The notes below the pieces were generated by a model. That model had not been told where the DNA came from and made no database searches. It saw only the letters and a list, made by a program, of their open reading frames with translations. The translations under genes were made by a program, and so were the position numbers. 40,001 bases of DNA from Prolixibacteraceae bacterium (GTDB taxonomy: Bacteria > Bacteroidota > Bacteroidia > Bacteroidales > Prolixibacteraceae): positions 1 to 40,001 of the forward strand of contig JAFGEV010000232.1 of assembly GCA_016931385.1 (NCBI GenBank). Reading direction: 5' to 3'. Shown piece by piece: positions 1 to 40,001 of the stretch (positions are counted from its first letter, which is position 1; each line of letters begins with the position of its first letter).

Positions 1-3000
1 AATTTCCTGGCCGTAAAAATTGTATGCCTTCAGGTTTACATGGCAAGCTTTTGGGAGGAAGTAAGCGATTGTTGTTGAAGAGCTAAAGGGGTTTGGAAAG
101 TTCTGCATTAAAACAGCCTTTTCATTTTCATATAAACCCAGGCTGTAAATATCATTTGGGCTGTTTTCACATTTATTTATTGCCTCTTCTCCCATCCCTG
201 CCGGAGTATCAGTATATTTTGTGATAAAAAATTTATCCAGTAGCGCTCCATCCTCGCGGTAGCCTACCCAAAGCGTATGTTCGCCTTCCGACAGGTTGAA
301 AGATGTAAACTCGGCCCATTCCCATCCATTGTTTTTAAGGCCGTTATAATAGCTGAATGTGCCATTGTCCATTTTCAACCAGAATGAATCATCGTCGTAG
401 GTTGGGCAATTTACACGGCCAAAAATGGTATATCTGCCTGCTGTTGTTATTGTAAATTGAATTTTTATCAGCCCATCATCCGTCGATGGTGCATGGTTGG
501 TACTTTGTATCCCGGGTTTTACTGTTACATAATACCCGTTCGAAGTTGATGCATTTTCCCTTATATCCCAGTTGCCACCAACTTCGCCACACTCAGCTTC
601 TAACCAAATGGTGTTTTCTTCGAAGGTACTCTCAAAAACTGTAACCATGATAACATCTGAATCGGTTGCACCTTCATTGTCCGTTATGGTCAGGGTAATA
701 ATGTGATTACCTACGGGCAGGTCAATTGTAGGTTTTGGGCCTGATGCGATGACATTATTTTCTTTACTCCAGTCATAGGAAGCTATTGTCCCATCAGGGT
801 CGAGGCTACCTGCACTATTTACTGTTAAAGTTGCATTGCCATCGATATTGGCAATTATGGTTTTATCCGATCCGGCATAGGCAATTGGAGGTTGATTTCC
901 TGAATCGCAATTTGAAGCCGCTCCCCCTTTGTGCGAAGGAGTATCGCTTAAGCGGGTAAAAAGTATTTTATCTAATTGAATCTCCTCGTTAACAGGTAAA
1001 ATGGTAAGCATATGATCTCCTTCAGTCAAGGCAAAAGAATCAAGTTTCACCCATGTCCAGCTTACAAATGGCATTACATTGCTGCATACTTTGGAAGGTT
1101 CATTATCTATTTTCACCGAAAATATCTCTCCGCTTGCAGCAGACGCTTTTAAGCGCCCCCAAAGCAGGTATGGCCCGGTTTGTTCAATATTGAAATCAAA
1201 AGAAAGGTTTTTTTCAGGATCAGATGATATACTATCGGAACCGATTATTCCGGGTTGAACCATTACACAGCAACTATTAGAGGCATCACGATCGTAAATT
1301 TCTTCCCATTGTGAACCTACATTGCCACATTCCGCTTCCATCCATATTCCATCGGAATTGTTGTTAACGATTACTATATTATCGAAGTAAACAGAATATT
1401 TGCCTGAACTGTTTGCAATATATTCAATGGTGTTATCGCCCTTGTTGAGGTTAATTTTCTGGGTGTTGATTGCCCACTCGCCGATTGAGGGAGTTTTGGC
1501 AAACAGTGGTGAACTGTGCTTTTCTCCGTTTACATACAAATCAATGGAATTTACATCTCCACCAGCAACGGTGTACCTTGTTTGAAGTTCATAGGTTCCA
1601 TCATTCAATACCGAGATATGATCCCTTATGCCTGCATTTGAGCCGGTTCCAAAATTCAAGTATCCCTGACCGGTATAGTTTCGCACACTTTTACTGTAAC
1701 CGCTTTTTACAACTTCATTAATATTTTTGTATTCAAAGGTTTCTGCCTCATATTGTCTTGGGCCATCAATGGCCAGTGGGCTATCCGGAACTACAAGGTT
1801 TGCTGTTTGAAATTCTGTTAAACGATCAGTTGCATTTCCCGAACAATTTATCGTGATGTCAATCGGGCCATTGTGATCAATAGTCAATGAGAATATTCCA
1901 TCAACCCATTCTTTATGTACTTTGCTTTTGTAGACGCTCCCTCTGTCGTTTACTTCATATCCTGGTTCAGAAATACTGCCATAAATTTTAATTTCATCGG
2001 TTTTTAAAATGGGATTAAGTTCATTGTCGAAATTACTCAGGTAAATCGTAACGTAATCGGTATATTCCTTTAGAACACCTGCCGAATATTGTGAAAAAGA
2101 AATTTGTATACTGTCAGTTGTATTGTATTTGAATGGAATGGTGCCGGTGGCGGTTTGATCTTTCTTATAGGGATTATAGATTACCCAGCCGTTTTCATAA
2201 CGGCCAGCGTATATATCACCTGTATATTCTTCTTTAAAACGATTGTTGAATTCTTCGATCTTGCTGTTCGAGTTTGGCCAGCGTTTTGAAAAGTCTGATT
2301 TATTGACTTGTTCTTCAAATGTATTGGCCAAATCATCATTTAAATTGTATACGATAGGTATGGTAGGGTAACGTCCTGTTTTTTTGAAGAAGTTCTTATT
2401 TTCACCCCAGTTACCATCATTGTTCATTCGGTAAAGACCTTGGTACAATAAAACCGGGGAACTGTACTTATCATCGTTACTCCCTGAATTAACGTCATTA
2501 ATGATGACAAATTTTGTGCGATCGATAAGCTCTTTTCGGCTGGGAATACGTACAGTGCCATCCAGTATCTTACGGAAAAGGTCGACACTTACGTTATCGA
2601 ATTGAGGAAAGGTTTCCCACTGACGGGTATTGTAACCATCGGAAGTTGGGCTTTCAGAAACTTCCCTGAAACACTGAGTCCAGATCAGTTCAGGGCCATC
2701 GAAAACCGTCAGGCCGGTTAACATGGTATGCTCCAGGAAAGGTGCCCCGTAAGTAGCCATGGTAAAGTTTTCGTGAATTCTATTACCGTCTGTCCATCCG
2801 GTATCATCGTAGCGTATGCCATAATTCCCGCTAAAACCTGAAAGGTAAGCTCCAAGACACATGCTTTCCCTGTCGTACAGATAGGATTCCTGGGTGTGTT
2901 TGTCGAGCAGGATGTAGTTTTCAGGGTATAGCGAACAGGCAGCAGCAAATTCCGGGCTGCGTTTAAGCATCCCTATGGGGTTTACACCCGGGCCCCATTT

Positions 3001-3555
3001 ATTCCAGCAAATGCTTACTGCAAGGAAACCTCCATATTTATTGCTCAATTCCAAAAGGCTCGCCAGATGGGTCATCCGGTCTGACCACTCAGGCGAGAGT
3101 GGATCATTATCGCCATATCCCCAGAATTGCTCAGCATAATTAAAACCAACAAAGTTGGGATATTCTTTGTAGAATTCTTCAAAAATGGTCATATCATTGT
3201 CCGGGAAATGGCAATAGCCACCACTGGCCGGTTGTATCATTGCCCACATGCGGTTTTCAGCACACACTCTGAGCCACGACTTTGCTGTTTCATAACCATA
3301 TTCCACCACTTTGAAACGGCTTGATTCAGTATCATGGTTAATGGATAACGATATGTTCATCACAACATATGGACGTATATCTTTCGGAACCAGTTCAATG
3401 ATTTTCTGAGGATCGGGATAATTCCATGTATCGATATGGATAAGCCACATGGGTTGCTCCGGTGAAACAGGCCGCCGCATTGGTGAACCTGTTTGTGCAT
3501 TTATTTCAATTGCGATTATCAGCAATAATAAGGGTAAGGTCCAAAAAATTTTCAT
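1..3555 (-). CDS. GH98-family endo-glycosidase, multimodular, T9SS-secreted (3' partial)
   Basis: The frame is open from ATG at 3555 to the window edge, 1185 codons without a stop. A signal peptide covers residues 1-20 (ends INAQ). Residues about 25-590 look like the GH98 catalytic and C-terminal domains: RRPVSPEQPMWLIHIDTW, then RPYVVMNISLS, and an acidic active-site candidate at E142 in NYAEQFWGYGD. A CBM6/35-like module follows at about 600-735. Two related beta-sandwich modules, at about 737-880 and 980-1120, both start W(M/L)EAECG-VG. A PKD domain at about 885-970 (PPIAYAGSDKTI, SLDPDGTI) sits between them. The end, from about residue 1150 (LMQNFPNPFSSSTTIAYFLP), is a type IX secretion sorting domain of which perhaps 30 residues lie outside the window. 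GH98 contains blood-group endo-beta-galactosidases and endo-xylanases. The GH115 gene just upstream favours xylanase, but this is inference. The two genes are co-oriented 99 bp apart, probably one operon. Confidence 0.88.
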   Translation of the reverse strand, partial: MKIFWTLPLLLLIIAIEINAQTGSPMRRPVSPEQPMWLIHIDTWNYPDPQKIIELVPKDIRPYVVMNISLSINHDTESSRFKVVEYGYETAKSWLRVCAENRMWAMIQPASGGYCHFPDNDMTIFEEFYKEYPNFVGFNYAEQFWGYGDNDPLSPEWSDRMTHLASLLELSNKYGGFLAVSICWNKWGPGVNPIGMLKRSPEFAAACSLYPENYILLDKHTQESYLYDRESMCLGAYLSGFSGNYGIRYDDTGWTDGNRIHENFTMATYGAPFLEHTMLTGLTVFDGPELIWTQCFREVSESPTSDGYNTRQWETFPQFDNVSVDLFRKILDGTVRIPSRKELIDRTKFVIINDVNSGSNDDKYSSPVLLYQGLYRMNNDGNWGENKNFFKKTGRYPTIPIVYNLNDDLANTFEEQVNKSDFSKRWPNSNSKIEEFNNRFKEEYTGDIYAGRYENGWVIYNPYKKDQTATGTIPFKYNTTDSIQISFSQYSAGVLKEYTDYVTIYLSNFDNELNPILKTDEIKIYGSISEPGYEVNDRGSVYKSKVHKEWVDGIFSLTIDHNGPIDITINCSGNATDRLTEFQTANLVVPDSPLAIDGPRQYEAETFEYKNINEVVKSGYSKSVRNYTGQGYLNFGTGSNAGIRDHISVLNDGTYELQTRYTVAGGDVNSIDLYVNGEKHSSPLFAKTPSIGEWAINTQKINLNKGDNTIEYIANSSGKYSVYFDNIVIVNNNSDGIWMEAECGNVGSQWEEIYDRDASNSCCVMVQPGIIGSDSISSDPEKNLSFDFNIEQTGPYLLWGRLKASAASGEIFSVKIDNEPSKVCSNVMPFVSWTWVKLDSFALTEGDHMLTILPVNEEIQLDKILFTRLSDTPSHKGGAASNCDSGNQPPIAYAGSDKTIIANIDGNATLTVNSAGSLDPDGTIASYDWSKENNVIASGPKPTIDLPVGNHIITLTITDNEGATDSDVIMVTVFESTFEENTIWLEAECGEVGGNWDIRENASTSNGYYVTVKPGIQSTNHAPSTDDGLIKIQFTITTAGRYTIFGRVNCPTYDDDSFWLKMDNGTFSYYNGLKNNGWEWAEFTSFNLSEGEHTLWVGYREDGALLDKFFITKYTDTPAGMGEEAINKCENSPNDIYSLGLYENEKAVLMQNFPNPFSSSTTIAYFLPKACHVNLKAYNFYGQEI

Positions 3556-3654
3556 ATTCAAATTAATTCACTTTATGTTTTAACTTCTTCGCGACTCAAA
3601 TGAATCATCTATTCGCGTTACATTTTCTGTCTCAAATTCATTTGATATCAATAA

Positions 3655-6537
3655 TTAATAAATGACACTTTCAACCGGACCAAGGTAACTCGGCTTTAAC
3701 CCTCCAGCATCAATCACAAATTTCTGTATGACTATACCCGGGTCTATCATCCATATTTTCAATGTATGTTTACCTGGTTTTTCAACCTTGTGTTTTGATC
3801 TCCGGATTTTTATATGATCGCCAACCGATTTCGACCACCAGCCTGCATATTTCCAGTCGGGTACAATTTCTCCTTCGTTCATATTAACCATTTGTGGCTC
3901 TTCATCATCAATGGCAATCGCGAATTTTAATCCGCCTTGTTTTTTAAAATCCTGGGTAGGCGACATATATATGTACACGCTAAGGTTACCGGCATCGAAA
4001 ACAGAAAAATCATATTCCAACTTGGGCGCATTATCGCCAGGGGTTTGGGTATTGGCTGTAACCGGTTCAACAATGAGTGACGATTGTGTTCGTCCAAGGT
4101 TGGGAACAACAGTCCAGCGGGCATCTTTTGTGTCAACTTTACGGGAGTAACTTGCAGCTTCAATCGCGATTACATCTTCTTTTTCAACGAAGCCCGATAC
4201 TTCATGATGTTCATTCCGGATGGGAACAGAAACGGCATATTCATTGCCAGCGCCGGAAATCATGATCATACCTTTTGCTTCACCTATAGGCGCTTTATCC
4301 CAGTCGATGCTCACATATACCTTTTCGTTATATCGGGTAAGCCCTTCTTCTGACGACAATTTTATCCAATCGTTTTGCGCCTTGACAGAATAGTTTAATT
4401 CTTCCTGACCTTTGTTAATGATATCGATGTAGTAATCCTGGTTGTTAATGGGATTAAAAACCGGCATCTCAGTGCTGAATGCCCAGTCGGCTTCCACATC
4501 GAGCCATCCCCAGCTTGGCTTTTTCCCGTACTCAAGCAGATAACCAAGCCCGGCGGGTTTCTGAACCTGAACATACGAAACAGCAGGCATCATATTCAAT
4601 GGCGGATGGTTCCAGTATGTATAACCAATGTGCGTTTGGGACATCATATGGTTCCATTTTCCGTTTTCCTGTTCGTGGTATTCTTTGGTAAGCTCAGCGT
4701 CTTTTTCGAACAGCTCTTTCACTTTATCGGCATAATAGTTTGCCGAGGCAGCCCCCCGTTCGCCATAATATTTATTTTTGCCCGCAGCCACGTACATTTC
4801 ATTCAGGTTGGCACACATTGAAATGGGCGAATGGACCAACTGGTAAAAACATGATTGATGACTTTGGGGTAGTTGTTGGTATATTTTTTTGCTTTTTGCT
4901 TCTAGTTCCCTGTATTCGGCAACAATCCGGTCGGCTTCGCGATAATTTTCAATACTGTAGGTTTCGGGGCTTAGCATCTCGGGGGTTCGGCGGGCATTGT
5001 ATTTGGTGTATAGCGAAAGCAATTCAGCAATTTCTTCAGCATAAGCATTTCCAAATTGTTGTTTGGCCCATTTTATATAATAACCAGGTAAATCATTGGC
5101 CTGAATGGCATCAGGGTTCCATGCATAATCCATGAAGAAACTGATGGGCAGCTCCATAGGTTTAATATCGCCAACATTGGCTATCCAGATGTTTTTTACA
5201 CCATGTTCGTATGTCAGTTTCATTTGCTCCCAAACCCTTTCAATCTGGGTTGTATTCAGCCACCTGTATGAAATTGGCCCACCAACATAATCGAAATGAT
5301 AATACATTCCATACCCACCTGAATGATCAAGGTCTTCTTTTTTTGGAAGATAACGTATGTTGCCCCAGTTGTCGTCACTGAAAAGAACAGTGATATCATC
5401 GTCAACACGCATCCCCTTGTCGTAATAATCCTGTACTTCCTTGTATATGGCCCAAACCTGGGGTTTTTCCCGGGCTGGTTTTCCGGTTACATCTGCAATG
5501 ATTTCACGCTGGTCTTTGATAATGGTTTTTAACAAATCAACGGCAGTTTCTTCCGACATTCCTTCATCACCATCGCCACGCATGCCAATTGTAACGATGT
5601 TTTCATAATCTTTTACCCGTTCGAAGCCACCTCTCCAGAATTCCTGTAATTTTTCCTTATTGGTTTCATAATTCCATTCCCCTCCATTGTACATGTACCA
5701 CTCGTTATGCGCGCGCATAAAAGGTTCGTGGTGGCTGGTGCCAACAACAATGCCGTATTCATCGGCTGTTTTTGGATTCAACGGGTCATCAACATTGAAC
5801 ATGGTTGGCAGCCACATCGATGGCCATATGTAATTGGCTTTGTTCCTTAAAAGCAGTTCAAATATTTTTTCATAACATTTGTGATTGATTCCCCCGAATT
5901 TCTCAAAGGCCCAATTTCTGAATGCAGGCGATTCGTCGTTAATAAAAATTCCCCGGTATTTAACGGCCGGTTCACCATTGGTATATGTGCCAGGGATGAC
6001 GAACAGTTCATCCTTTTTTTGCACAGGTGCATCGGCCCACCAATACCAGGGCGAAACGCCAATCTTTTCTGAAATATCGTATATGCCGTATATTGTACCG
6101 CGTTTATCGCTGCCTGCTATAACCAATGCATTGTCGATACCCGGCATGGGTTTTTTTACTGTTTTAATGATGAACTTTTCCCATTTCCCTTCCAGTTCTT
6201 TTGGGTCGATCATTTTTTGGCTGATCAGTTTATCAATAAGCTCACTTTTCCCAATTGTTCCGGCAATTACAATGTTTTTGGAATTGGGGATATCATTTGA
6301 CAATTCGGGCCTTTCCCCTGTAACCCTGAAGATATCTTCCTGTAAATCGCCTAAGGCCCTTATTACACCTGTATAGTCGGTTGGGTTTATTACAAGGGGG
6401 GCAACTTCCCCTGATGCACATAAAGGAAAATATCCTTTCCTTTTTTCAACAGAAATATATGGATTGTTTTCGCTGATAGAAAATGCTGAAACAGCGCAAA
6501 ATGCCATAAAAAATGATATAGCCAGAAATATTTTCAT
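3655..6537 (-). CDS. GH115 xylan alpha-1,2-glucuronidase, secreted
   Basis: The protein resembles GH115 enzymes over its full length. These remove (4-O-methyl)glucuronic acid from xylan, including from internal residues. I chose the ATG at 6537 because it begins a clean signal peptide (MKIFLAISFFMAFCAVSAFS); an in-frame ATG at 6561 would add eight polar residues. Family landmarks are the N-terminal domain starting near YISVEKRKGYFPL, the barrel segments GTSHHEPFMRAHNEW and IGMRGDGDEGMSEE, LFSDDNWGNIR, and the C-terminal domain (about 800-960) with WTVVPNLGRTQSS and KFVIDAGGLKPSYLGP. The length, about 960 residues, is normal for the family. It lies upstream of the GH98 gene in the same orientation and probably acts with it on decorated xylan in the periplasm or at the surface. 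No SusC/SusD pair is visible in the window; one may lie beyond the left edge. Confidence 0.93.
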   Translation of the reverse strand: MKIFLAISFFMAFCAVSAFSISENNPYISVEKRKGYFPLCASGEVAPLVINPTDYTGVIRALGDLQEDIFRVTGERPELSNDIPNSKNIVIAGTIGKSELIDKLISQKMIDPKELEGKWEKFIIKTVKKPMPGIDNALVIAGSDKRGTIYGIYDISEKIGVSPWYWWADAPVQKKDELFVIPGTYTNGEPAVKYRGIFINDESPAFRNWAFEKFGGINHKCYEKIFELLLRNKANYIWPSMWLPTMFNVDDPLNPKTADEYGIVVGTSHHEPFMRAHNEWYMYNGGEWNYETNKEKLQEFWRGGFERVKDYENIVTIGMRGDGDEGMSEETAVDLLKTIIKDQREIIADVTGKPAREKPQVWAIYKEVQDYYDKGMRVDDDITVLFSDDNWGNIRYLPKKEDLDHSGGYGMYYHFDYVGGPISYRWLNTTQIERVWEQMKLTYEHGVKNIWIANVGDIKPMELPISFFMDYAWNPDAIQANDLPGYYIKWAKQQFGNAYAEEIAELLSLYTKYNARRTPEMLSPETYSIENYREADRIVAEYRELEAKSKKIYQQLPQSHQSCFYQLVHSPISMCANLNEMYVAAGKNKYYGERGAASANYYADKVKELFEKDAELTKEYHEQENGKWNHMMSQTHIGYTYWNHPPLNMMPAVSYVQVQKPAGLGYLLEYGKKPSWGWLDVEADWAFSTEMPVFNPINNQDYYIDIINKGQEELNYSVKAQNDWIKLSSEEGLTRYNEKVYVSIDWDKAPIGEAKGMIMISGAGNEYAVSVPIRNEHHEVSGFVEKEDVIAIEAASYSRKVDTKDARWTVVPNLGRTQSSLIVEPVTANTQTPGDNAPKLEYDFSVFDAGNLSVYIYMSPTQDFKKQGGLKFAIAIDDEEPQMVNMNEGEIVPDWKYAGWWSKSVGDHIKIRRSKHKVEKPGKHTLKIWMIDPGIVIQKFVIDAGGLKPSYLGPVESVIY

Positions 6538-6849
6538 ATGTTTAGAATTAAATTCAACCATAATATTGATGCTTCACATACTTCCACTATCCTGAGCTAT
6601 TGAAAATTTTCCCTCATGGATAATATCAAAATGGAACATCAATTTTTTATGCGTAAAATTAGGGCAAGCCCAAAAAGGAAGACTTCGATTATAGATTTAA
6701 TATTTTTGAAAATAGCTTTTTCGCAGCCTAATTGAATGTGAGTTGAATGAAAATATATTTTTAACTTTTACATGTAGGGGGATGAATCTTTTTCATTTCA
6801 TTCGATTCTTCCCCTGCATTCTAAAATCTGAAATCGTTACATTTGTTTC
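6538..6849. other. Divergent intergenic region between GH115 and dnaG
   Basis: AT-rich, about 310 bp, with no convincing ORF. It must hold the promoters of the leftward glycosidase operon and of rightward dnaG. No TAnnTTTG box was found for GH115. On the plus strand TACATTTG (6838-6845) fits the Bacteroidota -7 box but ends four bases before the dnaG ATG and has no clear -33 TTTG element. If used, it would give an almost leaderless dnaG mRNA. Confidence 0.5.
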
Positions 6850-8808
6850 ATGATTGACCAGGCAACAGTAGAACGGATCATCGACGCTGCCGATATCGTT
6901 GATGTGGTAGAGGAGTATGTATCGCTTAAACGCAGGGGGGTAAACTACCTGGGCCTTTGCCCTTTCCATAACGAAAAAACCCCTTCGTTTACCGTTTCGC
7001 CCGCAAAACAGATATACAAATGCTTTGGGTGCGGAAAGGGTGGAAGTTCCGTGAATTTCATTATGGAACACGAACACCTTTCGTATATTGAAGCTTTGAA
7101 ATACCTCGCAAAAAAATACCACATCGAGGTGGTTGAGGAAGAAGAAACCCCCGAGATGATCGCCCAGCGCAACCGCCACGAAAGCCTGATGATTGTAACG
7201 GCCTATGCCCAGCAGTTTTTTACGAACTACCTTATGAACGAACCCGAAGGCCGCAGCATCGGGCTAAGTTATTTCAGGGAGCGTGGGTTCAGGGATGATA
7301 CCATCAAAAAGTTTCAACTCGGTTTTTGCCCCGATGGAAAAGACATTTTTACCCAGGCTGCACAAAAGCAGGGTTACCGCATGGAGTTTCTTGAAGAAAC
7401 AGGCCTCACCATTAAACGCGACGATTGGGTACGCGACCGTTTTGCCGGAAGGGTAATTTTCCCGTTCACTAACCTTGCAGGCAGGGTAATTGCCTTTGGA
7501 GGCCGTATATTAAAATCGGATCCCAAGGCAGCCAAATACCTTAACTCGCCCGAGTCGGAAATTTACCATAAAAGCAAAACCCTTTACGGTATTGCTCAGG
7601 CTAAAAATGCCATTTCGCGCAACGACAAGTGCTACCTGGTTGAAGGCTACACCGATGTACTGTCGTTACACCAGGCCGGCATCGAGAATGTGGTAGCTTC
7701 ATCAGGCACCTCGCTTACCACTGAACAGATAAGGATGGTTAAACGGTTTACCCCGAACATTACCATCATTTACGATGGCGACCCGGCCGGGATTAAGGCA
7801 TCAATCAGGGGAATCGACATGGTGCTCGAAGAAGGGATAAACGTGAAAGTAGTGCCTTTGCCCGAGGGAGAAGATCCCGACTCCTTTGCCCGCTCGATGA
7901 ATGCATCTTCATTGCTCGAATATATCAACACCAACGAAACCGATTTTATCCGCTTCAAAACGCAACTTTTGCTAAAAGAAACCGAGAAAGACCCCGTTGC
8001 CAGGGCCCGGCTCATCAATGAAATTGTAAGGTCGATAGCCGTTATCCCCGACAACATCACCCGATCGGTGTATATCAGGGAATGCAGCCTTATGCTCGAA
8101 GTTTCGGAGGACCTGCTTTATGCCGAGGTAAGAAAAATTAAACACAAAGCCAACGAGGAGCTGATCATTAAGGAAAAAAGGGAATCGATCAGGGCAGCAA
8201 CAGCCTCGAAACAGCAACAGCCTGTTGAAACAAAACCCAAAGAAAATCCATGTGAAATTGAAGAAAAAGCTTTACTCCGGATTCTTATCCGGTACTTCAA
8301 TGAAGAGCTTTTCAAAGAATTAAAAGAAGAAACAAACCAGGAAGTATCGGTAAAAGTTGGCGAATATGTCATTGCTGAATTACAAAATGATAACCTTAGT
8401 TCGGTTGACCCAACCATACAACAAATATTCGATGACTTTTTCGATAATTACCAAAAGGAATATTTTAACCCCGAACGTTTCTTTATTCAGCATGAAAACC
8501 CGGAAGTGAGCAGCCTGGTTAGCGGATTGCTGGTTGATAAATATATCGAAAGCGTGATATGGAAAAAGAAAGGGGCATTTGTTGAAGATGAGAATGAGAT
8601 TCTTTACATCCTTGTCCCCCGACTGATCGAAGAATATAAATTGCGGCATGTGAAACTTCTTATTTCGGAAATGATGAAAAAAATTGGCGAGTTGCAATCC
8701 AGTGATAACCTTGAACAAATCCTTGAACTTCAGAATACCATTACCAACCTTAAAAAAGTAGAAAAAGACCTTTCGAAGAAACTTGGTAAAAGGGCTGTCA
8801 CATCGTAA
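6850..8808 (+). CDS. dnaG: DNA primase DnaG
   Basis: Synthesises RNA primers at the replication fork. The N-terminal zinc-binding domain has C37/H40 (GLCPFHNEKTPSF) and C58/C61 (YKCFGCGKGG). The catalytic core follows, with the TOPRIM motif at about E265 (CYLVEGYTDV), SSGTSLT and the metal-binding IIYDGDPAG. The C-terminal third, which should bind the helicase, is Lys/Glu-rich and less conserved. At 652 residues it is within the usual range for Bacteroidota. The start MIDQATVERI matches the family start. It is followed after only 11 bp by the PPOX-family gene, so the three rightward genes 6850-10357 may be one transcript. Confidence 0.97.
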   Translation: MIDQATVERIIDAADIVDVVEEYVSLKRRGVNYLGLCPFHNEKTPSFTVSPAKQIYKCFGCGKGGSSVNFIMEHEHLSYIEALKYLAKKYHIEVVEEEETPEMIAQRNRHESLMIVTAYAQQFFTNYLMNEPEGRSIGLSYFRERGFRDDTIKKFQLGFCPDGKDIFTQAAQKQGYRMEFLEETGLTIKRDDWVRDRFAGRVIFPFTNLAGRVIAFGGRILKSDPKAAKYLNSPESEIYHKSKTLYGIAQAKNAISRNDKCYLVEGYTDVLSLHQAGIENVVASSGTSLTTEQIRMVKRFTPNITIIYDGDPAGIKASIRGIDMVLEEGINVKVVPLPEGEDPDSFARSMNASSLLEYINTNETDFIRFKTQLLLKETEKDPVARARLINEIVRSIAVIPDNITRSVYIRECSLMLEVSEDLLYAEVRKIKHKANEELIIKEKRESIRAATASKQQQPVETKPKENPCEIEEKALLRILIRYFNEELFKELKEETNQEVSVKVGEYVIAELQNDNLSSVDPTIQQIFDDFFDNYQKEYFNPERFFIQHENPEVSSLVSGLLVDKYIESVIWKKKGAFVEDENEILYILVPRLIEEYKLRHVKLLISEMMKKIGELQSSDNLEQILELQNTITNLKKVEKDLSKKLGKRAVTS

Positions 8809-8819
8809 ATGAAAAAGAT

Positions 8820-9305
8820 ATGAGGACACTTGAGATTAAAAACCATGAAGAAATTGGCGAAATAATCAGGAGTTGCCGAACCTGTTACCTGGGGTTATGC
8901 GATTTGAGCAATCAACCTTATGTTATCCCAATGAATTTTGGGTACGATGGCAAAGCTTTATACCTGCATTCAGGTCAAAGCGGGCGAAAATGGGACATCA
9001 TGAAATCGAACCCGAAAGCCTGCATAACATTTTGCCTGGGGGAAGAACTTGCCTGGCAAAACGAAACGGTTGCATGCAGTTATCGGATTAAATCGAAAAC
9101 GGTTATTGCCGAAGGAACTATTGAATTCATTGATAATGATGAAGAGAAAATAATAGCGCTTGATATAATTACAGCCCAGTACAGCAAGCTGAAATTTAAA
9201 TACAGCGCCCCGGCGATCAAAAATGTTGGCGTTTATAAATTAAATATTGAAAAAATTGAAGCCCGTGAATTTGGAGCTAAAGCTGTAACGCCGTGGAACA
9301 GTTAA
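8820..9305 (+). CDS. Pyridoxamine 5'-phosphate oxidase-family flavin-binding protein
   Basis: A 161-residue split-barrel protein of the Pyridox_ox_2/NimA-like group, which binds FMN or a related flavin; the substrate is unknown. Visible features are the first strands (YLGLCDLSNQPYVIPMNFGY), the LYLHSGQSGRKWDIMKSNPK segment that resembles the flavin-phosphate binding part of the family, and VACSYRIKSKTVIAEGTIEF in the barrel. It is not the biosynthetic PdxH. It begins 11 bp after dnaG, and its last 13 bases overlap the next gene, indicating translational coupling. Some relatives reduce 5-nitroimidazoles; nothing here proves that activity. Confidence 0.85.
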   Translation: MRTLEIKNHEEIGEIIRSCRTCYLGLCDLSNQPYVIPMNFGYDGKALYLHSGQSGRKWDIMKSNPKACITFCLGEELAWQNETVACSYRIKSKTVIAEGTIEFIDNDEEKIIALDIITAQYSKLKFKYSAPAIKNVGVYKLNIEKIEAREFGAKAVTPWNS

Positions 9306-10357
9306 CAATTGATAATTTGAATAAAAAAGCAAATAGGGTTTTGGTTACCGGTGCAACCGGAATGGTGGGTGCAAGGCTTGTATTCGACCTGCTTCAGAAC
9401 GGATGCACTGTCAGGGCATTGTACCGGAATCCTGAGCGGATTGAACAGTTCAGGACAAATATCAGTTATTATGCATCGGAAGCTGATAAATTAACTGAAC
9501 TTGTTGAATGGGTTCAAACAGATATTCTTGACTATCCTTCACTATTTGATGCACTTCAGGATATCGATTTTGTTTATCACTGTGCGGCCATGGTTTCTTT
9601 TAAGCATTCTGAAAAAAATGCCATGTATGAAACCAACATCCAGGGAACAGCCAATCTGGTAAATGCCTGCCTTGAATCGGGAGCTAAAAAAATATGCCAT
9701 GTAAGTTCAATTGCTGCCTTGGGACGTATCGAAGATGGTGAATGGATTACTGAAGAAACAGCCTGGATTCCAGAAAAAAAACACTCGGGATACAGCATCA
9801 GCAAATTTCATTCTGAAATGGAAATATGGAGGGGCATAAACGAAGGGCTCGAAGCTGTTATTGTTAATCCATCGGTTATTCTGGGCCCGGGCGACTGGGA
9901 TAACGGAAGCCCGGTGTTTTTCAAGCAGATATATAAAGGAATGCTTTTTTACACACGTGGCGGGACCGGTTTTGTTGATGTAAGAGATGTAACCAGCGCC
10001 ATGCTTTTGCTTACCGATGAAAAAAACTGGGAAAATGCAAAAAACAACCGCTTCCTGATCAATTCATCAAACCATTCCTACCAACATCTTTTTACATCAA
10101 TTGCAAAAACCTTGAACGTGAAACCACCTTTTATCAGGGTAACCAAACCCATGATGGAAATAGCCTGGCGACTTGCACTTCTTGCAGGGTTCTTTTCGGG
10201 AAGGGATCCGTTGGTCACCCGCGACAGTGTGCAGGGGGCTTGCAAACGCACATATTTCGACGGAGCAAAAATTAGCCGGTTATTCAAATTTGATTACCGG
10301 CCTTTCGACGAAAGCATTGCATATATCGGCAATATCTTTCTGAATACAATTCATTAA
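9293..10357 (+). CDS. Extended SDR NAD-dependent epimerase/dehydratase
   Basis: A 354-residue Rossmann-fold oxidoreductase. The cofactor loop GATGMVGARL (about residues 20-29) is the GxxGxxG motif of extended short-chain dehydrogenases, and YSISK near residue 165 is the catalytic YxxxK, preceded by the serine strand CHVSSIAALG. The family includes dihydroflavonol reductase-like, 3-beta-hydroxysteroid dehydrogenase-like and sugar-epimerase enzymes. The substrate cannot be read from sequence. The start is GTG at 9293, 13 bases inside the preceding gene; no ATG lies before the Rossmann strand. It is the last gene of the dnaG-led run. Confidence 0.88.
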   Translation: MEQLTIDNLNKKANRVLVTGATGMVGARLVFDLLQNGCTVRALYRNPERIEQFRTNISYYASEADKLTELVEWVQTDILDYPSLFDALQDIDFVYHCAAMVSFKHSEKNAMYETNIQGTANLVNACLESGAKKICHVSSIAALGRIEDGEWITEETAWIPEKKHSGYSISKFHSEMEIWRGINEGLEAVIVNPSVILGPGDWDNGSPVFFKQIYKGMLFYTRGGTGFVDVRDVTSAMLLLTDEKNWENAKNNRFLINSSNHSYQHLFTSIAKTLNVKPPFIRVTKPMMEIAWRLALLAGFFSGRDPLVTRDSVQGACKRTYFDGAKISRLFKFDYRPFDESIAYIGNIFLNTIH

Positions 10358-10784
10358 TAAAGGGCATTTCACATTACGCCAATTACAAAATATTAAACCT
10401 TGAACTTCAAGAAATTATAAATTTTTACCCAGTTATCTTTTTTACCGCTAAAGTTACCTTTTATCTTTCTCCATTTATGTATGCTACTGATGGCTTTGGA
10501 ATAAACCAGTAATGTTCACCTGTAAGGTTAGCATAAACAATTCTTTTTAAAGTCTCAACCAGTTGTCGTAAATCAATTTTCATATTTTTTTCCTCTCTGT
10601 AAATAATTATTAATCTAAATCAACAATCAAATCACAAAATTTATGCAAACCCAGTAATCAGGGATTTTTACATCCAACCTTTGTCCCATTTTGAGAAAAT
10701 ACAAGCAAAAAATTCCTGAATTGGGATTGGGGTTTTCTATATAAAATTGGAGAAAAAACGTTGGTAAGTAATTTCGAACTTGCT
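10358..10784. other. Convergent intergenic region, 427 bp
   Basis: Lies between the ends of the SDR gene and tsaC. It is AT-rich and shows no terminator with a convincing stem and U-run. The only notable content is a short minus-strand ORF with a good Shine-Dalgarno at 10461-10583, listed separately. Confidence 0.6.
10461..10583 (-). CDS. Possible 40-residue small protein or gene remnant
   Basis: Starts ATG at 10583 and ends TAA at 10461; the product begins MKIDLRQLVETLKRI and ends AYINGER. What makes it notable is a strong purine ribosome-binding site, AGAGAGG, eight bases upstream of the ATG, rare among the AT-rich gaps here. Just past the stop, another frame stays open and reads RKIKGNFSGKKDNWVKIYNF, so the 40-mer could be the frameshifted start of a longer protein of about 70 residues. 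I do not recognise the family. It could be a real small protein, a decayed gene, or chance. Confidence 0.3.
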   Translation of the reverse strand: MKIDLRQLVETLKRIVYANLTGEHYWFIPKPSVAYINGER

Positions 10785-11360
10785 TTATTCACGAATGATT
10801 TTAAAAAGGCCCAAGTTGCCAAGTTTAATTATCGTCGAAGGTTTTGTTTTTGAAATATCGTCCTGCCTGTATTTTACTACATAGTCGACATTGCCAATAA
10901 CTTCTTCGGAAATTTCCCTGAAAAAGGCAGGTGATGGTTTCCCGCTAATGTTAGCCGATGTTGAAACAAGGGGTTTGCGGAAACGTTTGATTAGCTGGCT
11001 TGAAAAAGCTTCACGGGTAACGCGTATACCAATGCTTCCATCACTGGCAATAAGATTGGTCGCAAGGTTTTTGGCCTTATCGTAAATGATGGTTGTAGGT
11101 TTTTCCGAAAATTCGATCAAATCCCAGGCTACTTCAGGCATTTCATCAATGTAAGAAGCTATCATGTTGGGATTTTCGAGCAAAACAAGCATGCTTTTAT
11201 GGTCTTCCCGCTGTTTAAGCTTGTAAATCTTATTTACAGCAATGCTGTTTGTGGCATCGCAACCAAGTCCCCAAATCGTGTCGGTTGGGTACAAAATGAT
11301 TCCCCCACCACGAAGTATGTCAAGGCAATTTTTTAGGTCTTCCTGAAAATCGGACAACAT
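10785..11360 (-). CDS. tsaC: Threonylcarbamoyl-AMP synthase (YrdC/Sua5 family)
   Basis: Makes L-threonylcarbamoyladenylate from threonine, bicarbonate and ATP for the t6A modification at position 37 of ANN-decoding tRNAs. At 191 residues it is a YrdC-only protein without the C-terminal Sua5 domain. Family motifs are the start (GGGIILYPTDTIWGLGCD), the nucleotide-binding KLKQREDHKSM and STSANISGKPS. It lies 5 bp downstream of lysA on the same strand and is probably co-transcribed with it from the lysA promoter. Confidence 0.93.
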   Translation of the reverse strand: MLSDFQEDLKNCLDILRGGGIILYPTDTIWGLGCDATNSIAVNKIYKLKQREDHKSMLVLLENPNMIASYIDEMPEVAWDLIEFSEKPTTIIYDKAKNLATNLIASDGSIGIRVTREAFSSQLIKRFRKPLVSTSANISGKPSPAFFREISEEVIGNVDYVVKYRQDDISKTKPSTIIKLGNLGLFKIIRE

Positions 11361-11365
11361 GGTGA

Positions 11366-12631
11366 TTACACTTCAAAATTATTAAGCCCAGCAAAATCGA
11401 GTGTGGCAAAATAATCATCGATGGTTTCTTTTCGACGAATTTGCACAACATCACCGCCTTCCCGCAAAAGCAATTCAGCCGAACGGGTTTTCCCGTTGTA
11501 GTTAAATCCCATTGAATGGCCGTGTGCACCTGTGTCGTGAATAACCAACACATCGCCAACTGCAATTTCGGGCAATAACCTGTTGATGGCAAATTTATCG
11601 TTGTTTTCGCAGAGCGATCCGGTCACATCGTAAAGGAAACGTGCCGGCTGGTTTTCTTTTCCCATTACCGTAATGTGATGATATGCTCCGTAAACAGCAG
11701 GCCTCATCAGGTTGGCCATGCTTGCATCGAGGCCAACATATTTTTTGTACGTTTCTTTCAGATGTAATACTGTTGATACAAGATAGCCAAAGGGACCTGT
11801 AATGGCACGCCCCGACTCAAAAAATATTTTCAGCGGAGCTAACCCGTTGGCAACAATGTGCTGCTCGTACAGTTCTTTAATCCCGTTGCTTACCTTAACC
11901 ATATCAACGGGCTTATGTTCGCTTTTATATGGGATACCAATGCCGCCTCCCAGGTTTGCAAATTCGAATTTAATGCCCAGCTCTTTGTTAAGGTCAACAA
12001 TCGTATCGAAAATGATATCGGCCGTTTCGACAAAATAGTCGGCATCCAATTCGTTCGATGCAACCATTGTGTGAATACCAAAACGTTTTACACCCATTTT
12101 TTGCAGCTTCTTGAATCCTTCGAAAAGTTGTTCGCGGGTAAAGCCATATTTTGAATCTTCGGGGTTTCCAATAATTACGTTACCACCTTTTAATGCCCCG
12201 GGGTTGTACCTGAAGCAAACCAACTCGGGCATGCCAACATGTTTGTCGAGATAGTCGATATGGGTAATATCATCGAGGTTGATGATGGCTCCTAATACGG
12301 CAGCTTTTTTGTACTCTTCGGCCGGGGTATCGTTCGAAGTGAACATGATCTCTTCGCCCCTCATACCCACTTTTTCGGCAAGGGCCAGTTCTGCCAACGA
12401 ACTGCAGTCAATACCAAATCCCTGATTTCTTAAAATTTTCATCAGGTATGGGTTTGGAGCTGCTTTTATTGCATAATACTCCTTAAAGCCTTTGTTCCAG
12501 GCAAAACAATTGTTAAAATATTGTGCGTATTCCTTCATTGCCTTTTCATCGTAAATGTGAAACGGCGTTGGAAATTCTTCAATAATCTGATTGAGTTTCT
12601 CTTTTGAAAACGGCAGCGATTTACCCTTCAT
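11366..12631 (-). CDS. lysA: Diaminopimelate decarboxylase LysA
   Basis: A PLP-dependent fold-III decarboxylase that converts meso-diaminopimelate to lysine in the last step of lysine synthesis. The cofactor lysine is K56 in EYYAIKAAPN. Other family marks are GIDCSSLAEL, the glycine-rich phosphate-binding ANLGGGIGIPY, ESGRAITGPFG, and the C-terminal TGSLCENNDKFA with the substrate-binding Cys-Glu pair. At 421 residues it is normal in length. The ATG at 12631 starts 27-31 bases after the predicted transcription start from the TATCTTTG box. It is the first gene of a lysA-tsaC pair. Confidence 0.95.
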   Translation of the reverse strand: MKGKSLPFSKEKLNQIIEEFPTPFHIYDEKAMKEYAQYFNNCFAWNKGFKEYYAIKAAPNPYLMKILRNQGFGIDCSSLAELALAEKVGMRGEEIMFTSNDTPAEEYKKAAVLGAIINLDDITHIDYLDKHVGMPELVCFRYNPGALKGGNVIIGNPEDSKYGFTREQLFEGFKKLQKMGVKRFGIHTMVASNELDADYFVETADIIFDTIVDLNKELGIKFEFANLGGGIGIPYKSEHKPVDMVKVSNGIKELYEQHIVANGLAPLKIFFESGRAITGPFGYLVSTVLHLKETYKKYVGLDASMANLMRPAVYGAYHHITVMGKENQPARFLYDVTGSLCENNDKFAINRLLPEIAVGDVLVIHDTGAHGHSMGFNYNGKTRSAELLLREGGDVVQIRRKETIDDYFATLDFAGLNNFEV

Positions 12632-12661
12632 AGCTAATAATTTCTTTGATTAACAGGGATG

Positions 12662-12669
12662 CAAAGATA
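12662..12669 (-). promoter_or_regulatory. Predicted -7 box of the lysA promoter
   Basis: Read on the minus strand this is TATCTTTG followed by CATCC, an exact TAnnTTTG Bacteroidota -7 box. It lies 31 bases upstream of the lysA ATG. No obvious -33 TTTG element is present. Confidence 0.6.
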
Positions 12670-12764
12670 AAAAATGTTTGGTTTAATGTTGAATTTCCTG
12701 TAATGGACAGGCCTGAAGTTAAATCCCGGTTAACAGTTTTTTTGAATTTGAATTTTGGATTTTA

Positions 12765-12805
12765 AAAATGCTGCATCGAAAAACGTATTTCCTTTGCAGC
12801 ATTTT
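12765..12805 (-). terminator. Rho-independent terminator of the serpin array
   Basis: An 11-bp perfect inverted repeat: AAAATGCTGCA at 12765-12775 and TGCAGCATTTT at 12795-12805, with a 19-base loop. On the minus strand the stem runs straight into TTTTTAAAA. It sits 41 bases beyond the stop of the last serpin gene, where the array's transcript should end, and protects the lysA promoter. Confidence 0.75.
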
Positions 12806-12845
12806 GCAAAATATCAGGGATTGGAAGTGAAAACAATTTACAGGT

Positions 12846-14087
12846 TTAAGGTTCTAAAGCCGGGTTTCCGACTTTACCCAAGAACAGGATTGCCCCGGTA
12901 TCCCTTTCTGTAATGGCAAACAGGAAAGGGCGATCGCAGTGGAAATAAATTTTCTGTGGGCCCGAAGGGCCTGCACTTGTATTTTCAAAACCGATAATGG
13001 TAACCGCAGCCGCCTCGGTACCCTCTTCGTCAACTTCAATAAAGGTTTTGTGTTTAACAAAACTGATAAACAAATCACGGGCGGGGTTGATGCCGCTAAA
13101 ATCGGCCATGGCCGTAAATGCCAGCTTCATTCCCATTGCCTTTAAAAAATCGTTAAGGGTTTTTTCGTACTCAATTTTAAATTTCGGCAAACGAATATCG
13201 ATGTTTTCTGTTTCACTGAAATCGTTATTCCATTTTTCCCAGTTTTCAGCAGAAAAAAGGTTTATAACTTCTTCAACTGAATTGTTCCTGTCAGGCAACA
13301 AAACCATCATATTAAAATTCCCATCGCCATAAGGTAATTTAATGGCTGAAAAAATATCGTTCTTCAGATAATCTAACGTATCGATCCTGCCCATCATATC
13401 AACCTGAACGTAGTTGCCTTCTGAAATTTCAAATGAAAGCTCCTGGGTACTCTCAGGGTTGAATTCCTGGCTCCACGTACCGTTAAAATAGATGGCATTG
13501 ATGAGGAAAAGCACCATTTCGGGCGAAATATCATTAATGATCTCGGGGATTTTTTCGTGGGTTTTGTTGCTTACCCACTGGTTGATTTCACCAACCGTGC
13601 CGGGATCGCTAAAATCGGCTTCGTTTACTTCGGCATCGTAATGGGTTGAATTCACATCGAGGAAGCTTTGTTCCACATGGTAACGATCGCTGTACCAGAT
13701 TGAGTTGGCAATTTCCATGGCCACTTTCGGATCAACCGTAGTCAGTGCATCGATTAACGAACGGTAGGTTTCATTGATCTCGTCCCTTGTAAATTCATCA
13801 ATCCCCAGTGCTTCGGCCATTTCGGTTTTTGTTTCGGTTTCGGCACCGTTGTAGGCCATCGATAAAGCCATTGAGATGCTCAGGGGCGAGATCATGAAAT
13901 TGGTTTGCTCCTCGTTTTCATAAATACGCTTAAAGATATCGAGCCCGAATTCATTGTCGGCTTCCACAATTTTTTGTGATTTCAGGGTGACATCTATTTT
14001 TTTTGATTGAACATCATCACCTTTGTCGCACGAGAACATTGCGAGCAAAATGATTAATACGGGAAATAATAAAATTTGTGTTTTCAT
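12846..14087 (-). CDS. Serpin lipoprotein 1 (protease inhibitor)
   Basis: A full-length serpin of 413 residues. A lipoprotein signal ends at C20 (LLAMFSC), followed by DKGDD, an acidic tract like those that send Bacteroidota lipoproteins to the cell surface. Serpin landmarks are NFMISPLSISMALSMAYNGA, FLINAIYFNGTW, the inhibitory hinge EEGTEAAAVTI (P17 to P7), and RPFLFAITERDTGAILFLGK. Counting from the hinge puts P1-P1' at about T370-S371. The loop (FENTSAGPSGPQKIYFHC) is about six residues longer than in alpha-1-antitrypsin, so the true cleavage site is uncertain. It is the promoter-distal, most diverged member with serpin 5. Its 5' leader is homologous to part of the 17.0-kb spacer. Target protease unknown. 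Confidence 0.95.
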   Translation of the reverse strand: MKTQILLFPVLIILLAMFSCDKGDDVQSKKIDVTLKSQKIVEADNEFGLDIFKRIYENEEQTNFMISPLSISMALSMAYNGAETETKTEMAEALGIDEFTRDEINETYRSLIDALTTVDPKVAMEIANSIWYSDRYHVEQSFLDVNSTHYDAEVNEADFSDPGTVGEINQWVSNKTHEKIPEIINDISPEMVLFLINAIYFNGTWSQEFNPESTQELSFEISEGNYVQVDMMGRIDTLDYLKNDIFSAIKLPYGDGNFNMMVLLPDRNNSVEEVINLFSAENWEKWNNDFSETENIDIRLPKFKIEYEKTLNDFLKAMGMKLAFTAMADFSGINPARDLFISFVKHKTFIEVDEEGTEAAAVTIIGFENTSAGPSGPQKIYFHCDRPFLFAITERDTGAILFLGKVGNPALEP

Positions 14088-14401
14088 GGTTATATTATAT
14101 TTTGGTGTTTCTCTTTTTTATCCAAGGTTTTCTTTTGTGGCCGATACAGCTCGCTGCCTTTTTTCAGCGATGGTTGATCGGCCCGGGATTGTTTTATACC
14201 CTTTTAGTCACAGGGCGATGCCCTGTGTTATTTTACCCTTACAGGGTATAGGTCTCAGCCTAAAATGTTGTTTCAATCATTTAAAGAACGCTAATTTCAA
14301 ATCGGGCAGTTACCTATGTTCCCCCTTCTTCGCTGTCGCATAGCTTTAGCGGAGCGCAGCAGGGGGTTAGGGGGGCATTCTCCCTTAAGGGAGTCGGGGG
14401 C
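14088..14401. repeat. Spacer 1: hairpin-rich mosaic between serpins 1 and 2
   Basis: No gene. It contains a GGCCGAT/ATCGGCC element (14139-14190), a hairpin with 8-bp arms CACAGGGC/GCCCTGTG (14209-14227), a hairpin TACCCT/AGGGTA (14234-14248), a 23-bp block (14268-14290) identical to 17461-17483, and a CCCCCT-rich palindromic block next to the serpin 2 stop. The whole layout, including the leader at 14088-14120, recurs in expanded form at 16993-17580. It has no strong terminator, so read-through between serpins is possible. Confidence 0.8.
14139..14190. repeat. GGCCGAT palindromic element, copy A
   Basis: A 52-bp element with outer arms GGCCGAT and ATCGGCC and an inner pair CGCTG/CAGCG around CCTTTTTT. 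It ends CCGGGATT. The same plan is seen at 17095-17146 and 17323-17373. Confidence 0.8.
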
Positions 14402-15610
14402 TTATACCGGTTCCATCATCTTCCCTATAAATAAAATTGCCCCGGTTTCTTTCTCGGTTATGGCCCAAACAAAGGGTTTATTCGCAACAAACATATTCAC
14501 GGCGCTTCGCCACTCCATGGCCACAACAGTTGCCGCAGCAGCTTCAGTACCTTTTTCGTTTACATCGATAAAGGTGTTGTGCTGCACATAGTCGATCCAG
14601 ATATCGGTGTCGGTTGTTATCCCCTTGAAATTTGCCCGCGGATCAAAAGCAATTTCCATGCCCATGGCCGAAAGTATGTCGTTCAGCTTCATCTCAAATT
14701 CAGTTTTGAATTTTGGAAGCTGAAGTGTTGACAAATAAGTCATTGTATAGTTGCCCATCCACTGTTCCCATTTTTCCGGGGTTATTTCATTAATAACATC
14801 ATCGCAGGTTTTACTATGAGCTGGCAGCATCACAACTATGTTGAAGTTGCCATCGCCATAAGGCAGTTCGATGGAAGAAAACAACTCGTCAACCTGGTAA
14901 TTTACCGAGTCGGAAGCACACATCATGTCAACATCAATGGTCGTACCATCTTCTTTTGTAAAAGGTTGCTTACGAGTAAGTGTTTCATCAAATGAAGTTT
15001 TCCATGTTCCGTTGAAATAAATGGCATTCACCAGGAACATTACATGTGTAGGCTCAATTTCTTCAATCATATCGCTGATTTTGTCGTGGGTTTTATCTGC
15101 AATCCAGCCGTTGATGATCTCAAGGGCATCGGGGCTGCTAAAATCAAGCTCACTCACTTTTGCATCGTAATAGGTTTGATTCACCTCAATAAAATCAGGC
15201 AATACGTTCATATCGTCGCGGTACCAAATCGACTGTGCAATATCGAGGGTCACTTCCGGGTCGGCGGCCAGCAATGCATCCATAAGGTATTTGTACCCCT
15301 GGTTGATTTCGTTGGCAGTTAAACCACTCAGGTGCATGGCCTCTTGCATGGCCAGCTTTGTCTCTTCCTTCGCACCGTTATAAGTCATGCCCAATGCCAG
15401 TGAAACGCTCAATGGCGAGATGGTTACATTGCCGGATTCTTCCTGACAAATCCGCTGGAACAGGTCGATGCCCATCGAATTATCGGCTTCGACCAGGGTT
15501 TGTGACTTTTGATCGAGATCAGTAACCAATGGTTCATTATCATCTTTCTGGCACGAAACCACGAAAATGAATGTTGACAAAATCAATATTAGTAATGTTG
15601 TGGTTTTCAT
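14402..15610 (-). CDS. Serpin lipoprotein 2, Arg-Ser reactive site
   Basis: A 402-residue serpin with a lipoprotein signal ending at C20 (FIFVVSC). The following residues QKDDNE match the lysine plus two-acid surface-export pattern known from Capnocytophaga. The hinge NEKGTEAAAATVV is that of an inhibitory serpin. From P15 Gly to the KPF strand the loop has the same length as alpha-1-antitrypsin, so the reactive bond can be set with some confidence: P1 is R368 and P1' is S369 (MEWRSAVNM). Arg-Ser predicts inhibition of trypsin-like proteases, including gingipain- or clostripain-type Arg-specific enzymes. It is 5 bp downstream of serpin 3. Its C-terminus (FIGKMMEPV) and 3' spacer match serpin 4, evidence of a shared duplication. 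Confidence 0.95.
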   Translation of the reverse strand: MKTTTLLILILSTFIFVVSCQKDDNEPLVTDLDQKSQTLVEADNSMGIDLFQRICQEESGNVTISPLSVSLALGMTYNGAKEETKLAMQEAMHLSGLTANEINQGYKYLMDALLAADPEVTLDIAQSIWYRDDMNVLPDFIEVNQTYYDAKVSELDFSSPDALEIINGWIADKTHDKISDMIEEIEPTHVMFLVNAIYFNGTWKTSFDETLTRKQPFTKEDGTTIDVDMMCASDSVNYQVDELFSSIELPYGDGNFNIVVMLPAHSKTCDDVINEITPEKWEQWMGNYTMTYLSTLQLPKFKTEFEMKLNDILSAMGMEIAFDPRANFKGITTDTDIWIDYVQHNTFIDVNEKGTEAAAATVVAMEWRSAVNMFVANKPFVWAITEKETGAILFIGKMMEPV

Positions 15611-15615
15611 AATAA

Positions 15616-16839
15616 CTATTTGTAAGTTGGTTCATTAATGCGCCCGACAAATAAAATAGCACCTGTTTCTTTTTCGGTGATAGCATATATAAACGGGCGG
15701 TTTGCATGAAACTGAGGTGATGAAGGCATGGCTGTTTCAAGCATTGCAACTACCGTTGCAGCAGCAGCTTCGGTACCTTTTTCGCTTACATCAATGAAAG
15801 TGTTGTGTTGCACATAATCGATCCAGATTCCACCGTAGCCGTTAATCCCGCTAAAATCGGCTCCCCCGCCAAAAGCGATGCCCATGCCCATGTACGAGAG
15901 AATATCATTAAGTTTTATCTTGTACTCTGCCTTAAATTTTGGGAACATGATTTCCAGTTCGGAAACCGGATTAAATGCATCCATCCATTGTTTCCAGCTT
16001 TCAGGGGTCAGCTCACCGGCAATATCGTTGCAGGTTTTGTCCCCGTTGGGAAGTAGTACAACCATATTGAAATTGCCCTGACCATAAGGCATTTCAATTG
16101 CCGAGAAGAGTTCATTACTTTGATAGTTTACCGAATCGGTTTTGGCCATTATATCAACCTCGATGATGTTTCCATCTTCCTGGAAGAAACTTCCCTTGTA
16201 GGTATCCTTTTTATCAAATTTGTGGCTCCATTCGCCGTTAAAGTAAATGGCATTGATCAGGAACATAACATACTGGTTGTTTACTTCACTAATCATGTTT
16301 TTGATCTTATCGTGCGTTTTATCTTCAATCCAGCCGTTAATGATGTCTTTTGCATCGGAACGGCCAAAATCAAGCTCGTTGACCTCGGCATCGTAATAGG
16401 TTTCGTTCACCTCTTTAAAGGAGTCTAGAACATTGTACCCCATCCGGTACCAGATCGACTGGGCTGTTTCGAGGGTAACTTTCGGGTCGACTTCAAGTAA
16501 GGCAGCAACCAGGCTTTGGTACGATTGGTTGATCTCGTCGGTGGTCAATCCACTCAACCTCATGGCTTCTTCCATCGCTGTTTTTGTTTCACCTTCGGCC
16601 CCGTTGTACGTCATGGCCAGTGCCAGTGAAATGCTGAGGGGCGAGATGGTAAAATTCTCATCTTCTTCGGTAAGGATTTTTTTAAAAATATCGATACCAA
16701 ACTCATTGTCGGCCTCGACAAGCTGTTTCGATTTCAGGTCAAGGTCGATTTCTTTCGGAATAATGTCGTCACTTTTCTCGCACGAATTCGTTGCAAGTAA
16801 AAGGATTAATGCGGTAATAAAAAAAATTTGTGTTTTCAT
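15616..16839 (-). CDS. Serpin lipoprotein 3
   Basis: A 407-residue serpin. The lipoprotein signal ends at C20 (LLATNSC), followed by EKSDD. Core motifs are NFTISPLSISLALAMTYNGA, FLINAIYFNGEW, YVQHNTFIDV, the hinge SEKGTEAAAATVV and RPFIYAITEKETGAILFVGR. Counting from the hinge gives P1 T369 (LETAMPSS). The loop is two residues longer than standard, so a neighbouring A, M or S is also possible. This predicts a target with a small-residue (elastase-like) or unusual preference. It is closest to serpin 4 (GRSDA-DIINGWIEDKTHDKI in both). It starts after a 741-bp gap, so may have its own promoter, and is 5 bp upstream of serpin 2. Confidence 0.95.
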   Translation of the reverse strand: MKTQIFFITALILLLATNSCEKSDDIIPKEIDLDLKSKQLVEADNEFGIDIFKKILTEEDENFTISPLSISLALAMTYNGAEGETKTAMEEAMRLSGLTTDEINQSYQSLVAALLEVDPKVTLETAQSIWYRMGYNVLDSFKEVNETYYDAEVNELDFGRSDAKDIINGWIEDKTHDKIKNMISEVNNQYVMFLINAIYFNGEWSHKFDKKDTYKGSFFQEDGNIIEVDIMAKTDSVNYQSNELFSAIEMPYGQGNFNMVVLLPNGDKTCNDIAGELTPESWKQWMDAFNPVSELEIMFPKFKAEYKIKLNDILSYMGMGIAFGGGADFSGINGYGGIWIDYVQHNTFIDVSEKGTEAAAATVVAMLETAMPSSPQFHANRPFIYAITEKETGAILFVGRINEPTYK

Positions 16840-17094
16840 CTTATTAAAATTGTTTATTCATTCGGTATAAGATGTAACTCCCGATGAATCAGAGATCAGC
16901 GTTAGCTAATTTTAATCATTTTCCTTAGTGTACCTTAAAATGTTAAAATTGATTAACACGATTTCGCTAAGCTCAATTCATGGTCGTTTCATGGTTGTAA
17001 TGTATTTGGTGTTTCTTTTTTAAATAAAACAAGCCTAACCCATTGTTATTCGGGACTGTCAGGCCGGGTTTTCATATCCGACTTTTAAAACTGT

Positions 17095-17146
17095 GGCCGA
17101 TACAATATGCTTCCTCTTTTCAGCGGCGTTTGATCGGCCAGGGATT
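17095..17146. repeat. GGCCGAT palindromic element, copy B
   Basis: 52 bp with outer arms GGCCGAT/ATCGGCC, as in copy A. The inner part reads CTTCCTCTTTTCAGCGG, so the inner stem is weaker. It ends CAGGGATT. Confidence 0.8.
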
Positions 17147-17163
17147 GATATTGGCTTTTTCTT

Positions 17164-17189
17164 TTGCCCCGGCATAAATGCCGGGGCAA
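17164..17189. repeat. Perfect 12-bp palindrome
   Basis: TTGCCCCGGCAT, two A bases, then the exact complement ATGCCGGGGCAA. A very stable hairpin on either strand, not followed by a T-run, so a REP-like repeat rather than a clear terminator. Confidence 0.8.
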
Positions 17190-17236
17190 GTCAAATTACC
17201 TGGATAATTCCTCTTGAGAAATGTAACTTTAATTGC

Positions 17237-17254
17237 CTCCACATTTATGTGGAG
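17237..17254. repeat. Short palindrome with the same CAT-NN-ATG loop
   Basis: CTCCACAT, TT, ATGTGGAG: perfect 8-bp arms. Same loop plan as 17164-17189 with a different stem, suggesting a related family of hairpin repeats. Confidence 0.7.
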
Positions 17255-17322
17255 AAATTAATGAATGCACCTGAAAAAAGAGGGGGCTTTAGCCCAATTC
17301 CATTCCCGGGGTTTTTCCCTGA

Positions 17323-17373
17323 GGCCGATACAGGGGGCTGCCTTTTTTCAGCGCAGGGAGATCGGCCTGGGAT
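17323..17373. repeat. GGCCGAT palindromic element, copy C
   Basis: 51 bp with outer arms GGCCGAT/ATCGGCC and inner GGCTGCCTTTTTTCAGCG. It ends CTGGGAT. Lies 228 bp from copy B. Confidence 0.8.
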
Positions 17374-17580
17374 ACTATATGCCTTTTTAAATCCACGGGT
17401 TAAAACCCTTGGCTACAAAGACATAACCCCTATGGGGCTTTTGGCTACAACCCAAAGATTTTGTTTCAATCATTTAAAGAACGTCTCTACCTCCCGATAG
17501 ATCGGGATTGGCATCTCCAAAAACTCCCCCTTTCCGCGAGCGCCATAGCTATTCTGCGGAGGCGCTAGGGGGCTGGGGGG

Positions 17581-18825
17581 TTATACCGGCTCCATCATTT
17601 TGCCTATAAACAGGATTGCCCCTGTTTCTTTCTCGGTTATGGCGTAAATAAAAGGCTTATCCACCTTAAAATACATTGGCATTGCTGCATATTCCTTCAT
17701 GGCAACCACGGTTGCGGCGGCGGCCTCTGTGCCTTTTTCATTTACATCGATGAAAGTGTTGTGTTGTACATAGTCGATGTAAAGGTCACGACCTCCGTTA
17801 ATACCGCTAAAATCGGCATTGCCCATTTCAAAAGCAATGCCCATGCCCATGGCAGTAAGCACATCGTTCAGTTTTATTTCGTATTCTGCCTTGAATTTGG
17901 GTAACCAGATATTTATTTCATGAATCTTGCTCATCGAGGCCATCCAGTTTTTCCAGGCTTCTGCAGTCATTTCCTGTAAAATATCATCACAGGTTTTCCC
18001 TTCGGATGGGACAAGTGCAACCATATTGAAATTGCCCCGGCCATAAGGCAGTTCGATGGCCGAGAAATTATCACCGTACAACACACGTGCCGAATCGGAT
18101 TTCGACATCATATCAACCTTCATCACTGTGCCGTCTTCTTTGGTAAAATCGGCCTCGAAGGTGTTCTTCTTGTCGAATTTCTTTTTCCATTCGCCGTTGA
18201 AATAGATGGCATTGATAAGGAACATCACATGATCGGGGTCGATGCGTTTGATCATGTCCTGGATTTTATCGTGGGTTTTGTCCTCTATCCAACCATTAAT
18301 AATATCAAGTGCATCACTGCGGCCAAAATCAAGCGCGTTTACTTCGGCATCGTAATAGGTTTGGTTTACTTCTTTAAAATCATCCAGAACAGTTCGGTCC
18401 TCACGGTACCAAATCGACTGGGCAATTTCGAGCGTAACCAGCGGGTCGGCCTCCAACAGAGCTTTCACCAGGCTTTGATAAGCCAGGTTTATCTCTTCGG
18501 TTGTAAACCCGCTAATCCTGAGCGCTTCCTCCATTGCAGCTTTGGTTTCGGTTCGTGCGCCGTTATAGGTCATGGCCAAAGCCAGTGATACGCTTAAAGG
18601 CGAAATGGTATAATTCCCGTCTTCGATTTCGGAAATGAGCTTAAACATGTCAATACCAAACTCATTATCGGCTTCAACCAATTGTTGCGATTTCTGAGAA
18701 AGATTTATTTCGACAGGTTCATCAATATCGGAGTTGCAGGAGAACAGGGGCAGTGCTGTTAAAATTGCTGCTAACAACACAATGTGAATTTTTACCAGAC
18801 ACGACTTTTTGTTTATTTGTTTCAT
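17581..18825 (-). CDS. Serpin lipoprotein 4
   Basis: A 414-residue serpin. Its N-terminus is longer than the others (MKQINKKSCLVKIH precedes the hydrophobic stretch), with the lipoprotein cysteine at C30 (ALPLFSC) followed by NSDIDE. Motifs are NYTISPLSVSLALAMTYNGA, FLINAIYFNGEW, YVQHNTFIDV, the hinge NEKGTEAAAATVV and KPFIYAITEKETGAILFIGK. Counting from the hinge gives P1 Y379 (KEYAAMPM), which would suit chymotrypsin-like targets; the loop is one residue longer than standard, so A380 is possible. It begins 12 bp after the YD-like lipoprotein and is probably in the same transcript as serpin 5. Its 3' end and downstream spacer are homologous to those of serpin 2. Confidence 0.95.
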   Translation of the reverse strand: MKQINKKSCLVKIHIVLLAAILTALPLFSCNSDIDEPVEINLSQKSQQLVEADNEFGIDMFKLISEIEDGNYTISPLSVSLALAMTYNGARTETKAAMEEALRISGFTTEEINLAYQSLVKALLEADPLVTLEIAQSIWYREDRTVLDDFKEVNQTYYDAEVNALDFGRSDALDIINGWIEDKTHDKIQDMIKRIDPDHVMFLINAIYFNGEWKKKFDKKNTFEADFTKEDGTVMKVDMMSKSDSARVLYGDNFSAIELPYGRGNFNMVALVPSEGKTCDDILQEMTAEAWKNWMASMSKIHEINIWLPKFKAEYEIKLNDVLTAMGMGIAFEMGNADFSGINGGRDLYIDYVQHNTFIDVNEKGTEAAAATVVAMKEYAAMPMYFKVDKPFIYAITEKETGAILFIGKMMEPV

Positions 18826-18837
18826 GGCAATACGATT

Positions 18838-19668
18838 TTAATAGTGATAATATTCTTTAATAACGGTTTGATTGGGATATGTTTCGCTTTTAGATGTGGG
18901 ATACCCGAGCGAGTTGTATGTATATTCATAGGTAAAGGTTGAAGTGTATGCAACCGACCTAACGCCATCATCGTCGTAATTGTATGCAGTAACGACTTTT
19001 CGGATAACATTATTTTTCGATTTTGACCCAGGATGAACATCATAGGGAGCCTTTTGGGAATCGTAAGTATATTCCTCGGTTGAATAGAAAACCTTGAAGC
19101 CGTCTTCAAATGTATATACTTCAATTTTTTCGATGTTTCCATCATCATTAAAAAAGTAATCGTGATAAACAGGAAAATTATCTGCAGAAGGTTTGCCCGA
19201 ACTTATTGTCGATTGAACCAAATCAGTCACGCTATAATCATATTTCTGGGTTACTGAAAAATTGATATCGCTATTATCTTTTCCATAATCGTAATCGGTT
19301 TTAATTTCAGAAATACGGTTTTCCGAATCATATAAAAAGGTTGCTTCCACATCCTTACCCAAAGCCCCCGTCAGGCTCGACATATAAATAATGCCCGGCT
19401 GGTAACCGCTCATTTTAATAAGCCTGTCGTTAACATCGTATTTATAAATAAACTCGGCCTTTTCTTCGGGGGTGAAGTGTGATTCAATGTTCCAGCTTTT
19501 AACAAGCAAACCATTTTTATAAGTATATTCTGCGATGACATTATTAGACTCATTTTCAACCGATGAAATTTTCCCTTCGGATGAAAGAAGAGGATCGTAT
19601 ACGTCTTTATCACAGCTGTTGAAAAATAAAAATAAAGGTAAAGTAAGGATCAAAATCTTTGTCTTCAT
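18838..19668 (-). CDS. YD-repeat-like lipoprotein between serpins 4 and 5
   Basis: A 276-residue protein with a lipoprotein signal ending at C19 (LFLFFNSC), followed by DKDVYD. The rest is a string of short beta-hairpin repeats of YxYxxNGLxxKxx type (AEYTYKNGLLVKSW, FIYKYDVNDRLIKM, FLYDSENRISEIK, YFFNDDGNIEKIEVY, YTYNSLGYPTSK). They resemble the YD/RHS-like beta proteins, such as DUF4595-type, that are common as lipoproteins in Bacteroidota. No catalytic residues are visible. It is 43 bp after serpin 5 and 12 bp before serpin 4, so it belongs to the serpin transcript. Its role is unknown; a surface-exposed binding or scaffold protein is possible. Confidence 0.85.
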   Translation of the reverse strand: MKTKILILTLPLFLFFNSCDKDVYDPLLSSEGKISSVENESNNVIAEYTYKNGLLVKSWNIESHFTPEEKAEFIYKYDVNDRLIKMSGYQPGIIYMSSLTGALGKDVEATFLYDSENRISEIKTDYDYGKDNSDINFSVTQKYDYSVTDLVQSTISSGKPSADNFPVYHDYFFNDDGNIEKIEVYTFEDGFKVFYSTEEYTYDSQKAPYDVHPGSKSKNNVIRKVVTAYNYDDDGVRSVAYTSTFTYEYTYNSLGYPTSKSETYPNQTVIKEYYHY

Positions 19669-19711
19669 AATTATGCAATTGCTATGTTTTTATTATCATT
19701 CATTTCAATAA

Positions 19712-20944
19712 TTATTCAGAGGTTGTAGGGTCGAATACTTTTCCGATAAATAAAACAGAATGCGTATCTTCTTCAACAATGGCAAACAGAAACGACTTGT
19801 CGATGCGGATAATCTGCCCGGGGCCAACCGATGTAAGCCCAATGGTTACCGAAGTGGCCGCGGCTGCCTCACTTCCTTCTTCATCGGTTTTTATGTAGGT
19901 TTTGTGATTAACCTCCGAGATGAATACTTCTTTATCGGTGATTTGTGAAAAATCGGCAACAAATGGGGTGAAAGCATCGATAATTCCCAATGCTTTTAAT
20001 TCCACTGTTAATTCGTTATCATAGCTGAATTCAAATTTCGGTAGCCAAATTTCCTGATCGACAGGGGTCATATTCCGGAGCATTTCAAAGTCGGTGTTTT
20101 TCAATTCAGGCAAAATATCAGCGGTAGTATATCCCTCTTCGGGAAGGTATATCAGCATATTGAACTTACCTGCCCCATAAGGAAGTTCAATAACGGAATA
20201 TTTGTCTTCATTGTAATAATTTAAGGCAACTTCACCCATCATTGTCGGAACCTGCTTCTCGGTACCGTTTTCAAGCCGGAAAGTCATGGGTTCGGTATTG
20301 GTTTTTTTAAATTCTGTTTTCCACTTTGCTTTAAAGTAAACAGCATTGATTAAAAACATTACATCATCACTGTTGACCTGATCGATAATTTCATCGATCT
20401 TTCCTTTTGTTTTATTATCAACCCAGTTGTTTATGTCGTTTTTTGCTTTTTCGGCTTTAGCCGGATCGTAAGCGTTTACTTCGGCATTGTAATAATCCTG
20501 GTTTACTTCAACGAAGCTGTTCATCGGAGGCATATCGTTCCGGTACCACATTGAATTGGCAATTGAAAGCTCCACTTTGGGATCATGGCTGATAAGTGCA
20601 TCAACCAGGCCTTTATTGCTTTGATTTATTTCTTCAGGAAGAAAATCGACAAAACCCAGCGCGTTTTGCATCTCGGCATAGGTATTCCCGGCTGCCCCGT
20701 TTAATGCCATCGACAATGCCTGGCTTACACTAAGCGGCGATACCATAATGTTTTTCTCACTGTTTTCGGCTGTCAAAACAACTTCAAAAAAACTGAATCC
20801 GAATTGATTGTTGCTTTCGACAAGCAGGGCCGATTTCTGGTCAAGGTCGATGGGTGTTGGTGTAACATTGTTATCAAACCATTCACACGATGGTAAAAGG
20901 AACAAAAAGATTATCAGGATTGATTGATGTATTATTATTTTCAT
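19712..20944 (-). CDS. Serpin lipoprotein 5, promoter-proximal
   Basis: A 410-residue serpin with a lipoprotein signal ending at C20 (LFLLPSC), followed by EWFDNN. Motifs are NIMVSPLSVSQALSMALNGA, FLINAVYFKAKW, VNHKTYIKTDEEGSEAAAATS (hinge, P14 Ser instead of Thr) and KSFLFAIVEEDTHSVLFIGK. Counting from the hinge gives P1 T371 (TIGLTSVGPG); the neighbouring L370 is also possible. The loop is two residues longer than standard. It is the most distinct member and the first gene downstream of the candidate ECF promoter at 20995-21023. It is followed at 43 bp by the YD-like lipoprotein. Confidence 0.95.
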   Translation of the reverse strand: MKIIIHQSILIIFLFLLPSCEWFDNNVTPTPIDLDQKSALLVESNNQFGFSFFEVVLTAENSEKNIMVSPLSVSQALSMALNGAAGNTYAEMQNALGFVDFLPEEINQSNKGLVDALISHDPKVELSIANSMWYRNDMPPMNSFVEVNQDYYNAEVNAYDPAKAEKAKNDINNWVDNKTKGKIDEIIDQVNSDDVMFLINAVYFKAKWKTEFKKTNTEPMTFRLENGTEKQVPTMMGEVALNYYNEDKYSVIELPYGAGKFNMLIYLPEEGYTTADILPELKNTDFEMLRNMTPVDQEIWLPKFEFSYDNELTVELKALGIIDAFTPFVADFSQITDKEVFISEVNHKTYIKTDEEGSEAAAATSVTIGLTSVGPGQIIRIDKSFLFAIVEEDTHSVLFIGKVFDPTTSE

Positions 20945-20994
20945 ATTGTTTGTTTTTTATGGTTTATCTAAATTTTCTAAAACTGCATCTTTAT

Positions 20995-21023
20995 GATGAA
21001 AGTTTTCCACCTGAGGTTGCGTT
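20995..21023 (-). promoter_or_regulatory. Candidate ECF-sigma promoter of the serpin array
   Basis: On the minus strand: AACGCAACC (21023-21015), 16 bases, then CATCAT (20998-20993). The AAC-rich -35 and the short -10 with TC are typical of ECF promoters. The predicted start lies about 43 bases before the serpin 5 ATG. It matches the opposite promoter at 21192-21222 in the -35, in spacing and in CATC. Confidence 0.6.
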
Positions 21024-21191
21024 AAAATGAAAAGTTAGATAAAAATTATTGGTATTCTGTAAAGTAAATAAATAAAAACACATAGAAATATTTGGTTAAA
21101 GCCCTTTTAAAAGTTGTAATTCTGCAACTGATACTATTGAAAAAATGAATTCCTAATTAAAAAATGAAACCATAACTCATTACAATCAACT

Positions 21192-21222
21192 AACGCAACC
21201 TTTTCATAAATCAATCCATCTA
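21192..21222 (+). promoter_or_regulatory. Candidate autoregulated ECF-sigma promoter
   Basis: AACGCAACC (21192-21200), 16 bases, then CATCTA (21217-21222), with a predicted start about 20 bases before the lipoprotein ATG at 21249. An ECF sigma factor commonly drives its own operon, which supports this being its recognition site. Confidence 0.65.
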
Positions 21223-21248
21223 CTTTCAGAAATCAAAACAAAGTCAAC

Positions 21249-21725
21249 ATGAAGTGGAAACTGTTTTTTGGGGCCGCTATTGTCCTGCTTACCGGATGTA
21301 ACAAGGAGCCGGTGAACCTTGCCGCTGATATCGAGATGATAAATTCCGACCAGTCGGGTTGCAACGGATGGAAGAGCACATCACTTGAAAGTGAAGAAGA
21401 ATATTTTATTATCGAACCCACAGGAGAAGGGATTTTCAGGATTGAGCACTTCAACACGATGTTTAATTGTTGCCTGCCCCAGGGGATCGAAATTGAAATT
21501 TACGGAATTGGCGACACCATTTTCTTTTCTGAAAAAGAAAAAGTTCCGGGCGAATGCAGATGTATTTGTCCCTACGATATTTCTGCGGATATCACCAACA
21601 CTGTTGATGATGAATACGTTCTTTGTTTTATAAAGGATAACGATCGCCTGGGTGCAATATCACTTTTTTTCGACGATGAAATGTATGAACGCTTTACTGT
21701 TTCAGATTTGTCAAAATACCCCTAA
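21249..21725 (+). CDS. Small Cys-rich lipoprotein heading the ECF operon
   Basis: 158 residues with a lipoprotein signal ending at C17 (IVLLTGC), followed by NKEP. The mature part has seven cysteines: one near SGCNGW, a CC pair in MFNCCLPQG, and a CRCIC cluster in GECRCICPYDISADI, which could form disulfides or bind metal. I do not recognise a named family; short lipoproteins with a CxCxYDI-like segment occur in other Bacteroidota. It starts about 20 bases after the predicted ECF promoter and is followed 41 bp later by the sigma factor. A sensor role or a target role in the sigma system is an inference from position only. Confidence 0.82.
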   Translation: MKWKLFFGAAIVLLTGCNKEPVNLAADIEMINSDQSGCNGWKSTSLESEEEYFIIEPTGEGIFRIEHFNTMFNCCLPQGIEIEIYGIGDTIFFSEKEKVPGECRCICPYDISADITNTVDDEYVLCFIKDNDRLGAISLFFDDEMYERFTVSDLSKYP

Positions 21726-21766
21726 TTTTGCTTTAATTTTGCACCCTGAAAATCAGAATTTAGCGA

Positions 21767-22324
21767 TTGGAAGAACTTACACAATTAATTGAAGATTGTA
21801 AGCTGGGAAAACGAAATGCCCAGGCCCGTTTGTACCAGCAATATGCCCCGGTTTTGTTTGGGATATGCCTTCGCTATTCCCGCGATCAAACCGAAGCTGA
21901 AGATACTTTGCACGAAGGATTTATTACAATCTTAAATAAAATCGGACAATATGCATACAAGGGTTCTTTCGAAGGGTGGTTGAAGCGGATCATGATTAAC
22001 ACATCGCTCGAAAAATTCAGAAACCGATACAGGTTACAAATTGTTGAAGATATTTCAAAGTATGACATCGAACCGTCGGAAAACGATGTTTACTCCGATC
22101 TAAACACCGAAACACTATTAAAACTGGTTTCTGAATTACCCCCTCGTTACCGGATGGTATTTAACATGTATGCCATTGATGGTTATTCGCATAACGAAAT
22201 CTCCGAACAACTTGGCATCGCTATTGGAACGTCGAAATCGAACCTTGCAAGGGCAAGAAAAATTTTACAGGAGAGGATAATTGAAATGGGATTTTTAGAA
22301 AAGATTTATGCAAAAGAACAATAA
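21767..22324 (+). CDS. ECF RNA polymerase sigma factor (Bacteroidota ECF21/Das-like)
   Basis: A 185-residue extracytoplasmic-function sigma factor. Region 2 spans about 20-90 (ARLYQQYAPVLFGICLRYSR, DTLHEGFITILNKIGQY, FEGWLKRIMINTSLEKFR). Region 4 spans about 120-170, with the helix-turn-helix GYSHNEISEQLGIAIGTSKS. The start is TTG at 21767: an in-frame TAG lies two codons upstream and no ATG precedes region 2. A rare start codon may keep its level low. Its last 17 bases overlap the next gene, a predicted membrane-spanning anti-sigma, the usual sign of a coupled sigma/anti-sigma pair. Assignment to the ECF21 group is by gene context rather than by a profile search. Confidence 0.94.
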   Translation: MEELTQLIEDCKLGKRNAQARLYQQYAPVLFGICLRYSRDQTEAEDTLHEGFITILNKIGQYAYKGSFEGWLKRIMINTSLEKFRNRYRLQIVEDISKYDIEPSENDVYSDLNTETLLKLVSELPPRYRMVFNMYAIDGYSHNEISEQLGIAIGTSKSNLARARKILQERIIEMGFLEKIYAKEQ

Positions 22325-23747
22325 AATAGAAAGTATTGATCAGCATTTCAGCTCGAAACTTTCAAATCACAAGGTGGTTCCTCCACCTGAAATTTGGGAA
22401 GGAATCGTTGCAGAAATGGATACGCGAAAACGGAAGAAACGTGCAATCTGGATAATTGCTTTGTCTTCGGCAGCATCTCTTCTTCTGGCTTTCCTTGCCG
22501 GATGGTATTTCTCAGAGAATATTTCTGAAACAGAAAATCAGGTTGCCATTGAAATGTTTTCAAATCAGGATAAAGGTGTTAACGCACAAGACGAAAATAA
22601 AATTGGAATTCATAAAAATGATGCAGATGCAAATCCGCCCGAGATGGTTTCAATAAACGAGCTAGCCCCCGATGTTCAGCAATTTGATAATTTGATTAAA
22701 ACTTCGGATTCAAAAAACAATAAAAATCAAAATCATGACATTCGGATCGAAGCATCAGGTTCTGAAATAAAAGCTGAAAAGCTTGGCGTTCTTAAACCGT
22801 TAAAAATCTTTTTATCAAAAACCGGAAACCACTCCCCACAACTCATTGCTATGAATACAGATGAGTTTTCAGATTATGACAGGAAAATCATCGAAGCAAA
22901 TCTCAGAAACATGCCCAAAGAAATCCCCCGGGAAAATAAAGGAGCATGGCTTGTTGGGCTGCAGGCATCGCCGGCTTACAGGTTCGAACAAGGTTCCACA
23001 CAAACAGAAAAAGCCGATATCATTTATAGTGTAAACCAAACCGGAAGGGCACCAAAGTATATTACCAACATGACAGGCGGTGTAAAATTTGAATACAAAA
23101 CCGGGAAACGTTTTTCTATACAAAGTGGGGTAAATTATGGCGAAATAGCCCAAAGCAACGGGAATGTCGGAGTCTCATTCCTTGGTCATAACTGGCTGAA
23201 CGACTATATCAACAGTGATGAGTTTTATTATGCCGGAGAGACTGAAAAAAATTCGGTTCCTGTACCCAATAATGCCGTTGTGGCTACAAACATTGGCCTT
23301 GCAAATATTGAAATGCCCGAAGGAACCCAAATTGAACTTACAAACCGCGAGCCGGAAAGCAATTATGCTTCTGAAATTATTCAAAACACCGAGTTTGAAC
23401 AACAGGCAGGATATATCGAGGTGCCACTGATTATGACTTATACCATTTTACAGAAAAGGATTGGCTTATACGTACTGGGTGGGATTAACACGAACTTTCT
23501 TACATCGAACAGCGTTGAACTTGTAAATAACAATGAAGTTGTAGGATCGGGAAAAATTGAAGGGTTAAATCCGCTAACTTTCAGCAGCAGCCTGGGCATG
23601 GGGCTCAATTATTCTTTGGGCAGCCATTTCAATCTTTCGGTTGAGCCAACCATGAAGATTATGCTGAACTCGCTCAACAGCGAAGCAATTTACGAAACCA
23701 GGCCTTACACTGTTGGGATTTATACAGCATTATTGTACAGGTTTTAA
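22308..23747 (+). CDS. Predicted dual-membrane anti-sigma factor (Dma-like)
   Basis: 479 residues. The N-terminus (1-43, HFSSKLSNHKVVPPPEIWEGI) is polar and basic and fits a cytoplasmic sigma-binding segment. A single inner-membrane helix lies at about 46-67 (AIWIIALSSAASLLLAFLAG). A low-complexity periplasmic linker runs to about 210. The rest is an outer-membrane beta-barrel: AWLVGLQASPAYRF, FEYKTGKRFSIQSGVNYG, YIEVPLIMTYTI, IGLYVLGGINTNF, SSLGMGLNYSLGSHFNLSVEP, ending in YRF with a terminal Phe. This matches the architecture of the dual-membrane-spanning anti-sigma factors (Dma/Das pairs) described in Bacteroides thetaiotaomicron, where they control outer-membrane vesiculation. Here it probably holds the preceding sigma factor until an envelope signal arrives. 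Confidence 0.85.
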   Translation: MQKNNKIESIDQHFSSKLSNHKVVPPPEIWEGIVAEMDTRKRKKRAIWIIALSSAASLLLAFLAGWYFSENISETENQVAIEMFSNQDKGVNAQDENKIGIHKNDADANPPEMVSINELAPDVQQFDNLIKTSDSKNNKNQNHDIRIEASGSEIKAEKLGVLKPLKIFLSKTGNHSPQLIAMNTDEFSDYDRKIIEANLRNMPKEIPRENKGAWLVGLQASPAYRFEQGSTQTEKADIIYSVNQTGRAPKYITNMTGGVKFEYKTGKRFSIQSGVNYGEIAQSNGNVGVSFLGHNWLNDYINSDEFYYAGETEKNSVPVPNNAVVATNIGLANIEMPEGTQIELTNREPESNYASEIIQNTEFEQQAGYIEVPLIMTYTILQKRIGLYVLGGINTNFLTSNSVELVNNNEVVGSGKIEGLNPLTFSSSLGMGLNYSLGSHFNLSVEPTMKIMLNSLNSEAIYETRPYTVGIYTALLYRF

Positions 23748-23759
23748 ACTGTTCATTTT

Positions 23760-24374
23760 TCACTTTCTGGCCAGCGAAACGAACACCCGGTATTGCTTCA
23801 GAACACCGTCGCGCTCTTTTTCCGATATAATTTCATTGGAATAATATTGGGGCAAAAACCCAGCATCAACCAGCCAGTTCTCAAATACGGCCCTCTCGAA
23901 CCCTTTGTGCGGGACGTGTTCTCCATCATGAAACGAACCGTCTTCCTTTTCCAGGTCAACGCAACAAAGCCATCCCCCCGGCTTTAATGACCGGTGAAAG
24001 TTTTTTAACAACGGCATCAAATCTTCAACATGATGTAAAACCTTTACCGTAATAATTTTATCAAAAGTTTCCTTTGCTAGATCTGTTTTTGAATAATCGG
24101 CTTTAACAATCTTTCCTTTGCCCGAGCCATTATTTTCAAGTTTTTGAGCTACCTGCCCGAGCATCCCCTCCGAGGTATCACAAAAAGTAACTTCACCTAC
24201 CTTATCAATAAGCCTGAACCCCATTAATCCGGTTCCACAACCATAATCGAGTATTAAATCGGATGGTGAAAACTGAAGCTCCCTTTCGAGTACCCGGGCT
24301 ATCTCCTCAATCTGAGCCTTACGTTCGGGTTTATCGTCCCACTCCTTGGCCACCAAATCAAATGAATTTTCCAT
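23760..24374 (-). CDS. Class I SAM-dependent methyltransferase
   Basis: 204 residues. Motif I is LILDYGCGTGLMGF (about 40-53). An acidic residue after strand 2 (VTFCDTSEGM) binds the ribose, and IVKADYSK and ITVKVLHHVEDL follow. It resembles small-molecule or ubiquinone-type methyltransferases of the Methyltransf_11/12 group; the substrate is unknown. It converges with the anti-sigma gene, with only 12 bp between stops and no clear terminator. Its start at 24374 lies in a 150-bp AT-rich gap shared with the divergent lytic transglycosylase. Confidence 0.85.
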   Translation of the reverse strand: MENSFDLVAKEWDDKPERKAQIEEIARVLERELQFSPSDLILDYGCGTGLMGFRLIDKVGEVTFCDTSEGMLGQVAQKLENNGSGKGKIVKADYSKTDLAKETFDKIITVKVLHHVEDLMPLLKNFHRSLKPGGWLCCVDLEKEDGSFHDGEHVPHKGFERAVFENWLVDAGFLPQYYSNEIISEKERDGVLKQYRVFVSLARK

Positions 24375-24524
24375 AGTCGCAACTAAATTGGTATTAAACC
24401 GTTATTTTTGTGAATTGCAAAGAAAAAATATTCATTGAAACAAAACGAATGATAAATGGTTTAAACTATTTTATTATTCCGGTATAATGATTTTTTTTCA
24501 GAGAGACATTGGTTTAGAGAAATT

Positions 24525-25466
24525 ATGAAAAGGAAGATGCAAATAAATATCGTTCAATTTTTACCATTTCTGGCTTTTCTTTTATTTTTTAACGGAGTGA
24601 ACATTTATGCCGGAAACCTGCCAGATGAAACAGATAAAAAGAAAGTTGTTTTTCAGGAAGTAAATTCTCCTCCCCTGCCCGATAAACTTTTTTTTGCAGG
24701 GGAAGAAGTTCCGCTATGGAATTTCGATATCAGGGAAAACCTCGACCGTGAACTGATGGTTAATTGCTACTTTCATTCTCAAACCTTGCGTTATATAAAA
24801 CTTGCGCCCCGTTATTTCGAGATTATTGAACCCATTTTAAAGAACGACACAGTCCCCGATGATTTTAAATACCTTGCTCTTGCCGAAAGCGGATTCGACC
24901 CAAAAGCAATCTCTCCGGCCGGTGCAGCCGGTATTTGGCAACTGATGAAACCTGCCGCGAAAGAATACGGCCTGGAAATCAACGATGAAGTTGATGAAAG
25001 GTACCACATCGAGAAAGCAAGCCAGGCTGCCTGCAAGTATTTAAAAGAGTCGTATGCAAGATATGGCGACTGGACCACGGTTGCTGCTTCGTACAATGCA
25101 GGCCGTAACGGGATCGACAGGCAGGTTGAACGACAAAAGGAAAGCCATTATTACAACCTATTGTTGTCGGAAGAAACCATGCGTTATGTTTTCAGGATTC
25201 TAGCGCTGAAAACAATACTTGAAGATCCCGAAAAATATGGCTTCATTGTTTCAAATCACGAGAAATACCCTTCAATTCCATATGAAATTGTTAAAGTTGA
25301 CAGCTCGGTAACCAGCTTTGCCGATTTTGCAAACAGCTTCGATACAAACTATAAACTTTTAAAGATGCTTAATCCATGGCTTAGGGAAGCGGAGCTTAAA
25401 AATTCCCAGGGTAAAACCTATGAAATTAAGATCCCAAAAGGTAAATTTCGCAAAGGCCTCCCCTAA
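24525..25466 (+). CDS. MltD-like membrane-bound lytic murein transglycosylase
   Basis: 313 residues. A signal peptide covers about 1-30 (FLPFLAFLLFFNGVNIYAG). The SLT family 1 catalytic domain has the glutamate in YLALAESGFDPKAISPAGAAG, followed by IWQLMKPAAKEYGL, and the YNAGRNGI motif. It cleaves peptidoglycan between MurNAc and GlcNAc, leaving a 1,6-anhydro product. Unlike classical MltD it has no complete LysM repeats; the tail (YKLLKMLNPWL, TYEIKIPKGKF) looks like a single LysM-like or stub module. Transcribed alone upstream of uvrA. Candidate -7 box TATTTTTG at 24403-24410, quite far upstream. Confidence 0.88.
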   Translation: MKRKMQINIVQFLPFLAFLLFFNGVNIYAGNLPDETDKKKVVFQEVNSPPLPDKLFFAGEEVPLWNFDIRENLDRELMVNCYFHSQTLRYIKLAPRYFEIIEPILKNDTVPDDFKYLALAESGFDPKAISPAGAAGIWQLMKPAAKEYGLEINDEVDERYHIEKASQAACKYLKESYARYGDWTTVAASYNAGRNGIDRQVERQKESHYYNLLLSEETMRYVFRILALKTILEDPEKYGFIVSNHEKYPSIPYEIVKVDSSVTSFADFANSFDTNYKLLKMLNPWLREAELKNSQGKTYEIKIPKGKFRKGLP

Positions 25467-25484
25467 CCCCTCCTATAAGAGGGG
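25467..25484. repeat. CCCCTC/GAGGGG hairpin after the transglycosylase stop
   Basis: CCCCTC, CTATAA, GAGGGG, directly after the stop codon and with no following T-run. It resembles the C-rich palindromic blocks at the serpin spacers, so a dispersed repeat is more likely than a standard terminator. Confidence 0.5.
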
Positions 25485-25554
25485 AACCATAGGAAAAACA
25501 TTACAGGGCGTTATTATTTTTTAAATATTAACCTATTGAATACACTTTTATAGA

Positions 25555-28389
25555 ATGGGCGAAGAGAAAAAAAGCCATGATGTAATAAAGGTACGGGGAG
25601 CCAGGGAACACAACCTCCATAACATAAACGTTGATATTCCCCGGAACAAGCTAACCGTAATAACCGGCTTAAGCGGGAGCGGAAAATCTTCACTGGCCTT
25701 TGATACCATTTACGCCGAAGGTCAAAGACGTTATATCGAGACGTTTTCGGCCTATGCCCGCTCTTTCCTTGGCAACATGGAACGCCCCGATGTGGACGAG
25801 ATATCGGGTTTGAGCCCTGTGATTTCCATCGAACAAAAATCGACCAATAAAAACCCCCGCTCAACTGTTGGCACTGTTACTGAAATTTACGACTTCCTCC
25901 GATTGTTGTATGCCCGGGCTGCCGAGGCTTATTCATACAATACCGGAGAAAAAATGGTTAAATATTCCGAGCAGAAAATCCTTGACCTGATCAGGGAAAA
26001 ATTCCATGGAAAAAAAATCCTGCTCCTTGCTCCGGTAATAAAAGGGCGCAAGGGCCATTACCGTGAATTGTTTGAGCATATTCGCCGCAAAGGATTTATT
26101 TATGTTCGAATAGATGGGCTTGTAAAAGAATTGGCCCATGGGATGAAACTCGACCGCTACAAAAACCACTTTATTGAAATCGTGGTCGACAAAATGGTGG
26201 TCGACGAAGCTTCAGACAAACGCCTGCGCGATTCGGTGGCCACAGCAATGAAACAGGGTGACGGGATCACCATGGTTCTCGACAACGAAACTGGCGGGGT
26301 GAGTTATTACAGCCGCCATCTGATGTGCCCTGTTACCGGTATTTCGTATGCCGAACCCGCTCCCCACAATTTTTCCTTCAACTCGCCCCAGGGAGCCTGT
26401 CCGAAATGCAACGGACTGGGTGTTATACCGCAACTCGACATGGATAAGATCATCCCCGATAAAGCATCAACCATTTATAAGGGGGGTATCGCCCCTCTGG
26501 GCGCTTACCGTAATTCGGTAATATTCTGGCAAATTGAGGCGATTGCCGATTTATACGGCTTCACACTTAAGACGCCAATAAATGAGATACCTGAAGATGC
26601 ACTCGATAAAATCCTGTATGGCACAAGCGACCGCATCCAGTTGAAAAATTCGCCACTTGGGGCAAACATAAATTACTTCATGACCTACGAAGGAGTTGTA
26701 AAATATGTTGAAAACCAACGCGAAGACAACTATTCTGATAAAGCTAAAAGCTGGGCAAACCAATATGTAAAAGAAGTAAGCTGCCCTGCCTGCGAAGGTC
26801 AACGGTTAAAAAAAGAATCGCTTTGGTTTAAAATAGATAACAAAAGCATATCCGATGTAAGCCATATGGACCTTGTTGAACTGAACGAGTGGCTTACCGG
26901 ACTTGAAAACAGGTTAAACGAACGCCAGAGACTTATCGGTCAGGAAGTAATCAAGGAAATTCGTGACCGGCTGAAGTTTATGCTTGATGTTGGCCTTGAA
27001 TACCTTGCCCTCGACCGTGCAGCCAAAACCCTTTCGGGGGGCGAATCGCAACGCATAAGGCTGGCAACACAAATCGGCTCGCAACTGGTCAATGTACTAT
27101 ACATCCTCGATGAACCAAGCATCGGGCTGCACCATCGCGACAACCTGAAACTCATCAATTCACTCGAAAAACTTCGTGATACAGGCAACTCAGTTATTGT
27201 TGTTGAGCATGACAAGGATATGATGCTTAATGCCGATTACCTTGTCGACCTGGGGCCTTTTGCCGGAAGGCATGGCGGAAAAGTAATGGGGGCGGGCTTA
27301 CCTGAAGAAATCCTGAAAGGGAACTCGCTTACCTCGTTGTACCTCAGGGGTGAGAAAAAAATTGAAGTGCCTGTTTCAAGGCGAAAAGGGAAAGGCACTT
27401 CACTAGTGCTAAAAGGGTGCAGGGGGAATAATCTTCAGAATGTTACTGCTGAATTTCCATTGGGAAAATTTATTTGTGTTACCGGCGTATCGGGCAGTGG
27501 AAAATCGACCCTGGTAAATGAAACGCTCCAGCCAATATTAAGCCAACATTTTTACCGCTCGACGAAAGATCCGCTTGTATATGATTCCATCGAAGGAATT
27601 GAAAAGATTGACAAAGTAGTGCAGGTCGACCAGTCGCCCCTGGGCCGCACACCGCGTTCGAATCCTGTAACCTATACCGGGGTATTTTCAAATATCAGGG
27701 AACTTTTTACCCAATTACCCGAGTCGAAGATCAGGGGCTACAAGCCAGGCCGGTTTTCATTTAATGTAAAGGGTGGACGTTGTGAAGAATGCCAGGGCGG
27801 CGGCATGAAACTGATCGAGATGAACTTCCTGCCCGATGTATACGTGCACTGCGACAAATGCAACGGAAAACGCTACAACCGTGAAACCCTCGAAGTGCGG
27901 TTCAAAGGAAAATCGATCAGCGATGTACTTGACATGACCATTAACCAGGCCGTTGAATTCTTTGAGAACATGCTGAAGATTTTGCATAAGCTAAAAACCC
28001 TTCAGGAAGTTGGGCTTGGCTACCTTACACTGGGACAATCGTCGACCACCATTTCCGGCGGCGAAGCCCAGCGGGTAAAACTGGCCTCCGAGCTGTCGAA
28101 ACGCGACACCGGCAAAACCCTGTACATTTTAGACGAACCTACAACCGGCCTCCACTTCGAGGACATAAAAGTACTGCTTGATGTGCTGAACAAACTCGTT
28201 GATAAGGGAAATACGGTAATCGTTATCGAGCACAACATGGAAGTGATCAAAGTGGCCGACCATATCATCGATATTGGCCCTGACGGAGGAAGAAAGGGAG
28301 GAAAAATTGTAGCCACAGGCACACCTGAAGAAGTAGCTGCAAATAAGAAATCGTTTACAGGGCAGTATTTAAAAGGAGAGCTGGAGTAA
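25555..28389 (+). CDS. uvrA: Excinuclease ABC subunit A
   Basis: 944 residues, the normal length. This is the damage-recognition ATPase of nucleotide excision repair, working with UvrB. Two ABC modules are visible: Walker [15 protein letters not shown] (about 37) with signature [17 protein letters not shown], and Walker [11 protein letters not shown] with signature [17 protein letters not shown] and [16 protein letters not shown]. The second zinc module is intact ([24 protein letters not shown]). In the first module the expected CxxC reads CPVT ([19 protein letters not shown]), followed by a normal CPKC, so one zinc ligand is replaced by Thr. The start [21 protein letters not shown] fits the family. 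Confidence 0.98.
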
Positions 28390-28417
28390 TTTTACCTTGA
28401 TATTTGGAATTTTTTTA

Positions 28418-28450
28418 CCCTCCTTCGCCCCGATTCGGGGCTTCTGAGGG
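28418..28450. repeat. Nested hairpin after uvrA
   Basis: Outer arms CCCTC/GAGGG enclose a near-perfect GCCCCGA/TCGGGGC stem (28427-28441). It is 29 bases past the uvrA stop and could stall transcription, but it lacks a T-run. Confidence 0.55.
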
Positions 28451-28505
28451 AGATTTCCAATTTTCAAGTTTAAGTTACATTTTTTCAGTCCGGTTAAAAT
28501 AAAAG

Positions 28506-28527
28506 ATTGCTTCGCTGCGCTCGCAAT
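28506..28527. repeat. ATTGC/GCAAT dispersed-type hairpin
   Basis: ATTGC, a loop TTCGCTGCGCTC, then GCAAT, a layout I know from intergenic repeats in many bacterial genomes. Function unknown. Confidence 0.45.
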
Positions 28528-28584
28528 GACTCGGGGTACGTGTATTTTTTGCTTGGTGTAATCAAAAAAATTAAAAACAACAAT

Positions 28585-28800
28585 TGTTAAGAACGGAAGT
28601 GTGATTTTTTAAGATAATTTGCAATCGAAATTAAGATAATCTGCAATCGTATTGCATTTTTTCTTAATCTTGAAGCAAAATACAGTGAAAACCCAGATCA
28701 GCGAAAACTAAATTTTAAAAAAGTCGCACCACTTTTCAAGCAAGAAGTTGCACCACTTGTTGCCTGCCGGATTCAAGAAAAGGGATTGTTCAAGTTAACA
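28585..28800. mobile_element. Candidate non-autonomous or deleted IS21-like element, 216 bp
   Basis: Bounded by TGTTAA (28585-28590) and TTAACA (28795-28800), i.e. TGT...ACA ends. The left half has a 19-bp unit repeated in tandem, 22 bp apart, with one mismatch (28609-28627, 28631-28649; core AAGATAAT-TGCAATCG). The right half has a different 14-bp unit repeated 24 bp apart with one mismatch (28721-28734, 28745-28758; core AAGT-GCACCACTT). Multiple short repeats inside TGT/ACA ends is the layout of IS21-family termini, which bind the transposase at several sites. No istA/istB sequence lies between them, and no target duplication is obvious. Confidence 0.45.
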
Positions 28801-28865
28801 GAGTATGCTGTATACAACCCATTATATGGATACAATTTCCCGAATAAATCTTAAATACATTTAAG

Positions 28866-28873
28866 TAATTTTG
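28866..28873 (+). promoter_or_regulatory. Predicted -7 box of the uridine-kinase-like gene
   Basis: TAATTTTG, an exact TAnnTTTG match, 50 bases before the ATG at 28923. The -33 element is not clear. Confidence 0.5.
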
Positions 28874-28922
28874 TAAATGATCTAAAACAGTCTATTTTAG
28901 GTGAAGATAAAACAAGAAAAAA

Positions 28923-30590
28923 ATGAGGCAGATTGAAATTTATTGTGAAAACACGAAACAACACTATACTTATCCTCTGGGGATTTCACTGGCAGAAATT
29001 GCCGATGAATTAAGCAGTATATTAAAACAAAAAGTTTGCGGTGCTTATGTGAACAACAAGGTGCGGGAACTTTCGTTTGAAATTGTAAAACCAAAGAACA
29101 TCCGTTTTTTCGGGCTGAACGAGATTAACGGGAAGCGCATTTACATCCGCTCGTTGTTTTTCCTGTTTTACGTAGCGTTTAAAAAAGTATGCCCCAATGG
29201 CCGTATAATCATTGACCATGGCATTTCGAACGGCTATTATTGTAAGACCAAAAACACAGGATGTAAAAACATTGCCGGGCTTGTTCTTCGCATTAAAGAT
29301 GAGATGGCAAGTATTGTTGCCGCGGACCTGCCAATTATACGTAAAGGGCTTCATATGGAAACGCTGCTTTCGGAATACGAAAAAGAAGGCCTGCATGACA
29401 AAGTAATGCTCTATTCCGAAATGGGCTGGTTATATGGGTATGCATATTACCTCGACGGATTCATAAATTATTTTCACGGCCACATGCTTCCCTCAACCTA
29501 TTATTTACAAACTTTCGATGTAGAAGCATTCAACAATGGCTTGTTGTTGCGCATGCCCGACGATAAAGATTTTGGCCGCCTGCAGGATTTTGTTCCCCAG
29601 GATAAATTGTTTGGCATATTCAGGGAGCATCAGCAGTGGGCCGAAATTGTGGGTGCCGACAATATTGGCAAATTGAACAGGCTTGTTCTGCAGGGCAAAG
29701 AAGGTGAAATCATCAAAATATCGGAGGCCCTGCACGAAAAGAAAATTGCTGAAATAGCTACTTCCATTTCCGAAAGTAAAAAGAAAATCAGACTTGTGCT
29801 GATAGCAGGCCCCTCGTCATCGGGAAAAACAACCTTCAGCAAGCGGCTGGCAATTCAGCTTTCGGTTTGCGGGAAAACACCACGGGCTTTGTCAATCGAC
29901 AACTACTTTGTTGACCGGGAACATACCCCTTTGGATGAAAACGGGAATTACGATTTTGAAAGCTTAGATGCTATCGATATCAATTTCTTCAACCAACAAC
30001 TGATCGATTTACTGGACGGGAAAAATGTTGAATTACCAAAGTTTGACTTTTCAACAGGTCAACGCACATTTACAGGAAAAACAATGCAACTTGGTTCCGA
30101 CGATATACTAATTATTGAAGGCATTCACGGATTAAACCCCGATTTGTTGCCCGGTATAGATTCATCAGTAACTTACAGGATATTCGTATCTGCATTAACT
30201 TCCATATCAATCGATGACCATAATCCAATCTCAACAACCGATAATCGACTGATAAGAAGAATTATTCGTGATGCAAAATACAGGGGTTACTCGGCTTTGG
30301 AAACCTTAAGGCGTTGGGAAAGTGTTCGCAAAGGCGAAGAAATAAATATATTCCCCCACCAGGAGAATGCCGATGTCATGTTCAATTCTGCATTGCTTTA
30401 CGAGTTGGCCGTGTTGAAAAAATACCTCGAACCCTTGTTAAAAACGGTGCCCGAGAACCAGCCCGAATATGCCGAATCGTTGCGGCTACTCAAATTTATG
30501 AACTATTTTAAAAACATTGATGATGGTGAAATCCCACCAACTTCATTAATCAGGGAGTTTTTAGGCGGTAGCAGTTTCAGCTACAAATAA
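28923..30590 (+). CDS. Uridine kinase-like nucleoside kinase with ThrRS-type N-terminal domains
   Basis: 555 residues. The N-terminus is a TGS-like ubiquitin fold (1-65). It is followed by a domain resembling the ThrRS second additional domain, with IIDHGISNGYYC corresponding to its metal-binding HxxxH region. The C-terminal half is a P-loop kinase of the uridine kinase/phosphoribulokinase group: Walker A AGPSSSGKTTFSKR (about 295), ALSIDNYFVDRE, LPKFDFSTGQR and ILIIEGIHGLNP. It probably phosphorylates uridine or cytidine; this fused architecture is widespread, and substrates are not fixed by sequence. Transcribed alone from the TAATTTTG promoter. Confidence 0.88.
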   Translation: MRQIEIYCENTKQHYTYPLGISLAEIADELSSILKQKVCGAYVNNKVRELSFEIVKPKNIRFFGLNEINGKRIYIRSLFFLFYVAFKKVCPNGRIIIDHGISNGYYCKTKNTGCKNIAGLVLRIKDEMASIVAADLPIIRKGLHMETLLSEYEKEGLHDKVMLYSEMGWLYGYAYYLDGFINYFHGHMLPSTYYLQTFDVEAFNNGLLLRMPDDKDFGRLQDFVPQDKLFGIFREHQQWAEIVGADNIGKLNRLVLQGKEGEIIKISEALHEKKIAEIATSISESKKKIRLVLIAGPSSSGKTTFSKRLAIQLSVCGKTPRALSIDNYFVDREHTPLDENGNYDFESLDAIDINFFNQQLIDLLDGKNVELPKFDFSTGQRTFTGKTMQLGSDDILIIEGIHGLNPDLLPGIDSSVTYRIFVSALTSISIDDHNPISTTDNRLIRRIIRDAKYRGYSALETLRRWESVRKGEEINIFPHQENADVMFNSALLYELAVLKKYLEPLLKTVPENQPEYAESLRLLKFMNYFKNIDDGEIPPTSLIREFLGGSSFSYK

Positions 30591-30680
30591 ACCTTCATGG
30601 AGATAATGTAGGAGCAAATTAAAAAGGTGTATATTTAAGGTTTGAATTAGAGGATAATAACAGCTTAATCAGGTTTTGCG

Positions 30681-32651
30681 ATGAACAAATTTATCCAAAC
30701 CGCAATACTTTTTGCCACAGGAGTACTTATTGCCCACATTCAGGCCGATGCAGATGTGCTGGTTAACACCGGGAAATTATTTGAAAACCCCGTTAATATA
30801 AACAATCATATTTGGGTTTTTGAAGATTCAACAGGGACAATTTGTTTAAATGAAATTGTCAAAGATAAATCATCTTTTCAACCATTATCTGAATATAAAC
30901 CTCAAAATCAAGTAAGCACCTATTGGTTTAATTTTTCAATTAAATCACTGGAGAAGAAACACTCACATTTGGTTTTTTTTTATCGCAACCTGACATATGT
31001 CGAATTATATGAATTCAGGAATAATGAACTTTTTAAACTGCATACTTCCGGCTTATTCAGACCTAAAAGTAAAATTACACCCGGTGATGAACCAGGCAAT
31101 ATTAGAATTGCCATCGAAGAAGGTGACAGTATTGATGTTTGGGTAAAAGTGAATCATGTAAAAGGATATATTCCCATTTTCAATTTTTATATCCAGAATG
31201 AGATCTCATACTTAAAAGATAACAAGCAGTCTGACAATATCGATTTCCTTATTTTTGGAGGGCTAATATTCTTCTTGCTGTATTCCATTATCAACTCATT
31301 GGTTTCACGCTACAAACCCTTCGGATGGCTTGCTCTTTTTATTTTTGGTTCAGCATTTTATGGTTTTTCCATGGCCGGCCATATGATCCCTTTTTTCATG
31401 GAATACCCTGAATTGACATGGCGTCTGAATCCCTTCTTTGCGAATATTTCAGGGATAGGTGGATTTCTATTAATGAATTCCTATTTCGATTTAAGAAAGA
31501 ATAACAAACGATTATCGGTAGTACTGTTCTTCATGATTGGCATTTTGATACTACAAATAATTGTTAGTCAGTTCATTTTGCAATTCACTTCGAATTATCA
31601 GTTAATGACCAGAATTAATCTTTTAACGCTTTTCATATTTATACCAGTTGCCGTTTATTCTCCTGTTTCGGTGTGGAAGAAACTTTCTCAGCCTCAAAAA
31701 ATGCTTTCCTGGGTAGTATTTATTTATTCATCGGCATTGTTTCTATCATTCTTCATTTTATGGTTTTTTAAAGAAGAAGCAAATCCCAACATGGTATGGC
31801 TGGCTAATCTTGTCGCACTTTTAGTAATTATCTTTTTTACAATATCGCTTGGAGAGCAGTTGCGCGGGGTTGAGGTTGAACGCAACCAGGCTTTGTCACA
31901 GCTTTCAAAAATCAAAGAAGACCAAAACAAAATACTGGAAGAGTTGGTTGAAAAACGCACAAACGAGTTAATGGAATTAAACGAAGAACTTGAGGTTCAG
32001 AAAGAAGCCCTTTCGCGAAGGAACGAACGGATAGAATTATTGCTTAAAGAATTACACCATCGTGTCAAGAATAACCTCCAGCTTTTTTCCAGTTTCTATG
32101 AACTTTCGGCTCATAGCCCCAAAGAGAAAAACCTTGAAAAGATTATCGAAGAAGGCCAGTCGCGTATAAGGGTTATGGCGCTGGTGCATGATATGCTTTA
32201 TCATGGCAACCTTATTAACTCGATCGATATTGAACGATACCTGTCGCAAATATCCATTTATATTCAAAGTTTTCTTAAAACAGAGAAGGCATTGTATGTT
32301 TCGATTAACTGTAATAATCTCTTTTTCGACCTTGACACGGCTTTGCCCCTGGGGCTAATGGTGAATGAACTGCTGACCAACACCCTTAAATATTGTATCA
32401 CCGAAAACAAGGTAATTGATGTTACAATTTTAGTTGAACCCCGAAAAGATCACGGTTATCAGCTAATATTGACCGACAATGGGGAAAAAATTGAAAAAGA
32501 CTTTTCGCAAGCAGTTTCGCAAAACTTTGGAATGAAAATGATTTCATTGTTAAGTAAACAACTTAATGGAAGTTTTCGTTATGTATATGAAAAAAGAAAT
32601 ACATTTATTATTGAATTCAACGATTATGAATCATTAAAACAAATACCCTGA
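30681..32651 (+). CDS. 7TM sensor histidine kinase (7TMR-DISM, HisKA_2)
   Basis: 656 residues. A signal peptide (about 1-25) is followed by a periplasmic 7TMR-DISM beta-domain (about 40-165, with VSTYWFNFSIKS and LVFFYRNLTYVELYE). Seven membrane helices lie at about 190-395 and a coiled coil at about 400-450. The dimerisation and phosphoacceptor segment LLKELHHRVKNNLQLFSSFY has H459/H460, the HisKA_2 signature. The ATPase domain (about 550-650) contains LGLMVNELLTNTLKYC and LTDNGEKI. It senses an unknown, possibly carbohydrate-like, external ligand. Its TGA overlaps the ATG of the response regulator by one base, so the two form a translationally coupled pair. Confidence 0.92.
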   Translation: MNKFIQTAILFATGVLIAHIQADADVLVNTGKLFENPVNINNHIWVFEDSTGTICLNEIVKDKSSFQPLSEYKPQNQVSTYWFNFSIKSLEKKHSHLVFFYRNLTYVELYEFRNNELFKLHTSGLFRPKSKITPGDEPGNIRIAIEEGDSIDVWVKVNHVKGYIPIFNFYIQNEISYLKDNKQSDNIDFLIFGGLIFFLLYSIINSLVSRYKPFGWLALFIFGSAFYGFSMAGHMIPFFMEYPELTWRLNPFFANISGIGGFLLMNSYFDLRKNNKRLSVVLFFMIGILILQIIVSQFILQFTSNYQLMTRINLLTLFIFIPVAVYSPVSVWKKLSQPQKMLSWVVFIYSSALFLSFFILWFFKEEANPNMVWLANLVALLVIIFFTISLGEQLRGVEVERNQALSQLSKIKEDQNKILEELVEKRTNELMELNEELEVQKEALSRRNERIELLLKELHHRVKNNLQLFSSFYELSAHSPKEKNLEKIIEEGQSRIRVMALVHDMLYHGNLINSIDIERYLSQISIYIQSFLKTEKALYVSINCNNLFFDLDTALPLGLMVNELLTNTLKYCITENKVIDVTILVEPRKDHGYQLILTDNGEKIEKDFSQAVSQNFGMKMISLLSKQLNGSFRYVYEKRNTFIIEFNDYESLKQIP

Positions 32652-33370
32652 TGAACACTGTAAGAATTGCTGTTGTTGAAGATGAAATGATCATTGCCGA
32701 ATCGATAAAGCTCGCATTAAGTTCGTTAGGTTATTTGGTTCTTGATCCTGTAATTAATTACACATCAGCCATAGAACTAATAAACCGCGAAAAACCCGAT
32801 CTGGTATTTATCGACATTCGTCTTTCGGGAAGCAAGGACGGTATAGAACTTGCCAATGAAATTAATTCGTTGCATAATATCCCATTCATTTATCTAACAT
32901 CGAATTCCGATCCGATAACTGTTGAACGTGCCAAAAAGACCATGCCCGCAGGTTATTTGATGAAACCTTTTAGCCGCGCCGATTTGTTCACGGCTGTTGA
33001 AATTGCCCTGTTCAATTTTGAATCTGCAAAAAATCCTTCAAATGAGAGTGAAGGTTTTCGCAACGACTACATCATGGTGAAAAAGAACAGGAATTTTATT
33101 AAGGTTTTTTTCGATGAAATTACCTATATCAACAGCCAACATGTGTATATCGAGATCAATACAAAGCAGGGTAAAAAATTTTTGATCCGAAGTTCAATGA
33201 ACGAATACTTAAACCTGCTTCCTCCATGTTTTATGAAAGTCCACCGCAGTTACATTATCAATACCGAATGTGTTGAAAAAGTTACACCAGCAGGTGTGGT
33301 TTTGAAAGGGATGGAAATACCTGTTTCGAGGGAATTTAGAAAAAGCTTGCTTAGCTTTCTGGGCAAATAA
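32651..33370 (+). CDS. LytTR-family response regulator
   Basis: 239 residues. The receiver domain (1-125) has the acidic pocket EDE (10-12), phosphoacceptor D55 (DLVFIDIRLSG), a switch Thr (IYLTSNSD) and K in LMKPFSR. The LytTR DNA-binding domain (about 137-237) has IKVFFDEITYINSQHVYIE, CFMKVHRSYIINTECVEKV and IPVSREFRKSLL. It is coupled by a one-base overlap to the histidine kinase before it. It converges with the TetR gene 28 bp downstream. Confidence 0.94.
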   Translation: MNTVRIAVVEDEMIIAESIKLALSSLGYLVLDPVINYTSAIELINREKPDLVFIDIRLSGSKDGIELANEINSLHNIPFIYLTSNSDPITVERAKKTMPAGYLMKPFSRADLFTAVEIALFNFESAKNPSNESEGFRNDYIMVKKNRNFIKVFFDEITYINSQHVYIEINTKQGKKFLIRSSMNEYLNLLPPCFMKVHRSYIINTECVEKVTPAGVVLKGMEIPVSREFRKSLLSFLGK

Positions 33371-33398
33371 GCAAATTCAGCCAATAAACCAAAGGGGT

Positions 33399-34004
33399 TT
33401 AATCGCGTTTCATTATGCCATAACAAATGATCCGCACAATATTGTCGACTGACATCTCAATGTCGAAGTTTCCGTAATTGCCGGCCGAAAGTGGCATTTC
33501 AAGCCCTTTCATCGCCGTGGTAATTCCAATTGCGGTTAAGTTAAGATCATCAATATTAAATTTATCGCGCCTGACCCCCTCAATCAGTATGCGTTTAATC
33601 ATTCTGATTTCGTCTTTCTCGTTCTTTTCTTTTATCTCATCGATAAAACCAATGGCTGTTACATCGTTTTCGAGTGCATTGTACAGGTTCGCCAAACCGC
33701 GAAAAGTTGAAAGTTTCGTCAGGATATATTCCCTGAGCTTTTCCTCGGGGTCCATCGACCTGAATACAACTTTTTCGAGCGCTTCTTTTAATATCTCAAC
33801 TTCTTTAACAATAACAGCCTGAAAAAGGTCTTCCTTGCTGTTAAAATAGTAATACAGGGAACTCTTTCCCTTGCGAACCGCGTTTGCAATGTCGTCTAAG
33901 GTCGTTTTCTTATAGCCATACTTGCTGAAAATATCCTGAGCTATTTGTAGGATTGTTTCGCGATTAAGGTCTTTTTTATTAACACCGTTTTCGAGTGTTT
34001 CCAT
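33399..34004 (-). CDS. TetR-family transcriptional regulator
   Basis: 201 residues. The N-terminal helix-turn-helix domain (about 16-62) reads ETILQIAQDIFSKYGYKKTT, LDDIANAVRKGKSSLYYYF, NSKEDLFQAVI, very close to the TetR consensus. The C-terminal ligand and dimer domain is divergent. The ligand and target genes are unknown. The 86 bp upstream, shared with the end of efp, shows no clear palindromic operator. It is transcribed convergently to the LytTR system. Confidence 0.93.
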   Translation of the reverse strand: METLENGVNKKDLNRETILQIAQDIFSKYGYKKTTLDDIANAVRKGKSSLYYYFNSKEDLFQAVIVKEVEILKEALEKVVFRSMDPEEKLREYILTKLSTFRGLANLYNALENDVTAIGFIDEIKEKNEKDEIRMIKRILIEGVRRDKFNIDDLNLTAIGITTAMKGLEMPLSAGNYGNFDIEMSVDNIVRIICYGIMKRD

Positions 34005-34090
34005 TGTCGATTGGTTTACAAATTCAGAGCTAAAATAGCAAAAATTTAAGACTTGAAATATTCCTTAAGCTGGTAAGAAATTTTTCAGGT

Positions 34091-34660
34091 TTATTTTTTC
34101 ACTCTTTCCGAGTATGAATTATCACGTGTATCAACTTTTATAATATCTCCAGTATTTATAAAAATTGGCACCATAACCTCAGCACCTGTTTCAACTGTTG
34201 CTGGCTTCAGTGCAGTAGAAGTTGCCGTGTTGCCCTTTTCACCGGGTTCAGTATATGAAACCTCAAGTTCAACAAAAGGGGGCATCTCCAATGTTAACGG
34301 AGTTTCAGTATCGGCATGAAAATTAATTTCAACTGTGTTACCTTCTTTGAGCAAACCCGGGTTATCAATCATTTCAGGGGCAATTGCAACCTGCTCAAAA
34401 GTTTCGGTGTGCATAAAATTGTAACCCATGTCGTCTTTATATAAATACTGGTAAGGTCGGCGCTCAATGCGAACTGTGTTTATCCTTACCCCTGCATTAA
34501 AAGTGTTTTCAATTACTTTTCCTGTTTTGATGTTTTTAAGTTTTGTACGTACAAAAGCTGCACCTTTACCGGGTTTTACATGCTGAAATGAGACTATTGA
34601 AAACAATTGATCGTTGTATTCAATGCACAATCCGTTTTTTATATCTGCTGTTGTTGCCAT
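34091..34660 (-). CDS. efp: Elongation factor P
   Basis: 189 residues, three OB-like domains. It rescues ribosomes stalled at polyproline. The domain I loop reads [18 protein letters not shown]; the lysine that is modified in many bacteria corresponds to K32. Domain II has [17 protein letters not shown] and [11 protein letters not shown]. Domain III ends [20 protein letters not shown], the family C-terminal signature. It starts 38 bases after a TATTTTTG promoter box. Confidence 0.97.
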
Positions 34661-34697
34661 TGCAAGAGTGTATTAATTTTTTACAAAAAAAGCTGTG

Positions 34698-34705
34698 CAA
34701 AAATA
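34698..34705 (-). promoter_or_regulatory. Predicted -7 box of the efp promoter
   Basis: Minus strand TATTTTTG followed by CACAG, an exact TAnnTTTG match located 38 bases before the efp ATG. Confidence 0.55.
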
Positions 34706-35185
34706 AAAAAAATATGAATACACATTACCCGCTATTTATAAATGGTAGTTTTGTGCAAAAAAACATAATGAATTTAAGGCCGGAACAATTAAAAAAAGAA
34801 GTATGGTATAAAAAGAAAAAGTTAGAACCAAAATCTGTATTACCCATTTAAAGACTAGTTCTAACTTTTATCTTAAAATCACCACCTAATTATACAACCA
34901 CAATAATAATCATTCTTGCTTTCCCCCTAAAAAACTCCTTCAGTCTCTGTATACCCTTTTTCTATAAGTGTTATCAAAACCATAAGAACGTGGTTGTAAT
35001 CACTTATAAAATTACATCGATTTTCATAGAAATTGAAATAAATTGTTACGAATGACACTATAGGTGTTCTAAATAACAAGTATAAATTCAAAACATGACT
35101 AAAATCACGCACCAATTGATCCCTGACCGCAATAATGGATTTTTAAAAAACCCGGTTCAAAGTTTAATTGAACAGAAAATAATAT

Positions 35186-35202
35186 TTGGCACAGCATTTG
35201 CA
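35186..35202 (+). promoter_or_regulatory. Sigma-54 (RpoN) -24/-12 promoter
   Basis: TTGGCACAGCATTTGCA fits the sigma-54 consensus TTGGCACN5TTGCA with GG and GC separated by exactly ten bases. The predicted start, about 35213, lies 121 bases before the ATG of the secreted protein at 35334. Sigma-54 promoters need an enhancer-binding activator; no such gene or obvious enhancer palindrome is in the window. Confidence 0.75.
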
Positions 35203-35333
35203 TTTTTAAAAATATCGGATCCGATTTTAAAATTGATTGAAGTAGCCATAAAACATTCAATTGAATAAGTTCTTTTTACCGGTTTAAATGTTCCGGATTA
35301 TTTAAGAAGCATGAACGAATAAAATTAAAAGCC

Positions 35334-35984
35334 ATGAAAACACAATTTTTAAAAATCGGAAAAACAGCAACCATTGTTGCAACTTTATTGCTTGTATCCT
35401 TTACTGAAAGTGTAAATGCCCAGCATTACAACAGGAACACTACTGAAGCGAAAAAGGATAGAAACAGCCAAAGAGAAAATTTTAAACGGCCATCGTACAA
35501 TAACTTAAAAGAAAAAAAATCACAAAATGGCAAATCGGAAAACTACAAGCCCAAAGCAAAAGAGTTTGCTGACAAATCGAAGAATTATTCGCCGGAAAAC
35601 AAAAAACAACATTCTCATTTTGATCCAAAACCTCATCACGGGAAAAACTCCAGCCCTACCTTATACGGCAACAAACACGGGCATAATCCTCATATTTATT
35701 ATGGAAACAAAAATTATTGGCACAAATACAACAAGCCCAATATCGCATTTCGAAGGCTGCCGCGCAAAGCAGTTTGGGTAAAATTGGATGGAGATTCTTT
35801 CTTTTTTTACAGAAACCGCTTCTACAAAGCAAGCCCATTCGGATATTACAGGGTAAAACCTCCAAGGTATATACAAGTGTTACCGCACGGCGCACAGTTA
35901 TTAATTGTTAATGGTTTGCCTGTTTATCACTATTTTGGGGTGCATTTTGTTAAAACACCATTTGGATTTGAAATACTCATCTGA
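35334..35984 (+). CDS. Secreted DUF6515-like protein with basic low-complexity region
   Basis: 216 residues. A signal peptide covers about 1-29 (ATLLLVSFTESVNAQ). A charged low-complexity region (30-120) is rich in Lys, Asn, His and Tyr (KKQHSHFDPKPHHGKN, YGNKNYWHKYNK). The C-terminal beta domain (about 140-216) has repeated aromatic turns (DSFFFYRNRFYKASPFGYYR, GLPVYHYFGVHFVKTPFG), as in the DUF6515-type periplasmic proteins. No enzyme motifs are seen. The family role is unknown. It is expressed alone, from a sigma-54 promoter to a hairpin terminator, which implies conditional expression, for example in stress or a lifestyle switch. Confidence 0.85.
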   Translation: MKTQFLKIGKTATIVATLLLVSFTESVNAQHYNRNTTEAKKDRNSQRENFKRPSYNNLKEKKSQNGKSENYKPKAKEFADKSKNYSPENKKQHSHFDPKPHHGKNSSPTLYGNKHGHNPHIYYGNKNYWHKYNKPNIAFRRLPRKAVWVKLDGDSFFFYRNRFYKASPFGYYRVKPPRYIQVLPHGAQLLIVNGLPVYHYFGVHFVKTPFGFEILI

Positions 35985-36008
35985 TGGCAGTCGCAATTAA
36001 ATTAGTTG

Positions 36009-36031
36009 AAGGTGGCAGTGCCACCTTTTTT
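36009..36031 (+). terminator. Rho-independent terminator of the DUF6515-like gene
   Basis: AAGGTGGC, AGT, GCCACCTT, followed by a T-run to 36031, 24 bases past the stop codon. Confidence 0.88.
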
Positions 36032-36120
36032 ATTGATAAGTAATTCAACATTCTTTTAAACTCAAAAAAAATCTTTTGTTAATTCTTTCAGGAATATTTA
36101 TATTTTTGTTAGCCAGACAA

Positions 36121-37077
36121 ATGATGGAATTAATGCAAAAGATTAAAACGAACGCTATACAAAAACCGGTTTTTTTCGATCTGGATGGTTCAATAGATGA
36201 CCTTGTATCATTAATTTTCTTATTAACCCTTGATAAATTTCGTTTAACCGGTGTTTCGTTAACTGGAGCAAATTGCATTGTTGAACATGCACTTCAGAGC
36301 ATTCTTCGGGTATTCTCGCTCTTTTGCAGGTACGACCTTGAAGTAGCAGTTAGTGATGCAAAGCCTGTAAATCCCTTTCCCAGAAAATGGCAGGAAAAAG
36401 CTGTTCTGATCAATGAATTGGAAAATTTCAGGGACATAGTCCCCGATTATTCAATGAAAAACACTGAAGAAGCAAGCGACTTCACTGCAAAAAAAATTCT
36501 TTCGGAGACAGAAAAAACAACAATAATATGCACAGGCCCTGCCACAAACCTGTACAATACAATAAATAAGTACCCCGAAGTAACCGAAAAAATTGAAAAA
36601 ATATACTGGATGGCAGGTGCTTTTATGTGGAGCGGAAATGTTATTGCACCTGATCACGACGGCAGTGCCGAATGGAACATTTTCTGGGATCCCCTTTCTG
36701 CAAGAAATTTAATTAAATCGGGGATAAAGATTGTATTTTTTCCCCTCGACGTTTGTACCCAGGTACCTGTTGACAACTACGTTATGTATTATCTCGAGAA
36801 AGAAAACAAAAGCCTTTTATCACAGTTGGTTTACCGAATTTTCAATATTAACTACCATAACCATCCAAAATATTACATGTGGGATGTTTTGCCTTCGATG
36901 TATCTGGGATACCCCGATTTATTCAGGGTGGTTGGAACCTCGGTCGATATTGAAATGAGGGGAACCTCGGTTGGAAATATTTTTAAAACATCAAAAGGTT
37001 CACCTATAAGGTATGCAAACAGTATAGATGATGAACGTTTTTATACTGCTTTTCTGAAACATTTAAAACGCTTTTAA
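36121..37077 (+). CDS. Nucleoside hydrolase-like protein (IUNH family)
   Basis: About 318 residues. The N-terminal metal site DLDGSIDDLVSL corresponds to the family DxDxxxDD motif that holds calcium and the ribose. Further marks are ICTGPATNLYNTI, YWMAGAFMWSGNV, SAEWNIFWDPLSAR, FFPLDVCTQV and the C-terminal aspartate in MWDVLPSMYL. Known members split purine or pyrimidine nucleosides into base and ribose. Here the histidine that usually precedes the C-terminal aspartate is Trp, and the first loop lacks the usual Pro-Gly, so substrate or activity may differ. I start at ATG 36121; a TTG at 36076 would add 15 hydrophobic residues. Confidence 0.82.
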   Translation: MMELMQKIKTNAIQKPVFFDLDGSIDDLVSLIFLLTLDKFRLTGVSLTGANCIVEHALQSILRVFSLFCRYDLEVAVSDAKPVNPFPRKWQEKAVLINELENFRDIVPDYSMKNTEEASDFTAKKILSETEKTTIICTGPATNLYNTINKYPEVTEKIEKIYWMAGAFMWSGNVIAPDHDGSAEWNIFWDPLSARNLIKSGIKIVFFPLDVCTQVPVDNYVMYYLEKENKSLLSQLVYRIFNINYHNHPKYYMWDVLPSMYLGYPDLFRVVGTSVDIEMRGTSVGNIFKTSKGSPIRYANSIDDERFYTAFLKHLKRF

Positions 37078-37084
37078 CTCCAGT

Positions 37085-37116
37085 AAAAAAAAGAGACTGA
37101 CCGGTGGCCAATCTCT
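37085..37116 (-). terminator. Rho-independent terminator of the membrane receiver gene
   Basis: On the minus strand AGAGATTGGCC, ACC, GGTCAGTCTCT forms an 11-bp stem with two G-U pairs, followed at once by eight T bases. It lies about 140 bases beyond the stop at 37256. Confidence 0.75.
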
Positions 37117-37255
37117 CCCATGAAAAAAGTCTTACTAATGGCAGGGTAAACGAAAAACAATCAATGAAGGGGTCTTCACTTATTTATTCCAAAAAAGAAT
37201 AAAAGGTTACCCTTAAAATCAAAAAAAATTAAACTTATTTCGAAAAAAGATCAGG

Positions 37256-37750
37256 CTAGAAATTCTTTGGGAATATTACCGTAATAGCCAATATGATAAT
37301 AACAATAATTATCAAAGCAACAAAAAATACAATGACACCTAAACGGTATCGTTTATTTGATTTGACCAGTTTATTGACCGACTGTATCTTGTTGATTTTG
37401 TTCACCATTTTTTTCAGGGCCATCTGGTCTTTAACGATGTAATCGTAAGCACCATATTTCATTGTATTGATTGCAACATCAATATTGTCCTGACCCGATA
37501 AGAAGATAAATTCGATGTTGGGGTTTTGTTCTTTGGCCTTTTTTAATACTTCAATGCCATTCATCCCGTCAAGTAAAAAATCCTGAATAATAATGTCAGG
37601 GTTTCGGTAAAGATTGTTAATTGCGTCTTCGCCGGAATAAAAAGGCATAACATTAGTAAACTTGTTGGTTTTCAAATAACTAACAATAAGTTTATTATAT
37701 ACCCTGTTGTCCTCAACAACAAAAATTAATGAATTGTTAGCATCTTGCAT
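37256..37750 (-). CDS. Receiver-domain protein with C-terminal membrane anchor
   Basis: 164 residues. Residues 8-125 are a complete response-regulator receiver: acidic residues E13/D14 (VVEDN), phosphoacceptor D57 (DIIIQDFLLDGMNG), FLSGQD and K107 (YDYIVKDQ). There is no DNA-binding domain. After a basic segment (KLVKSNKRYR) a single hydrophobic helix at about 137-160 (LGVIVFFVALIIIVIIILAI) should anchor the protein with the receiver in the cytoplasm. It is transcribed alone and ends in a hairpin terminator. The partner kinase and output are unknown. Confidence 0.88.
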   Translation of the reverse strand: MQDANNSLIFVVEDNRVYNKLIVSYLKTNKFTNVMPFYSGEDAINNLYRNPDIIIQDFLLDGMNGIEVLKKAKEQNPNIEFIFLSGQDNIDVAINTMKYGAYDYIVKDQMALKKMVNKINKIQSVNKLVKSNKRYRLGVIVFFVALIIIVIIILAITVIFPKNF

Positions 37751-37907
37751 CGTATCCAGTTCTGTTCAGAATAATATTCCAGAATGTTCACAGTCCGAAT
37801 TTACATTAAAAAAACAAACTGTCAATCTAAATTAATAATTTTTTCTGTAAGGGAAAGGGAATAATCACACTGATAGCTATTTTTATTTCTGATCAGTTAA
37901 TGTAATA

Positions 37908-38201
37908 ATGTATTTCTATCGGCAAAAAAGATGTCTTATCCCGATAAATATCAATGATATTGTTTTCAAAATTGATGAAGATGCATATGATAAACTGAAG
38001 ACATATTTGTCGAAACTTTATCGCCATTTTAAAAAAGATGAAAACGGTGCAAAAACCTTGAACGATATCGAATCGCGCATTGCCGAACTTTTTTCCGAAC
38101 GTGTACCAGGGGAACGTAAAGCAATTGACATGTAAATGGTTGAACATGTAACAGGGATTACAGGAATGCCGTTTTTCAAATTCAGCACCCCTCGATTTTG
38201 A
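37908..38201 (+). pseudogene. Decayed PspC-family N-terminal fragment
   Basis: The segment INDIVFKIDEDAYDKLKTYL, then HFKKDENGAKTLNDIESRIA and ELFSERVPGE, is the conserved N-terminal domain that precedes PspC in Bacteroidota PspC-domain proteins. The frame is broken by TAA at 38133-38135, after AIDM. Yet it resumes in the same frame with MVEHVTGITGMP, which fits the family's next segment before stopping at 38201, so an in-frame nonsense codon and then a truncation are visible. The PspC membrane domain and everything beyond are missing. The N-terminus (MYFYRQKRCL) also does not look like the family. Alternatively a short expressed 75-residue protein. Confidence 0.7.
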
Positions 38202-38231
38202 CTTTTAACAATTATTTTTTGCAACTTAATG

Positions 38232-38259
38232 GCCTGAATTCTTTGTTTCAGGCTTTTTT
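38232..38259 (+). terminator. Rho-independent terminator after the PspC remnant
   Basis: GCCTGAA (38232-38238), an 8-base loop, TTCAGGC (38247-38253), then six T bases. Position suggests it ended the original transcript or its truncated form. Confidence 0.8.
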
Positions 38260-38291
38260 ATTTATTTTGATCCTGAATAAAACAATCAATT

Positions 38292-38525
38292 ATGTTAGCC
38301 GTAATATTATATCTTGTTAACCTCATCAGGACACTCCTGGTCATTTTAATTGTCTTCTTTCTGATCCGCTGGATTGTAAAACTTTTAAGCCCGGGTAGTA
38401 ACAGCCGGCAAAAAGATCATTCGGGGAGCAAGGAAGAGGGAACCACAATCCATTTTAATAAAAAAGGAGAAAAGATTATCGACAAGGATAAAGGCGAATA
38501 TGTCGATTTTGAAGAAATTGACTGA
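38292..38525 (+). CDS. DUF4834-family small membrane protein
   Basis: 77 residues. One N-terminal hydrophobic helix (about 2-32, AVILYLVNLIRTLLVILIVFFLIRWIV) is followed by a charged cytoplasmic tail ending TIHFNKKGEKIIDKDKGEYVDFEEID, the conserved tail of DUF4834 proteins in Bacteroidota. The family function is unknown. It is often near housekeeping genes; here it lies 215 bp before metK, which has its own promoter and riboswitch. Confidence 0.85.
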   Translation: MLAVILYLVNLIRTLLVILIVFFLIRWIVKLLSPGSNSRQKDHSGSKEEGTTIHFNKKGEKIIDKDKGEYVDFEEID

Positions 38526-38584
38526 ACATTATTTCTGCTGAGCGGTTTCTTTACGAAGTGTATAGAATTTTATTCAAATGTTTA

Positions 38585-38592
38585 TATATTTG
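38585..38592 (+). promoter_or_regulatory. Predicted -7 box of the metK promoter
   Basis: TATATTTG followed by CACC, an exact TAnnTTTG match. Transcription would start around 38597, just before the SAM-II aptamer, so the aptamer would be at the 5' end of the mRNA. Confidence 0.65.
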
Positions 38593-38601
38593 CACCTGTT
38601 A

Positions 38602-38656
38602 ATTGTGGACAGATTTGTGAACGATTGCAACCACAGAAAAAAATGCTAAAGCATTC
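38602..38656 (+). ncRNA. SAM-II riboswitch upstream of metK
   Basis: Stem P1 is TGTGG (38604-38608) with CCACA (38631-38635). The loop has the conserved GATTTG and GATTGCAA. The 3' tail AAAAAAATGCTAAAGC carries the conserved AAATGCTAAAG that forms the pseudoknot and SAM pocket. This is the SAM-II (SAM-alpha) class, which binds S-adenosylmethionine. The aptamer's 3' end also takes part in an alternative hairpin AAGCAT/ATGCTT (38649-38663) followed by a pyrimidine-rich stretch, so ligand binding could change downstream folding. The metK ATG is 85 bases further, so control of termination or leader structure seems more likely than direct masking of the start. Confidence 0.85.
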
Positions 38657-38740
38657 TATGCTTCACCGATTGCTTTCTTTTTCACACTTCAACCACGTCA
38701 ATTATTCATGCCTTTTTAGGTTTTTTTAAATTAAGATAAA

Positions 38741-40001
38741 ATGAGTTATTTATTTACATCCGAATCGGTATCGGAAGGGCACCCCGATAAAGTAGCCGAT
38801 CAAATTTCAGATGCCATCCTTGATAAAATCCTCGCTTTCGACCCAAATTCGAAAGTAGCCTGTGAAACCCTGGTTACAACAGGACAGGTTGTGCTTGCCG
38901 GTGAAATAAAAACCGACACGTACATCGATGTACATGAAGTTGCCCGCGAAGTGATAAACCGCATTGGTTATACCAAGGCCGAATACCGTTTTGACGGCGA
39001 CTCATGCGGTGTTTTTTCCTCAATACACGAACAAAGCCCCGATATTAACCGGGGTGTTGTGAGGCAGGATCCGATGGAACAGGGCGCCGGCGACCAGGGC
39101 ATGATGTTCGGATATGCCTGTAAGGAAACTGATCATTATATGCCCCTCTCACTTGAACTCTCGCACAAACTGTTGCTCGAACTCGCTGCAATACGACGCG
39201 AAGGTAAGGTTATGACCTACCTCAGGCCCGATTCAAAATCGCAGGTAACCATTGAATACGATGAAGCTGGCAATCCCAAACGTGTCCATACCATTGTTGT
39301 TTCTACCCAACACGACGATTTTATCAAGCCTGAAAACAATTCACCTGAAGCGCAGCTCAAGGCCGATGAAACCATGATCGCAAAGATAAAGGAGGACGTA
39401 ATTGATATTCTGGTACCCCGTGTTCTGAAAACTTTACCTGAAAGGGTACAGGCACTTTTCGATAATAACATTGTTTACCATGTTAATCCAACCGGGAAGT
39501 TTGTAATTGGAGGGCCTCATGGCGATACCGGGTTAACCGGCCGAAAAATTATTGTGGACACTTACGGCGGAAAAGGCGCCCACGGTGGCGGGGCTTTCTC
39601 GGGCAAGGACCCTTCAAAAGTAGACCGTTCAGCAGCATACGCAAGCAGGCATATTGCCAAAAACCTTGTAGCAGCAGGAGTTACTGACGAAATCCTCGTA
39701 CAGGTTTCTTATGCCATTGGGGTCGCAAAGCCAATGAATATTTTCGTTAACACTTACGGAAAATCGAATGTTCCCCTTTCAGATAGTGAAATTGCCGGAA
39801 AAATTGAAAAGATATTCGATATGCGGCCCAAGGCTATTGAAGAAAGGTTAAAACTCCGGAATCCAATTTACGAAGAAACCGCTTCGTACGGACACATGGG
39901 ACGTGAACCCCAAAAGGTTGTAAAACGATTTGAATCGTCATATTTTGCCCCGGTTGAAATTGAAGTTGAGCTTTTCACATGGGAAAAACTCGACTATGTC
40001 G
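38741..40001 (+). CDS. metK: S-adenosylmethionine synthetase (3' partial)
   Basis: Open from ATG at 38741 to the window edge, 420 codons. It makes SAM from methionine and ATP. The protein starts [21 protein letters not shown], with the ATP-binding GHPDK, and contains the potassium/phosphate loops [13 protein letters not shown] and [20 protein letters not shown], then [22 protein letters not shown]. The visible end ([19 protein letters not shown]) is close to the expected C-terminus; Bacteroidota enzymes are about 430 residues, longer than the 384 of E. coli, so roughly ten residues are missing. It is preceded by a SAM-II riboswitch, giving feedback by its own product. Confidence 0.97.

Follow-up and report, generated by a model that had tools for sequence, protein, structure and literature searches.

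A serpin operon is quite probably the linked output of an envelope switch resembling EcfO-Reo and Das1-Dma1 in a Prolixibacteraceae bacterium. The recurrence of the serpin/ECF sigma pair among genomes, the paired promoters, the architecture and homology of the anti-sigma factor, and the links to NigD lipoproteins led us to this reading, which was drawn from sequence comparison. The window, i.e., the whole stretch of 40,001 nucleotides that was analysed, contains the following features:

12846..14087, minus strand: serpin lipoprotein 1, 413 aa, Pfam PF00079 E 3e-117
14402..15610, minus strand: serpin lipoprotein 2, 402 aa, Pfam E 2.9e-112
15616..16839, minus strand: serpin lipoprotein 3, 407 aa, Pfam E 5.1e-114, loop ..MLET↓A
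17581..18825, minus strand: serpin lipoprotein 4, 414 aa, Pfam E 4e-115
18838..19668, minus strand: RHS-like lipoprotein between serpins, 276 aa, RHS_repeat E 6e-4, below the Pfam cut-off
19712..20944, minus strand: lead serpin lipoprotein 5, 410 aa, Pfam E 8.1e-105, loop ..IGLT↓S
20993..21024, minus strand: candidate ECF-type promoter towards the serpins, TAACGCAACC-N16-CATCAT, conserved in relatives
21191..21222, plus strand: candidate ECF-type promoter towards the sigma operon, TAACGCAACC-N16-CATCTA
21249..21725, plus strand: small Cys-rich lipoprotein, 158 aa, FNCC and CxCxC motifs
21767..22324, plus strand: ECF sigma factor, 185 aa, TTG start, Pfam Sigma70_r2/r4_2, TIGR02937
22308..23747, plus strand: predicted dual-membrane anti-sigma factor, 479 aa, OMP_b-brl_2 just over the cut-off

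Serpins form a protein family that includes human antithrombin. All five window serpins cover positions 1 or 2 to 370 of the 370 positions of the Pfam Serpin model (PF00079; E 8e-105 to 3e-117) and carry a lipobox as searched with a regular expression. The Pfam matches bear out the preliminary description of this DNA, which reported five full-length serpin lipoproteins and a sixth lipoprotein divergent from an operon of a lipoprotein, an ECF sigma factor, and a beta-barrel protein. Its remark that bacterial serpins usually occur singly or in small numbers also agrees with our survey, in which five matches were found only in the genome of the window and its genus-mate, and at most three in every other one of the 61 genomes. 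Surface export of lipoproteins follows, as a rule, a signal of acidic residues near the lipidated cysteine; these residues are variable among the window serpins, ranging from CQKDDNE (after the lipobox of serpin 2) to CEWFDNN.

The hinge consensus of inhibitory serpins, ExGTEAAAA as taken from the available part of PMC8233489, is exact in three of the window serpins and has one substitution in two. The loops are miropin-like with P1 mostly Thr, to which the window array adds Arg and Tyr. The loop of serpin 1 is EEGTEAAAVTIIGFENT↓S (predicted P1 Thr), and that of serpin 2 is ..MEWR↓S (predicted P1 Arg). In genome G001, the ortholog of serpin 1 is 85% identical, the loop of serpin 2 is identical, and the predicted P1 Tyr of serpin 4 (..MKEY↓A) is Phe. 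The closest solved structure to serpin 2 is that of miropin from Tannerella forsythia (5ncs, E 2e-86; also 5nct, 5ncu, and 5ncw), which resembles serpin 2 in its hinge and has, by our own count, T↓S at the corresponding place in its loop, whereas the present serpins stand in tandem arrays with differing P1 residues. No regulatory link of miropin to an ECF sigma factor was found in the literature searched. Homologs of the RHS-like lipoprotein occur in the serpin loci L063, L080, and L239, the last two of which are probably the same locus.

The two outward-facing promoters have ACGCAACC-N16-CAT in common. A search of the window with TAACGCAACC-N14-18-CAT found sites at 20996-21024 (minus strand) and 21191-21219 (plus strand) and no third one, against 0.01 expected, and two sites appeared in none of 100 shuffles, which substantiates the earlier claim of matching ECF promoters facing both ways. 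The start sites named in the preliminary description, 20987 and 21229, would fit this arrangement, each following its CATC element at a distance of about 7 nt. The promoter of the sigma operon is similar in orthologs whether or not they have serpins. In a search of the 500 bp in front of each window serpin, the motif was present only for the lead serpin and absent for serpins 1–4, and G001 likewise has it only before the ortholog of the lead serpin. The suggestion that the serpins are wired to the switch thus stands for the lead serpin, on the grounds of adjacency and paired promoters, and control of the whole five-gene array is not supported as stated.

Control by the switch may accordingly end with serpin 4, taking in the lead serpin and the RHS-like lipoprotein, with serpins 1–3 as separate units under other control, which we regard as nearly an even call, leaning slightly to the doubtful side. 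The lead serpin is separated from the RHS-like lipoprotein by 43 bp and the latter from serpin 4 by 12 bp, and the distribution of the motif and the larger gaps further down the array (from ORF coordinates, 741 bp in front of 15616-16839 and 314 bp in front of 12846-14087) speak for such a limit, as does a weak site resembling a terminator at 17439-17425, on the minus strand inside the 741-bp gap. However, the serpins lie in tandem on the same strand, and terminator-like sites across the region (19 against 12.4 expected) are not far above chance. This is a question of scope that is compatible with the explanation we prefer.

A lack of conserved adjacency in relatives had been named beforehand as refuting the link, and this refutation was not borne out: the divergent serpin/ECF pair was found in 24 of 34 serpin-bearing genomes, including that of the window; at the level of loci, 24 of 44 have a divergent ECF gene no more than 1.5 kb away. 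Cultured species with the pair are Sunxiuqinia indica, S. dokdonensis, and S. elliptica (L242, L243, and L248). These counts cover 34 of the 35 serpin genomes, G057 with its weak serpin match being left out. One ortholog of the sigma factor (at least 251 bits) was found in 38 of the 61 genomes; 29 of the 61 combine a close sigma ortholog with a serpin, and the two are paired in 24 of these 29. The promoters are conserved together with the pair: strict sites facing both ways were found in 18 of the 24 intergenic regions and 21 in each direction, against 0.013 sites expected in all. Chance adjacency was rejected on the basis of the pairing and these promoters. The motif precedes the lead serpin in 22 of the 24 pairs, none of 13 non-lead serpins, and three of 24 serpins lacking a divergent ECF neighbour (two in G043 and one in G050), the 61 serpin ORFs counted here including fragments (L057 and L060). 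The tree marks L255 and L284 as unpaired, their serpins extending beyond the contig end, and both are in fact divergent; its 38 paired rows thus underestimate the number by two or more, and some contigs probably appear in it twice under different identifiers. The bacteria with the serpin/switch arrangement are mostly environmental. Nine of the 14 unpaired sigma orthologs are in genomes without any serpin match, and thus serpins are not an obligate output. All eight examined orthologs without an adjacent serpin (eight of the 14) have the motif before their own operon.

The proteins of the sigma operon point to an envelope switch. The TIGR02937 criterion places the window sigma in the ECF superfamily. 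The anti-sigma factor is encoded directly behind the sigma gene in all 24 paired loci (gap of −37 to +7 bp), and its transmembrane peak starts at residues 41–55 in all 24. The predicted layout of the window protein comprises cytosolic helices, a transmembrane segment at about 46–64, a disordered tether to about residue 182, and a C-terminal outer-membrane barrel. Its structural model (mean pLDDT 63) has helices at 9–19 and 27–85, strands at 213–478, and pLDDT below 50 at residues 71–182, and gave a TM-score of 0.68 over the target against OmpA. The protein is therefore predicted to have the Dma/Reo architecture, and we propose that it spans both membranes and restrains its sigma factor. An hhalign comparison with six anti-sigmas of another family of the same order, which we guess to be Bacteroidaceae, gave 99.6% and E 3.7e-24. 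The 158-aa lipoprotein has no Pfam family match; its predicted model is beta-rich (mean pLDDT 82.6) and found no PDB match at E<=0.001. Of its nine relatives in all, three are located between serpin and sigma genes; the motif precedes three others, and the last three are neighbours of serpins.

The order of anti-sigma domain, transmembrane helix, disordered tether, and barrel is the same as in the Das/Dma pairs of Bacteroides thetaiotaomicron (PMC13088901). The available part of that paper reports induction of nigD1 in a dma1 mutant and an additional gene in the operon of dma2; it differs from the present case in describing OMV formation and polysaccharide loci as outputs, with no occurrence of "serpin". 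EcfO-Reo of Bacteroides fragilis and Phocaeicola vulgatus shares the ECF sigma factor, the dual-membrane anti-sigma, and the association with NigD. According to the available parts of PMC9308784 and PMC13114119, its anti-sigma reaches from the cytoplasm to an outer-membrane barrel, it responds to toxins acting on the outer membrane (BcpT and Bd-A), oxygen, and the gut, and its regulon includes NigD lipoproteins, the number of one nigD tag placing it next to ecfO; the word "serpin" is absent from both papers. In our loci, by contrast, a serpin takes the divergent position, and a NigD-like gene often comes after it. Eleven of the 24 paired loci have such a gene behind the serpins; nine of the 11 were scanned, and seven exceeded the NigD_C cut-off (L072 and L051 were below). 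The motif also precedes NigD in L121 and L135, and no NigD-like gene was seen in the window array. In the other family, a NigD lipoprotein is divergent from the homologous sigma/anti-sigma pair in three of five genomes; among the best sigma loci of that family, the two of G230 (L322 and L327) had no NigD, and those of G259 (L323 and L328) lay outside the inspected set. No ACGCAACC promoter (ACGCAAC motif) was seen at the loci of that family that carry NigD.

A parallel for a regulated serpin is that of Bifidobacterium breve, a protease-inducible gene under a neighbouring signal system (PMC8012564, in its available part), although that system is a two-component system of an actinobacterium and not an ECF/anti-sigma switch. 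Among the matches listed in the literature searched, no link between serpins and an ECF sigma factor was found, papers with both terms being unrelated, in keeping with the statement in the preliminary description that no described system is known to join these parts.

The motif is not confined to serpins. In the 24 paired genomes, it matched 114 sites against six for reversed-pattern controls, 30 of the 114 being the pairs' own promoters by our reading of the match list, and in the other 37 genomes 35 against 29; the enrichment thus follows genomes with the serpin/ECF pair. Genes were assigned to 46 of 50 examined sites (four had no assigned ORF; by our reading of the match list, the ten genomes concerned contain ten more strict sites away from the serpin/sigma regions, which are not among the 50): 29 encode lipoproteins and 11 other proteins with signal peptides, compared with 20 and 28 among 147 comparison neighbours. 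The motif therefore precedes many other lipoprotein and outer-membrane protein genes, including NigD, which makes outer-membrane damage in general the likelier cue in our analysis than a dedicated protease signal. No other protease-inhibitor family was recognised among 25 of the 26 Pfam families listed (38 of the 46 motif-downstream proteins; the VIT domain was not counted), and a dedicated anti-protease regulon was rejected on this ground. A likeness of one lipoprotein of the motif set (L131/L144) to a subtilase propeptide was dropped for want of Pfam or PDB support.

In the mechanism we prefer, the anti-sigma would keep the sigma factor at the inner membrane while its barrel sits in the outer membrane, and disturbance of the outer membrane or of the surface loops of the barrel would free it. 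The freed sigma would read ACGCAACC-N15/16-C(A/G)TCTA promoters, presumably those of its own operon, the divergent lead serpin, and other surface-lipoprotein and outer-membrane protein genes. Co-transcription would carry the signal past the lead serpin, and the lipoprotein serpins, displayed on the cell surface, would act as single-use inhibitory traps for proteases reaching the damaged cell. In the genus of the window, the array is diversified (predicted P1 Thr, Arg, and Tyr).

The preliminary description had proposed that the barrel protein senses protease attack or envelope damage and thereby induces the serpins; as a dedicated protease sensor, it would be cut by proteases in the barrel loops or the tether and release the sigma factor specifically for the serpins. 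Serpins are indeed the recurrent physical neighbour of the switch, and the low-confidence loops 289–318 and 343–356 of the model and the disordered tether are plausible cleavage sites, but the breadth of the motif set without another recognised inhibitor, the diverse cues of EcfO-Reo, and the retention of sigma orthologs where serpins are absent make this unlikely. Less likely again is a surface protease–antiprotease loop, in which foreign or own proteases cutting the anti-sigma loops or tether would release the sigma factor, induce varied serpins and NigD-like proteins, and be trapped, turning the signal off; if it were true, the NigD proteins would be part of an anti-attack surface coat.

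It is similarly improbable, and slightly more so, that another ECF paralog drives the serpin promoter or that several share it. The genome of the window has 13 ECF matches at E<=1e-15, and crosstalk among Dma loci has been suggested in B. thetaiotaomicron (PMC13088901, available part), but the motif precedes the operon of the adjacent sigma itself, also in the eight examined orthologs without an adjacent serpin, and its enrichment tracks genomes with the pair. Among locus pairs from different genera, 132 of 267 have further neighbours in common, e.g., lytic-transglycosylase-like and UvrA-like genes; shared descent of a syntenic block thus explains part of the adjacency, and we gave up the view that the pair is conserved fully independently of context. 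That inherited synteny accounts for the pair without regulation of the serpin, the serpin-facing motif being incidental, is nevertheless very improbable, considering that a strict motif faces the serpin in 21 of the 24 regions (0.013 expected in either direction over all 24) and that the three serpins distant from a sigma gene in G043 and G050 also carry it.

The promoter-level link between the switch and the serpins gives the roles of serpins and NigD proteins a context, namely the response to outer-membrane damage, that is testable in cultured Prolixibacteraceae such as Sunxiuqinia. The promoter consensus allows prediction of the regulon of such a switch.

The serpins and the sigma operon lie where the preliminary description had placed them, with the parts it had named, on a single contig of a 4.59-Mb genome (448 contigs, 86% complete).

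12846-20944, (-) strand: five full-length serpins (Pfam E-values 8e-105 to 3e-117), the lead serpin, nearest the sigma operon, at 19712-20944
21249-21725, (+) strand: Cys-rich lipoprotein
21767-22324, (+) strand: ECF sigma factor
22308-23747, (+) strand: barrel anti-sigma protein of 479 residues

The last three genes (21249-23747) are thus divergent from the serpins. Lipobox cysteines are present in all five serpins, and an RHS-like lipoprotein gene is located between the fourth and the fifth. Copies of an intergenic repeat of about 78 nt with GGCCGAT/ATCGGCC ends lie in the two widest gaps between serpins (14114-14191, 17092-17147, and 17320-17373), possibly debris of serpin-unit duplication; only one further genome match was found (contig C132). 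The Cys-rich lipoprotein belongs to a family (FNCC...CxCxC) of nine members with 12 invariant columns, the others being at loci L061, L079, L126, L114, L181, L028, L033, and L010; they occur near serpins, inside the sigma operon, or downstream of the motif described below. Its model is confident and beta-rich, yet without a PDB match.

The pairing of the two operons was searched for in the source genome and 60 relatives. Serpin matches were found in 35 of the 61 genomes, 34 of them above the Pfam cut-off; serpins are rarer across the class (35/345 genomes at E≤1e-40). Across 44 serpin loci (the window and 43 others) representing the 34 genomes, an ECF homolog was divergent from the serpin within 1.5 kb at 24 loci, one per genome; the conserved co-occurrence proposed as a check in relatives was thus observed in 24 of the 34 serpin-bearing genomes, the source genome included. 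Two genomes outside the order of the window, G232 and G358, have the same divergent pair, as judged by coordinates. A single close sigma ortholog (at least 251 bits with a 21-sequence alignment; next match, 221 bits) was present in 38 of the 61 genomes: 24 were serpin-paired and 14 unpaired, nine of the latter in genomes without a serpin match and five in genomes with serpins elsewhere. Serpins are not an obligatory companion of the sigma factor. Of 588 named stretches encoding a sigma relative, the best 80 were compared, some of them probably contigs already counted among the 61 genomes. In 18 of the 80, a serpin gene lies divergently at no more than 1.5 kb; three named Sunxiuqinia species and two Draconibacterium metagenome bins are among these 18. 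No divergent serpin was found, in flanks of up to 6 kb, at those of the 80 titled Flavobacteriaceae or its genera. The called ORFs of one pair (L300) overlap by 115 bp.

On a tree of 138 sigma factors, the pairing label required 10 changes versus a mean of 33 in shuffles. The pairing is therefore clustered and old, with several losses or gains. Inherited synteny accounts for part of the adjacency, because 132 of 267 locus pairs from different genera share at least one further neighbour; the other 135 share none. Beyond the anti-sigma gene, two genes recurring there in several genera (24525-25466 and 25555-28389 in the window), which we take to be lytic-transglycosylase-like and UvrA-like, respectively, mark an old syntenic block.

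Between the two operons, TAACGCAACC-N14-18-CAT is present once in each direction, with N16 in both copies. The window, for which 0.01 copies are expected, has no other. The 24 paired intergenic regions with short extensions comprise 9,838 bp, in which a first-order random model predicts 0.013 sites of ACGCAAC-N15-17-C(A/G)TC. This motif faces the sigma gene in 21 regions, the serpin in 21, and both in 18. In five of the other six regions (L036, L039, L038, L045, and L042), the side without the motif has a near-consensus site, and L080 has no motif towards the sigma gene, near-consensus sites included. A looser form, CGCAAC-N14-18-C(A/G)TC, was sought around serpin starts, between 500 bp upstream of the ORF and 60 bp inside it. 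Of the lead serpins, 22 of 24 have it; all 13 non-lead serpins lack it, and it is present at 3 of the 24 serpins that have no divergent ECF gene next to them. Such a motif also lies upstream of the sigma gene in all eight orthologs examined of the 14 without an adjacent serpin, and in 59 of the best 80 named loci. This comparative evidence lends good support to the proposed wiring between the two operons. Its extension to all five serpins is unproven: of the five, the lead serpin alone carries this promoter. At one pair (L057, G004:C175), the lead serpin (3758-4992) is split into two ORFs with one in-frame stop reported, possibly a pseudogene or an assembly error; both promoters fit the consensus despite the split.

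A protein of 451-519 residues follows the sigma factor in all 24 pairs. Its hydrophobic peak begins between residues 41 and 55, and in 21 of the 24 the last residue is Phe. The window anti-sigma model is of moderate quality, since its mean pLDDT is 63 and pTM 0.49 (21-row alignment); it predicts N-terminal helices to residue 85, a low-confidence region at 71-182, and barrel strands at 213-478. Foldseek matched it to OmpA-type barrels (OmpA: TM-score 0.68 by target and 0.28 by query, E 3e-7). Profile alignment to six anti-sigmas from another family of the same order, f26, perhaps Bacteroidaceae, gave an E-value of 3.7e-24. In f26, NigD is divergent from the homologous pair in three of five genomes searched (G092, G133, and G199; NigD_C E-values 6e-23 to 1e-33), the loci of G259 being outside this inspection; the two loci inspected in G230 have no NigD. 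The ACGCAACC motif is absent within 1.5-kb flanks of the NigD-bearing loci. At 11 of the 24 serpin-paired loci, the serpins have a NigD-like gene behind them, same-strand and no more than about 1 kb away; seven of nine such genes scanned were above the Pfam NigD_C cut-off and two below. The divergent slot therefore differs by family: it is occupied by NigD in f26 and by serpins, frequently accompanied by a NigD-like gene, in the family of the window.

The switch resembles EcfO-Reo, which is reported to have a regulon including NigD and an anti-sigma spanning all compartments, and to be induced in the mouse gut as well as by two toxins, BcpT and Bd-A (PMC9308784, PMC13114119). The domain order of the anti-sigma is also that of Das/Dma of B. 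theta (PMC13088901). The only case met here of a serpin gene with a neighbouring control system is from B. breve (PMC8012564). No serpin-ECF sigma link was described among the matches listed, most subscription papers and all preprints lying outside their scope: PMC5121618 has both terms only in its reference list, and the other co-mention concerns, by its listing, mouse retina. Nor was a link described among the matches listed for bacterial serpins together with Bacteroidetes or miropin, for serpins together with sigma factors and lipoproteins, or for serpins together with NigD, EcfO, or genera of the Prolixibacteraceae. The switch type and its lipoprotein regulon are known; the serpin output is a new variation within that type.

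Among solved structures, miropin is the nearest to serpin 2, at 14402-15610 (E 2e-86). With the G of GTEAA counted as P15, the predicted P1 residue is Thr in 28 of 34 hinge-bearing serpins of paired loci; in the window it is Thr in three, Arg in 14402-15610, and Tyr in 17581-18825. The loops of the four serpins shared with the genus-mate G001 are closely similar (Arg in both; Tyr versus Phe), although paralogs differ from one another, which points to fixed, distinct putative targets rather than a fast arms race.

The strict motif was counted genome-wide against its reversed pattern: the 24 paired genomes have 114 versus 6 matches, the other 37 have 35 versus 29. By our reading, 30 of these 114 matches belong to the promoters of the pairs themselves, which had served to define the motif, and 84 lie elsewhere. 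Fifty sites outside serpin/sigma regions were examined in ten genomes (G000, G001, G004, G006, G008, G009, G025, G026, G028, and G029), which contain ten further strict sites. An ORF begins within 350 bp downstream at 46 of the 50. These 46 proteins include 29 predicted lipoproteins and 11 with other signal peptides, compared with 20 and 28 of 147 background ORFs from the same stretches (lipoprotein enrichment by simple self-made prediction rules, Fisher p 2e-10). The additional sites in the source genome stand upstream of a gene related to that of the 158-aa lipoprotein (C115) and of two divergent genes, one for a lipoprotein and one for a secreted protein (C251).

Other arrangements recur around the motif. 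Four tandem copies about 3 kb apart (L114, G001:C60, at 495, 3318, 6421, and 9752; also L113 at 1419) each lie about 190 nt upstream of the gene for a small secreted protein or lipoprotein; the leader peptides are near-identical in three of these proteins, and one product is in the 158-aa Cys-rich family. A second back-to-back promoter pair separates a propeller-like lipoprotein gene from that of a small secreted/outer-membrane protein in the source genome, G006, and G026 (L062 1265-1329, L148 near 3110-3121, and L149 near 3131-3143). At L131 and L144, a 227-aa lipoprotein lies behind the motif; its C-terminus looked like a subtilase propeptide, an identity without support in Pfam and PDB searches.

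In 38 of the 46 motif-downstream proteins, the families present are, among others, NigD (in two), VIT/VWA, OMP barrels, and LVIVD; no further protease inhibitor was recognised among the families listed, 25 out of 26. The preliminary description had the barrel protein sensing protease attack or envelope damage to induce the inhibitors; the protease-sensing part now survives only as a minority reading. Because the motif-associated set is rich in predicted lipoproteins and shows no further inhibitor, the switch appears to be a regulator of envelope lipoproteins, the serpins being the output linked to it.
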